From the NCBI GenBank assembly GCA_905220665.1, contig CAJNAR010000035.1, positions 62,001-126,000 of the forward strand: a DNA stretch of 64,000 nt. The letters run 5' to 3'. This document shows, piece after piece, positions 1 through 64,000 of the stretch. The position numbers and the translations under genes were made by a program. The stretch is from Albugo candida (taxonomy: Eukaryota > Oomycota > Peronosporomycetes > Albuginales > Albuginaceae). Each line of letters starts with the position of its first letter. The first letter of the stretch is position 1. The notes beneath the pieces are model-generated. The model made no database searches and was not told the DNA's origin. It saw only the letters and a program-made list of their open reading frames with translations.

Positions 1-1071
1 CGATGGAAGAACACTATCACCATTCATAATGTACGATGTTGGGTACGGATAATTTCCCATGCTCATATAATCAAAAGCTTCTTTGGCCCAAAGAATCATC
101 GCTTCTGCATCTTTTTCCGACTTGAGGATCGAGTTCTGACACAAGTGAAATATCGCGGAGAGTTTCTCACGTCCTCGTACTGTTTTGCTCAACTTCCACA
201 TACTTTGCCAGCTCTTCCTGATATTCTGAGCGCAATGTCTCGCGGCTCCGGCACCTACAGTCGCATCAAACGTCGATACTCGTGCGAACCCGCCCATATC
301 GACCGGACGTTGATCACCCATAAACGCTAAAACGGGAGCTGAAGCAGCAATAACACCGTCAATGATATGAGGATACTTTAATCGGAACCAAGCTGCAAGC
401 ATTCCACCGTAAGAGCCACCAAACCCAATAAACGGAACGCGCTGTAAATGGGTCATATTTTGCTTGACACTTGTGATAAGTGCGGCGTAATCTGCCAACG
501 CTTGCTCGGAGGATAGAAATCCCATATTCTGGCGAACATTTTCTTTCGGAAACGGAATCGATCGTCCAAAATACCGGTGTTCTGCAAAAATAAGAGCAGC
601 TTTGAATTCCTTTGCGTTTTCCCACATCAAACCGGTATGATTCAAATATAAAGTGACTTGTGCTTCATTCCCCAGGTAAAAGAAAATCGTTTTTGTAGTT
701 GTGGTGAATTCGTACGGATCACAAAAGAAATACCGCTGAGGAAAAGTGGTGTTCTGTGTTGCATTGAAATGATCCAACCGCTGTACGAAAAATAATTCTT
801 TGCAGTATTGCAATAAATTGGATTTATTTAAAGTGGAATGTGGTGAGTGGAGAGATACTGGCTCGGACTTGAATGGTGAATTGCTTGCAGTAAATTCAAT
901 CGATTGAGAAGCTTTTGGAATGTCCAATTTCTGTGATATATCAATTGATATTAAGAGAGTGCTGAGTGCGCATCCGATTGTCAAAAGTATCCATGGGAGA
1001 CGTAGTAAACGCCGCTCGTGTGGGGATATCTTTCGTGTTTGCATGGAATCTTTTAGTGGAAGAACAATCAT
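1..1071 (-). CDS. S28 serine carboxypeptidase, second copy (cut by window start)
   Basis: This is the inverted duplicate of the intact S28 peptidase at 6592-8250. About the first 357 codons are visible, and the frame stays open to the window edge. The N-terminal hydrophobic anchor, the conserved LDHF segment and the Gly-Gly-Ser-Tyr-Gly-Gly nucleophile region are all present, so the visible part could be functional. The aspartate and histidine of the triad lie beyond the edge and cannot be checked. One substitution relative to the right copy puts an arginine codon near position 236. The two S28 copies are transcribed away from each other, on either side of Sec24. Whether this is a full gene or ends at a duplication breakpoint outside the window is unknown. 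Confidence 0.85.
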   Translation of the reverse strand, partial: MIVLPLKDSMQTRKISPHERRLLRLPWILLTIGCALSTLLISIDISQKLDIPKASQSIEFTASNSPFKSEPVSLHSPHSTLNKSNLLQYCKELFFVQRLDHFNATQNTTFPQRYFFCDPYEFTTTTKTIFFYLGNEAQVTLYLNHTGLMWENAKEFKAALIFAEHRYFGRSIPFPKENVRQNMGFLSSEQALADYAALITSVKQNMTHLQRVPFIGFGGSYGGMLAAWFRLKYPHIIDGVIAASAPVLAFMGDQRPVDMGGFARVSTFDATVGAGAARHCAQNIRKSWQSMWKLSKTVRGREKLSAIFHLCQNSILKSEKDAEAMILWAKEAFDYMSMGNYPYPTSYIMNGDSVLPS

Positions 1072-1178
1072 GATTGGATATTATTGTTTTTTAATTGCTA
1101 TTATTGGCTAATATACTGTAAGGAAAGGCTTACGAACACTTCTTCCAATGTCAAAATCGTGCAACATTTCGGTACATT

Positions 1179-1658
1179 TTAATTGAAGTCTGCCGCATCG
1201 TAAATGCCAGGAAGCATTGTGTTCACTTTCTCTGCAATCGCCATGACAATACCGCTATTTCACACACATAATAAGCCTAAACACAGTTCAACATTGCCGA
1301 AAACATCACCTTCGATATGCTGTAATTTGCTTAGACTTGAGCCAGTACCAAAACGCATCGCAATGCGTAGAACATTCCATCAATTCTTCTTCGTTTTTCC
1401 TCCGAATTCCTCTTCAAGATTCCCATCAGAATGTGCGCCAAGTGTCTGAGACGTAACATACCTTTAGCATTAAAAACTTTCCTATCAGTTGATATGTATT
1501 CGTCACACGATCTTTCTCCTCACCACTCGCTAACTTCGAAATTGCAGCGCTTCCAATCCCTGGCACATCTAGTGAATCGCTTGTCAGTGGCGCTCTGAGA
1601 AAAGCCGCCAGTCGATCTTCCGCGATCCGAGACTTTGTGGATCATAGCCGTCACTCAT
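1179..1658 (-). pseudogene. BAF-like small gene, frameshifted copy
   Basis: This is the inverted copy of the three-exon gene at 6005-6484. Splice sites and most codons are kept, but two single-base indels are visible. One base is missing about eight codons after the start (three T instead of four near 1636). One base is added in exon 2 (five T instead of four near 1395). The first indel shifts the frame almost from the start. The second lies after an intron, so the two do not simply restore each other. The region encoding the PGIG hairpin has also diverged more than the neighbouring S28 copy. A pseudogene is the simplest reading; sequencing error at homopolymers is the alternative. Confidence 0.75.
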
Positions 1659-1693
1659 ATTCGAGCTTCTTATCCTGGTTTGCTTTTTATGTG

Positions 1694-2168
1694 AACACAC
1701 CATTATGGTGTACAATCCCTATTGGTCGAATAAAAGAATCATTTCCACCAATTCAATCGCTTTAATGGTTCACCCTTTCGCTGCAATTTAGAACAGTAAC
1801 TTGTGAATCGATCGCAGCAATAAAAATTGCTGTTGACGGAATAAATGTATTTACTTTTTCGAATGTTACAATGATACGCACTCGGACAAAAAGGAAGTGC
1901 GTGCAAATGCGTGCACAAGTTGAAACAATACGTAATGAAAATCGCTTACGCAGTATATGCGAATGCCACAACTTCTTACTAGCACTCGACAGAATCTCTA
2001 TACACGAAATCCGCAAAAGGAACCAGTACATCGTAGTAATTGTCACGATCAAAGGTTACAGTATTCACATCTCTACAGAAGGACTAGGTAACTTCTACAT
2101 AACCTTCTCTCCTGCCCTACCCACACTGCCCTTCTCGCTATGCGATACTGTCACAATCAATAGGTCGC
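1694..2168. other. Sec24 3' flank, shared with truncated copy C
   Basis: No gene is supported here. From about 1740 to 2168 the sequence is the reverse complement of about 18163-18590, the flank downstream of Sec24 fragment C (paired positions sum to about 20331). Long open frames on both strands here are mirrored in the other copy but show no family resemblance. A few indels separate the copies near 1790-1830. The segment probably holds the Sec24 3' UTR. Confidence 0.6.
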
Positions 2169-5100
2169 TTAGCGCGTCGATAAACATGATCGACTCAATT
2201 GTCCTAGAAATTCCGCATACGAAAATGTACCGCCTTGAAAACTGGCACGATCTTCCACAAGTTTCCAGAATAAACATCCTTCCGATGGATCTCCTTCGCG
2301 GAGTATAACCACTTCCATGAAAGGTGCATTCTCTTCTCGAATTGCCTCCATAACATTATAAACGCGATTACTCATCGCATCATGAGGTTTTAGTAATCGC
2401 ATCTACCACACACATGTTATAATCAGAACTTGACGTCATTTGCAATCCCTTCACATATCATTACCTGTCGTGTATTCATACCCTCCATACTTTCAACACC
2501 AAATAAACTCTGTAAATATATGGAAGGTATCGCTCGACCGATCCATAAATACAGCGTCAAAGAATCGTCCAACAAGAAGATTCCATCCGACGCAAGACGA
2601 TCGATAGAGAGATTCAAAAGCGGTGGCAATACAATCCGTCGTTTCCCAGCACACGCACTTTCACCATTCGATTCATATGGCTCTGGAAACCCCGCAGCAG
2701 GCGGTAGCGCATGTAATGCAAATAGACGTGGGTACATAAAGGTTTTGGACGATCTCACAGACATATTGTTCAGCTACACCAACGCTTGTCAATGGAGTAA
2801 AAGTCTCCGTGTTCTCATTCTCATTCTCACCTCATATTGAAGAAAACATCGTTCCTCGGGATTGAGATCATTTCCACCACGAAACGCGGGATTCTTGAGG
2901 AGAGACATCTACAACGCAATAAGACAATATGACAATATGACAATATGAGGTGCAAAGGTTCGAATGGGAGAGTGGAAATGCGGCCATACAATGTACAAAG
3001 GAAGCAATTGAAGAGTTTCCGGTAATTGGAGTTGGTGGCCGGGTGTGTTGGTGCTTCCGTATGCGCCTGAATTCCGATACGCTCGAATGATCTCGGTACA
3101 TTGTGAGTGCATACGTGTACGAGCGCTTTCAAAACCGGTTTTCAGACACGTTTCCAGCGCATTTTTGGCGATCAGATTGCACAATGTGTCCACATCGACA
3201 GATCGAAAGACTTGTGCGAATACTACACGCAGTCGAGTGAGAATGAAGTCGGAAGTGCGGAAAGACGTACATTTTGTGACTGGGAGACATATTGTGTGGA
3301 CGCGAATACGACGTTCGCCTTCAGAATGCGTATACAACAAAGCTGCTTGAATGGAAATTGTCGGTGAGCTCAAAAGTGTGTCACTATGCACAATTTCAAC
3401 GGCAAAGGAAGCGTCTGCGTCACACGTTGGAAGTGCCAGTAAGTCGGGTCCACGAAGGAAAGAATTGCCATAAAAGTTTGATAGACGCATCCCTTTTGTA
3501 CATCGAACGCGCATGACAGCTTCCCATCCCGTTTCTCGACGTAAACAATGCGTCAGTTCCTGTCGGAGTTTGTTTCCATCGCGTTCGGCATTGAAGTTTG
3601 GATAATAATACACTTGGCCAGCAGAGAAGCGAGAGAGACACCCGATGGTGGCCACGTCGATGTACTGAGAAGCGAGTAGAAATGTGTCGACGCTCACTTG
3701 CTGTCGGCAGAAATCGATCGCATGTGTGCGATAAAACATATCCACAGGATTCAGTAACGTGTGTTCTTTGTCAGTTCCGATGAGTTTGGGATTCTCCCGA
3801 TTCCGAAGCGCGCCTTGTCCAGCACTAGGAATAGACGATTGGAACACCAGCATCTTGCCTCCAATCGATGACTATGCACACATTCCATCAGAGACAAATG
3901 AATGAGAGAAAGGAACGTACCATCAGCTTGAATGCGACGCGGATAGCTGGTCCTAATGCACTTTCCACATTGCGAGTATTCTCATGAATCGATGGGAGCC
4001 CATCCAAAAGTGCGTCAATGACGTCACGCGACTCACTCAAATTGACCAAAAGCTCGTCTGGGATCGGTATAAACAGCTCTTCAAGATCGGCAATCACCAT
4101 CATTTGAGGTGTTTTGAGTGTTGCCTATGAACAAAGTATGAGACACGAAGCAAAGAATGCATGACGAGCTACTTGCTTTGAGATTGTAAAAGTGAACCGT
4201 GCTATCAAATGTGATGAAACCCAAGCGTGTGCGAGGACTGCCGGGTAAATGATCCAATTGCGTTTTGATGGTTTCTGTAATAGCACGCAGAGCTCCAACT
4301 CCTGGGGCGGATACGTCAATCACAAAGACATAACACGGAGGCTGTGGAGGTCGCATCATGTACTCGGAAGGAGCTACAAACTCAACGCTTCCTTTATGTA
4401 ATTCCGGACGTTCTTCTCGATCCTGACGCTGCTGATTCGATTTAAGATGAGAAAAGTAAGAACTTGCAACATCGTTGGAAACACCACACAAATTGCATCG
4501 CCAACGTCGACCATTATCCACCCACTGAACGAATGGATTGATATATGTGCGGCAGTGACGACATCGGACGACTCCCGTGGACCCAAAATTGATTACATCC
4601 AATTCCTACATCCATCCCGTTAGTCGTATACACGATAGCACAACACCTCGTACTTGGTTTTGTGGTGCTAAAGGCCGAATTACGACACCAATTGTGATAT
4701 GCGAACGATTGGCAAAGTCTTGCGAGTGGGGAAGAACGCTGACACTTGCACGCATAAAGTCTGGAGAGCATTGAGATGCCATCAATTCATCCGAAATGGA
4801 ATCCGATTGAAGTGGAAGGGATCCTATTTACATGGAATTTGAGTGAGAATAGTGTTAGATTGTGGAATTGTCAACTTACCCATAGTATCAGGCTGCTGAT
4901 AGTTCCCACTTGCGAGTTCATTCGTGCTATAATTCGACGGTGGCCCGCTCATGTAGTTTTGTGTGCCTGAGAGTGGTCCAGGCTCATTATTTATCCGAGT
5001 TGGTGCGTTTAATGAACCCACTGGTGGCCGCATCCCCGGAGCATTACTCATCGCATTCGTCATTTCTGTCGGAGGACCCGCTAGCGCTCCACTCGGATAC

Positions 5101-5885
5101 CTACCCGGCTGCGCTGGAGCGGCATTGTACTGCGATGAAGGTCCGCCCGGCTGCACTGGAAAAGCATTGGACTGCGATGAAGGTCCGCCCGGCTGCATTG
5201 AAGGGGCATTATACTGCGACGGAGGTCTACCCACCTGCATGGGTGGAGCATTGGACTGCATTGGCGGACCACTTGGCTGCATTGAAGGGGCATTGTACTG
5301 CGCCAAATGTCCACCCGGTTGCACTAGAGGGGCATTGGGCTGCGCTGGAGGTCCGCCTGACTGCATTACAGGAGCATTGGACTGCATTGGACCACTTGGC
5401 TGCGTTGGAGGAGCGTTGGAAGCACGAGAAGATCCTGGTGCGTATGCGGCGAACCCAAGTGGTGGACCTCCAGGACCAGAAGGCGGCATGGGCGTATTTG
5501 ATGGTGGCTGAAATCCCGGAGAGCTTCGTGGAGGCTGCTGATAGCCACTGGATGACGACATTGAAAGTGGCCCAGAAGGTCTTGGGTGGCCCATTTGGTG
5601 TGGGACATGCGGTGGGCCATGCAAAGACATTTGAGAAAAAGACTGGTGGAAATCGCCTCCGCGATCGCTCATAGGCACGCGTGAAAAATCTGTTGGATTT
5701 GTGGCCGGAAAAGCGCTTGTTGGACCGTTTCCCGCATTTGGAGCCGCGTGAAAGCGTCGAAATCCATACTCTGCTCCTTCGTTTGGCCTCCCTGGAGGAA
5801 CTATAGATTGCGTTGGATTTGAGGTATGCGGAGATGGATTTTGAGGCCCCCCTCTAGGCATAAATTGTCGATTTGGAGGAATCAT
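2169..5885 (-). CDS. SEC24: Sec24-family COPII coat cargo adaptor
   Basis: Sec24 pairs with Sec23 in the inner COPII coat and selects cargo leaving the ER. Eight exons can be joined in frame: 5885-4880, 4823-4654, 4605-4177, 4124-3921, 3871-2990, 2908-2831, 2773-2465 and 2402-2169, giving 1,103 aa. Order of parts: a long Pro/Gln/Asn/Ser-rich N-terminus with repeats (exon 1), the four-cysteine zinc finger (CRHC...CNLC, exon 3), the trunk (FVIDVS and LGFITFDS motifs), the beta and helical parts (exons 5-6), and the gelsolin-like C-terminus (LYLWIG; exons 7-8). Introns are 48-81 nt. The intron at 4176-4125 starts with GC rather than GT. This is the only intact copy; two truncated, almost identical copies lie at 12625-14137 and 17077-18162 on the other strand. 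Confidence 0.95.
4125..4176 (-). other. GC-AG intron of Sec24
   Basis: Joining the trunk exon (ending at the codons for Asn-Leu-Lys) to the next exon (Ala-Thr-Leu-Lys-Thr-Pro-Gln) requires a donor gcaagt and an acceptor catag, 52 nt apart. No GT donor gives the conserved protein sequence. The same GC donor occurs in truncated copy B at 12716-12767. GC-AG introns are a known minority class of U2 introns, and the rest of this donor (GCAAGT) fits the strong consensus. Confidence 0.8.
5085..5425 (-). repeat. Imperfect tandem repeat encoding Sec24 N-terminal Gln/Pro/Asn tract
   Basis: Units of roughly 60 nt recur in Sec24 exon 1. Each encodes a variant of Gln-Ser/Tyr-Asn-Ala-Pro, two or three variable residues, Gln-Pro-Gly-Gly-Pro. 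Low-complexity Pro/Gln-rich N-termini are normal in Sec24, so this is intrinsically disordered coding sequence. The open frames on the opposite strand here are by-products of the repeat composition. Confidence 0.85.
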
Positions 5886-5967
5886 TCGCGTTGTGTAAGG
5901 CCGAGAAAAGAGCGGAATGCTTTTAGCGCCGTGCCACGCTCAGGGGATCTATACTGTTTTAGTGTTT

Positions 5968-7662
5968 GCACATAAAATAGCAATCTAGGATAAGAAGCTC
6001 GAATATGAGTGACGGCTATGATCCACAAAAGTCTCGGATTGCGGAAGATCGACTGGCGGATTTCCTCAGAGCGCCGCTAACGGGCGATTTACTAGAGGTT
6101 CCAGGGATTGGAAGTGCTGCAATTTCGAAATTAGCGAGCGGTGACGAGGAAGATCGTGTGACGAATACATATCAACTGATAGGAAAGTTTTTAATGCTAA
6201 AGGTATGTGACGTCTCAGACACTTGGCGCACATTCTGATGGGAATCTTGAAGAGGAATTCGGAGGAAAACGAAGAAGAATTGATGGAATGTTCTGCGCAT
6301 TGCGATGCGTTTTGGCACTGGCTCAAGTCTAAGCAAATTACAGCATATCGAAGGTGATGTTTTCGGCAGTGTTGAACTGTGTTTAGGCTTATTATGTGTG
6401 TGAAATAGCGGTATTGTCATGGCGATTGCAGAGAAAGTGAACACAATGCTTCCTGGCATTTACGATGCGGCAGACTTCAATTAAAATGTACCGAAATGTT
6501 GCACGATTTTGACATTGGAAGAAGTGTTCGTAAGCCTTTCCTTACAGTATATTAGCCAATAATAGCAATTAAAAAACAATAATATCCAATCATGATTGTT
6601 CTTCCACTAAAAGATTCCATGCAAACACGAAAGATATCCCCACACGAGCGGCGTTTACTACGTCTCCCATGGATACTTTTGACAATCGGATGCGCACTCA
6701 GCACTCTCTTAATATCAATTGATATATCACAGAAATTGGACATTCCAAAAGCTTCTCAATCGATTGAATTTACTGCAAGCAATTCACCATTCAAGTCCGA
6801 GCCAGTATCTCTCCACTCACCACATTCCACTTTAAATAAATCCAATTTATTGCAATACTGCAAAGAATTATTTTTCGTACAGCGGTTGGATCATTTCAAT
6901 GCAACACAGAACACCACTTTTCCTCAGCGGTATTTCTTTTGTGATCCGTACGAATTCACCACAACTACAAAAACGATTTTCTTTTACCTGGGGAATGAAG
7001 CACAAGTCACTTTATATTTGAATCATACCGGTTTGATGTGGGAAAACGCAAAGGAATTCAAAGCTGCTCTTATTTTTGCAGAACACCGGTATTTTGGACG
7101 ATCGATTCCGTTTCCGAAAGAAAATGTTCGCCAGAATATGGGATTTCTATCCTCCGAGCAAGCGTTGGCAGATTACGCCGCACTTATCACAAGTGTCAAG
7201 CAAAATATGACCCATTTACAGCGCGTTCCGTTTATTGGGTTTGGTGGCTCTTACGGTGGAATGCTTGCAGCTTGGTTCCGATTAAAGTATCCTCATATCA
7301 TTGACGGTGTTATTGCTGCTTCAGCTCCCGTTTTAGCGTTTATGGGTGATCAACGTCCGGTCGATATGGGCGGGTTCGCACGAGTATCGACGTTTGATGC
7401 GACTGTAGGTGCCGGAGCCGCGATACATTGCGCTCAGAATATCAGGAAGAGCTGGCAAAGTATGTGGAAGTTGAGCAAAACAGTACGAGGACGTGAGAAA
7501 CTCTCCGCGATATTTCACTTGTGTCAGAACTCGATCCTCAAGTCGGAAAAAGATGCAGAAGCGATGATTCTTTGGGCCAAAGAAGCTTTTGATTATATGA
7601 GCATGGGAAACTATCCGTACCCAACATCGTACATTATGAATGGTGATAGTGTTCTTCCATCG
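5968..7662. repeat. Right arm of 1.7-kb inverted repeat
   Basis: This is the reverse complement of 1-1693. It contains the intact BAF-like gene and the first two thirds of the intact S28 gene. The S28 gene continues in unique sequence to 8250, because its partner runs off the left edge of the window. The inner boundary is near 5968, just upstream of the BAF-like start. Single-base indels distinguish the arms only in the BAF-like part. Confidence 0.93.
6005..6484 (+). CDS. BAF-like small conserved protein (PGIG helix-hairpin, DNA-binding fold suspected)
   Basis: Three exons join in frame: 6005-6202, 6253-6353 and 6409-6484, giving 124 aa. The introns are 50 nt (gtatgt...aag) and 55 nt (gtgatg...tag). 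The N-terminal half has LLEVPGIGSAAISKLA followed by TNTYQLIGKFLMLK. This resembles the helix-hairpin-helix and 'GQFLVLK' part of barrier-to-autointegration factor, a small DNA- and chromatin-binding protein. The C-terminal half (FWHWLKSK, then IAEKVNTMLPGIYDA) resembles a conserved protist protein whose function I do not know. No signal peptide or membrane segment is seen. It sits 119 bp upstream of Sec24, divergently oriented, and 107 bp before the S28 gene. Family assignment is inference from motif resemblance. A frameshifted copy lies at 1179-1658. Confidence 0.7.
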
Positions 7663-8250
7663 TATCCCGTTCGAGTTGCATGCGACTTCCTCTCGAACGC
7701 TTTTGTGGTTCCAAAAGATGAGGAGAAGATGCTGAAAGCCTTTGTGCAGAGTATCGGTGTGTATTACAACAGCACAAAGCAGAAAAGCTGTCATGATGTC
7801 AAACCAGCTTCTGAGGAGAGTCGTCAAGATGCAGACTTTTGGGATTACATATACTGTTCAGAGCTGTACATGCCTTCCAGCACCGATGGTATTCACGATA
7901 TGTTTTGGCCAGTCGCTTGGAACCAATCTGAAGACAATACACATTGTGTCAATACATGGGGAGTATCCATTCGTCCATTTTGGGCCGTGACACAATACGG
8001 TGGTCTTAAAGCGCTACAAAGTGTCAGTAACATCGTATTCAGCAATGGAAATTATGATCCGTGGTCTGCCACTGGCGTCACCAAATCCTTTTCTTCTATC
8101 GTCTATGTCCCCGTCCCTGGTGGTGCTCATCACATCGATCTGTTCTTCAGCAACGATTTAGACCCACCTCTTGTTCGCAACGCGAGATATTTGGAACGTC
8201 AGCACATACGGCAATGGATCAATTTGGTCGAATTGAGCACACTGCAGTAA
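6592..8250 (+). CDS. S28 serine carboxypeptidase (lysosomal Pro-X carboxypeptidase / DPP7 family)
   Basis: Single exon, 552 aa. Family S28 enzymes remove C-terminal residues after proline, or N-terminal dipeptides, in acidic compartments or outside the cell. The N-terminus has a hydrophobic stretch at about residues 27-48 (signal anchor or uncleaved signal). The family opening RLDHFN is at about residue 99. The nucleophile motif GGSYGG places the serine at residue 220. The aspartate lies in NGNYDPWS (residue 489) and the histidine in GGAHHIDL (residues 513-514), in the family's Ser-Asp-His order. Several Asn-X-Ser/Thr sites suggest passage through the secretory pathway. Length is typical. Proline specificity and location (vacuole or secreted) are inferred from the family. 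The first two thirds are duplicated in inverted orientation at the left window edge. Confidence 0.95.
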   Translation: MIVLPLKDSMQTRKISPHERRLLRLPWILLTIGCALSTLLISIDISQKLDIPKASQSIEFTASNSPFKSEPVSLHSPHSTLNKSNLLQYCKELFFVQRLDHFNATQNTTFPQRYFFCDPYEFTTTTKTIFFYLGNEAQVTLYLNHTGLMWENAKEFKAALIFAEHRYFGRSIPFPKENVRQNMGFLSSEQALADYAALITSVKQNMTHLQRVPFIGFGGSYGGMLAAWFRLKYPHIIDGVIAASAPVLAFMGDQRPVDMGGFARVSTFDATVGAGAAIHCAQNIRKSWQSMWKLSKTVRGREKLSAIFHLCQNSILKSEKDAEAMILWAKEAFDYMSMGNYPYPTSYIMNGDSVLPSYPVRVACDFLSNAFVVPKDEEKMLKAFVQSIGVYYNSTKQKSCHDVKPASEESRQDADFWDYIYCSELYMPSSTDGIHDMFWPVAWNQSEDNTHCVNTWGVSIRPFWAVTQYGGLKALQSVSNIVFSNGNYDPWSATGVTKSFSSIVYVPVPGGAHHIDLFFSNDLDPPLVRNARYLERQHIRQWINLVELSTLQ

Positions 8251-8814
8251 TGTACACGTTATAAAAATGAGCTCACAACTGAATTGCCTTTGGCCCAATT
8301 CGACTTTCATTTACATTTGAGATAGTTTTAAGACACGGATCTACTCACAAGGGGGAGGCGCATGAATTGCGGACACCGGGTCATTGAGGACAGAAGTATC
8401 TGGAATGTACCCTTTACCGCATCATTGGTGCTTAGCGCCCAATTGCGAAACACGCGTTTGCAAGTGTGGAGTGCGATGGCCTTTTGTGAACAATTCCGCA
8501 ATGACGCATCTCGTCGTTGTGTTTCGATGCCGTAGTCATCGTCTTACCTGTCGCTATTTTACAATCGATTAAACTTATGGGGCCTTAGCGAATGGCATCT
8601 CGTCCGAACGGGGAAAAGTTTCGATTGATATTGTACACCCTATTGCATATTCATTGCTTATACGCGAAATACATTGCTCAGCGTACAGATTCTCTCAAGT
8701 GGTGTCGCATAGGAGGTATTTATGTGTTCCAAGCGGATTGGTGTACAAGATGGTACAGGAACCTTGTGTACCCCTACAACTCATCGCGCTTTCCTGAGTG
8801 GAGCGTTTTGTGAT
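8251..8814. other. Intergenic, with remnant of PH-gene first exon
   Basis: No intact gene is supported. Around 8705-8765 the sequence resembles the start of the PH-like gene at 18670: the reading Val-Phe-Gln-Ala-Asp-Trp...Arg-Trp-Tyr...Asn-Leu-Val matches Met-Phe-Glu-Ala-Asp-Trp...His-Trp-Tyr...His-Leu-Val. A third, stop-ridden version lies at 14331-14420. This suggests the segmental duplication of the region includes a decayed piece of that gene. The rest of the interval shows nothing recognisable. Confidence 0.45.
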
Positions 8815-9633
8815 TCAGTCTCGGATGAAAGGAAGATAGAAAGGATAACTTTGGGAAGGAAAAGAGTGCAACAAATTGATTGAGCTTGTCGCATTATCAA
8901 TCGCATTTGACTCAGTCAGCGTAAGAATGACACCTTCCGGGTAACGTTGTGCGGGAAGTCCAGCAACTGACTGCTGAATATAGTGCTCTATTTTGTTCGC
9001 TTTGCCAAACGTAATGTCCATCGATTTCATAACATCCCATCCCAATATCCATTTACCTTTACCATCTCGAAGCTTACGTTTGGTATAAGGAATTTCGATC
9101 TTCGTCTGATCTGTACGTATTGCGAAAACTGTACGTGTATCCTTTTTTTTCTCTTTCAATACCTCCATCACTTCTTGATCTGGTACGCCAAGGCCAATAT
9201 AATCCATCTGGAAAGTTATTATTTGGTCGAAACGTCCAGATACTGTCAGGCCTTTTGGCAGCTGCCATTGGACAATCATATCTGTTAAAACCCATGTCTT
9301 CGATTCAGACGCTTTGTAAGCATCCTCCCGCTTAGCCCCATTTCGCTGCAGCGTCAAGGTTCCCTTGTTAAATCTGTACTGAAAAGTATCGCAAAAGTGG
9401 CCATCGCCATAAGGAGCAAGATTGTATTTACCTCCATTAAACTGTTCACCATTCGATAGTAGACACTTTAATTTCACCGCCTTATCTGATTTAGCTAGCG
9501 TGAAGAATGTTGGCTTCTCGACAGGAATGCTATCGCCAGGTTTCGAACAGTGTATACCGCTTTCAGGAATGAAGCAATCTTTATTTGGTTGGGAAAGCAC
9601 CACAGAAAGGAGCAAACTTGAATACAACTTCAT
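8815..9633 (-). CDS. Secreted protein, paralogue of 14500-15255
   Basis: 272 aa, single exon. The start Met is followed by a hydrophobic run (KLYSSLLLSVVLS) typical of a signal peptide. The mature part has a few cysteines (CFIPESG, HCSKPG, KCLLSNG, HFCDTFQY) and no membrane segment. Blocks shared with the paralogue at 14500-15255 are: the N-terminal Cys-Phe-Ile; YNLAP-x-GDG followed by Cys and FQY; a central GLGVP; and GKW(I/V)-x-G-x-x-VM-x-x-MDI near the C-terminus, followed by HYI. The GLGVP and KWILG-like blocks faintly recall pepsin-type aspartic proteases, but the catalytic Asp-Thr/Ser-Gly motifs are absent, so no function is assigned. Strong divergence between the paralogues despite shared flanks suggests fast evolution, as expected of an apoplastic or effector-like protein. 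Confidence 0.75.
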   Translation of the reverse strand: MKLYSSLLLSVVLSQPNKDCFIPESGIHCSKPGDSIPVEKPTFFTLAKSDKAVKLKCLLSNGEQFNGGKYNLAPYGDGHFCDTFQYRFNKGTLTLQRNGAKREDAYKASESKTWVLTDMIVQWQLPKGLTVSGRFDQIITFQMDYIGLGVPDQEVMEVLKEKKKDTRTVFAIRTDQTKIEIPYTKRKLRDGKGKWILGWDVMKSMDITFGKANKIEHYIQQSVAGLPAQRYPEGVILTLTESNAIDNATSSINLLHSFPSQSYPFYLPFIRD

Positions 9634-11049
9634 TTCGGTTGGAAAAAAGAAAAATGATATGTAGATAGCATGTGGCTGTGTTCAGAGCATGTTTCGATTT
9701 AAATCCTGTAGAGCAAAATATCGAAGGGGTAACGGGTTGAAGGTCAGAACTTTCCTGTTCTCCCAACCATACTATAGGATCATCGCAAATCCCATTCATC
9801 CTACTCAAAACTTAAATTATTGGAGACATGAAATGCTGCACGCAAACAAGACAACACTACAGAGAAGCCTTCCCCAACATAATAGGACGGTGGATGGCAA
9901 ATGTATCAAGTCTGGCAGTACATCATATGAGAGGGGTAGAAATTCAGACAAAAAGGAAAAGCTCGGCATCGTGTTTAGACGCTCATTTATGAGAAGTTGA
10001 CAGCTTATACAGATACATAGTTACAAAATTAGATATTAACGTGGATAATATCGTACGCTTAGTGAAGTTAGTTCAGAAGTAATCATTTTGACGACCTTCT
10101 CTATCAAACAATCGCGAGTCAAATGTCACGTATCGTCCATAAATTTTTCAAGCATCAGAGCCCGAAAATCGGCGCCCAGTTAATTATCAAAGGATATCGT
10201 CCTGATAACGGATCAAATAAGCCAGACTTTCTGTATTTCTGAAGTAACTCTTTCAACATTCTTCTATTTTGTGGAGCACAATATCGCAACAATCAGACCA
10301 CAACGATCGCCTTATCGTTGTCTCTTCTGATAAATACAATATGTCAAACCTCTCCAGACTGAATCAAACGCTATCTGATGAGATATGATTGTTCAAAGTC
10401 TCCCTGGCAGGCACTATGCAAAGCATATACCCGCCCATTATAATATATTGCTAGATCACCCAACTGCCCTTCTAGAATTTGCGAGCATCTGTGCTACATG
10501 GACGAAAGTCACACTATGCGCAAGACATATCGCATTCTAACCTAATCTATGGCTAAAGACAGTAATAAAGCGCTGCCTTCATCTGCTTGATTCATCGGAA
10601 CTATCGCTTCATAACGTACGCAAAGGAATACGTACGCGGCCATCTGACTTGGAAGATATCCTTGACTCCTGCTTGCGAATCTACTATCATCCAAGCTATT
10701 TCGATAGATGATTATCAAGCTTTAGCTTACTTGATCACCATATTTACTCAGCTTGAGAGCACTCTTGATAGTATCCTGTCCTGCGCATCCAACGATCATA
10801 TTTACTGTATTAAGAAGGTCTATACACTCTCAAATCCTTCCAGACACCCGCGACTAGTCAGGGTATACTTTAACCAAGTTGTCGCTGTATAGTAATCCCA
10901 CCGCGTTCAAAGACACAAATGGAATGACGTCTCGTGTACGTATCTATATGCGAAATACAGTAGTCCTTATATGCAAGATACGGTAACCATATCAGAGAGG
11001 TACACGACATTCCGATTGGTCAATTTGCTGTCAAACATTGGACTCCCTT
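9634..11049. other. Non-coding interval inside segmental duplication
   Basis: About 1.4 kb without a supported gene. It matches 15256-16500 in scattered but collinear blocks. An open frame of 101 codons at 10587-10892 is not preserved in the other copy, which argues against coding. The 10900-11000 part contains a short direct similarity (two 'tatatgc-aa/ga-ata-cgg/cag' stretches). No promoter motif could be assigned with confidence. Confidence 0.6.
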
Positions 11050-11322
11050 ATGAGCGACACACTCAATCGATTCCTTCCGGGTCTTCGAAGTCATAATGCC
11101 TCAATTCGTACGCGAACAGCACGAGAACTTCGCCACTCTATTGAGTCTGAATCCCGTGATGTATCACACAATCATTATATCAAATGGGTATCCGAATTAA
11201 GCTCCAAATTGATGGAACTATGCAATAGCAATGACACACTCGATAAGATCAGCGGTATCGCAGCAATGGATGAGCTCTTACAAATGTTAATCGCTACACA
11301 CAAAGAATCGTTGGCTTTTTAG
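11050..11322 (+). pseudogene. TOR: TOR kinase N-terminal fragment (first HEAT repeats)
   Basis: The first ATG of this frame gives about 90 aa and then a stop. It matches the extreme N-terminus of the phosphatidylinositol-kinase-like kinase TOR. The pattern is a short lead-in, FLPGLRSHNASIRTRTARELRH (family: L-x-SRN-x-x-x-R-x-x-A-x-EL), then a segment ending DKISGIAAMDELLQ (family: K-x-GGI-x-AI-x-x-LI). Everything needed for a kinase (HEAT array, FAT, kinase, FATC) is absent downstream. It is therefore a broken 5' fragment, unless a distant exon lies elsewhere, which the stop and the unrelated following sequence make unlikely. A second, more decayed copy that extends further into the gene lies at about 16560-17070. 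Confidence 0.6.
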
Positions 11323-12620
11323 AGGATGCTGGTGGAAGCTGGTGGATCGGTTCTCGACTTGGGTCCATTCTACTCGTTCTTTTCCCATTCTATTTATACC
11401 TGTTTTTGGTCAAAACACTTTTACTATTGTCAAAAACAAACCTTTTTGCAACGCTCTATGCTTCAACCTTCCAATGAATAGCACGATTCTGAGCATACCG
11501 CGTGTTTGGCAAGCAAGACATGGGTTGAGCTGGCGATCACAAGTACGTGCAATGAGAAAGCCTCTTACTAAACTGACCAAATGTGAAAGGAGCGATTGGC
11601 AGTGTTTGCGCGCCTTCCTTGTAAAGATCAAGCTGATGCACACAATAGATAAGGATTTATCAACTTATGTTTTACCTGCACTCAAAAGTGCAAAATGCTG
11701 TCATGTCGGAAGCGTAAACGGAACAAAACTGGAAATAAGCCGACTAAAGGTTGGAAACGAACCATCCCCATTATCTCTGGTGTCGTTTTCGAAGTCGTTG
11801 TCACCACTTTGTTGCAAAGTGGCAACGCGGCTCTGCCACGAGGATATTGACCTTTTCTTGGAAGGATAAGTCTGTGCCCACAATATCTCGCAACATCAAT
11901 GTGACAATAAAGATCGAGACATATATGCAAAGTGCCCATTCTCTGCAATGTTCCACAACACAAGGCTGCAAAGAGCTATCTTCCATCGAGTACGTTTTGA
12001 ATTCAAGTGAGCTGCAACGTTCGGTGTATCAGAGAGATGAAGGAACACGGCATGCGAATGTGCTTACTAAAATGCGGATACACAAGCTCTTCCGTTACTT
12101 CATCACGTGGCCTCATACTTTAAATGGAATTTGACGATACTGAACGTTGCCTCACTAGTGAGAACCGCAGCTTTCAAGTGAATCTCGCGTCGATACAATG
12201 TGATTGAGAGATGTTGTGGCCAACGCCACATGTAACGTAGTTCTTCTAAGTCAAACGTATTCCATGAAAGGCACCCTGAGGCACTCAAAGAAATCAAGTT
12301 ATAACGTACTCGTTGTCCATCTTCTCGAATGATCTTTGATTGTCTTTCATTCGTCTTGTCGCTGAGAGATTGACACATCACAATAAAGCAGTTGTAGTTG
12401 GTCACAACTGCAATCGTGTCATCTCTTTTGTTCGACACGTAATGAAATAGCACCAAGAGTATCAGAGTCCCTAGAATCTATCAATTGGGCCCTCTCGTGC
12501 CTTGTAATCTCCTCGGACGCAGTGCACCACTCCTTCAATGCTACCATGAATAATAGTAGATGGGCGCATTGGTCGACAAATAGAAATGCAAGTACGATCC
12601 GTGAATTCTCATTACAGCTA
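11323..12620. other. Scrambled interval between TOR fragment and Sec24 fragment B
   Basis: No intact gene. A 175-codon plus-strand frame (11342-11869) and two minus-strand frames (12103-12456 and 12419-12643) have moderately protein-like composition but no recognised domain and no good start context. They may be slices of unrelated genes carried here by rearrangement; parts of the plus-strand frame could be further TOR-derived sequence. I cannot support a gene call. Confidence 0.5.
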
Positions 12621-12624
12621 GCAT

Positions 12625-14137
12625 CAAAACGCAATTGGATCATTTACCCGGCAGTCCTCGCACACGCGTCGGTTTCATCCCATTTGATAGCACGGTTCAC
12701 TTTTACAATCTCAAGGCAAGTAGCTTGTCATGGAGTCTTTCCTTCGTGTCTCATACTTTGCCCATAGGCAACACTCAACACACCTCAAATGATGGTGATT
12801 GCCGATCTTGAAGAGCTGTTTACACCGATCCCAGACGAGCTTTTGGTCAATTTGAGTGAGTCGCGTGACGTCATTGACGCACTTTTGGATGGGCTCCCGT
12901 CGATCCATGAGAATACTCGCAATGTGGAAAGCGCATTAGGACCAGCTATCCGCGTCGCATTCAAGCTGATGGTACGTTCCTTTCTCTCATTCATTTGTCT
13001 CTGATGGAATGTGTGCATAGTCATCGATTGGAGGCAAGATGCTGGTGTTCCAATCGTCTATTCCTAGTGCTGGACAAGGCGCGCTTCGGAATCGGGAGAA
13101 TCCCAAACTCATCGGAACTGACAAAGAACACACGTTACTGAATCCTGTGGATATGTTTTATCGCACACATGCGATCGATTTCTGCCGACAGCAAGTGAGC
13201 GTCGACACATTTCTACTCGCTTCTCAGTACATCGACGTGGCCACCATCGGGTGTCTCTCTCGCTTCTCTGCTGGCCAAGTGTATTATTATCCAAACTTCA
13301 ATGCTGAACGCGATGGAAACAAACTCCGACAGGAACTGACGCATTGTTTACGTCGAGAAACGGGATGGGAAGCTGTCATGCGCGTTCGATGTACAAAAGG
13401 GATGCGTCTATCAAACTTTTATGGCAATTCTTTCCTTCGTGGACCCGACTTACTGGCACTTCCAACGTGTGACGCAGACGCTTCCTTTGCCGTTGAAATT
13501 GTGCATAGTGACACACTTTTGAGCTCACCGACAATTTCCATTCAAGCAGCTTTGTTGTATACGCATTCTGAAGGCGAACGTCGTATTCGCGTCCACACAA
13601 TATGTCTCCCAGTCACAAAATGTACGTCTTTCCGCACTTCCGACTTCATTCTCACTCGACTGCGTGTAGTATTCGCACAAGTCTTTCGATCTGTCGATGT
13701 GGACACATTGTGCAATCTGATCGCCAAAAATGCGCTGGAAACGTGTCTGAAAACCGGTTTTGAAAGCGCTCGTACACGTATGCACTCACAATGTACCGAG
13801 ATCATTCGAGCGTATCGGAATTCAGGCGCATACGGAAGCACCAACACACCCGGCCACCAACTCCAATTACCGGAAACTCTTCAATTGCTTCCTTTGTACA
13901 TTGTATGGCCGCATTTCCACTCTCCCATTCGAACCTTTGCACCTCATATTGTCATATTGTCATATTGTCTTATTGCGTTGTAGATGTCTCTCCTCAAGAA
14001 TCCCGCGTTTCGTGGTGGAAATGATCTCAATCCCGAGGAACGATGTTTTCTTCAATATGAGGTGAGAATGAGAATGAGAACACGGAGACTTTTACTCCAT
14101 TGACAAGCGTTGGTGTAGCTGAACAATATGTCTGTGA
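12625..14137 (+). pseudogene. Truncated Sec24 copy B
   Basis: This matches the intact Sec24 in reverse complement (paired positions sum to 16892). It runs from the last third of exon 3, through exon 4 (12768-12971), exon 5 (13021-13902) and exon 6 (13984-14061), into the first 19 nt of exon 7 (14119-14137). There it breaks off into unrelated sequence. The exon 5 coding sequence gives a protein identical to the intact gene. Only a few substitutions are seen near the 5' break (Thr to Pro in the trunk, Ile to Thr in exon 4). The GC-AG intron is retained. With neither an N-terminus nor a gelsolin domain, it cannot make a working Sec24. The near-identity means the copying was recent, or gene conversion is active. 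Confidence 0.9.
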
Positions 14138-14499
14138 GTGGCATCTTTCATGTGTACGCTGTAAGGTGGGAGAAGGCAATCATAAGTCGCAATGTAATGT
14201 CGTTTTTGTCCGTGTTTCTCGCTGATAAAAATAGCACCATCGCTCCATTTGACATGAAGCAAAAGGCAAAACAGAATAAATGGACTTGGATAAGCGTACA
14301 CAAAGACAAGCGTGATTAGTAGTCACACGAAGCGGATTTGTAGATACGCTGGTAAACTCACCTTCGGTACCAATCAAAGGAAGATTGAGCGAGTTGTCAA
14401 GACGTTTCTGTCGGTCATTGATGAAAAATACGGAGGGAAGGAAGTGTAAATCAGTAAAGAAAGAGCTTTCTGATTCGAACCGCATCGAGTGTATTACTG
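14138..14499. other. Junction sequence with decayed PH-exon remnant
   Basis: After the Sec24 break at 14137 the sequence has no recognised coding potential. At 14331-14420 it clearly matches 18675-18760, the first exon of the PH-like gene ('aagcggatttgtagatacgc' against 'aagcggattggttgatacac'), but in-frame stops show it is dead. The minus-strand secreted-protein gene ends immediately after. Confidence 0.55.
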
Positions 14500-15255
14500 T
14501 TATCCATGTACGATGGATGCACTTTCTTCTTTGGGTTCTTCATGACCTACAAGGTGAATATAGTGCGTTTCAACAGACGTTTTGGTGAACCATATGTCCA
14601 TCAACCGCATAACCTCCGATCCAAATACCCATTTACCTTCATTGCTCGAACGCTCACTTAACGGATGAATCTTTTTCTTATCAAGATGGAAGCTGAGTAC
14701 CGTTTTTCCATCCCCGAAAGTAAACGTGAATAGCACATTTTGAGATTTATCAGGCTTGACTTCGTCAAAAATCGATTGCGGTACACCTAGGCCCTCAAAG
14801 CCCATTAGAAACTCAATGCTCCCGCCCTGCGTTTCTATTGGATTCAGCCTTAGAATTGGATCCGCGGTCGCCTTCACAAGTGGTAAAAACCATCTGGATG
14901 GATTCTTTGAGAGTGCGTAAGTATACCCGTTAGGATACAGTATATTGAAGTGCTGTGGCAAACTCAGCGTCACGATTCCCTTAGAAAATTGGTATTGAAA
15001 TTTATTACATTTTGCACCATCTCCATCAGGAGCAAGGTTGTATTCCTTTATCGGTAGCATGTTTTTAACTTTTTCTGATGTATATGTGAATTCCTTCGGA
15101 TGGTCGTCTCTATTCAGCTTGAATGTTATTTGTTCCTCGGGGAGAGGCTTACCGACAGCAGCCGCTTTAAGTTTATGATCTTCATCTTGAATAAAGCAGC
15201 TTCCATCGGCTCGTGAAATTAAGAGAGGAAGGGCCAGACTTGTATATACTTTCAT
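14500..15255 (-). CDS. Secreted protein, paralogue of 8815-9633
   Basis: 251 aa, single exon, opening with a signal-peptide-like stretch (KVYTSLALPLLIS). It shares the spaced blocks of its paralogue (Cys-Phe-Ile near the N-terminus; EYNLAPDGDG followed by Cys and FQYQFSKG; FEGLGVP; GKWVFG followed by VMRLMDI; HYI). The segments between the blocks are mostly different, and it has fewer cysteines. The last residues differ completely (an acidic tail instead of a Ser/Pro-rich one). No catalytic motif is seen. It lies at the same relative place in the duplicated block as its paralogue. A secreted role outside the cell is inferred from the signal peptide only. Confidence 0.75.
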   Translation of the reverse strand: MKVYTSLALPLLISRADGSCFIQDEDHKLKAAAVGKPLPEEQITFKLNRDDHPKEFTYTSEKVKNMLPIKEYNLAPDGDGAKCNKFQYQFSKGIVTLSLPQHFNILYPNGYTYALSKNPSRWFLPLVKATADPILRLNPIETQGGSIEFLMGFEGLGVPQSIFDEVKPDKSQNVLFTFTFGDGKTVLSFHLDKKKIHPLSERSSNEGKWVFGSEVMRLMDIWFTKTSVETHYIHLVGHEEPKEESASIVHG

Positions 15256-16559
15256 TTTGCGTGGGAATAGGCGAAGACGGTCACAAGAAAAAAAATTAAG
15301 TGGCTCTGCTTAGAGTTGGTTTCGATTTGAATCCAGCTCATCTTGTCGAGCACGACAACTTGGTTCCAAGACATGAAATGTTGCACATGGCTGAGACATC
15401 ACTATAGCTAAGTCTTCCCAACTTAATAGGACGGTGGATGTCAAATGTATCAAGTATGACAGTACATCATATGGGAGGGTTCAAAATCTAGAAATAGCAA
15501 AAGCTTGGCATCGTGTTCTCCCGCTCATTTATGACAAGTTGACACCGTATACAATTAGGTAGTAGCAAAATTAGATATCAAAGTAGATAATATCGTACGC
15601 TTAGTGAAGTCAGCACAAACTTATAATTTTGACAAGCTGCTCTTCAGACAATCTCTTGTCATGTGTCACGTGTCGTCCATACATTTCGAAACCATCAGAG
15701 CGCATGAATCAGCGCTTTATCAATTATCAAAGGCTATCGTGCTGACAAGGGATCAAATAAGCCAGACTTTCTATATTTTCAAAGCAACTCATTCAACATT
15801 TTTGAATTTTGTGAAGCACAATATCGCAGCAATCGGACCATAACTATCGCCTTGTCGTTGTTTCTTCTGACTAATTTAACGTGTAAACCCTCTCCAGTCT
15901 GCCTGAATCAAACGCTATATGATGAGATATGATCATACAAAGTCTCTGTAGGCGACACTGCGCAAAGCATATACCCGCTCCATTATGATGTATTGCTACA
16001 GCGTTTTTAAGAATTCGCGAGCATTTGTGCTGTATAGACGGAAGTGACACTATGCGCAATACGTCTCGCGCCTAAACCTATTATATGGCTACTAAAGACA
16101 GTAATAAAGCGCTGCCTTCATCTGCTTAATTCGTCTGAAGTATCGGCTCTAACTGTGCGCAAAGGAAAACGTACGCGGAAGTTGGAAGAAAGCCTTGACT
16201 CCTGCTTGCGAATCTTCTATCATTTAAGCTATTCGAATAGATGATTATCGAGTTTTAGCTTACTTAAGAGACACGGTACTTAGTAATACTACGCTGTTCT
16301 GCGCATCTCATGCATCATATATACTGTATTAACAAGTTCCATACGCTCCTGAATGACTTGAAAAGGTTTGACGTAAAAGCGGGCAGCCGGTAATCACACC
16401 TACAGCAAGCCATGCATCACCGAATCATCCAGGTTATATCTCGAACAAGTTCTTGCTGCACAGTGATCAGACCGCATTCAGAAGAAGGAAGTGTGTCAAC
16501 GTTTTTGTATATGTTTTATGTGAGATTGCTGCCAGCGCATTCTACCTTATGCACGACAC
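15256..16559. other. Non-coding interval inside segmental duplication, copy 2
   Basis: Collinear with 9634-11000 and free of supported genes. Short open frames here are not conserved in copy 1. Nothing else was recognised. Confidence 0.6.
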
Positions 16560-17070
16560 TGCTTCCAGGTGTTTCAATCAGAATGCCTAAATTTGTGGGT
16601 AGCAGCATGTAAACTCCTGGTAAAGATTTCACCGAAAATTTACCTGTTTTTATACCACGGAATCGAATCATCCAAGTCCGTGACCATAGTGGCAATGGAT
16701 GAGGTAGTGACAATGTTTATCGCAGAAAGAAACGATCTCATTCAATCACGCAAGTCTTTGAGAACATCTCAAGCGCCAATCTCACGACACTTTTAATCAC
16801 ATCCAAAGCTTTGGGTCACATTGTTTCCAAAACGACAGCGTTCAACTCCGTCGTCATGCCGCCACAATAATACTCAACAAGCTCGGTGAACGAGCGCCTT
16901 CCACTGCATTTCGCCATATTAAAAAAATTGTTTCGATTCCACTTGGTGTGCGTTCTGGGACTCTAACATAATCGTCACCATGAGTGCTTGTCAACTCTCT
17001 GCAAAGCTATTTCTCTCTAATTCGATTGCACGATCAAATCACGAGAGCGGGTGATTCTTGTGTCGTCTTA
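16560..17070 (+). pseudogene. Decayed TOR N-terminal remnant
   Basis: Pieces of TOR HEAT repeats can be read in shifting frames. VAMDEVVTMFIAE (about 16693) matches AAMDELLQMLIA of the fragment at 11050. ASKALGH-like Ser-Lys-Ala-Leu-Gly-His is at about 16805. LRRHAATIILNKLGERAP at about 16845-16900 matches the family pattern RRHAAVLVL-x-ELA...P. A segment reading Leu-x-x-Leu-Gln-Ser-Tyr-Phe-Ser-Leu-Ile is near 17000. Stops and frame changes between the pieces show that it is not functional. It extends further into the TOR sequence than the copy at 11050. It ends where Sec24 fragment C begins. Confidence 0.55.
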
Positions 17071-17076
17071 CCAAAT

Positions 17077-18162
17077 TTCCGACTTCATTCTCACTCGACT
17101 GCGTGTAGTATTCGCACAAGTCTTTCGATCTGTCGATGTGGACACATTGTGCAATCTGATCGCCAAAAATGCGCTGGAAACGTGTCTGAAAACCGGTTTT
17201 GAAAGCGCTCGTACACGTATGCACTCACAATGTACCGAGATCATTCGAGCGTATCGGAATTCAGGCGCATACGGAAGCACCAACACACCCGGCCACCAAC
17301 TCCAATTACCGGAAACTCTTCAATTGCTTCCTTTGTACATTGTATGGCCGCATTTCCACTCTCCCATTCGAACCTTTGCACCTCATATTGTCATATTGTC
17401 ATATTGTCTTATTGCGTTGTAGATGTCTCTCCTCAAGAATCCCGCGTTTCGTGGTGGAAATGATCTCAATCCCGAGGAACGATGTTTTCTTCAATATGAG
17501 GTGAGAATGAGAATGAGAACACGGAGACTTTTACTCCATTGACAAGCGTTGGTGTAGCTGAACAATATGTCTGTGAGATCGTCCAAAACCTTTATGTACC
17601 CACGTCTATTTGCATTACATGCGCTACCGCCTGCTGCGGGGTTTCCAGAGCCATATGAATCGAATGGTGAAAGTGCGTGTGCTGGGAAACGACGGATTGT
17701 ATTGCCACCGCTTTTGAATCTCTCTATCGATCGTCTTGCGTCGGATGGAATCTTCTTGTTGGACGATTCTTTGACGCTGTATTTATGGATCGGTCGAGCG
17801 ATACCTTCCATATATTTACAGAGTTTATTTGGTGTTGAAAGTATGGAGGGTATGAATACACGACAGGTAATGATATGTGAAGGGATTGCAAATGACGTCA
17901 AGTTCTGATTATAACATGTGTGTGGTAGATGCGATTACTAAAACCTCATGATGCGATGAGTAATCGCGTTTATAATGTTATGGAGGCAATTCGAGAAGAG
18001 AATGCACCTTTCATGGAAGTGGTTATACTCCGCGAAGGAGATCCATCGGAAGGATGTTTATTCTGGAAACTTGTGGAAGATCGTGCCAGTTTTCAAGGCG
18101 GTACATTTTCGTATGCGGAATTTCTAGGACAATTGAGTCGATCATGTTTATCGACGCGCTAA
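17077..18162 (+). pseudogene. Truncated Sec24 copy C (3' part)
   Basis: This matches the intact Sec24 in reverse complement (sum 20331). It runs from the middle of exon 5 (17077) through the end of exon 5 (17342), exon 6 (17424-17501), exon 7 (17559-17867) and exon 8 (17929-18162), including the stop. All four introns' sites and all codons in the matched exons appear intact and identical in protein sequence. It lacks the N-terminus, zinc finger and trunk. It overlaps copy B across exon 5 (second part) and exon 6, so B and C cannot simply be one gene split by an insertion. At least one extra copying step is needed. Confidence 0.9.
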
Positions 18163-18669
18163 GCGACCTATTGATTGTGACAGTATCGCATAGCGAGAAG
18201 GGCAGTGTGGGTAGGGCAGGAGAGAAGGTTATGTAGAAGTTACCTAGTCCTTCTGTAGAGATGTGAATACTGTAACCTTTGATCGTGACAATTACTACGA
18301 TGTACTGGTTCCTTTTGCGGATTTCGTGTATAGAGATTCTGTCGAGTGCTAGTAAGAAGTTGTGGCATTCGCATATACTGCGTAAGCGATTTTCATTACG
18401 TATTGTTTCAACTTGTGCACGCATTTGCACGCACTTCCTTTTTGTCCGAGTGCGTATCATTGTAACATTCGAAAAAGTAAATACATTCATTCCGTCAACA
18501 GCAATTTTTATTTCTGCGTTCACAAGTTACGGTTCTGAATTGTAGCGAAAGGGTGAACCATTGAAGCGATTGAATTGGAGAAAAATGATTCCTTGCACTC
18601 ATTCGCTTGTTGAGAAAACTGAAGACTGTATCCGACCATTGCAATTTCTATTTCAACCAACGTTTAATT
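18163..18669. other. Sec24 downstream flank and PH-gene leader
   Basis: 18163-18590 is shared with the flank of intact Sec24 (1740-2168 reversed), with a few indels around 18505-18520. Past about 18590 it is unique. The stretch probably contains the 5' region of the PH-like gene. No other feature is seen. Confidence 0.5.
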
Positions 18670-19697
18670 ATGTTCGAAGCGGATTGGTTGATACACTGGT
18701 ACACGCACCTTGTGCACCAATCAAAGAAAGATCGAGCGCGTTGTCGACAAAGATCATCAATTCAAACGAGCTCCAGCAGACTCATGAACCATTTTGTTCT
18801 GAAGGCCATTTTGCTCACAAATCATCTTGTAGAAGACTGAGCAGTGATCTTACACATCGTATCGATACTCCGCTTGCCACTATGCGTGATCGAGAACAGG
18901 AATTGGATAACACGAGTTTCTCGTCCAATACGTCTACATACGTCACATCCACAACGCTTGAGCGTACCTTACAACATCGAAATTTGAAGTCATGGATGTA
19001 TTGGGCACGTTGGGAAAAAAGAAAGCCGAAAAAAAAGTCATTTGGAAGCGGCTTCTTTCGATCCCGATCGGTTCCGTCTGCTTTGTCGTCGGAAGGCGAT
19101 GGTGAGTCTGTGACGGATTCGAGTTCGGACACAACAGGCATGCGATCAACTTGTCTTTCTACAACGTCATCGCTTGTGTCACGTTGTTCCTTACCATCGC
19201 CTTCTCAAGTGGATCGTATCGGTTATGTCAAATGTTATACAAAGGTATACGCAGTGTTACGGCGTGAGTTTTTGTTATTATATCGCGGAGATTGTGCGCC
19301 ACGATTCTCAACGATTGCAAAGGAACCGCTTGTTCAGATTGCTATCACCACTGTCGCTCGATTGGATGAGATTGCAGGAACATATTTCTTTGTACGTGAT
19401 CCGCATCAAGAAGAGATGGAATTGCATCTGTATGATCGCGGTAACGTAGAGCTGGCGAATGATTGGGAAGATGGTTTAGAAGAAGCGGCAGCGATCACCA
19501 ATCAACATTTGTCAAATTTCTCGATCGACATTGATGAATTACCACGAAGTAGTCTGTATCGCGGTACACTATACGATTTACGTCTCCAACGAATGTCATT
19601 CTGTCAGAATCTGCAAGAGAAAGTCAAGTTGTACGCCAAAACCAAATCAGTCACGCTTCTATCGACACGTCGATCAATTACAAGGGATCTGACATAG
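18670..19697 (+). CDS. PH-domain-like protein
   Basis: Proposed exons are 18670-18828 and 18900-19697, giving 318 aa, with a 71-nt intron (gtagaa...acag). An uninterrupted alternative begins at Met 18882. The N-terminal part starts MFEADWLIHW. The middle is Ser/Thr-rich and basic (a KRKPKKKS-type stretch, possible nuclear or membrane-binding patch). The C-terminal half, from about Ile-Gly-Tyr-Val-Lys-Cys, looks like a pleckstrin-homology fold: alternating strands, a LLLYRG turn, a Tyr-Phe-Phe-Val strand and a closing acidic amphipathic helix (DWEDGLEEAAAI). PH domains usually bind phosphoinositides, which would suit the inositol phosphatase encoded downstream, but this is only inference. Two decayed copies of the first exon lie at about 8710 and 14331. 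Confidence 0.5.
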
Positions 19698-20233
19698 TAC
19701 CAAGTGCATGTGGCTCAAAAATGTATCATCTTATTTATTCGCTCACGACGGATCGAAACGCGTTCGCAAAGCCCGCATTGCATGTCAGAAAGGAAGACCG
19801 ACGAACAAAGCCGAAAAGGATCAGAGCGATTATCTGACTTGTTGAGAATTGTACCGGTTCTTCTTCTATCAAATTGGTAATCAAAAGTAATAACAAATTC
19901 CAAATATACGATAACGATTGGCTAAACTAGTGAGCAGGTTGACTCCCATAAAGTGTACTGTACCTATTCTTTCGTAACTATAGAAATGACGAATTATAGA
20001 GTAGGATGACTACCTTCTTCTAGGTCTTCTATTCAAGTCAGATTATACCTGATTCTACATCCTTAATCTCAACCTAGTTTCAACTTGTGTTTCGTGGTAA
20101 GAAATCGTAGAGGCATTAAATTTGGTTTTGTATGATTGTATGGTTGCGAAACGGTGACTCTACGATGCCAAATAGTATATCTGATACTGATGGAGGCTTT
20201 AATAACGCACTGATTGGTTGCACCTCTGCCAAC
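19698..20233. other. Intergenic, nothing recognised
   Basis: About 0.5 kb between the PH-like gene and the receptor-phosphatase gene. It contains no frame with family resemblance and no repeat of the surrounding duplications. It presumably holds the 3' end of one gene and the promoter of the next. Confidence 0.5.
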
Positions 20234-23200
20234 ATGACTCTCACAAAGCCTCCGTTTCACTACCTGAAATCCAAACGTATTCATAAACTGTGGATAATAT
20301 TGTTTTGTATTGTATTACGACCGCTGGTCCATGCAATGGGTACGACCGTCCTCTATTGTCCCTCACAATATCCTAATTTTATGTACCCACACAGATCAAA
20401 CCTCTGGATTTCGATGCATCAACGCACAATGTATATACTCCTCCGATTTCGTGCTCCAATACCCAGTCATTCCACTCGATTCCTGTCTACAAACATGCCC
20501 ACCTTCAAACCAATTTAATAGCTCCTTCACCATACAATCCTCGCAGCAGGGAACGTGTACAAATTGCGCATTTGTGGCTACACCTTTGCTTGATTTCCCG
20601 CATTTTTTCCAATCAATGGCCGTCACGATCGCCTCTCTCACATCGGATCAGTGTACATTTACCGCCACTATCCAAATAGATATACCGTCTCAATGGACCC
20701 TCTCCCCATCGTCAAAGTCGACATTGAAATGCTTGGTAGAAAACAACCTTGTCCCATGTTCCATAACAGCCAATGTTTCCACACTACACATCAATAAACA
20801 TGTACTCACCAAATTATTTCAGACCAAACACGTCCCATTTCAGCTTGGTCCTGTCTCAACCAGACGCAATCCTGGAAGCTTATTGGAGTATAATCGCTTC
20901 ATCGTATCCTTTCAGAGTCGAGGTTGTCTCACCCTGGGCGACCGGCACCCATTAGCCTTCACCTACACACTTCATTCCGACTCGTACGATCTCATTGGCC
21001 ATTTTACTGACACCAAATTAATTGCACTGCAACCCGAAATTTTGCAACTGACTCTATTGCGACTCTCATTCAGAAATGGCGCTTTACTCGGTGCTCAGAC
21101 GCATTTCGTGCTTCAAATCGCCGATTCCTTGCGAGAAATATTCACTGAAATGATGAGAAATGCATCATCGGCTATTCTTCGCCTTCCCAAAGGCCGAGAC
21201 ATCCATTTAGAAATGAAATTGGGCAACGGACATTTGAGTATGCGGATTCCAAATACATTTTCTGACTCCATTCCCAATGGCCAAACACTCCAACTTGATA
21301 TCTATCCCGCGCGGAATCCGAATCGTATCAATAAACCGGTCGATTTCCTTTATTTGATGGCATTTGACGGTGAACGTCTGGCGGTAGACACGTCGCCCTT
21401 CCCGTTTTACACAGTTCAAAAAGGTACTTACATCGAATTTCGTGTCTCCTCTCCCAATTAAACGTCGTTCTTGTAGGGGAGCGGCAATACAAAAGATCCA
21501 AACTCGACATCGCATCCATTGGCGTCTTTGGAGGGTGTTTGTTGCTATCAATTGGCATTGTCAAATGGGTACGTAAAGCATCGAATTGATAATTGCGATC
21601 TGACTAAATTCAATAGCACGGAATCACACTTTCCATGTCGACATTTTGGACCGATACAGTCGCCATTTCAGTGCTTGTATCGTTTCTGGTCGCGTGTGGT
21701 GGTGCTATTCATTGGATCCTTCTTCCTTCATCGTCGTATATGTACTGGTACACGACACATTACGTGTTGAATTCCATTATGATTCTCTCACTGTGCTTCC
21801 ACTGGTACGTTCCTCTGTCGATACTCGTGTCTTTCATTGACAGTATGCACACAGGGTCATTGTCTTGTCATCCAAAGGCGTCAAGAAACTCACATTCAAA
21901 TCACCGATTCTTCTGACATTTCTAATGCTTTGTGGGCTCGTTCTCGCGTTCGTTGTAATGACACTCGCACGAATGCGTGAGAACATCAATTGTGCATTTA
22001 CCACCGCACTCACAGAATGCGATTCCAAGCAAGATTGTGGTGCTTCTGTGGCGGTACACGGACACATTATCCGTCAAGCTGTCCAAATGTGTGGTCTGAA
22101 GTCATTCTTTCACGCCCTCGCTGCTGGTTTCATCCTCCACACCATCCTTCTCTTGATTCTCGGATGCTTCATTATGAGTCGCGGACGTCAATTGATGCGA
22201 ATGGAAGCGCCAATAAAGTCGCATGTGTGTCGATCACTGGCTGTCTTTTATACTGTCATTGCCACAACGTGCGTCGTGTACTTGGGCTCTCAAATCGCTT
22301 ACTTTATCGAAGCAATGCGTCCGGAATCCGCGGATCTGATCGGTATTTCCGACACGTTCTATTACGTTTTGATTGTATGGCTTCCGTACGGTCTTCCGCC
22401 TCTGTTGTTTCTATTCCTTCAATGGAATCCCAAACGCACGATCCCCGAAGAAGAATGGAGTCTTGCGAATGAAGCAAAGGACAACGAATTGCAATTGACG
22501 CCACGATCCACCGATTCGTCTCCGAACAACGCGTACTGGAAGCCTGTGTTCGATACAGAGCCGTCTCCACAAAGTGTCCGTCTTTGTGTGCGTCTTCGAG
22601 TTCCATTCCATTTCGATCGTGCGTGTTTTCTCTCGCTCGATTACGACACAGAGCCTCGAGAATCTCAGACGCGAGCATTGTCACGAGCGAGCACCGTTGT
22701 GTGGAATTGTATCGGAACCACCGAACAAGCCGAAGAAGAGCATGGACGAGTAGAATTCTCAGCTGTGATGCATGTTCCCATTCTGAATCGCGGCACTGTG
22801 TTTCGCTTCCAACTGTATGTGAGCACATTAGGCTGTCGTTCCTCTGATAAAACACTGCATTCATGGGAGTCGAACGAAACCAGTGAGTTCCTCGAGCCAT
22901 CGACCCAATTGCCGGCGTTCCTTGCGTGTTTAGAATTCCACACGACATCAGAGGCGATTATGGATGCAAAGGAGTCATTGCTTCTGACGCCATTTACAGA
23001 GTCGAAAAGTCGAAATCTTCCGTCCGAATTGGAATTTCTCATCGATCAAGCACGACCGAGTATCCAGCTGGGCGTCCAAACACTTACCACGCTCTTTGAG
23101 CCAAAGGAATCGACACAACCAAGCGGAAACCTCACTCGATTCTTCCAATACATTCGCGATGACAAAAGCGTTGGTCTCGTGGTGGAAGACTTGAAAGAAA

Positions 23201-24781
23201 GCGTGTATTCCAACTTGATTCCACGTCAATTACTGGAGCTTTTGTGTGTGGAACGTCAGCGTTTATTGGATCGTACGCGTCAAGATTTCAACGCTTTTGT
23301 GTCAATGGATAAAAGACACAGTCATGGGACGCTTATCGGGCAGATCCAAGACAGTGACGACGCTGTTCTCATCCAGGAATGGCTTCAACGACGTATCGAT
23401 ACTGTGAAAACGTATCTGGAAACACTTCAATGTCAACGGAAACTGCTGGCGGATCGCGATGCCAATAGCCAATTCTTCAAATCAAGTGTCGAGAAAAAGC
23501 AGTTGGATCTCCGTTTCGTGCCTGTAAATCTCCACGTCCAAGATTTTGTGATCGGTCCAACGCCTCTATTCCCTGCGGCAGCGTATGCATTCACAACGGT
23601 CGGTGCATTTGCAGCACATTGTCTGAAATTCAGTAAAGGTGGCATCATGTCGCTACAGCTTCGTCTCAGTAAAATGGAGACGCGATTTGGCGCGATGAAT
23701 GGACCACGATGGACACAAGATGTTCGTGAATATCATGAGTTGCTGTGGGATCTGAGTGTGCGGATGGATATCTGTTTCTCGCAAGCGTTGACGGCATTAG
23801 TGGCGACTTTTGTAAAGACTGTGGAAACTGCCATTCAGAGTGAGAATATCGCGTTGGGTGAAGCGATTTTGGAACAATTGGGCGCATTGGGCTTCCTTTT
23901 CCATGTGGAATCTCTTTTATCGACTCACGGGAACGAAATTGGTATGTTGGAAGATATGGCCGGTGCAATGAATATCTGTTTCTCGCAAGCGTTGACGGCA
24001 TTAGTGGCGACTTTTGTAAAGACTGTGGAAACTGCCATTCAGAGTGAGAATATCGCGTTGGGTGAAGCGATTTTGGAACAATTGGGCGCATTGGGCTTCC
24101 TTTTCCATGTGGAATCTCTTTTACAGCGATTCAGAGCAATATGTCGTCCAAGTGGGCGTCATTTCGCATGCCGTACAACTTCCTGAGCGCTTGAATCAAG
24201 GCCAAACGATCGCTGTGACGCCCGTTTTGTTCACACAAGGGATCAATGAGATGCAAACGATTGCCAATAACACGGAACGAGCCAAAACAGAGCTTCAAGA
24301 TCTCATCAATATCAACAATCTCAAGCCTTTGAGAGCGTATTGTGCTCGCTACTGCCAATCGATTGCGATCCATTCTGAGAATCAATACCACCAAATCCAA
24401 CAGGGATTTCGGGCGCTGGAAGCGTGCGTTGTGGAAGCAGCTGCCAGTTTGGTGAAAAGCAAACGACCAGAGATCCTCCAGCGTTCGGCTGATTTGTGTC
24501 GAGAAATGGGTGGAGGACGTGTGACTGTGTGTAAAAGCGCCAAAGACCGGACCGCAATGTCTGTAACGTTGGAACAAGTGAGAATTCTTCATCATCATCA
24601 TGGACTTCCAACGTATCGAATGGCAGCGACAGTATCGGTAATGCGAAGTCATGGCGTTCGTGTGGAAAATGCGTTCAAAAACACCGGAAAACGACAATTC
24701 GCATTCAACAAACTGCAGCGATCTTTGCTTCCCGAAGAGTATCGTTGTCCGGATCAAGTGAGTGGCGCAAATGTCAGTTGA
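20234..24781 (+). CDS. Seven-transmembrane receptor fused to inositol-polyphosphate 4-phosphatase (GPCR-INPP4 bigram), frame broken near 24123
   Basis: Exons join in frame as 20234-20339, 20395-21423, 21477-21568, 21617-21804 and 21855 onward. The four introns are 48-55 nt. The N-terminus has a signal peptide (KLWIILFCIVLRPLVHA). A Cys-rich ectodomain of about 350 aa follows. Seven hydrophobic segments follow, starting at IASIGVFGGCLLLS and ending at WLPYGLPPLLFLFL (about 22380-22420). The cytoplasmic part has a C2-like beta-rich stretch, then an INPP4 domain with VLFTQGINE and the catalytic CX5R motif CKSAKDRT (24530-24553). INPP4 removes the 4-phosphate of PtdIns(3,4)P2, so the protein would link a surface signal directly to phosphoinositide turnover. 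A near-exact partial duplication (23764-23919 and 23968-24123) ends in a +1 frame change, after which the frame continues to 24781. The allele is broken or misassembled there. Confidence 0.85.
23764..24123 (+). repeat. Internal 156-nt direct repeat in the INPP4 domain
   Basis: 23764-23919 and 23968-24123 are identical except for one base, with a 204-nt period. Both encode the helix-rich segment containing FSQALTALVATF and ending GFLFHVESLL. Copy 1 continues into the expected STHGNEIGMLEDM. Copy 2 is instead followed directly by sequence encoding YSDSEQYVVQVG in a frame shifted by one. The stretch that normally links these two family blocks is missing. Confidence 0.9.
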
Positions 24782-24806
24782 TTCACTTGATAGACGCTGT
24801 CTTCGC

Positions 24807-26558
24807 CTACATGTGACAATCAGATGGACGTTGATCACATTGGTATTCACCTACTTTTCTTCGATTGAGATCGGCCGATTGTCGAGCGCTGTACAGTTTG
24901 AGGACTTTCCGTGAAGGAACAGCTGATTGAACGTCTGAAACAGATGAACGAGCTGTATCGATTGTGTGTGTATTGGTCTCATCGTCTGACGTTGCAGGCG
25001 CACGCACGCGAATATTATTTGGATGAAAATTGGGCTCTGACCAATTGGGCCGCAACGTCGGAATGGAGCGATTGAGACGGATGCAATCCTCGTCAATATT
25101 CTCACGTTGTTTGTCGACAATGCGTAGCATTCCCATGAGTCGAAGTTGGATACGCTGAAACAAATCTCTGCTGTGATTAGAGGACGGCTCATTTTCATCG
25201 ACAATCTCATCGAAAGGAGGAATTTGCGACCATTTTCCAAGCTCTCGTGTCAAAATATCGTCAAACACTGTCAATCGCTGTGCCAAACACTGTGAGCCTT
25301 GACGGATCGATGCGATGGTATCGAGCAAGCGCTCGTATTCGGATTTGGAGATTTTGCACGCTGCTTTCAATTCGGCGACTTGAGCCTTTACGGAGACCAT
25401 TTCTTCACGCGTTGGACACGAGGGATCGCCACATGCCTTTAGTGTGTCGTAATGACACTGAATTTGATGTTTTTCCCGTCGAAGAAGAGCTGCTTTGGAT
25501 TCCAATGTTTGAAGCTCTTCCTCCAACGATTCCATGGATCTGATTCGCATCTGATTCGGATCGAGTATGTGGTTTTGAGACTTTGTCAGTGGCTTTGCAA
25601 TGTGTGGATCGAATGTGATGCCGTCGATCGATGGCTCGTGCACGGAAAACTCGACTTCCAACGCGTTTCGATCTTGGATGCGCTGAAGACGCCAAAGTTC
25701 CATTCGTTTTGCGTTTTTCGCTTGAATTTCACGCTCATTGAGCTCTTTCTGACGGTATTTACGCTCTATTTTGAGTTGGTGATGAAGTTCTTGTACGATT
25801 TGGACGGTTCGATTGCGTCCAGATTCTAAATGACGACTGAGATCTTTGACTTGATTGCATTCTTGGGTGCTTTGATGCACTCTTTCTGTGATCGCTGTAA
25901 GCTGTGCGTCTGCAGAAACTTGCTCAGTAATGAGTCGACGCACCATCTGTTGATACCGCCGATGTAAAACCACTTGCTCGTCTGTGATCGCTGTAGATTG
26001 AGCGATTTCTTGCTGCATTTTGGCATTTTGTTGCGCAATTGGCGTCTCTCGACGCTCAATTCGATTCAATTCATGGGTTTCTAATTGAATTGATTGTAAT
26101 TCATCCAGTAAAGTACACAATTCACGCTCTTTAAGATCCGAAAGCATTTTCAGTTCGTTGTATTTACGTGCTTGCAAAAGGACGTGATTGCGTAAGGAGA
26201 TGAGATCATTTTGGGCAGATATGGTGATATTGGACTCGTTCGACGCTTCGGGAGGCTTGCGTGCGGTTTTCACGGGTGATAGTACTCTAATAGCGTTGTT
26301 ATGAAAGCCGTCTTGTCGTCGTGATGGAAAGACAAGTGGGCTATTCACTTTCCGTACCGCTTCGACCAAGTCGCGTTTGTGAGTGATACGATACATTTTC
26401 GAAGGAGATTTCTGCGTGACAGACTCACTAAACTGATAGCTGCTCTTCCGTCCATTTTCAAGCAGTGGAAGTAGTCGAGACCGATTCGCTTCACTTGAGA
26501 TCGCTGTAGCGGCTGTCTCTCCACACGTATCAACCGTAGATAGATCTGTAAAATCCAT
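24807..26558 (-). CDS. Coiled-coil protein, possibly flagellar/axonemal
   Basis: 583 aa from the first ATG (MDFTDL). No catalytic domain is seen. Roughly residues 115-270 and 340-420 are rich in Glu, Gln, Arg and Leu with heptad spacing, so long coiled coils are likely. The N-terminal 110 residues and the C-terminal 100 are Ser/Thr/Asn-rich and probably disordered. A Cys-x-x-x-Cys pair (CGDPSCP) lies between the coils. The overall form recalls outer-dynein-arm docking or other axonemal coiled-coil proteins, which a zoospore-forming organism would carry, but no diagnostic motif is present. It converges on the receptor-phosphatase gene with only 25 bp between stops. Confidence 0.7.
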   Translation of the reverse strand: MDFTDLSTVDTCGETAATAISSEANRSRLLPLLENGRKSSYQFSESVTQKSPSKMYRITHKRDLVEAVRKVNSPLVFPSRRQDGFHNNAIRVLSPVKTARKPPEASNESNITISAQNDLISLRNHVLLQARKYNELKMLSDLKERELCTLLDELQSIQLETHELNRIERRETPIAQQNAKMQQEIAQSTAITDEQVVLHRRYQQMVRRLITEQVSADAQLTAITERVHQSTQECNQVKDLSRHLESGRNRTVQIVQELHHQLKIERKYRQKELNEREIQAKNAKRMELWRLQRIQDRNALEVEFSVHEPSIDGITFDPHIAKPLTKSQNHILDPNQMRIRSMESLEEELQTLESKAALLRREKHQIQCHYDTLKACGDPSCPTREEMVSVKAQVAELKAACKISKSEYERLLDTIASIRQGSQCLAQRLTVFDDILTRELGKWSQIPPFDEIVDENEPSSNHSRDLFQRIQLRLMGMLRIVDKQRENIDEDCIRLNRSIPTLRPNWSEPNFHPNNIRVRAPATSDDETNTHTIDTARSSVSDVQSAVPSRKVLKLYSARQSADLNRRKVGEYQCDQRPSDCHM

Positions 26559-26813
26559 CAATGTCAATATCGGATCGAGGAATGGGCCGACAGCGTTTCA
26601 TTCAAACTTTAAATAGCTCACTCTCGACGTGCGGGAAGACGCAGTGTAACAAAACTTGGAAAATTCAGTCTCCGCCATCAAAGACATCATTTACTGCGTC
26701 TTTGATGCGATAATAGCGTCTCTGCGAACGACTCCAATGGGCTGCGCATTATCGCATTTCCATGCAATACCGGTAGGCCTTCGGTTATACCGTCACAACC
26801 AGTGATTCACAAA

Positions 26814-28394
26814 ATGTCAGAGAAAGCACCAAACCGTTTAGGTGGCACTCGTCCGAACGTTGAGAAGCGATTTGGCGTCCTTACCGACACAGTTGAAGGC
26901 GACGAACGCACACATGCCACCGCTGAAGACCATGATGAACACAATGTTACGATAATGGAAAGTTTGTGTATGCATTGCAAAGAAAACGGAAATACATCGC
27001 TGTTGCTGACTTCTATCCCTTATTTCCGGGAAATCATTCTCATGTCATTTGAATGCGAGCATTGTGGATTCCGAAATAGCGAAGTGCAATTTGGAGGCAC
27101 GATACAAGAGAAAGGCTGTAAGATCGAATTTCATGTGGAAAACGCGAGCGATTTGAATCGACAAATTATCAAAGCCGATACAGCGACTGTGTTCTTTCCT
27201 GAACTGGAGTTTGAAATCCCACCGAAAACACAACGTGGAACTATCAATACGATTGAAGGACTGTTACAAAAAGCAATTGAGAATTTACAAATGAATCAGG
27301 AAGAACGAAGGGAAATTGACCCAGAAACAACAGCGAAATTGGATGAGTTTATTCAGAAATTAGCGTTATTGGCAACTGGAATTACACTTCCATTCAAGAT
27401 CATAATCGATGATCCGGCGGGAAACTCGCACATTGAGAATCCACATGCTCCTCAATCAGATCCCAAGATGAAGTTGACTCAATATTACCGCTCTGAAGCT
27501 CAAGATCTACAATGTGGACTTCAACCTGACACCACTCATGACGTACCAACGGAGACACCAAAGGTGTTACCACCACAGAACAAAGGCTTGGATAAATTTG
27601 TAAAGGAAGCCAACATCGCAAAGAAGGAAGTAATCCAATTTCCTGTAAATTGTCACTCGTGTCAGACAAAGGGGAACACTCGTATGTGTGTGACAGATAT
27701 CCCTCATTTCAAAGAAGTCATCATAATGGCATTCAATTGTGAACACTGTGGATTTCGAAGCAATGAAGTGAAAGCTGGAGGCTCTATACCATCGTTTGGA
27801 GAGAGGATCACCCTTCGTGCTGACATCTCATTGGACCCAGAGGTCCTCAATCGAGATATCCTCAAGTCTGATTCCGCAAGTGTGGTGATTCCCGAATTGG
27901 AATTGGAGCTCGTACATGGATCACTTGGTGGGCTTTACACCACTGTAGAAGGATTACTGGATCGCATCAGGCAGAATATTGAAGAAGGGAATCCTTTTGC
28001 AGTCGGCGACAGTGATGGTGGACGATCACAGCTGAAAACGTGGCTTGAGCGTCTACAGCAAATGAAGGAAGGACAGAAGCCGTTTACGCTGATTCTCGAA
28101 GATCCTCTTGCAAACAGCTTTCTATACTCCCCGCACGGAACCGCTGAGAACGATCCATTGATGACCGCTGAAAAGTATCAGCGCACCGAAGCGGAAGATC
28201 AAGAACTTGGAATAAGCGACATGGTAACCGAAGGCTACTCCCAAGCGGTCGATGCCATCCAGCCGACTGAGAGTGTCGTGCGAAAGAGCGATAAAGAGAC
28301 TATGGAACGTGGCGGAATGGCACTTGATTCCGCAAAGTATCATCCGAATCCAAAAGCGGTACAGCAATGCGACTCCAAGTCGAATAACCGTTAA
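26814..28394 (+). CDS. ZPR1: ZPR1 zinc-finger protein
   Basis: 526 aa from ATG 26814 (the open frame extends 12 nt upstream, without an ATG). There are two tandem ZPR1 modules. Each has a C4 zinc finger (CMHC...CEHCG near the N-terminus and CHSC...CEHCG in the second half) followed by an A/B beta domain (IIKADTATVFFPELEFE and ILKSDSASVVIPELELE), the typical 'TxEGLL' helix and the closing DDPAGNS/EDPLANS motif. ZPR1 binds eEF1A, acts as a chaperone or assembly factor for it, and moves between cytoplasm and nucleus under growth control. Length is a little above the usual (about 460-490) because of a longer linker and a C-terminal tail. Single exon. Confidence 0.96.
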   Translation: MSEKAPNRLGGTRPNVEKRFGVLTDTVEGDERTHATAEDHDEHNVTIMESLCMHCKENGNTSLLLTSIPYFREIILMSFECEHCGFRNSEVQFGGTIQEKGCKIEFHVENASDLNRQIIKADTATVFFPELEFEIPPKTQRGTINTIEGLLQKAIENLQMNQEERREIDPETTAKLDEFIQKLALLATGITLPFKIIIDDPAGNSHIENPHAPQSDPKMKLTQYYRSEAQDLQCGLQPDTTHDVPTETPKVLPPQNKGLDKFVKEANIAKKEVIQFPVNCHSCQTKGNTRMCVTDIPHFKEVIIMAFNCEHCGFRSNEVKAGGSIPSFGERITLRADISLDPEVLNRDILKSDSASVVIPELELELVHGSLGGLYTTVEGLLDRIRQNIEEGNPFAVGDSDGGRSQLKTWLERLQQMKEGQKPFTLILEDPLANSFLYSPHGTAENDPLMTAEKYQRTEAEDQELGISDMVTEGYSQAVDAIQPTESVVRKSDKETMERGGMALDSAKYHPNPKAVQQCDSKSNNR

Positions 28395-28511
28395 GTGATT
28401 TCTAACTGATGGCATAATGATATTCTTTTTTACCAATCGTTTTTCGGTGATATTCAACCAATTAAATTGCTTAATATCTCGCATGCGATTTTCTAAGTCG
28501 ATACTTTTGTA

Positions 28512-30773
28512 ATGGCAATGGAAAACAAGAAAAAGGGAAAAGAGCGCAAGCGTAAGCGAGTCCATGTCATCGTTCGTGTGCGCCCTATACTCCCTCATGA
28601 AAAGCTTCAACCTCGCGCGCTCGAAGTCGTCAAAAAGAGCTCTCAACTCGTTCATATTGAGGTCCTTTCCCCAACAACACCCAATACGCCGCAAGTCTAT
28701 TCGTTTGAAAAATGCTACGAGGAGCACACCCCGCAGCGTCTTTTATTCCAAAAAGAGATTATGCCGATTGTAAAGACGCTTTTTAATGGAATACATACGA
28801 CAGTGTTCGCATACGGTGCCACAGGAACGGGAAAAACATTCACAATGGAAGGATGTAAGCGAAATCTGGGAATCATCCCGCGATGTCTCAAATTCGTTTT
28901 TCAGTACGGCTCCAATATCACACTCAGTGACGCAAAGTCAAACGCGAAAAACACAATTCAAAGCTTTCGAGTGACAATGTCATATTTTGAGATTTACAAT
29001 GACAAAATTCACGATTTGCTGGACCTTAAACGCTCGCAAACTCTTACAATTCGTCAAGTGAATCAGACGATTGAGATTCCTGGACTCTGTAAAAAAGCGA
29101 TTGGCAATTTGGACGAGTTTCAAGAACTGTATGCGTCGGCATCCGCTCGTAGACGACGAGCAAGCACAAAGTTAAACGATAGCTCCAGTCGAAGTCATTC
29201 AGTTCTCATGATTCAAGTGCAGACGCGTCATGCAACGAATGACTTGACTATTGGGAAATTACAACTGATCGATTTGGCTGGAAGTGAGGATAATCGACGT
29301 ACTGGGAACACGGGCATTCGGCTCGGGGAAAGCAAAGAGATCAATAAATCGCTCTTTGTGCTGGGTCAGGTCTTTACTGCGTTGGATGTCAAAGACGTAC
29401 AGAGGATTCCGTTCCGAGAATCGAAGCTTACGCGGCTATTGCAGGACTCGTTAGGCGGAGAGAATCGAGCGGTAATGATATGTAATGTGGCACCTGTAGC
29501 GAAAATGCACCAAGAAACGATACAGACGTTAAATTATGCGGCCAAAGCGCAGGGAACGAGCGTTGTGAACGCAACCAAGTCGAATAAGGGAAAAGCCGTC
29601 TCGCGATCTACAGAGAGGTCGCACGCCACATTGGAGCGTGGAATACGAACGAAAGCCGCGGAAAAGAACAAAGCGCCATCGATCGTATTTGCAACACGAG
29701 AAATCGGTAATCAAAGCGATACAAAGCGTCCCGAATGTGCAAAACAGCTGAAACGAATCACAACGGCTCCACGTGAGAGGAAGCGAGAAAGCATGGAGAA
29801 AAAGCTTCGACAGTGGAAAGAGACCAAGCGGGAAACTCGATGTAGTTCCGATTCTTTACCAATCGATTCGCAAGAGGTCCCATCGATCGGACGCAAGCGG
29901 AAATTGTCAGAGACCAAATCGACGCTTTTTTCGACCACAAAAACACTTTGTGTGCCATTGAAAACATCGATACCGTCGAAACTCAACCATCCATCGAATC
30001 TCAGAGCTTTAAAGAATGCCAATAAACCAAAAGCGCGAGACTTTGAAGCACCAAATGCCAAAATATCTCCTTACGCTAAAGAGCAGTGCAATTTGGGAAC
30101 GAAAAGCCTCGAATTTCGTGACAACGCCAAAGCCAACAAAAGGGCGGAATCACTGGCTTCAAACACAAACGACCGTGCAGTTGGCAAATATTGCGAGACG
30201 GAACAGAACCAAATCGAAATTGCAAAGAAGTTGGTGGCAACAGCGGTGACATTTGAGAAAAAAGAGTATTACTGGAGCTCTCTTTGCACATTCCGTAAAG
30301 CGTGTTTGACGTTGCCGACCCAAAACGACAAATTAGAAGCACGCGTCCAATCTCTGGAAGCCAAATGCGATACATTATCTACCATTCCGCTCGAAATGAG
30401 GATCGAAATGAAGCAAAATCGCATCCTAGCGCTCCCAACATCGACGTACATGCAGGTACATGCATTTGTATTGCTGACGATCGCATCATTGTGACCAACT
30501 CTGTAGCGCGTGTTTGAGAACAATGTCTTGGAGGTACTAAACGCGGGCACCTTTGATGAAGTCACGACATTGCCGACAATCGGCGAGAAGCGGGCGCTCA
30601 AGATCATGCAGGCTCGGCCTTTTCGAAAGGTACAAGCTCACCCATCTTCCATTTTTCCCGCTGATTGATTGTATCAGATCGTCGAGCTCAATAACGTGCC
30701 TGGAATCACGCAAAAAATGATCGATAAAATGAAGCAGCAACATGTACAGGACGCATTGGTCGGCAATTGGTAG
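28512..30773 (+). CDS. Kinesin-10 (KIF22/Kid-like) with C-terminal helix-hairpin-helix
   Basis: Exons 28512-30455, 30507-30629 and 30678-30773 join in frame to 720 aa; the introns are 51 and 48 nt, each starting gtaca. The motor domain occupies about residues 17-345: P-loop GATGTGKT, switch I NDSSSRSHS, switch II LIDLAGSE, and the neck-side HIPFRESKLTRLLQDSLGG-type block. A basic, Ser/Lys-rich stalk follows with little coiled coil. The last two exons encode ILEVLNAGTFDEVTTLPTIG and then VPGITQKMIDKM. This is a helix-hairpin-helix DNA-binding motif in the place it occupies in KIF22/Kid, the chromokinesin that pushes chromosome arms away from the spindle pole. Without the two introns the HhH would be missed. 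It converges on the CDPK gene. Confidence 0.93.
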
Positions 30774-30815
30774 CCTCTCATGCTCAAACGGATTTTTTAT
30801 TCAGCCAAAAGCGTC

Positions 30816-32685
30816 TCACAATTCGGTGGATCGATCACATACCGGACGCGTGTGTTCCTCGGGAACCTGGAGGAAGCTTCCCATGTCATTTGTGTCCATA
30901 GAGATATCATCATCACTATAGTTTTTCTGCTGCATCATAGCAACAAACTCCTCAAAACTAATCTGTCCATCACCATCGACATCGACATCATCGATCACAT
31001 GCTGTGCTTGTTCTTCGCTGCCCATAAATTGTATCAGATCGGCTTTTGTGATGACGCCTTTTTTTGTCGTGTCAAAGTAATTGAAAGCATTGATGAGGTA
31101 TTCCTTCTTATTGGCGAGATTTCGTTTCATCGTGGCAGCCAAAAATTCTGGATAATCAATGAGTCCATCGCCGTCGATATCAATCCCTTGAAGGAGCTCC
31201 AGAACCTCAGTTTCGATCATTCCGTGTCCCATTCCACGCAACGCAGTAGCCAATTCTGTGATTGTAATGACACCATTCTGATCGGCGTCTATGGCCATGA
31301 ATTGCCGTTTCAGCTCTTGAATCTCCGATTCGGTCATTTGATCGGCGATGACACCTAAAGCTGCTTTCTTGAGCTTATTGTGACCCGTAAATCGTTTCAA
31401 GCTGGCAAATAGCTCGGAACTTGTGCTCATTTCAGTCGCGGGAGCGCATCCAGACACCCAAGGATGTTGAAGCGCTTGTACTGCAGTCAGACGTTTCGAC
31501 GGCTCCAATACGATCAGCTTCCGGATTAAATCCTTTGCCAAGTCGCTGATAGGATCCCATTCCGGCGATTCAAATTCGTATCGTCCACTTCGAACCGCGG
31601 CAAAGATTTCAGGATCGGTATCTCCATAGAAGGGAGGGTAGCCACACAATAGAATGTAAATGATGACACCGATACTCCACAGATCGCACGATTTATCATA
31701 TGATCTTCCAAGGACTTCAGGAGCGATATAATACGGCGTTCCGACTCGCGTTGTCATTGCACCGGCAGTGAGTCCGTCATCCATTCGAGAAAGCCCAAAA
31801 TCAATCACTTTAAGCTCAGCGTCTTCAGCTGGCGTCTCAAAGAGGAAATTCTCTGGTTTCAGATCGCGATGGGTGATATCACGCTCATGACAATGCTGTA
31901 AGGCTCCGATCATTTTTCGGACCAAAACTGCAGCATCCGCTTCGCTGTAATGACCGCGGGCGATAATGCGGTCGAATAGCTCCCCGCCTGTGCATAGTTC
32001 CATTACAATGTGAAGATGACGTGAGCCTTCGCAGACGTCATGGAGCTTGATGATGTTTGGATGGTTAAGAGACTACAGAATGAATGTTTGTCATAATTGG
32101 AATGTGGAGGTAAAAGGCAGCGGTGGATCGCATACGTACACGTAAGATAGTGATTTCTCGACGCATAACTTCGGGTCGACGCACCCGCGACTTTGGAATC
32201 GTTTTGATTGCGAATTTCTCGCCAGTTTTCTTGTGGATTCCGACGCAAACTGTTCCATAATGACCTAATATTGTACGAATTAATATACGTATAGATTCGA
32301 TACAAACATAGAACTAATAATATAAGAGGACCATGGCCTAATTCTTTGCTTTCAATATCGTAAAATTCCGCAACATTACGTAATACACCAGTGATCTATA
32401 AAGCATCGAAGGATAAAAACGATAAACTGCGGTCGCATTCGTCTAACGTACGAGCTCTTTTTCCGACTTGAGCGACGAAATGGATCCTGACGATTTACTT
32501 GATTCAACGGTTGAGGCGGGTGCAGGCGGTGGCGTCTGTTCCCCAACCCTCAAAACCGGAGTTGCTGATGATACAGACATATTTTGATCATTAGGCTGCT
32601 CCGAGTCACGCGCGTGCTTTCGCCGATGTCGTCGTCCACGAGTTTGGCTTCCATTATTTCCCATGCTTCTATTTAAATTATCCAA
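30816..32685 (-). CDS. Calcium-dependent protein kinase (CDPK)
   Basis: Four exons (32685-32452, 32395-32332, 32264-32140, 32072-30816) give 559 aa; the introns are 56, 67 and 67 nt. The N-terminus of about 80 aa is basic, then Ser/Pro-rich, and starts Met-Asp, so it is not N-myristoylated. The kinase has the glycine loop GHGHYG (split by intron 2), the lysine in FAIKTI, HRDLKPEN, DFG and the YYIAPEVL block. A junction segment and four EF hands follow. The loops of hands 1, 2 and 4 have the metal-binding pattern. Hand 3 (DTTKKGVITKAD) has lost positions 3, 5 and 12 and probably binds no calcium. CDPKs couple calcium directly to phosphorylation; oomycetes, plants, ciliates and apicomplexans have them, animals do not. 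The stop lies 42 bp from that of the kinesin. Confidence 0.95.
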
Positions 32686-32750
32686 TCAGAAATAACAATT
32701 ATTCTTATACTCAGTTTCTTATTTATTCTGACTAGAGGTTATTCGCTTTA

Positions 32751-35222
32751 TCATTGGCCATATATCGATCGGATGGTTTCGCACAACATTCCTGCTTTTA
32801 GTTGCATTTCCTCATACTCTTCTTCAATCTCTGAAAGCGCGATAATAGCGCCCCCAGCGCCAATAGAGATCCCCTTTTCTGTCACTACGGCTGTCCGTAT
32901 GATAATATTGAAATCCGCGACGGTACTCGCTCCCACTTCCTCTGACGGAATTGATATATAACCCAACGTTCCCGAATACACTCCGCGCGGTATCTCTTCT
33001 AATTCTCTGATAATTTGCATCGATCGCCGCTTTGGAGCTCCCGTCATAGAGCCACCGGGAAAGGAAGCTTCTAACAGATCAAAGAAATCGAGTTTCACGC
33101 CGTTCCGAGAGCCAAGACGCGCTCGAATTGTGCTCACAAGTTGATGGACCGTCGCGTACGTCTCCACTTGCATGAGTTTGGGCACGTGGACACTTGCAAT
33201 TTCAGCCACACGACCAAAATCGTTACGTACCAAGTCGACAATCATCATATTTTCAGCTCGGTCTTTGACACACGAGCTGAGTTGTCTTCGAAGAGCGTCG
33301 TCGTGTTGAGGGACAGAGCTTCTCGGTCTCGTTCCTTTGATTGGTTTTGACTCGATCCACCGATCACTATCCATTTTGAGGAATCGTTCCGGAGAAGAGC
33401 AGCATAAAGCGTATGTTGTCACCAATCCGTCCTTTGGTCTCGAGCTTTTGTTTCTTCGGAATGCATAGTACGCGGAGAATGGGGCTGGATTCCGCTCCCG
33501 TAAGCGCTGATACAGATAAAGTGGATCGTACATGAAGTTTCCAGTAAAGTACAGCTGATTGGTGAGACAGATTTCGTACGAGTCGCCACGTCGAATGTAT
33601 TCCTTCGCCTTGACGATTCGGTCTTTGTATTGTTCACGAGAAGAGGAGGATGAAAAGGAGAGTTTGCTCGTCTGCTTCTCTGTTGGTCGAGACCTTTTTT
33701 CGTCGGAAGATGCTCGTTCAAGCTCTTGGATTTGACCTTTGATGTGTGCATGCCACGTGGAGATTGTGTGAGTTTGTTGACCGAATTCGGAGATAGAAAT
33801 GAGGTAAATGTGATTTTCCAGGTGGTCAAAAAGAATCGTTCGATCTGCAAAGATGAAAGAAGCGTCCGGAGTGTACTCATCACCATCCAAACGCGATCTC
33901 ATCGCAGGTAAAACGTTGGAAGTAGAGAGAGAATCAGTGGTCTCAAAGGCCTCGTACCCAGAGTATCCGATCAGACCGCCCCGAAACCCAAAAGGGATTG
34001 AAGTTTGGGAGCTGATCGCTTCGGATTCGATCAAGATCACTTTATGTGATCGAAAGGGTTCAAGCTCTTTGCGTAGAAATCGCAACAGATTGTGTTCATG
34101 GATGACGTGTGTGCTATTCCGCTCTGTGATGAAGAGATTTTGAGTGATAGCACAATACTCGAAGCTTTTCGACATTGGACCTGAAGCGTCCCCCATCATG
34201 GAAAAGCGCGATTGGTTCGCATCCTTTGTTTGCACTTCAAAATTGCTCGAATCAAGCCAAAAGACTCGTTCGGAATCTTTAAACAGCTTGTCAAAGACTC
34301 GCTGGGTGAATTGTAGAGATGTCGAAGATTTGAATTGATCGATTACCACTGCGAACATCGGCGACGCACAAGTGGAATCAACTGCATTGGCCGAGATCTC
34401 TTTGGGAAGATTACATTCATGCTGCACGAGACACACGGACGGGTCACATCCCGACGTAATATCACGAAAGTTTTGTAAGAGTTGGAAGCCAAACTGAGAG
34501 CAGATTGCTTCCGGATGAAATTGAAGGCCAAAGAGTGGGAACTCGGCATGTCGGAGAGCCATAATAAGGCCATTTTCGACAGTTTCTGCTAAAGTTTCAA
34601 GACAGCTTGGAAGTGGTTTTTTTACAACCAGCGAGTGATATCGAACAACGTCAAACGCTCCTCCAGACATCAGCGGCGTGAAAGCGAAAAGCTCGCAACT
34701 CCTCGATAGTTTGGAATGGATTGCACTCTTCCGGCCATGAACTATCTCTTCAGCAAGTGCGATTGTAGCGCCATATGTTAATGCAATAGCTTGGTGTCCC
34801 AAACAAACTCCAAGCAAAGGGATCGATTGCTGGACACACGTGGCGATCGCTTCCATACAAATTCCCACATCACTGCTTTTTTCGGGATGGCCGGGTCCCG
34901 GCGATAAGACCACATTACACGCAATATGAGGCACATTGCGTTCTTTCTCCAAAAGATTTTTCTGTGTGAGGAAATACTGCCAACCACTTTGCCAATGTCC
35001 ATCGAACGCGTCATTTTTCAGCAATATAGGTTCGATTCCATTGAGTTGAGCCAGCATTTGATATATATTATGCGTATAGGAGTCGTAGTTATCAATGAGA
35101 AGCGATAAGATCGGTCCATTTGGAGCCGGAGAGGATGTGGGATGATGATGAGAATTGGATGCCATTGTTGGAACTGTTTGAGGAATACAACGCTGGGACG
35201 CGTATACGCATGTCGACGCCAT
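32751..35222 (-). CDS. Aminodeoxychorismate synthase, fused PabA-PabB
   Basis: 823 aa, single exon. It makes 4-amino-4-deoxychorismate from chorismate and glutamine, the first step to p-aminobenzoate and folate. Residues about 38-260 are a class I glutamine amidotransferase: oxyanion region SPGPGHPE, nucleophile Cys140 in LLGVCLGHQ, and His236 and Glu238 in FHPE. The C-terminal half is the chorismate-binding domain with KAKEYIRRGDSYEICLTNQ and EASFPGGSMTGAPK. The motif PIKGT (Lys629) separates ADC synthase from anthranilate synthase, which has Ala in place of that Lys. Fusion of both subunits is usual in fungi, plants, apicomplexans and oomycetes. A second Met at residue 20 is also a possible start. 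It ends 65 bp before the CDPK start, on the same strand. Confidence 0.95.
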   Translation of the reverse strand: MASTCVYASQRCIPQTVPTMASNSHHHPTSSPAPNGPILSLLIDNYDSYTHNIYQMLAQLNGIEPILLKNDAFDGHWQSGWQYFLTQKNLLEKERNVPHIACNVVLSPGPGHPEKSSDVGICMEAIATCVQQSIPLLGVCLGHQAIALTYGATIALAEEIVHGRKSAIHSKLSRSCELFAFTPLMSGGAFDVVRYHSLVVKKPLPSCLETLAETVENGLIMALRHAEFPLFGLQFHPEAICSQFGFQLLQNFRDITSGCDPSVCLVQHECNLPKEISANAVDSTCASPMFAVVIDQFKSSTSLQFTQRVFDKLFKDSERVFWLDSSNFEVQTKDANQSRFSMMGDASGPMSKSFEYCAITQNLFITERNSTHVIHEHNLLRFLRKELEPFRSHKVILIESEAISSQTSIPFGFRGGLIGYSGYEAFETTDSLSTSNVLPAMRSRLDGDEYTPDASFIFADRTILFDHLENHIYLISISEFGQQTHTISTWHAHIKGQIQELERASSDEKRSRPTEKQTSKLSFSSSSSREQYKDRIVKAKEYIRRGDSYEICLTNQLYFTGNFMYDPLYLYQRLRERNPAPFSAYYAFRRNKSSRPKDGLVTTYALCCSSPERFLKMDSDRWIESKPIKGTRPRSSVPQHDDALRRQLSSCVKDRAENMMIVDLVRNDFGRVAEIASVHVPKLMQVETYATVHQLVSTIRARLGSRNGVKLDFFDLLEASFPGGSMTGAPKRRSMQIIRELEEIPRGVYSGTLGYISIPSEEVGASTVADFNIIIRTAVVTEKGISIGAGGAIIALSEIEEEYEEMQLKAGMLCETIRSIYGQ

Positions 35223-36430
35223 TCAGTGCACGAAGACGAAATGTCTAATGAATGCTGTATATTGGCCAATCAATGAAGCAATTTTCGCTTAATCGACTAA
35301 TGAAAAGCCGCGTATTTGGGTAGCCATTTAGCATACGAAAGCGCTTGGTCGATAGTCTGTTTCGATACATGATACCATTGCACCGATGTGATTTGCTAAT
35401 TTTCTTGCTTTGATTGGTATCTCAGTCATAGTCAGTCAGTAGACACTATACGTATATACTCATTACTTACGGTAGATAGGAGTATTGGTAATTGAATGTT
35501 TGCTTGACTTCGCTTCGTGTGCGGTACGGTGTAGAGCTACAGTCAAAATCGTGTTCACATATCATCATATATCGGTCGCACGGACACAGCTATTTGCCTT
35601 AACGATTATATATTAATCCAGCAATCAAATATCTCACATCACCTGACACTTACTTTCTGACATAGCACAACCCTTGCCGAAGGGGCATACTCTACGAATC
35701 TTCAATGCAGATATAGCACTCTGACAGTAGCAAACCATATAAATAGAAAGCTATAGGTGGCTGACACTCCGCATTGAATCATGTTTGCGTCATGATGGGC
35801 ACATGACGTATCAAGACTTGCTGCGCGTATAGCTAAAAGACCTGTGTATACTGGATAGTGTCTTGGCTACATGGCTGGGCTTACTTGCAAGAAACAAGCT
35901 TAAGACTAGAACAATGATTATGCTTGCACCGTGTACGAGGTGCAGAAGGTGAAGCTTGATGAGAAGATGGCTAAATGTCATTGGAATTATCCCGTTCACA
36001 AGCTCTGATCTTATTCCAAATAGGGATCACGATACTCGCAAAGCATAAAAGTGTCGCCTTGGAAGTACCACATTATAGATACTATGGCAGGATCGTGTAC
36101 GCTAGCATCGTAGTAGGCATATTATTCGTGGCTTCTCTTTCTTCGTTATATATATAAGTTGCCAATTCTCAATCACATGCCGACAATTGAATCTACATTA
36201 TCTAAAACCAATTCTATTTTACTGTACTGTGCTTGACAGCCAATTTAGTCCCTTCAGACCACTTCACCGGACACTTCAGACTCCTACTGAGTACTTCCTA
36301 CAAGAATTACTATACCTAGCTAGCAGCGATCCCAATCATCCGCTAGAGTTTCTTTTACCTTAAGAGGATATGACCACACGGCTTGCGTACGTTACAGATT
36401 TCAATACTCTCATGTGCCGGACTGCTTTTA
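35223..36430. other. Intergenic between ADC synthase and the tandem arrays
   Basis: About 1.2 kb with no supported gene, no internal repeat and no match to the array units. It is AT-rich by eye, with many short stops on both strands. It marks the edge between compact single-copy DNA and the arrays. Confidence 0.6.
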
Positions 36431-37038
36431 GGTATGGGTATTTAAACTTTTCGTGAAATTTCTAAGCAAACACTCAACGTGGCGGCTACTTATATCGCAT
36501 ACAGTTCGATTTAGATCAGTCGTCAAGCATCAAAGCTCATTCATGATTAGCACAACCAAGAGAGCTTGCAAGAAGAAAAGCGCCAGAGAAGTTTGCAGCT
36601 TTATTTGTTTCAATACCAGCCAAGATCGGAGAGGTCTGTTCAGCAAAAACCACAAATTTCCTGGGCAATAATTTTGGCGATTTTGTCACTGGCCATCTGT
36701 CGGAACCACACGTAAGTTCGTCAAAGATACGTTCGCCGCAAAGGCCTCAGAAGCCTCTTGCATCCCTACTAGCAGTACTTCCATTTTGACACGATAATGG
36801 ATGATGAATATACTGCTAGAAGAAAAGTCCCGGAGGGTAAGCCTCAAAATTCTTGGTCGTTGAAGAGGTTTTCTTTCCAATGAATTCTCTAAAGGGAAAC
36901 GATACATTTGGATCCAATCAGTATGGCATTAGGTGCGATGTGCAAACGTGATCTCAATAAAAAGGTTAAAAAAATCAACGTTGAAAAGCATGTTGAAAAA
37001 AACACTATTACATTTGGGTTCGTCTCTAGTAAGGAGAA

Positions 37039-37668
37039 TTATTCAATGTGGATGTTTACCGACAAGCAGAGAATAAGGACAATCAGGATTGGGATAATGA
37101 CGACGACGATTTCAGCTGTTGCATCGGAAATTCCAACTTTGATCAGAGCTGCGACGTCGATACTTTTGAATAATCCAAGGAATACTTCCAAATCAACGAT
37201 CGGAGCAGCAATAGCTGATAAATTCACAGCGCTGGAAATGCTTTGACCGTAAGATCTGAGTCCATCCATACTGTTGATTGGAGATCCAATGCCACCCGGA
37301 AGTACGATTCTAGCATTTACAAATTCGACGATCGCAATAATTGCAGCATCCATAGAGACGCAAGCTTTCCCCACCAAAGGGTTCAGATAAATTTCAAGGA
37401 TGACCAGAATAACTCCCGCTGCATCAGTTTTACAACTCGCCTCCAACTCTGAATCTTTTTTCGAAGGGGTGCATTTTGTTACGAAGGTCTTGATGGGCTC
37501 AGCAATGTGGCCATCGTGGGCAGCACAGAATGAGTTTTGAAGAAAATGTGATGCAGGTGCGAGCGAAGGGATAGTCGGTAGAGATTGGTCGAGAGCGCGG
37601 AATGCGTTCTGTGCATTCCCAATTGCGAGAAGGGAAACGCCGCTGAAGAGTGCACTTTTGATAAACAT
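37039..37668 (-). CDS. Array family protein A1: secreted, C-terminally anchored
   Basis: 209 aa from the Met that opens a clear signal peptide (MFIKSALFSGVSLLAIGNAQ). An upstream in-frame Met (37761) would bury this signal behind 31 residues and has no counterpart in the B copies, so the later start is preferred. The mature part has four cysteines (SFCAAHDGH, TKCTPSKK, EASCKTD, KACVSMD), several hydrophobic helices, and a C-terminal hydrophobic run (IVVVIIPILIVLILCLSV) that ends five residues later at NIHIE. That tail could be a transmembrane anchor or a GPI-attachment signal. Family not recognised. Elicitins were considered, but cysteine number and spacing do not fit. It differs from A2 by one residue (Val for Ala in the tail). 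Confidence 0.8.
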   Translation of the reverse strand: MFIKSALFSGVSLLAIGNAQNAFRALDQSLPTIPSLAPASHFLQNSFCAAHDGHIAEPIKTFVTKCTPSKKDSELEASCKTDAAGVILVILEIYLNPLVGKACVSMDAAIIAIVEFVNARIVLPGGIGSPINSMDGLRSYGQSISSAVNLSAIAAPIVDLEVFLGLFKSIDVAALIKVGISDATAEIVVVIIPILIVLILCLSVNIHIE

Positions 37669-37761
37669 TGCTGTATTGATGTTTTGTTGATGTACTGGGT
37701 CGAAGTTGGAAACAGAAGTGATCTCTGCGTCGGTTTTGGATGGTGAGAACGTGGAAGGCAC

Positions 37762-39601
37762 CAGACGTTACTGAGACTGCCTTTGAAGCATTACTAACTT
37801 TCTAGCACTAATATTTGTTCTCAACCGTATAAGCTGAGTTGAAACTAGAAGGAGTAATGCAGGCAACGCAAAGTGCGTGACGCCATAGAGCATAATGTTG
37901 TGAGTTATCTATTGAAAACTAGCGCAGTAATTAATACGTTAGGCACATGTTTTGTTGCGAACTAGTTTCGATCAATGTGTTAAGGACATGTTGAGTTGTA
38001 CACTCGATAAAGTAATAGTGCATGGCTTCAATCACCAATCGCAAGTTGGGGTCGCAATGAATCGCATCTGTTCGATGATTTATATTTATGCAGGCAAATA
38101 TTGACTTCAACACGGTAAAGCATCACATTAATAACTTCACACGATGTTTGTGTTCATTATAGGGTGAATGGCGCAGTTGGGAAACTTTCTAGAAGTGAGA
38201 TGTTCTTTGAAGGAACAATGAGCTTTAGGAATTATTCTATGAAAACTTTATCGTTCCAAAGACGAAGACAAATGCGAGCACATAACACTTCTCTAGAACC
38301 TGTGTAGGATGCACTTAATTTTGTAAGCTCTTTCCCGTCTATCAGATCTCTAGCTTGGTATTACATCCGTCTTTTATATCGCATCTCTGATTTGTTGAAC
38401 TGACTAATCTGAGAATTTCTAAATCAAGCGACCTGAGTCCAATACTTTGCTTCTATCTGCAGCATATGCAAGAAGTATGACACCGCATCAGCAGAACAGC
38501 AATTATACGCTTGAGGCTTCTTTTTTGTTTGGCTCGAAAAGTAACCATAATCTAGATGCTTTCCAGATTCAACTCGACAAGACTTAATAGTCCTCTGATG
38601 ACCACGAATGTTAGTCTGCTAAGGTTCTTATTCCGTACCTGAGCTCAGTTATGAACGTTCTCCTTACGATGCATCACCTTAGTGGTCAATAAAGTTCGAA
38701 CTAGGGCCGCATCCAGAAATAAATAAACTAGAACCGCGTAATCGACGAACCAAACAATAAGGTTGTAAACTTGAAGTGATAGAGATGCTATGAGTGTACA
38801 ATTTGAGCTTTTCAAGGGATGATCGAGTTCATCTATGTAGTTGCTACAAAAAGAAATCCACTTGGCTAGCCGTGATCAGATTCAAAATTATAAGGTTTTG
38901 GTTTAAGAGGATGGGATCAAAACGGTTTGAGTAGATTCCATCTTCCTGTAGATTCTACACTCAGGTGTCACCACTACTTTTTAGGCCTGGGCTCTTAAAT
39001 TGCTCGTGAAGTTACCAAAGAATGCTCAACGACGCGTATAGTGATATCGACTCAGAGATATCTAGCACAATTAAGATGAATCGTCAAGCATTAAAGCTCA
39101 TTCGTAATTCGCGCAACCAAGAGAGCTTGCGAGAAGAAGGGCGCCAGAGAAGTTTGCAGCTTTATTTGTTCCAAAAATACGAGCCAAGATCGGAGAGGTC
39201 TGTTCAGCAAAAACCACAAATTTCCTGTGCAATAATTTTGGCGATTTTGTCACTAGCCATCTGTCGAAACCGCACGTAAGTTCGTCAAAGATACGTTCGC
39301 CGCAAAGGCCTCAGAAGCCTCTTACATCCGTACTAGCAGTACTTCCATTTTGACACGATAATGGATGATGAATATACTGCTAGAAGAAAAGTCCCGGATG
39401 GTAAACCTCAAAAGTTGGGGTCGGTGAATAGGTTTTCTTTCCAATGAATTCTCAAGAGGGAAACGATACATTTCGATCCAATCAGTATGGCATTAGGTGC
39501 GATGTGCAAACGTGATCTCAATTAAAAGGTTAAAAAATTCAACGTTGAAAAGCATATTGAAAAAACACTATTACATTTCGGTTCGTCTCTAGTAAGGAGA
39601 A
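37762..39601. repeat. Spacer of array 1 (representative)
   Basis: About 1.8-1.9 kb separates neighbouring genes and is repeated in every monomer. It contains the promoter region of the gene to its left, on the minus strand. It also contains short frames that recur between copies: an 85-codon plus-strand frame at 39022 and 46710, a 73-codon minus-strand frame at 36686 and 41811, and a 63-codon minus-strand frame at 41188 and 46312. A minus-strand frame at 41814-41626 has a signal-like opening but is broken in the A1 monomer. They change frame between A and B monomers, so I treat the spacer as non-coding. Confidence 0.6.
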
Positions 39602-40231
39602 TTATTCAATGTGGATGTTTACCGACAAGCAGAGAATAAGGACAATCAGGATTGGGATGATGGCGACGACAATTTCAGCTGTTGCATCGGAAATTCCAAC
39701 TTTGATCAGAGCTGCGACGTCGATACTTTTGAATAATCCAAGGAATACTTCCAAATCAACGATCGGAGCAACAATAGCTGATAAATTCACAGCGCTGAAA
39801 ATGCTTTGACCGTAAGATTTGAGTCCATCCATACTGTTGATTGGAGATCCAATGCCACCCGGAAGTACGATTCTAGCATTTACAAATGCGACGATCGCAA
39901 TAATTGCAGCGTCCATAGAGATGCAAGCTTTCCCCACCAAAGGGTTCAGATAAATTTCAAGGATGACCAGAATAACTCCCGCTGCATCAGTTTTACAACT
40001 CGCCTCCAGCTCTGAATCTTTTTTCGAAGCGGTGCATTTTGTTACGAAGGTCTTGATGGGCTCAGCAATGTGGCCATCGTGGGCAGCACAGAATGAGTTT
40101 TGAAGAAAATGCGATGCAGGTGCGAGCGAAGGGATATTTGGTAGAGATTGGTCGAGAGCGCGGAATGCGTTCTGTGCATTCCCAATTGCGAGAAGGGAAA
40201 CGCCGCTGAATAGTGCACTTTTGATAAACAT
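39602..40231 (-). CDS. Array family protein B1
   Basis: 209 aa, with the same plan as A1: signal peptide, four cysteines, hydrophobic helices and a C-terminal hydrophobic tail ending NIHIE. It differs from the A type at about eight positions (for example Asn for Thr in QSLPNIPS, Ala for Pro in KCTAS, Ile for Val in ACISM, Ala for Glu in AIVAFV, Phe for Ser in QSIFSAV). The B type has no Met upstream of the signal peptide in the same frame, which fixes the start for the whole family. Confidence 0.8.
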   Translation of the reverse strand: MFIKSALFSGVSLLAIGNAQNAFRALDQSLPNIPSLAPASHFLQNSFCAAHDGHIAEPIKTFVTKCTASKKDSELEASCKTDAAGVILVILEIYLNPLVGKACISMDAAIIAIVAFVNARIVLPGGIGSPINSMDGLKSYGQSIFSAVNLSAIVAPIVDLEVFLGLFKSIDVAALIKVGISDATAEIVVAIIPILIVLILCLSVNIHIE

Positions 40232-42163
40232 TGCTGTATTGATGTTTTGTTGATGTACTGGGTCGAAGTTGGAAACAGAAGTGATCTCTGCGTCGGTTTT
40301 GGATGGGGGAGAACGAGGAAACCAGCTGGGCGTTACAAAGACTGCCTTTGAAGCATTACTAACTTTCTAGCACTGATATTTGTTCTCACCAGTATAAGCT
40401 GAGATGAAACCAGAAGGAGTAATGCAGCAACGCAAAGTGCGTTACGCCATAGAGCATAATGTTGTGAATTGTCTATTGAGTACTAGCGCAGTAATTCATA
40501 CGTTAGGCACATGTTTTGTTGCGAACTAGTTTCGATCAATGAGTTATGGACATGTTGAGTTGTACAGTCGATAAAGTAATGGTGCATGGCTTCAATCACC
40601 AATCGCAAGTTGCGGTGCATGCTTAGCGCAATGAATCGCATCTGTTCGATGGTTTCAATCACTCTGATATTTGTGCAGGCAAATATTGACTTGTACATGG
40701 TGAAGCATCACACCACCAGCTTCATACGATGTTTGTGTTTATTATAGGGTCAATGGCGCAGTTGGGAAACTTTCTAGAAGTGAGATGTTCTTTGAAGCAA
40801 CAATTAGCTTTAGGAATTATTCTATGAAAACTTGATCGTTCAAAGACGAAGACAAATGCGAGCACATAACACTTCTCTAGAACCTGTGTAGGATGCGCTT
40901 AATTTTGTAAGCTCTTTCCCGTCTATCAGATTTCTAGCTTGGTATTACTTCCGCCTTATATCGCATCGTTGATTTGTTGAACTGACTAATCTGAGAATTT
41001 CTAAATCAAGCGACCTGAGTCCAATACTTTGCTACTATCTGGAGTATATGCAAGAAGTATGACACCGCATCAGCAGACCAGCAATTATACGCTTGAGGCT
41101 TCTTTTTTGTTTGGCTCGAAAAGTAACCATAGATGCTTTCCAGATTCAACTCGAGAAGACTTAGTATTTCTCTGATGACCACGAATGTTAGTCTGCTAAG
41201 GTTCTTATTCCGTACCTGAGCTCAGTTATGAACGTTCTCACCTTAGTGGTCAATAAAGTTCGAACTAGGGCCGCATCCAGAAATAAATAAACTAGAACCG
41301 CGTAATCGACGAACCAAACAATAAGGTTGTAAACTTGAAGTGATAGAGATGCTATGAGTGTACAATTTGAGCTTTTCAAGGGATGATCGAGTTCATCTAT
41401 GTAGTTGCTACAAAAAGAAATCCACTTGGCTAGCCGTGATCAGATTCAAAATTATAAGGTTTTGGTTTAAGAGGATGGGATCAAAACGGTTTGAGTAGAT
41501 TCCATCTTCCTGCAGATTCTACACTCAGGTGTCATCACTACTTTTTAGGCCTGGGCTCTTAAATTGCTCGTGAAGTTACCAAAGAATGCTCAACGACGCG
41601 TATAGTGATATCGACTCAGAGATATCTAGCACAATTGAGATGAATCGTCAAGCATCAAAGCGCATTTGTAATTAGGACGACCAAGAGAGCTTGCAAGGAG
41701 AAGAGCGCCAGAGAAGTTTGCAGCTTTTTTTAATTCAATGCTAGCCATGATCGGAGAGGTCTGTTCAGCAAAAACCACAAATTTCCTGGGCAATAATTTT
41801 GGCGATTTTGTCACTGGCCATCTGTCGGAACCACACGTAAGTTCGTCAAAGATACGTTCGCCGCAAAGGCCTCAGAAGCCTCTTGCATCCCTACTAGCAG
41901 TACTTCCATTTTGACACGATAATGGATGATGAATATACTGCTAGAAGAAAAGTCCCGGAGGGTAAACCTCAAAATTCTTGGTCGTTGAAGAGGTTTTCTT
42001 TCCAATGAATTCTCTAAAGGGAAACGATACATTTGGATCCAATCAGTATGGCATTAGGTGCGATGTGCAAACGTGATCTCAATAAAAAGGTTAAAAAAAT
42101 CAACGTTGAAAAGCATGTTGAAAAAAACACTATTACATTTGGGTTCGTCTCTAGTAAGGAGAA

Positions 42164-42793
42164 TTATTCAATGTGGATGTTTACCGACAAGCAGAGAATA
42201 AGGACAATCAGGATTGGGATAATGGCGACGACGATTTCAGCTGTTGCATCGGAAATTCCAACTTTGATCAGAGCTGCGACGTCGATACTTTTGAATAATC
42301 CAAGGAATACTTCCAAATCAACGATCGGAGCAGCAATAGCTGATAAATTCACAGCGCTGGAAATGCTTTGACCGTAAGATCTGAGTCCATCCATACTGTT
42401 GATTGGAGATCCAATGCCACCCGGAAGTACGATTCTAGCATTTACAAATTCGACGATCGCAATAATTGCAGCATCCATAGAGACGCAAGCTTTCCCCACC
42501 AAAGGGTTCAGATAAATTTCAAGGATGACCAGAATAACTCCCGCTGCATCAGTTTTACAACTCGCCTCCAACTCTGAATCTTTTTTCGAAGGGGTGCATT
42601 TTGTTACGAAGGTCTTGATGGGCTCAGCAATGTGGCCATCGTGGGCAGCACAGAATGAGTTTTGAAGAAAATGTGATGCAGGTGCGAGCGAAGGGATAGT
42701 CGGTAGAGATTGGTCGAGAGCGCGGAATGCGTTCTGTGCATTCCCAATTGCGAGAAGGGAAACGCCGCTGAAGAGTGCACTTTTGATAAACAT
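42164..42793 (-). CDS. Array family protein A2
   Basis: 209 aa, identical to A1 except Ala for Val in the hydrophobic tail (VVAIIPI). The surrounding monomer, including the 5' leader in which an upstream Met is open, is also almost unchanged. It belongs to the second 5.12-kb dimer. Confidence 0.8.
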   Translation of the reverse strand: MFIKSALFSGVSLLAIGNAQNAFRALDQSLPTIPSLAPASHFLQNSFCAAHDGHIAEPIKTFVTKCTPSKKDSELEASCKTDAAGVILVILEIYLNPLVGKACVSMDAAIIAIVEFVNARIVLPGGIGSPINSMDGLRSYGQSISSAVNLSAIAAPIVDLEVFLGLFKSIDVAALIKVGISDATAEIVVAIIPILIVLILCLSVNIHIE

Positions 42794-44725
42794 TGCTGTA
42801 TTGATGTTTTGTTGATGTACTGGGTCGAAGTTGGAAACAGAAGTGATCTCTGCGTCGGTTTTGGATGGTGAGAACGTGGAAGGCACCAGACGTTACTGAG
42901 ACTGCCTTTGAAGCATTACTAACTTTCTAGCACTAATATTTGTTCTCAACCGTATAAGCTGAGTTGAAACTAGAAGGAGTAATGCAGGCAACGCAAAGTG
43001 CGTGACGCCATAGAGCATAATGTTGTGAGTTATCTATTGAAAACTAGCGCAGTAATTAATACGTTAGGCACATGTTTTGTTGCGAACTAGTTTCGATCAA
43101 TGTGTTAAGGACATGTTGAGTTGTACACTCGATAAAGTAATAGTGCATGGCTTCAATCACCAATCGCAAGTTGGGGTCGCAATGAATCGCATCTGTTCGA
43201 TGATTTATATTTATGCAGGCAAATATTGACTTCAACACGGTAAAGCATCACATTAATAACTTCACACGATGTTTGTGTTCATTATAGGGTGAATGGCGCA
43301 GTTGGGAAACTTTCTAGAAGTGAGATGTTCTTTGAAGGAACAATGAGCTTTAGGAATTATTCTATGAAAACTTTATCGTTCCAAAGACGAAGACAAATGC
43401 GAGCACATAACACTTCTCTAGAACCTGTGTAGGATGCACTTAATTTTGTAAGCTCTTTCCCGTCTATCAGATCTCTAGCTTGGTATTACATCCGTCTTTT
43501 ATATCGCATCTCTGATTTGTTGAACTGACTAATCTGAGAATTTCTAAATCAAGCGACCTGAGTCCAATACTTTGCTTCTATCTGCAGCATATGCAAGAAG
43601 TATGACACCGCATCAGCAGAACAGCAATTATACGCTTGAGGCTTCTTTTTTGTTTGGCTCGAAAAGTAACCATAATCTAGATGCTTTCCAGATTCAACTC
43701 GACAAGACTTAATAGTCCTCTGATGACCACGAATGTTAGTCTGCTAAGGTTCTTATTCCGTACCTGAGCTCAGTTATGAACGTTCTCCTTACGATGCATC
43801 ACCTTAGTGGTCAATAAAGTTCGAACTAGGGCCGCATCCAGAAATAAATAAACTAGAACCGCGTAATCGACGAACCAAACAATAAGGTTGTAAACTTGAA
43901 CTGATAGAGATGCTCTGAGTGTACAATTTGAGCTTCTTTAAGAGGTGAGCGATTTCATCTATGTAGTTGCTACAAAAAGAAATCCACTTGGCTAGCCGTG
44001 ATCAGATTCAAAATTATAAGGTTTTGGTTTAAGAGGATGGGATCAAAACGGTTTGAGTAGATTCCATCTTCCTGCAGATTCTACACCCAGGTGTCATCAC
44101 TACTTTTTAGGCCTGGGCTCTTAAATTGCTCGTGAAGTTACCAAAGAATGCTCAACGACGCGTATAGTGATATCGACTCAGAGATATCTAGCAAAATTGA
44201 GATGAATCGTCAAGCATCAAAGCTCATTTGTAATTAGGACGACCAAGAGAGCTTGCAAGGAGAAGAGCGCCAGAGAAGTTTGCAGCTTTTTTTAATTCAA
44301 TGCTAGCCATGATCGGAGAGGTCTGTTCAGCAAAACACTACAAATTTCCTGGGCAATAATTTTGGCGATTTTGTCACTAGCCATCTGTCGAAACCGCACG
44401 TAAGTTCGTCAAAGATACGTTCGCCGCAAAGGCCTCAGAAGCCTCTTACATCCGTACTAGCAGTACTTCCATTTTGACACGATAATGGATGATGAATATA
44501 CTGCTAGAAGAAAAGTCCCGGATGGTAAACCTCAAAAGTTGGGGTCGGTGAATAGGTTTTCTTTCCAATGAATTCTCAAGAGGGAAACGATACATTTCGA
44601 TCCAATCAGTATGGCATTAGGTGCGATGTGCAAACGTGATCTCAATTAAAAGGTTAAAAAATTCAACGTTGAAAAGCATATTGAAAAAACACTATTACAT
44701 TTCGGTTCGTCTCTAGTAAGGAGAA

Positions 44726-45355
44726 TTATTCAATGTGGATGTTTACCGACAAGCAGAGAATAAGGACAATCAGGATTGGGATGATGGCGACGACAATTTC
44801 AGCTGTTGCATCGGAAATTCCAACTTTGATCAGAGCTGCGACGTCGATACTTTTGAATAATCCAAGGAATACTTCCAAATCAACGATCGGAGCAACAATA
44901 GCTGATAAATTCACAGCGCTGAAAATGCTTTGACCGTAAGATTTGAGTCCATCCATACTGTTGATTGGAGATCCAATGCCACCCGGAAGTACGATTCTAG
45001 CATTTACAAATGCGACGATCGCAATAATTGCAGCGTCCATAGAGATGCAAGCTTTCCCCACCAAAGGGTTCAGATAAATTTCAAGGATGACCAGAATAAC
45101 TCCCGCTGCATCAGTTTTACAACTCGCCTCCAGCTCTGAATCTTTTTTCGAAGCGGTGCATTTTGTTACGAAGGTCTTGATGGGCTCAGCAATGTGGCCA
45201 TCGTGGGCAGCACAGAATGAGTTTTGAAGAAAATGCGATGCAGGTGCGAGCGAAGGGATATTTGGTAGAGATTGGTCGAGAGCGCGGAATGCGTTCTGTG
45301 CATTCCCAATTGCGAGAAGGGAAACGCCGCTGAATAGTGCACTTTTGATAAACAT
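44726..45355 (-). CDS. Array family protein B2
   Basis: 209 aa, identical in protein sequence to B1 and B3. It is the second member of the second dimer. The leader upstream of the signal peptide carries the B-type changes that remove the upstream Met. Confidence 0.8.
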   Translation of the reverse strand: MFIKSALFSGVSLLAIGNAQNAFRALDQSLPNIPSLAPASHFLQNSFCAAHDGHIAEPIKTFVTKCTASKKDSELEASCKTDAAGVILVILEIYLNPLVGKACISMDAAIIAIVAFVNARIVLPGGIGSPINSMDGLKSYGQSIFSAVNLSAIVAPIVDLEVFLGLFKSIDVAALIKVGISDATAEIVVAIIPILIVLILCLSVNIHIE

Positions 45356-47289
45356 TGCTGTATTGATGTTTTGTTGATGTACTGGGTCGAAGTTGGAAAC
45401 AGAAGTGATCTCTGCGTCGGTTTTGGATGGGGGAGAACGAGGAAACCAGCTGGGCGTTACAAAGACTGCCTTTGAAGCATTACTAACTTTCTAGCACTGA
45501 TATTTGTTCTCACCAGTATAAGCTGAGATGAAACCAGAAGGAGTAATGCAGCAACGCAAAGTGCGTTACGCCATAGAGCATAATGTTGTGAATTGTCTAT
45601 TGAGTACTAGCGCAGTAATTCATACGTTAGGCACATGTTTTGTTGCGAACTAGTTTCGATCAATGAGTTATGGACATGTTGAGTTGTACACTCGATAAAG
45701 TAATGGTGCATGGCTTCAATCACCAATCGCAAGTTGCGGTGCATGCTTAGCGCAATGAATCGCATCTGTTCGATGGTTTCAATCACTCTGATATTTGTGC
45801 AGGCAAATATTGACTTGTACATGGTGAAGCATCACACCACCAGCTTCATACGATGTTTGTGTTTATTATAGGGTCAATGGCGCAGTTGGGAAACTTTCTA
45901 GAAGTGAGATGTTCTTTGAAGCAACAATGAGCTTTAGGAATTATTCTATGAAAACTTGATCGTTCAAAGACGAAGACAAATGCGAGCACATAACACTTCT
46001 CTAGAACCTGTGTAGGATGCGCTTAATTTTGTAAGCTCTTTTTCGTCTATCAGATTTCTAGCTTGGTATTACTTCCGCCTTATATCGCATCGTTGATTTG
46101 TTGAACTGACTAATCTGAGAATTTCTAAATCAAGCGACCTGAGTCCAACACTTTGCTACTATCTGGAGTATATGCAAGAAGTATGACACCGCATCAGCAG
46201 ACCAGCAATTATACGCTTGAGGCTTCTTTTTTGTTTGGCTCGAAAAGTAACCATAGATGCTTTCCAGATTCAACTCGAGAAGACTTAGTATTTCTCTGAT
46301 GACCACGAATGTTAGTCTGCTAAGGTTCTTATTCCGTACCTGAGCTCAGTTATGAACGTTCTCACCTTAGTGGTCAATAAAGTTCGAACTAGGGCCGCAT
46401 CCAGAAATAAATAAACTAGAACCGCGTAATCGACGAACCAAACAATAAGGTTGTAAACTTGAAGTGATAGAGATGCTATGAGTGTACAATTTGAGCTTTT
46501 CAAGGGATGATCGAGTTCATCTATGTAGTTGCTACAAAAAGAAATCCACTTGGCTAGCCGTGATCAGATTCAAAATTATAAGGTTTTGGTTTAAGAGGAT
46601 GGGATCAAAACGGTTTGAGTAGATTCCATCTTCCTGTAGATTCTACACTCAGGTGTCACCACTACTTTTTAGGCCTGGGCTCTTAAATTGCTCGTGAAGT
46701 TACCAAAGAATGCTCAACGACGCGTATAGTGATATCGACTCAGAGATATCTAGCACAATTAAGATGAATCGTCAAGCATTAAAGCTCATTCGTAATTCGC
46801 GCAACCAAGAGAGCTTGCGAGAAGAAGGGCGCCAGAGAAGTTTGCAGCTTTATTTGTTCCAAAAATACGAGCCAAGATCGGAGAGGTCTGTTCAGCAAAA
46901 ACCACAAATTTCCTGTGCAATAATTTTGGCGATTTTGTCACTAGCCATCTGTCGAAATCGCACGTAAGTTCGTCAAAGATACGTTCGCCGCAAAGGCCTC
47001 AGAAGCCTCTTACATCCGTACTAGCAGTACTTCCATTTTGACACGATAATGGATGATGAATATACTGCTAGAAGAAAAGTCCCGGAGGGTAAACCTCAAA
47101 AGTTGGGGTCGGTGAATAGGTTTTCTTTCCAATGAATTCTCAAGAGGGAAACGATACATTTGGATCCAATCAGTATGGCATTAGGTGCGATGTGCAAACG
47201 TGATCTCAATTAAAAGGTTAAAAAATTCAACGTTGAAAAGCATATTGAAAAAACACTATTACATTTCGGTTCGTCTCTAGTAAGGAGAA

Positions 47290-47919
47290 TTATTCAATGT
47301 GGATGTTTACCGACAAGCAGAGAATAAGGACAATCAGGATTGGGATGATGGCGACGACAATTTCAGCTGTTGCATCGGAAATTCCAACTTTGATCAGAGC
47401 TGCGACGTCGATACTTTTGAATAATCCAAGGAATACTTCCAAATCAACGATCGGAGCAACAATAGCTGATAAATTCACAGCGCTGAAAATGCTTTGACCG
47501 TAAGATTTGAGTCCATCCATACTGTTGATTGGAGATCCAATGCCACCCGGAAGTACGATTCTAGCATTTACAAATGCGACGATCGCAATAATTGCAGCGT
47601 CCATAGAGATGCAAGCTTTCCCCACCAAAGGGTTCAGATAAATTTCAAGGATGACCAGAATAACTCCCGCTGCATCAGTTTTACAACTCGCCTCCAGCTC
47701 TGAATCTTTTTTCGAAGCGGTGCATTTTGTTACGAAGGTCTTGATGGGCTCAGCAATGTGGCCATCGTGGGCAGCACAGAATGAGTTTTGAAGAAAATGC
47801 GATGCAGGTGCGAGCGAAGGGATATTCGGTAGAGATTGGTCGAGAGCGCGGAATGCGTTCTGTGCATTCCCAATTGCGAGAAGGGAAACGCCGCTGAATA
47901 GTGCACTTTTGATAAACAT
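47290..47919 (-). CDS. Array family protein B3
   Basis: 209 aa, identical in protein sequence to B1 and B2, with synonymous changes (for example near 47826). It is placed one monomer (2,564 bp) after B2, so two B-type monomers stand side by side and the A-B alternation breaks here. Upstream (rightwards) of its leader the spacer departs from the B consensus, marking the right edge of array 1. Confidence 0.8.
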   Translation of the reverse strand: MFIKSALFSGVSLLAIGNAQNAFRALDQSLPNIPSLAPASHFLQNSFCAAHDGHIAEPIKTFVTKCTASKKDSELEASCKTDAAGVILVILEIYLNPLVGKACISMDAAIIAIVAFVNARIVLPGGIGSPINSMDGLKSYGQSIFSAVNLSAIVAPIVDLEVFLGLFKSIDVAALIKVGISDATAEIVVAIIPILIVLILCLSVNIHIE

Positions 47920-48059
47920 TGCTGTATTGATGTTTTGTTGATGTACTGGGTCGAAGTTGGAAACAGAAGTGATCTCTGCGTCGGTTTTGGATGGGGGAGA
48001 ACGAGGAAACCAGCTGGGCGTTACAAAGACTGCCTTTGAAGCATTACTAACTTTCTAGC

Positions 48060-49080
48060 ACTGATATTTGTTCTCAACCGAATAAGCTGAGTTGAAACTA
48101 GAAGGAGTAATGCACGCAACGCAAAGTGCGTGACGCCATCGAGCATAATGTTGCGAGTTATCTATTGAATACTAGCGCAGTAATTAGTACGTTAGGCACA
48201 TGTTTTGTTGCGAACTAGTTTCGATCAATGAGTTATGGACATGTTGAGTTGTACACTCGATAAAGTAATGGTGCATGGCTTCAATCACCAATCGCAAGTT
48301 GGGGTCGCAATGAATCGCATCTGTTCGATGGTTTCAATCACTCTGATATTTGTGCAGGCAAATATTGACTTCTACATGGTGAAACATGACACCGCTAGCT
48401 TCATGCGATGTTTGCATTTATTATAGGGTCAATAGCGCACCTGGGAAACTTTGTAGAGGCGGGATGTTCTCTAAAGCAAAAACGAGCTTTGTAAATTTCT
48501 GTTCGGAAACTTGATCGCTCCAAAGTCGAAGACAAACGCGAGCACATAACACTTCTCTAGAGCCTGTGTAGGATGCACTTAGTTTTGTAAGCTCTCTAAC
48601 GTCTATCAGATTTCTAGCTTAGTATTACATCCGCCTTATATCGCATCGTTGATTTGTTGAACTGACAAATCTGAGAATTTCCAAATCAAGCGACCTGAGT
48701 TCAATACTTTGCTTCTATCTGGAGTATATTGCAAGAAGTATGCATCGCATCAGCAGACCAGCAATTATACGCTTGAGGCTTCTTTTTTTGTTTGGCTAAG
48801 CAAGTAATCCTTATCTGTGATTCAGTATGTCATACGTTCGCGTTATCAATTTTTTGTAGAACCTTACGTCCCGAGCCAGTCAATTGACAAATCAGGGTAT
48901 TTATTCTAAAGAAACACCGCTGCAATGCAATTCAAGCTACTCAACTCGAAAAGGCCTATGGGTCATCTCATGACCACAAATGAAAATCTGTTCTCACAGA
49001 CATAGAGAAGATCAAACGTAAAAACTCCTATGCGTATACTTAACCATCTATTTGCAGGGGTGGGTGAGATGTTGCTCAGG
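48060..49080. other. Transition between the two arrays
   Basis: 48060-48800 is a diverged array-1 spacer that can be followed word by word against 40380-41110 but with many substitutions. 48800-49080 is largely unique. From about 49080 the 1,687-bp unit of array 2 begins, at first with mismatches and a one-base insertion. No gene is supported. A 63-codon frame at 48235 is a by-product of the spacer sequence. Confidence 0.6.
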
Positions 49081-49323
49081 AAACTCGCCTATAAAATCAA
49101 GAAAGGGTTTTAGCTGGCTTCAAATGTTCTTTTCCCTTACACATGGACGTCAGTCGCCCAACATTTTGTGCCATCAAGGCGATAAAGGAACATTAGACTA
49201 GAATGGTTGACCAGCCAGTTGCTCTCGCCAATGCCAAGCCAATCAAAGCAAAACAATGCAACACGTGTTTCACAAAAAAGATCCATTTAAAGAAAAATAC
49301 TGGATTCCCGTTGGTGAGGGACC

Positions 49324-49950
49324 CTAACCTATGTGAATGTTTACTGACAAGCAGAAAATCAGTACCAACAGGATTGGCATGATGGCGACGACTATGCCAG
49401 CTGATATATCGCTGATTCCAACCTTGATAAGAGCAGAAACGTCGATCTTCAGGAATAGTTGAATAAAAGCCTCCACACCAACAAACGGAACAGCAAAAGT
49501 CGATAATCCCAAAACGCTGGAAATACTTTGACCGTATATTGAGAGCCCTTCCAAAGTAGTGATGGAAGCGTCAACCGCAGCAGGAAGGACGAGTTTACCG
49601 TGGACAAGTTCTACAACTGCACGAATTGCAACATCCAAAGAGATGCAAGCTTCCACCGCCAAAGGCTGTAGATAGATTTTGAGGATGATATGAAGGATTA
49701 CCGGTGCATCATCATGACAACTTGGCGCAATCTGACAGTCCTTTGCCCAACAGGCACAATTCTTCATGAAAGAGTTGAATGTCTCATCAACGTGTCCTTC
49801 AATGGAAGCACAAACTGGATTTCTTATAAATGGCAATGCAGGTGGGAGGAATGTGGGATTTGGTACCAAGTGGAGAGCGCGAAATGTATTCTGCGCATTT
49901 CCAATGATAAATAGAGAAACGCAGCTCAGGAGTGATTTTGTGGTAAACAT
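49324..49950 (-). CDS. Array family protein C1: secreted, C-terminally anchored
   Basis: 208 aa from the Met opening the signal peptide (MFTTKSLLSCVSLFIIGNAQ). An in-frame Met 37 codons upstream exists, but its residues do not look like a signal and correspond to the leader of the A/B genes. The C type is roughly half identical to A/B. Best conserved are the signal peptide (ending IGNAQN-x-FRAL), YGQSISS in the middle, and the end (ALIKVGISD, then the hydrophobic tail and NIHI). The middle has two more cysteines than A/B, in the cluster NCACWAKDC...SC. Tail function (membrane span or GPI signal) and overall role are unknown. The downstream spacer of C1 carries a one-base insertion relative to the other units. 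Confidence 0.8.
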   Translation of the reverse strand: MFTTKSLLSCVSLFIIGNAQNTFRALHLVPNPTFLPPALPFIRNPVCASIEGHVDETFNSFMKNCACWAKDCQIAPSCHDDAPVILHIILKIYLQPLAVEACISLDVAIRAVVELVHGKLVLPAAVDASITTLEGLSIYGQSISSVLGLSTFAVPFVGVEAFIQLFLKIDVSALIKVGISDISAGIVVAIMPILLVLIFCLSVNIHIG

Positions 49951-50061
49951 TGCTGTATTGTTGTGATCGAGTCGTACGAAGTTGAAGGGAAGCACAAAAG
50001 TGAGATCTGCATCAATTTTTGGTGCGGGTAAACATGAAAAACCACCTGTGAAATTGGGCAA

Positions 50062-51010
50062 GATTTGATTGCATTAGTAACCTTACAAGTTTGATGTTGT
50101 CTCTACCAAACAAAACCTGAGTTGATATCACCAGCAGTAATGTCAGCAACACGTGCGGAATTGAACGGTACGGAATAAGATGATGTGATCACATGTTGGA
50201 TGACTCTATATCTTTTCTCAATTCTGGAAAGCCATGCGCTTGACGCAGGGATGCGAATGGTTCCCGATCACTTGCTTGTCTCACAAGCTTGAAGAAGGTA
50301 TTGGCGTTTTTTGTCACAAATTGACCCGGTTAGTGAAGAACGTGGCAGTACAAACGTGCTGCATGTTTATAAATTAGAATAGTGTGCAAACAGAGGCCCC
50401 TCTTTCTTTCAGAACTTTCTTCCTTGCACGCATGCACTTTTACAAGAGCGCTGGAGGAGGATCTCAGTGCAACTTCTCGCATGAAAATCACAAAATGAAT
50501 TCACTTTTTTAGTTAGGAGTGATTTAGCAAGTTCGGAGTGCTTCTCGTCTCATAAATCCATTTCTAATGGTATTTATTTAAGCCCGATGTAGGAAGCTGT
50601 CCGAATGTGCGTTATTGAACGGCGCTCTGTCACTTGAATTTTGTGTGCAGCAGCTTATTTAAAGCGTCTTCAGAGGTTTGGCTGGAAACTTGTGAATGAA
50701 GAGTAAAGACTTTGTATTCTCTCGCAGCGCTGAAATAATTGCTTCCTATTCGTGAGAGGCTGCTTAAGAAACTGATCTAAAGAATCAAGAAAGGGTTTTA
50801 GCTGGCTTCACATGTTCTTTTCCCGTACACATGGACGTCAGTCGCCCAACTTTTGTGCCATCAAGGCGATAAGGGAACATTAGACTAGAATGGTTGACCA
50901 GCCAGTTGCTCTCGCCAATGCCAAGCCAATCAAAGCAAAACAATGCAACACGTGTTTCACAAAAAAGATCCATTTAAAGAAAAATACTGGATTCCCGTTG
51001 GTGAGGGACC
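50062..51010. repeat. Spacer of array 2 (representative)
   Basis: About 0.95 kb between the leader of one C gene and the stop of the next, repeated in every unit. A 62-codon minus-strand frame begins 38 nt after each stop (50973-50785 here) and is identical in eight units, but the C1 unit carries an indel in it. The array is too young for conservation to mean selection. Sites that vary between units include cct(t/g)gcacgc (about 50430) and ggcgc(t/c)ctg (about 50630). Confidence 0.65.
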
Positions 51011-51637
51011 CTAACCTATGTGAATGTTTACTGACAAGCAGAAAATCAGTACCAACAGGATTGGCATGATGGCGACGACTATGCCAGCTGATATATCGCT
51101 GATTCCAACCTTGATAAGAGCAGAAACGTCGATCTTCAGGAATAGTTGAATAAAAGCCTCCACACCAACAAACGGAACAGCAAAAGTCGATAATCCCAAA
51201 ACGCTGGAAATACTTTGACCGTATATTGAGAGCCCTTCCAAAGTAGTGATGGAAGCGTCAACCGCAGCAGGAAGGACGAGTTTACCGTGGACAAGTTCTA
51301 CAACTGCACGAATTGCAACATCCAAAGAGATGCAAGCTTCCACCGCCAAAGGCTGTAGATAGATTTTGAGGATGATATGAAGGATTACCGGTGCATCATC
51401 ATGACAACTTGGCGCAATCTGACAGTCCTTTGCCCAACAGGCACAATTCTTCATGAAAGAGTTGAATGTCTCATCAACGTGTCCTTCAATGGAAGCACAA
51501 ACTGGATTTCTTATAAATGGCAATGCAGGTGGGAGGAATGTGGGATTTGGTACCAAGTGGAGAGCGCGAAATGTATTCTGCGCATTTCCAATGATAAATA
51601 GAGAAACGCTGCTCAGGAGTGATTTTGTGGTAAACAT
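51011..51637 (-). CDS. Array family protein C2
   Basis: 208 aa; as C1 but with Ser for Cys at the tenth residue of the signal peptide (LLSSVS). Its unit has the 'cctggcacgc' and 'gcgctctg' spacer variants. Confidence 0.8.
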   Translation of the reverse strand: MFTTKSLLSSVSLFIIGNAQNTFRALHLVPNPTFLPPALPFIRNPVCASIEGHVDETFNSFMKNCACWAKDCQIAPSCHDDAPVILHIILKIYLQPLAVEACISLDVAIRAVVELVHGKLVLPAAVDASITTLEGLSIYGQSISSVLGLSTFAVPFVGVEAFIQLFLKIDVSALIKVGISDISAGIVVAIMPILLVLIFCLSVNIHIG

Positions 51638-52697
51638 TGCTGTATTGTTGTGATCGAGTCGTACGAAGTTGAAGGGAAGCACAAAAGTGAGATCTGCATC
51701 AATTTTTGGTGCGGGTAAACATGAAAAACCACCTGTGAAATTGGGCAAGATTTGATTGCATTAGTAACCTTACAAGTTTGATGTTGTCTCTACCAAACAA
51801 AACCTGAGTTGATATCACCAGCAGTAATGTCAGCAACACGTGCGGAATTGAACGGTACGGAATAAGATGATGTGATCACATGTTGGATGACTCTATATCT
51901 TTTCTCAATTCTGGAAAGCCATGCGCTTGACGCAGGGATGCGAATGGTTCCCGATCACTTGCTTGTCTCACAAGCTTGAAGAAGGTATTGGCGTTTTTTG
52001 TCACAAATTGACCCGGTTAGTGAAGAACGTGGCAGTACAAACGTGCTGCATGTTTATAAATTAGAATAGTGTGCAAACAGAGGCCCCTCTTTCTTTCAGA
52101 ACTTTCTTCCTGGCACGCATGCACTTTTACAAGAGCGCTGGAGGAGGATCTCAGTGCAACTTCTCGCATGAAAATCACAAAATGAATTCACTTTTTTAGT
52201 TAGGAGTGATTTAGCAAGTTCGGAGTGCTTCTCGTCTCATAAATCCATTTCTAATGGTATTTATTTAAGCCCGATGTAGGAAGCTGTCCGAATGTGCGTT
52301 ATTGAACGGCGCTCTGTCACTTGAATTTTGTGTGCAGCAGCTTATTTAAAGCGTCTTCAGAGGTTTGGCTGGAAACTTGTGAATGAAGAGTAAAGACTTT
52401 GTATTCTCTCGCAGCGCTGAAATAATTGCTTCCTATTCGTGAGAGGCTGCTTAAGAAACTGATCTAAAGAATCAAGAAAGGGTTTTAGCTGGCTTCACAT
52501 GTTCTTTTCCCGTACACATGGACGTCAGTCGCCCAACTTTTGTGCCATCAAGGCGATAAGGGAACATTAGACTAGAATGGTTGACCAGCCAGTTGCTCTC
52601 GCCAATGCCAAGCCAATCAAAGCAAAACAATGCAACACGTGTTTCACAAAAAAGATCCATTTAAAGAAAAATACTGGATTCCCGTTGGTGAGGGACC

Positions 52698-53324
52698 CTA
52701 ACCTATGTGAATGTTTACTGACAAGCAGAAAATCAGTACCAACAGGATTGGCATGATGGCGACGACTATGCCAGCTGATATATCGCTGATTCCAACCTTG
52801 ATAAGAGCAGAAACGTCGATCTTCAGGAATAGTTGAATAAAAGCCTCCACACCAACAAACGGAACAGCAAAAGTCGATAATCCCAAAACGCTGGAAATAC
52901 TTTGACCGTATATTGAGAGCCCTTCCAAAGTAGTGATGGAAGCGTCAACCGCAGCAGGTAGGACGAGTTTACCGTGGACAAGTTCTACAACTGCACGAAT
53001 TGCAACATCCAAAGAGATGCAAGCTTCCACCGCCAAAGGCTGTAGATAGATTTTGAGGATGATATGAAGGATTACCGGTGCATCATCATGACAACTTGGC
53101 GCAATCTGACAGTCCTTTGCCCAACAGGCACAATTCTTCATGAAAGAGTTGAATGTCTCATCAACGTGTCCTTCAATGGAAGCACAAACTGGATTTCTTA
53201 TAAATGGCAATGCAGGTGGGAGGAATGTGGGATTTGGTACCAAGTGGAGAGCGCGAAATGTATTCTGCGCATTTCCAATGATAAATAGAGAAACGCAGCT
53301 CAGGAGTGATTTTGTGGTAAACAT
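52698..53324 (-). CDS. Array family protein C3
   Basis: 208 aa; protein identical to C1. It carries a synonymous Leu change (gcaggtagg at about 52955) shared only with C8. Its spacer has 'ccttgcacgc'. Confidence 0.8.
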   Translation of the reverse strand: MFTTKSLLSCVSLFIIGNAQNTFRALHLVPNPTFLPPALPFIRNPVCASIEGHVDETFNSFMKNCACWAKDCQIAPSCHDDAPVILHIILKIYLQPLAVEACISLDVAIRAVVELVHGKLVLPAAVDASITTLEGLSIYGQSISSVLGLSTFAVPFVGVEAFIQLFLKIDVSALIKVGISDISAGIVVAIMPILLVLIFCLSVNIHIG

Positions 53325-54384
53325 TGCTGTATTGTTGTGATCGAGTCGTACGAAGTTGAAGGGAAGCACAAAAGTGAGATCTGCATCAATTTTTGGTGCG
53401 GGTAAACATGAAAAACCACCTGTGAAATTGGGCAAGATTTGATTGCATTAGTAACCTTACAAGTTTGATGTTGTCTCTACCAAACAAAACCTGAGTTGAT
53501 ATCACCAGCAGTAATGTCAGCAACACGTGCGGAATTGAACGGTACGGAATAAGATGATGTGATCACATGTTGGATGACTCTATATCTTTTCTCAATTCTG
53601 GAAAGCCATGCGCTTGACGCAGGGATGCGAATGGTTCCCGATCACTTGCTTGTCTCACAAGCTTGAAGAAGGTATTGGCGTTTTTTGTCACAAATTGACC
53701 CGGTTAGTGAAGAACGTGGCAGTACAAACGTGCTGCATGTTTATAAATTAGAATAGTGTGCAAACAGAGGCCCCTCTTTCTTTCAGAACTTTCTTCCTTG
53801 CACGCATGCACTTTTACAAGAGCGCTGGAGGAGGATCTCAGTGCAACTTCTCGCATGAAAATCACAAAATGAATTCACTTTTTTAGTTAGGAGTGATTTA
53901 GCAAGTTCGGAGTGCTTCTCGTCTCATAAATCCATTTCTAATGGTATTTATTTAAGCCCGATGTAGGAAGCTGTCCGAATGTGCGTTATTGAACGGCGCT
54001 CTGTCACTTGAATTTTGTGTGCAGCAGCTTATTTAAAGCGTCTTCAGAGGTTTGGCTGGAAACTTGTGAATGAAGAGTAAAGACTTTGTATTCTCTCGCA
54101 GCGCTGAAATAATTGCTTCCTATTCGTGAGAGGCTGCTTAAGAAACTGATCTAAAGAATCAAGAAAGGGTTTTAGCTGGCTTCACATGTTCTTTTCCCGT
54201 ACACATGGACGTCAGTCGCCCAACTTTTGTGCCATCAAGGCGATAAGGGAACATTAGACTAGAATGGTTGACCAGCCAGTTGCTCTCGCCAATGCCAAGC
54301 CAATCAAAGCAAAACAATGCAACACGTGTTTCACAAAAAAGATCCATTTAAAGAAAAATACTGGATTCCCGTTGGTGAGGGACC

Positions 54385-55011
54385 CTAACCTATGTGAATG
54401 TTTACTGACAAGCAGAAAATCAGTACCAACAGGATTGGCATGATGGCGACGACTATGCCAGCTGATATATCGCTGATTCCAACCTTGATAAGAGCAGAAA
54501 CGTCGATCTTCAGGAATAGTTGAATAAAAGCCTCCACACCAACAAACGGAACAGCAAAAGTCGATAATCCCAAAACGCTGGAAATACTTTGACCGTATAT
54601 TGAGAGCCCTTCCAAAGTAGTGATGGAAGCGTCAACCGCAGCAGGAAGGACGAGTTTACCGTGGACAAGTTCTACAACTGCACGAATTGCAACATCCAAA
54701 GAGATGCAAGCTTCCACCGCCAAAGGCTGTAGATAGATTTTGAGGATGATATGAAGGATTACCGGTGCATCATCATGACAACTTGGCGCAATCTGACAGT
54801 CCTTTGCCCAACAGGCACAATTCTTCATGAAAGAGTTGAATGTCTCATCAACGTGTCCTTCAATGGAAGCACAAACTGGGTTTCTTATAAATGGCAATGC
54901 AGGTGGGAGGAATGTGGGATTTGGTACCAAGTGGAGAGCGCGAAATGTATTCTGCGCATTTCCAATGATAAATAGAGAAACGCAGCTCAGGAGTGATTTT
55001 GTGGTAAACAT
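54385..55011 (-). CDS. Array family protein C4
   Basis: 208 aa; protein identical to C1. A synonymous Asn codon change at about 54890 is shared with C5 and C6. The spacer has 'gcgccctg', also shared with C5 and C6. Confidence 0.8.
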   Translation of the reverse strand: MFTTKSLLSCVSLFIIGNAQNTFRALHLVPNPTFLPPALPFIRNPVCASIEGHVDETFNSFMKNCACWAKDCQIAPSCHDDAPVILHIILKIYLQPLAVEACISLDVAIRAVVELVHGKLVLPAAVDASITTLEGLSIYGQSISSVLGLSTFAVPFVGVEAFIQLFLKIDVSALIKVGISDISAGIVVAIMPILLVLIFCLSVNIHIG

Positions 55012-56071
55012 TGCTGTATTGTTGTGATCGAGTCGTACGAAGTTGAAGGGAAGCACAAAAGTGAGATCTGCATCAATTTTTGGTGCGGGTAAACATGAAA
55101 AACCACCTGTGAAATTGGGCAAGATTTGATTGCATTAGTAACCTTACAAGTTTGATGTTGTCTCTACCAAACAAAACCTGAGTTGATATCACCAGCAGTA
55201 ATGTCAGCAACACGTGCGGAATTGAACGGTACGGAATAAGATGATGTGATCACATGTTGGATGACTCTATATCTTTTCTCAATTCTGGAAAGCCATGCGC
55301 TTGACGCAGGGATGCGAATGGTTCCCGATCACTTGCTTGTCTCACAAGCTTGAAGAAGGTATTGGCGTTTTTTGTCACAAATTGACCCGGTTAGTGAAGA
55401 ACGTGGCAGTACAAACGTGCTGCATGTTTATAAATTAGAATAGTGTGCAAACAGAGGCCCCTCTTTCTTTCAGAACTTTCTTCCTGGCACGCATGCACTT
55501 TTACAAGAGCGCTGGAGGAGGATCTCAGTGCAACTTCTCGCATGAAAATCACAAAATGAATTCACTTTTTTAGTTAGGAGTGATTTAGCAAGTTCGGAGT
55601 GCTTCTCGTCTCATAAATCCATTTCTAATGGTATTTATTTAAGCCCGATGTAGGAAGCTGTCCGAATGTGCGTTATTGAACGGCGCCCTGTCACTTGAAT
55701 TTTGTGTGCAGCAGCTTATTTAAAGCGTCTTCAGAGGTTTGGCTGGAAACTTGTGAATGAAGAGTAAAGACTTTGTATTCTCTCGCAGCGCTGAAATAAT
55801 TGCTTCCTATTCGTGAGAGGCTGCTTAAGAAACTGATCTAAAGAATCAAGAAAGGGTTTTAGCTGGCTTCACATGTTCTTTTCCCGTACACATGGACGTC
55901 AGTCGCCCAACTTTTGTGCCATCAAGGCGATAAGGGAACATTAGACTAGAATGGTTGACCAGCCAGTTGCTCTCGCCAATGCCAAGCCAATCAAAGCAAA
56001 ACAATGCAACACGTGTTTCACAAAAAAGATCCATTTAAAGAAAAATACTGGATTCCCGTTGGTGAGGGACC

Positions 56072-56698
56072 CTAACCTATGTGAATGTTTACTGACAAGC
56101 AGAAAATCAGTACCAACAGGATTGGCATGATGGCGACGACTATGCCAGCTGATATATCGCTGATTCCAACCTTGATAAGAGCAGAAACGTCGATCTTCAG
56201 GAATAGTTGAATAAAAGCCTCCACACCAACAAACGGAACAGCAAAAGTCGATAATCCCAAAACGCTGGAAATACTTTGACCGTATATTGAGAGCCCTTCC
56301 AAAGTAGTGATGGAAGCGTCAACCGCAGCAGGAAGGACGAGTTTACCGTGGACAAGTTCTACAACTGCACGAATTGCAACATCCAAAGAGATGCAAGCTT
56401 CCACCGCCAAAGGCTGTAGATAGATTTTGAGGATGATATGAAGGATTACCGGTGCATCATCATGACAACTTGGCGCAATCTGACAGTCCTTTGCCCAACA
56501 GGCACAATTCTTCATGAAAGAGTTGAATGTCTCCTCAACGTGTCCTTCAATGGAAGCACAAACTGGGTTTCTTATAAATGGCAATGCAGGTGGGAGGAAT
56601 GTGGGATTTGGTACCAAGTGGAGAGCGCGAAATGTATTCTGCGCATTTCCAATGATAAATAGAGAAACGCAGCCCAGGAGTGATTTTGTGGTAAACAT
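56072..56698 (-). CDS. Array family protein C5 (most diverged unit)
   Basis: 208 aa. Two amino-acid changes within the protein set it apart: Gly for Ser in the signal peptide (LLGCVS) and Glu for Asp in GHVEETF. A third change (Arg to Gln) lies in the leader upstream of the presumed start. Otherwise as C4. Confidence 0.8.
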   Translation of the reverse strand: MFTTKSLLGCVSLFIIGNAQNTFRALHLVPNPTFLPPALPFIRNPVCASIEGHVEETFNSFMKNCACWAKDCQIAPSCHDDAPVILHIILKIYLQPLAVEACISLDVAIRAVVELVHGKLVLPAAVDASITTLEGLSIYGQSISSVLGLSTFAVPFVGVEAFIQLFLKIDVSALIKVGISDISAGIVVAIMPILLVLIFCLSVNIHIG

Positions 56699-57758
56699 TG
56701 CTGTATTGTTGTGATCGAGTTGTACGAAGTTGAAGGGAAGCACAAAAGTGAGATCTGCATCAATTTTTGGTGCGGGTAAACATGAAAAACCACCTGTGAA
56801 ATTGGGCAAGATTTGATTGCATTAGTAACCTTACAAGTTTGATGTTGTCTCTACCAAACAAAACCTGAGTTGATATCACCAGCAGTAATGTCAGCAACAC
56901 GTGCGGAATTGAACGGTACGGAATAAGATGATGTGATCACATGTTGGATGACTCTATATCTTTTCTCAATTCTGGAAAGCCATGCGCTTGACGCAGGGAT
57001 GCGAATGGTTCCCGATCACTTGCTTGTCTCACAAGCTTGAAGAAGGTATTGGCGTTTTTTGTCACAAATTGACCCGGTTAGTGAAGAACGTGGCAGTACA
57101 AACGTGCTGCATGTTTATAAATTAGAATAGTGTGCAAACAGAGGCCCCTCTTTCTTTCAGAACTTTCTTCCTGGCACGCATGCACTTTTACAAGAGCGCT
57201 GGAGGAGGATCTCAGTGCAACTTCTCGCATGAAAATCACAAAATGAATTCACTTTTTTAGTTAGGAGTGATTTAGCAAGTTCGGAGTGCTTCTCGTCTCA
57301 TAAATCCATTTCTAATGGTATTTATTTAAGCCCGATGTAGGAAGCTGTCCGAATGTGCGTTATTGAACGGCGCCCTGTCACTTGAATTTTGTGTGCAGCA
57401 GCTTATTTAAAGCGTCTTCAGAGGTTTGGCTGGAAACTTGTGAATGAAGAGTAAAGACTTTGTATTCTCTCGCAGCGCTGAAATAATTGCTTCCTATTCG
57501 TGAGAGGCTGCTTAAGAAACTGATCTAAAGAATCAAGAAAGGGTTTTAGCTGGCTTCACATGTTCTTTTCCCGTACACATGGACGTCAGTCGCCCAACTT
57601 TTGTGCCATCAAGGCGATAAGGGAACATTAGACTAGAATGGTTGACCAGCCAGTTGCTCTCGCCAATGCCAAGCCAATCAAAGCAAAACAATGCAACACG
57701 TGTTTCACAAAAAAGATCCATTTAAAGAAAAATACTGGATTCCCGTTGGTGAGGGACC

Positions 57759-58385
57759 CTAACCTATGTGAATGTTTACTGACAAGCAGAAAATCAGTAC
57801 CAACAGGATTGGCATGATGGCGACGACTATGCCAGCTGATATATCGCTGATTCCAACCTTGATAAGAGCAGAAACGTCGATCTTCAGGAATAGTTGAATA
57901 AAAGCCTCCACACCAACAAACGGAACAGCAAAAGTCGATAATCCCAAAACGCTGGAAATACTTTGACCGTATATTGAGAGCCCTTCCAAAGTAGTGATGG
58001 AAGCGTCAACCGCAGCAGGAAGGACGAGTTTACCGTGGACAAGTTCTACAACTGCACGAATTGCAACATCCAAAGAGATGCAAGCTTCCACCGCCAAAGG
58101 CTGTAGATAGATTTTGAGGATGATATGAAGGATTACCGGTGCATCATCATGACAACTTGGCGCAATCTGACAGTCCTTTGCCCAACAGGCACAATTCTTC
58201 ATGAAAGAGTTGAATGTCTCATCAACGTGTCCTTCAATGGAAGCACAAACTGGGTTTCTTATAAATGGCAATGCAGGTGGGAGGAATGTGGGATTTGGTA
58301 CCAAGTGGAGAGCGCGAAATGTATTCTGCGCATTTCCAATGATAAATAGAGAAACGCAGCTCAGGAGTGATTTTGTGGTAAACAT
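57759..58385 (-). CDS. Array family protein C6
   Basis: 208 aa; protein identical to C1 and C4, with the silent and spacer variants of the C4-C6 group. Confidence 0.8.
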   Translation of the reverse strand: MFTTKSLLSCVSLFIIGNAQNTFRALHLVPNPTFLPPALPFIRNPVCASIEGHVDETFNSFMKNCACWAKDCQIAPSCHDDAPVILHIILKIYLQPLAVEACISLDVAIRAVVELVHGKLVLPAAVDASITTLEGLSIYGQSISSVLGLSTFAVPFVGVEAFIQLFLKIDVSALIKVGISDISAGIVVAIMPILLVLIFCLSVNIHIG

Positions 58386-59445
58386 TGCTGTATTGTTGTG
58401 ATCGAGTCGTACGAAGTTGAAGGGAAGCACAAAAGTGAGATCTGCATCAATTTTTGGTGCGGGTAAACATGAAAAACCACCTGTGAAATTGGGCAAGATT
58501 TGATTGCATTAGTAACCTTACAAGTTTGATGTTGTCTCTACCAAACAAAACCTGAGTTGATATCACCAGCAGTAATGTCAGCAACACGTGCGGAATTGAA
58601 CGGTACGGAATAAGATGATGTGATCACATGTTGGATGACTCTATATCTTTTCTCAATTCTGGAAAGCCATGCGCTTGACGCAGGGATGCGAATGGTTCCC
58701 GATCACTTGCTTGTCTCACAAGCTTGAAGAAGGTATTGGCGTTTTTTGTCACAAATTGACCCGGTTAGTGAAGAACGTGGCAGTACAAACGTGCTGCATG
58801 TTTATAAATTAGAATAGTGTGCAAACAGAGGCCCCTCTTTCTTTCAGAACTTTCTTCCTGGCACGCATGCACTTTTACAAGAGCGCTGGAGGAGGATCTC
58901 AGTGCAACTTCTCGCATGAAAATCACAAAATGAATTCACTTTTTTAGTTAGGAGTGATTTAGCAAGTTCGGAGTGCTTCTCGTCTCATAAATCCATTTCT
59001 AATGGTATTTATTTAAGCCCGATGTAGGAAGCTGTCCGAATGTGCGTTATTGAACGGCGCCCTGTCACTTGAATTTTGTGTGCAGCAGCTTATTTAAAGC
59101 GTCTTCAGAGGTTTGGCTGGAAACTTGTGAATGAAGAGTAAAGACTTTGTATTCTCTCGCAGCGCTGAAATAATTGCTTCCTATTCGTGAGAGGCTGCTT
59201 AAGAAACTGATCTAAAGAATCAAGAAAGGGTTTTAGCTGGCTTCACATGTTCTTTTCCCGTACACATGGACGTCAGTCGCCCAACTTTTGTGCCATCAAG
59301 GCGATAAGGGAACATTAGACTAGAATGGTTGACCAGCCAGTTGCTCTCGCCAATGCCAAGCCAATCAAAGCAAAACAATGCAACACGTGTTTCACAAAAA
59401 AGATCCATTTAAAGAAAAATACTGGATTCCCGTTGGTGAGGGACC

Positions 59446-60072
59446 CTAACCTATGTGAATGTTTACTGACAAGCAGAAAATCAGTACCAACAGGATTGGC
59501 ATGATGGCGACGACTATGCCAGCTGATATATCGCTGATTCCAACCTTGATAAGAGCAGAAACGTCGATCTTCAGGAATAGTTGAATAAAAGCCTCCACAC
59601 CAACAAACGGAACAGCAAAAGTCGATAATCCCAAAACGCTGGAAATACTTTGACCGTATATTGAGAGCCCTTCCAAAGTAGTGATGGAAGCGTCAACCGC
59701 AGCAGGAAGGACGAGTTTACCGTGGACAAGTTCTACAACTGCACGAATTGCAACATCCAAAGAGATGCAAGCTTCCACCGCCAAAGGCTGTAGATAGATT
59801 TTGAGGATGATATGAAGGATTACCGGTGCATCATCATGACAACTTGGCGCAATCTGACAGTCCTTTGCCCAACAGGCACAATTCTTCATGAAAGAGTTGA
59901 ATGTCTCATCAACGTGTCCTTCAATGGAAGCACAAACTGGATTTCTTATAAATGGCAATGCAGGTGGGAGGAATGTGGGATTTGGTACCAAGTGGAGAGC
60001 GCGAAATGTATTCTGCGCATTTCCAATGATAAATAGAGAAACGCAGCTCAGGAGTGATTTTGTGGTAAACAT
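59446..60072 (-). CDS. Array family protein C7
   Basis: 208 aa; protein identical to C1. The spacer combines 'cctggcacgc' (as C2, C4-C6, C9) with 'gcgctctg' (as C1-C3, C8). Confidence 0.8.
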   Translation of the reverse strand: MFTTKSLLSCVSLFIIGNAQNTFRALHLVPNPTFLPPALPFIRNPVCASIEGHVDETFNSFMKNCACWAKDCQIAPSCHDDAPVILHIILKIYLQPLAVEACISLDVAIRAVVELVHGKLVLPAAVDASITTLEGLSIYGQSISSVLGLSTFAVPFVGVEAFIQLFLKIDVSALIKVGISDISAGIVVAIMPILLVLIFCLSVNIHIG

Positions 60073-61132
60073 TGCTGTATTGTTGTGATCGAGTCGTACG
60101 AAGTTGAAGGGAAGCACAAAAGTGAGATCTGCATCAATTTTTGGTGCGGGTAAACATGAAAAACCACCTGTGAAATTGGGCAAGATTTGATTGCATTAGT
60201 AACCTTACAAGTTTGATGTTGTCTCTACCAAACAAAACCTGAGTTGATATCACCAGCAGTAATGTCAGCAACACGTGCGGAATTGAACGGTACGGAATAA
60301 GATGATGTGATCACATGTTGGATGACTCTATATCTTTTCTCAATTCTGGAAAGCCATGCGCTTGACGCAGGGATGCGAATGGTTCCCGATCACTTGCTTG
60401 TCTCACAAGCTTGAAGAAGGTATTGGCGTTTTTTGTCACAAATTGACCCGGTTAGTGAAGAACGTGGCAGTACAAACGTGCTGCATGTTTATAAATTAGA
60501 ATAGTGTGCAAACAGAGGCCCCTCTTTCTTTCAGAACTTTCTTCCTGGCACGCATGCACTTTTACAAGAGCGCTGGAGGAGGATCTCAGTGCAACTTCTC
60601 GCATGAAAATCACAAAATGAATTCACTTTTTTAGTTAGGAGTGATTTAGCAAGTTCGGAGTGCTTCTCGTCTCATAAATCCATTTCTAATGGTATTTATT
60701 TAAGCCCGATGTAGGAAGCTGTCCGAATGTGCGTTATTGAACGGCGCTCTGTCACTTGAATTTTGTGTGCAGCAGCTTATTTAAAGCGTCTTCAGAGGTT
60801 TGGCTGGAAACTTGTGAATGAAGAGTAAAGACTTTGTATTCTCTCGCAGCGCTGAAATAATTGCTTCCTATTCGTGAGAGGCTGCTTAAGAAACTGATCT
60901 AAAGAATCAAGAAAGGGTTTTAGCTGGCTTCACATGTTCTTTTCCCGTACACATGGACGTCAGTCGCCCAACTTTTGTGCCATCAAGGCGATAAGGGAAC
61001 ATTAGACTAGAATGGTTGACCAGCCAGTTGCTCTCGCCAATGCCAAGCCAATCAAAGCAAAACAATGCAACACGTGTTTCACAAAAAAGATCCATTTAAA
61101 GAAAAATACTGGATTCCCGTTGGTGAGGGACC

Positions 61133-61759
61133 CTAACCTATGTGAATGTTTACTGACAAGCAGAAAATCAGTACCAACAGGATTGGCATGATGGCGACGA
61201 CTATGCCAGCTGATATATCGCTGATTCCAACCTTGATAAGAGCAGAAACGTCGATCTTCAGGAATAGTTGAATAAAAGCCTCCACACCAACAAACGGAAC
61301 AGCAAAAGTCGATAATCCCAAAACGCTGGAAATACTTTGACCGTATATTGAGAGCCCTTCCAAAGTAGTGATGGAAGCGTCAACCGCAGCAGGTAGGACG
61401 AGTTTACCGTGGACAAGTTCTACAACTGCACGAATTGCAACATCCAAAGAGATGCAAGCTTCCACCGCCAAAGGCTGTAGATAGATTTTGAGGATGATAT
61501 GAAGGATTACCGGTGCATCATCATGACAACTTGGCGCAATCTGACAGTCCTTTGCCCAACAGGCACAATTCTTCATGAAAGAGTTGAATGTCTCATCAAC
61601 GTGTCCTTCAATGGAAGCACAAACTGGATTTCTTATAAATGGCAATGCAGGTGGGAGGAATGTGGGATTTGGTACCAAGTGGAGAGCGCGAAATGTATTC
61701 TGCGCATTTCCAATGATAAATAGAGAAACGCTGCTCAGGAGTGATTTTGTGGTAAACAT
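61133..61759 (-). CDS. Array family protein C8
   Basis: 208 aa; Ser variant in the signal peptide (as C2 and C9) together with the silent gcaggtagg change (as C3). This combination is not found in any other unit. Confidence 0.8.
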   Translation of the reverse strand: MFTTKSLLSSVSLFIIGNAQNTFRALHLVPNPTFLPPALPFIRNPVCASIEGHVDETFNSFMKNCACWAKDCQIAPSCHDDAPVILHIILKIYLQPLAVEACISLDVAIRAVVELVHGKLVLPAAVDASITTLEGLSIYGQSISSVLGLSTFAVPFVGVEAFIQLFLKIDVSALIKVGISDISAGIVVAIMPILLVLIFCLSVNIHIG

Positions 61760-62819
61760 TGCTGTATTGTTGTGATCGAGTCGTACGAAGTTGAAGGGAA
61801 GCACAAAAGTGAGATCTGCATCAATTTTTGGTGCGGGTAAACATGAAAAACCACCTGTGAAATTGGGCAAGATTTGATTGCATTAGTAACCTTACAAGTT
61901 TGATGTTGTCTCTACCAAACAAAACCTGAGTTGATATCACCAGCAGTAATGTCAGCAACACGTGCGGAATTGAACGGTACGGAATAAGATGATGTGATCA
62001 CATGTTGGATGACTCTATATCTTTTCTCAATTCTGGAAAGCCATGCGCTTGACGCAGGGATGCGAATGGTTCCCGATCACTTGCTTGTCTCACAAGCTTG
62101 AAGAAGGTATTGGCGTTTTTTGTCACAAATTGACCCGGTTAGTGAAGAACGTGGCAGTACAAACGTGCTGCATGTTTATAAATTAGAATAGTGTGCAAAC
62201 AGAGGCCCCTCTTTCTTTCAGAACTTTCTTCCTTGCACGCATGCACTTTTACAAGAGCGCTGGAGGAGGATCTCAGTGCAACTTCTCGCATGAAAATCAC
62301 AAAATGAATTCACTTTTTTAGTTAGGAGTGATTTAGCAAGTTCGGAGTGCTTCTCGTCTCATAAATCCATTTCTAATGGTATTTATTTAAGCCCGATGTA
62401 GGAAGCTGTCCGAATGTGCGTTATTGAACGGCGCTCTGTCACTTGAATTTTGTGTGCAGCAGCTTATTTAAAGCGTCTTCAGAGGTTTGGCTGGAAACTT
62501 GTGAATGAAGAGTAAAGACTTTGTATTCTCTCGCAGCGCTGAAATAATTGCTTCCTATTCGTGAGAGGCTGCTTAAGAAACTGATCTAAAGAATCAAGAA
62601 AGGGTTTTAGCTGGCTTCACATGTTCTTTTCCCGTACACATGGACGTCAGTCGCCCAACTTTTGTGCCATCAAGGCGATAAGGGAACATTAGACTAGAAT
62701 GGTTGACCAGCCAGTTGCTCTCGCCAATGCCAAGCCAATCAAAGCAAAACAATGCAACACGTGTTTCACAAAAAAGATCCATTTAAAGAAAAATACTGGA
62801 TTCCCGTTGGTGAGGGACC

Positions 62820-63446
62820 CTAACCTATGTGAATGTTTACTGACAAGCAGAAAATCAGTACCAACAGGATTGGCATGATGGCGACGACTATGCCAGCTGA
62901 TATATCGCTGATTCCAACCTTGATAAGAGCAGAAACGTCGATCTTCAGGAATAGTTGAATAAAAGCCTCCACACCAACAAACGGAACAGCAAAAGTCGAT
63001 AATCCCAAAACGCTGGAAATACTTTGACCGTATATTGAGAGCCCTTCCAAAGTAGTGATGGAAGCGTCAACCGCAGCAGGAAGGACGAGTTTACCGTGGA
63101 CAAGTTCTACAACTGCACGAATTGCAACATCCAAAGAGATGCAAGCTTCCACCGCCAAAGGCTGTAGATAGATTTTGAGGATGATATGAAGGATTACCGG
63201 TGCATCATCATGACAACTTGGCGCAATCTGACAGTCCTTTGCCCAACAGGCACAATTCTTCATGAAAGAGTTGAATGTCTCATCAACGTGTCCTTCAATG
63301 GAAGCACAAACTGGATTTCTTATAAATGGCAATGCAGGTGGGAGGAATGTGGGATTTGGTACCAAGTGGAGAGCGCGAAATGTATTCTGCGCATTTCCAA
63401 TGATAAATAGAGAAACGCTGCTCAGGAGTGATTTTGTGGTAAACAT
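62820..63446 (-). CDS. Array family protein C9
   Basis: 208 aa; identical to C2 in protein and in the variant sites checked (Ser signal variant, gcaggaagg, 'cctggcacgc'). The unit is cut by the window end, so its full spacer and any further copies are not visible. Confidence 0.8.
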   Translation of the reverse strand: MFTTKSLLSSVSLFIIGNAQNTFRALHLVPNPTFLPPALPFIRNPVCASIEGHVDETFNSFMKNCACWAKDCQIAPSCHDDAPVILHIILKIYLQPLAVEACISLDVAIRAVVELVHGKLVLPAAVDASITTLEGLSIYGQSISSVLGLSTFAVPFVGVEAFIQLFLKIDVSALIKVGISDISAGIVVAIMPILLVLIFCLSVNIHIG

Positions 63447-64000
63447 TGCTGTATTGTTGTGATCGAGTCGTACGAAGTTGAAGGGAAGCACAAAAGTGAG
63501 ATCTGCATCAATTTTTGGTGCGGGTAAACATGAAAAACCACCTGTGAAATTGGGCAAGATTTGATTGCATTAGTAACCTTACAAGTTTGATGTTGTCTCT
63601 ACCAAACAAAACCTGAGTTGATATCACCAGCAGTAATGTCAGCAACACGTGCGGAATTGAACGGTACGGAATAAGATGATGTGATCACATGTTGGATGAC
63701 TCTATATCTTTTCTCAATTCTGGAAAGCCATGCGCTTGACGCAGGGATGCGAATGGTTCCCGATCACTTGCTTGTCTCACAAGCTTGAAGAAGGTATTGG
63801 CGTTTTTTGTCACAAATTGACCCGGTTAGTGAAGAACGTGGCAGTACAAACGTGCTGCATGTTTATAAATTAGAATAGTGTGCAAACAGAGGCCCCTCTT
63901 TCTTTCAGAACTTTCTTCCTGGCACGCATGCACTTTTACAAGAGCGCTGGAGGAGGATCTCAGTGCAACTTCTCGCATGAAAATCACAAAATGAATTCAC

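What the first reader, a model, noticed from the sequence alone, without database searches (positions are those of the whole stretch)
49080..64000. Nine-gene, 1,687-bp tandem array of an unrecognised secreted and C-terminally anchored protein
Seen: nine almost identical units, each with one 208-aa gene that has a signal peptide, a cysteine cluster and a hydrophobic C-terminus ending in NIHIG, all on one strand and continuing past the window. Inference: selection for high dose or recent runaway amplification of a surface or secreted protein, which in a plant-parasitic oomycete could be an effector or wall component. I recognise no known family. Collapsed or expanded assembly is a risk for such an array.
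Basis: partly seen in the sequence, partly recalled or inferred. Interest (0 to 1): 0.85.

Follow-up and report, generated by a model that had tools for sequence, protein, structure and literature searches.

The report
Subtelomeric arrays of Albugo secreted-protein genes
A white-rust plant parasite carries, near one chromosome end, two neighbouring runs of almost identical genes for a secreted, probably membrane-anchored protein seen so far only in its genus; the likeliest reason is amplification for high dose, a known habit of this group of parasites, here with an unstudied protein.

Summary
The array is real. Nine head-to-tail 1,687-bp units, each with one intact 208-codon gene on the minus strand, fill 49064-64000. 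It runs on to its contig's end and resumes at the start of another contig: 14 intact genes plus one interrupted copy, with the assembly broken inside, so the true number is unknown. The contig begins with a telomere, so the locus is subtelomeric. The organism is Albugo candida. Searches reach only Albugo-like relatives; no Pfam or PDB family matches, and RXLR, CHXC and CCG motifs are absent. A conserved signal peptide and hydrophobic C-terminal tail flank a faster-changing, cysteine-bearing core. Best reading: a secreted, membrane-anchored parasite protein amplified for dose and homogenised by unequal exchange. Anchoring and dose are inferred; expression is untested. Tandem near-identical secreted-protein genes are known in oomycetes (PMC2661136, PMC3130010): a new member of a known kind.

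The parts
49064..64000 (-). Array T1: nine 1,687-bp units in the window; continues to C35:128066 and resumes at C166:1-8327
49324..49950 (-). T1 gene 1 (208 aa, first/edge unit)
51011..51637 (-). T1 gene 2
52698..53324 (-). T1 gene 3 (used as reference)
54385..55011 (-). T1 gene 4
56072..56698 (-). T1 gene 5 (carries S9G and D55E)
57759..58385 (-). T1 gene 6
59446..60072 (-). T1 gene 7
61133..61759 (-). T1 gene 8
62820..63446 (-). T1 gene 9
53371..53377 (-). INR-like core promoter element YCAYTYY 53 nt before the ATG of T1 gene 3; same place in 6 of 6 upstream regions examined
   Evidence: motif definition from PMC3599244 passages
36509..48641 (-). Array T2: five ~2.56-kb units of the paralogue, subtypes in the order A B A B B (approximate limits)
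37039..37668 (-). T2 gene 1 (209 aa, subtype A)
39602..40231 (-). T2 gene 2 (subtype B)
42164..42793 (-). T2 gene 3 (subtype A)
44726..45355 (-). T2 gene 4 (subtype B)
47290..47919 (-). T2 gene 5 (subtype B)

Best explanation
A subtelomeric locus of Albugo candida in which two paralogues of an Albugo-specific secreted protein have each been amplified in tandem. Each T1 unit is a complete gene with its own promoter and about 1 kb of spacer. Unequal crossing-over and gene conversion between units keep the copies near-identical and change their number (inferred from the sequence pattern). Each gene makes a protein with a cleaved signal peptide of about 19 residues, a short proline-rich stretch, a helical core with two or three disulfides, and a conserved hydrophobic C-terminal segment that holds it to the parasite's membrane, as a transmembrane or GPI-type anchor (inferred). 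The likeliest reason for keeping so many copies is dose of an abundant protein at the parasite surface or host interface (inferred). Shown: the arrays, their near-identity, coding conservation, relatives in Albugo, telomere linkage. Not shown: transcription, anchoring, role in infection.
For: Array anatomy and near-identity. The two most informative sites of T1 (unit positions 562 and 900) occur in all four combinations among core units, as exchange between units would give; the edge units carry the most differences, 15 columns in the first and 12 in the last. T2 alternates A B A B B with A and B genes 13-15 differences apart in 630 and same-type genes 0-1 apart. Coding: T1 against T2 differ at 64/49/82 sites by codon position (p=0.015), dN/dS about 0.52, one in-frame codon length difference, and relatives P0003-P0005 align over nearly the whole protein. 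Ends conserved, core faster: dN/dS 0.26 in the signal peptide and 0.27 in the tail against 0.73 at residues 46-110. Two cysteines (67 and 72) are missing together in all five T2 genes examined, as a lost disulfide would be. INR-like promoter element at -53 in 6 of 6. Telomere repeats fill the first 259 bp of the contig. Other datasets hold the T1 protein on 19 contigs, none longer than 1,742 bp, which is one unit plus 55, as a collapsed perfect array would give, while single-copy ZPR1 reaches 67,253 bp (inference). Codon adaptation of T1/T2 (0.64-0.68) exceeds that of eight other window genes (0.58-0.63) with a reference of only three genes.
Against: No transcript, protein or depth data could be reached. 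GC3 is ordinary (0.41-0.43) and the codon signal is weak; a first attempt with a faulty reference set had one window gene (S28 peptidase, 0.712) above the arrays (0.702-0.706). Subtelomeres amplify genes without selection, so dose is not needed to explain the array. GPI rules find no site in P0003. The tail could be part of a soluble or pore-like fold. Both structure models are poor (pLDDT 46.7 and 36.9). Dn/dS near 0.5 is only moderate constraint, and regional values rest on few changes.
Confidence: 0.5

Rival explanations
1. Neutral subtelomeric amplification: unequal exchange near the chromosome end multiplied a dispensable gene, and copy number has no benefit.
For: Telomere at the contig end, 111 kb from the array; inverted duplications of up to 1.5 kb in the same region; one interrupted and one degenerate copy.
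Against: Two paralogue lineages at 51% identity were amplified side by side; 20 of 22 copies found are intact (14 T1 + 6 T2, against one interrupted and one degenerate); purifying signal between them.
Confidence: 0.27
2. A host-translocated effector family of a new motif class, multiplied as other oomycete avirulence genes are.
For: Secreted, cysteine-bearing, genus-specific, tandem near-identical copies as for P. sojae Avr1a (PMC2661136 abstract) and two A. laibachii RXLR candidates in repeats (PMC3130010 passages).
Against: RXLR/Q, CHXC and CX2CX5G absent in 12 of 12 sequences; the conserved hydrophobic tail suggests retention on the parasite; copies are homogenised, not diversified.
Confidence: 0.15
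3. Assembly artefact: the array is shorter or longer than shown, or its two halves are not joined.
For: Both contigs break inside the array, with a damaged copy next to the break.
Against: Units carry distinct variants; C35 is not a duplicate haplotype by one test, the kinesin gene being found once; T1 contigs in other datasets are about one unit long.
Confidence: 0.06
4. An intracellular or other membrane protein, not exported to the surface, that happens to start with a hydrophobic segment.
For: The whole protein is hydrophobic (mean hydropathy 0.94 outside the signal); no signal-peptide program was available.
Against: Signal-like start with conserved NAQ site in all full-length members; extracellular-style conserved cysteines.
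Confidence: 0.08

Closest known systems
Phytophthora sojae Avr1a / Avr3a tandem copies (PMC2661136, abstract and outline seen)
   Same: Near-identical tandem copies of a secreted oomycete gene, one per segment (Avr1a: four copies of a 5.2-kb segment)
   Different: There four copies of RXLR effectors with shown avirulence; here at least 14 plus 5 copies, no RXLR motif, hydrophobic C-terminus, no function shown
RXLR candidates in repeat regions of Albugo laibachii (PMC3130010, passages seen)
   Same: Same genus; a secreted-protein candidate inside ~10 conserved repeats in isolate Nc14 and ~6 in Em1, another among more than 80 diverged repeats
   Different: Those are RXLR candidates; this family has no R.L[RQ] match. 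Whether either repeat is a relative could not be checked
Albugo CCG (CX2CX5G, formerly CHXC) effectors (PMC10087428 and PMC3130010, passages seen)
   Same: Secreted, cysteine-bearing, Albugo, multi-gene (about 80-100 per race)
   Different: Motif absent here; CCG genes diversify, these are homogenised
Elicitins (Pfam PF00964)
   Same: Secreted oomycete proteins with cysteines; helical (recalled)
   Different: No Pfam match; the 21 elicitin matches of this genome lie on other contigs than C35 and C166
A. laibachii AlNc14C94G5809 (P0004), P0003, P0005
   Same: Same family, 43-50% identity to the window's genes
   Different: P0004 is an unnamed 178-aa prediction lacking the signal peptide; no paper in the library names it

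Membership tests
RXLR/RXLQ effectors | R.L[RQ] in the N-terminal part after the signal peptide (regex from PMC4384639 passage) | tested here: not met
   0 of 12 sequences, searched over the whole length
CHXC / CCG effectors of Albugo | CX2CX5G, or CHXC within 50 aa of the signal peptide | tested here: not met
   0 of 12 sequences for either
Elicitins (PF00964) | Match to the Pfam model | tested here: not met
   0 of 10 members match any Pfam model at E<=10; no PF00964 match on C35 or C166
GPI-anchored surface proteins | Signal peptide, small omega site, hydrophobic cleaved C-terminus | tested here: inconclusive
   Hydrophobic tail in 3 of 3 members profiled; candidate omega site in 4 of 5; a strongly conserved tail is unusual for a cleaved signal (recalled); no predictor available
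Tandem near-identical secreted-gene arrays of oomycetes | Head-to-tail, near-identical segments, each with a secreted-protein gene | tested here: met
Tandem near-identical secreted-gene arrays of oomycetes | Copy number differs between strains and affects infection | not testable with these tools
   No other race's genome or reads could be searched

The most novel reading that the evidence does not exclude
The family is a dominant surface coat or host-interface protein of Albugo: a subtelomeric, rRNA-like amplified gene bank kept uniform by concerted evolution, whose copy number sets dose and varies between races, and which short-read genomes hid by collapsing it to one unit.
Probability: 0.2. 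Interest if true: 0.72.

Novelty: new member of a known kind. Interest (0 to 1): 0.45.

Why it matters
A 454-based study reported that the largest secreted family of A. candida had six members (PMC3206522, passage); here one unnamed family has 20 intact copies at one chromosome end, though CCG genes are more numerous (about 80-100 per race, PMC10087428 passage). If expressed, it would be a candidate abundant surface or interface protein of an obligate parasite that cannot be cultured easily, and its copy number would be a simple marker to compare between races. Twin arrays of two paralogues offer a test of selection for dose against neutral subtelomeric amplification.

Full report
Observation. 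The window's last 15 kb is a perfect-period tandem array. Nine ORFs of 208 aa lie on the minus strand at 1,687-bp spacing, and the eight other units are 99.15-99.94% identical to the unit at 52398-54084. The array begins at 49064. It does not end at the window: the window is bases 62001-126000 of contig C35, which ends at 128066 inside the array; contig C166 (980,552 bp) starts inside the same repeat, in the same orientation, and leaves it at base 8327. C35 holds 10.1 units and C166 4.9. If the two ends face each other, which was not shown, the locus has 15 units or more, with a gap of unknown size. A protein search of the genome gave 23 matches: 14 intact T1 genes (9 on C35, 5 on C166), one T1 copy in two pieces next to the C35 end, 6 intact T2 genes, and one degenerate copy on C150. 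The damaged copy sits next to a contig end and may be an assembly error.

A second array. They are 51% identical to T1. They fall into two subtypes in the order A B A B B: same-type genes differ at 0 or 1 of 630 bases, A and B genes at 13-15. A sixth copy lies at C35:33183, about 65 kb towards the other end of the contig.

Where it is. The ZPR1 protein of the window (26814-28391) is 99% identical to one named Albugo candida and 87% to A. laibachii. The first 259 bases of C35 are CCCTAAA repeats (35 hits), so the T1 array starts 111 kb from a chromosome end. The kinesin gene of the window is found once in the assembly, so by this one test C35 is not a second haplotype of another contig.

It is coding. 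T1 and T2 differ at 64, 49 and 82 sites in codon positions 1, 2 and 3 (p=0.015) and have dN/dS near 0.52. Their one length difference is a codon. Three proteins from outside this assembly, one named A. laibachii AlNc14C94G5809, align at 43-50% identity. The upstream 250 bp are alignable between T1 and T2; an INR-like element YCAYTYY lies 53 nt before the ATG in 6 of 6 regions (background 0.17 per 100 nt per strand), near the median 50-nt distance between transcription start and ATG reported for Phytophthora infestans (PMC3599244 passages). T1 and T2 are homologous, so this is one conserved observation, not six.

The protein. By eye it has a signal peptide ending at NA|QN (no predictor was available). 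Cysteines 47, 65, 78, 102 and 200 are kept in 12 of 12 sequences; 67 and 72 are missing together in the five T2 genes examined and in P0002, which suggests that they pair. The last 24 residues have hydropathy up to 2.96 in T1 and are the most conserved region against T2 (79%) and P0004 (67%), highest against P0005 (58%) and tied against P0003 (58%). dN/dS between T1 and T2 is 0.26 in the signal peptide, 0.27 in the tail and 0.73 in residues 46-110, from few changes each. Conserved targeting ends with a freer exposed core fit an anchored surface protein. A simple recalled rule finds a GPI site in 4 of 5 members. A cleaved GPI tail need not keep residues such as the invariant proline and CLSV, so a true transmembrane tail is as likely.

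Family. Pfam: 0 of 2 and 0 of 10 at E<=10. PDB: nothing below E 0.08. In the large protein collection, 4 proteins by single search (356 candidates) and 5 by alignment (7,996 candidates scored), the only one with a species name being Albugo. RXL[RQ], CHXC and CX2CX5G: 0 of 12. Structure models are too poor to use.

How the array evolves. Among 12 core units (first, last and damaged units left out) there are 8 variable sites: 5 in the gene (2 silent; S9G and C10S in the signal peptide; D55E) and 3 outside. Sites 562 and 900 occur in all four combinations, and the edge units hold 15 and 12 differing columns. This is what unequal exchange and conversion give; short-read polishing of an assembly could also blur such sites. 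Elsewhere the T1 protein is recorded on 19 contigs with a longest of 1,742 bp, that is 1,687+55, while ZPR1 reaches 67,253. I read this as collapsed arrays in other datasets; the +55 match to an assembler word length is recalled and could be chance.

Function. The dose hypothesis is the best of several. For it: two lineages amplified side by side, 20 of 22 copies intact, slight codon bias towards actin, eEF1A and a ribosomal protein (T1 0.64, T2 0.67-0.68; eight other window genes 0.58-0.63; the references themselves 0.67-0.76). Against it: no expression data, ordinary GC3, and a locus where amplification may be neutral.

Comparison with print. P. sojae Avr1a is a tandem array of four 5.2-kb copies, and multiple near-identical RXLR copies are said to be prevalent (PMC2661136 abstract). 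A. laibachii has an RXLR candidate in about 10 conserved repeats in Nc14 and 6 in Em1, and another among more than 80 (PMC3130010 passages). So the kind is known; the family, its copy number and its subtelomeric twin arrays are the new part, as far as could show, with the long-read Ac2V paper not held.

Noticed in passing
window 1-18521: Four inverted-repeat pairs in the first 36.5 kb, the longest 1,528 nt at 99% (2754-4281 with 12611-14138), duplicating pieces of an S28 peptidase gene and of a Sec23/24-like gene; scrambled subtelomeric duplication.
   Followed up: partly
window 8815-9633, 14500-15255; C35:60030-60845: A second secreted-looking family without Pfam match at E<=0.001: 12 matches in the genome, 3 on C35 and 5 on C173.
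   Followed up: partly
[quoted passage not shown] candida assembly (PMC3206522 passage).
   Followed up: no
C150:391646-392080: A degenerate relative of the array gene, 40% identical with six stops, away from the subtelomere of C35.
   Followed up: no
P0003, P0004, P0005: The outside relatives look like mosaics of one another (P0005 matches P0003 in one stretch and P0004 in another), hinting at exchange among copies in a sister species.
   Followed up: no
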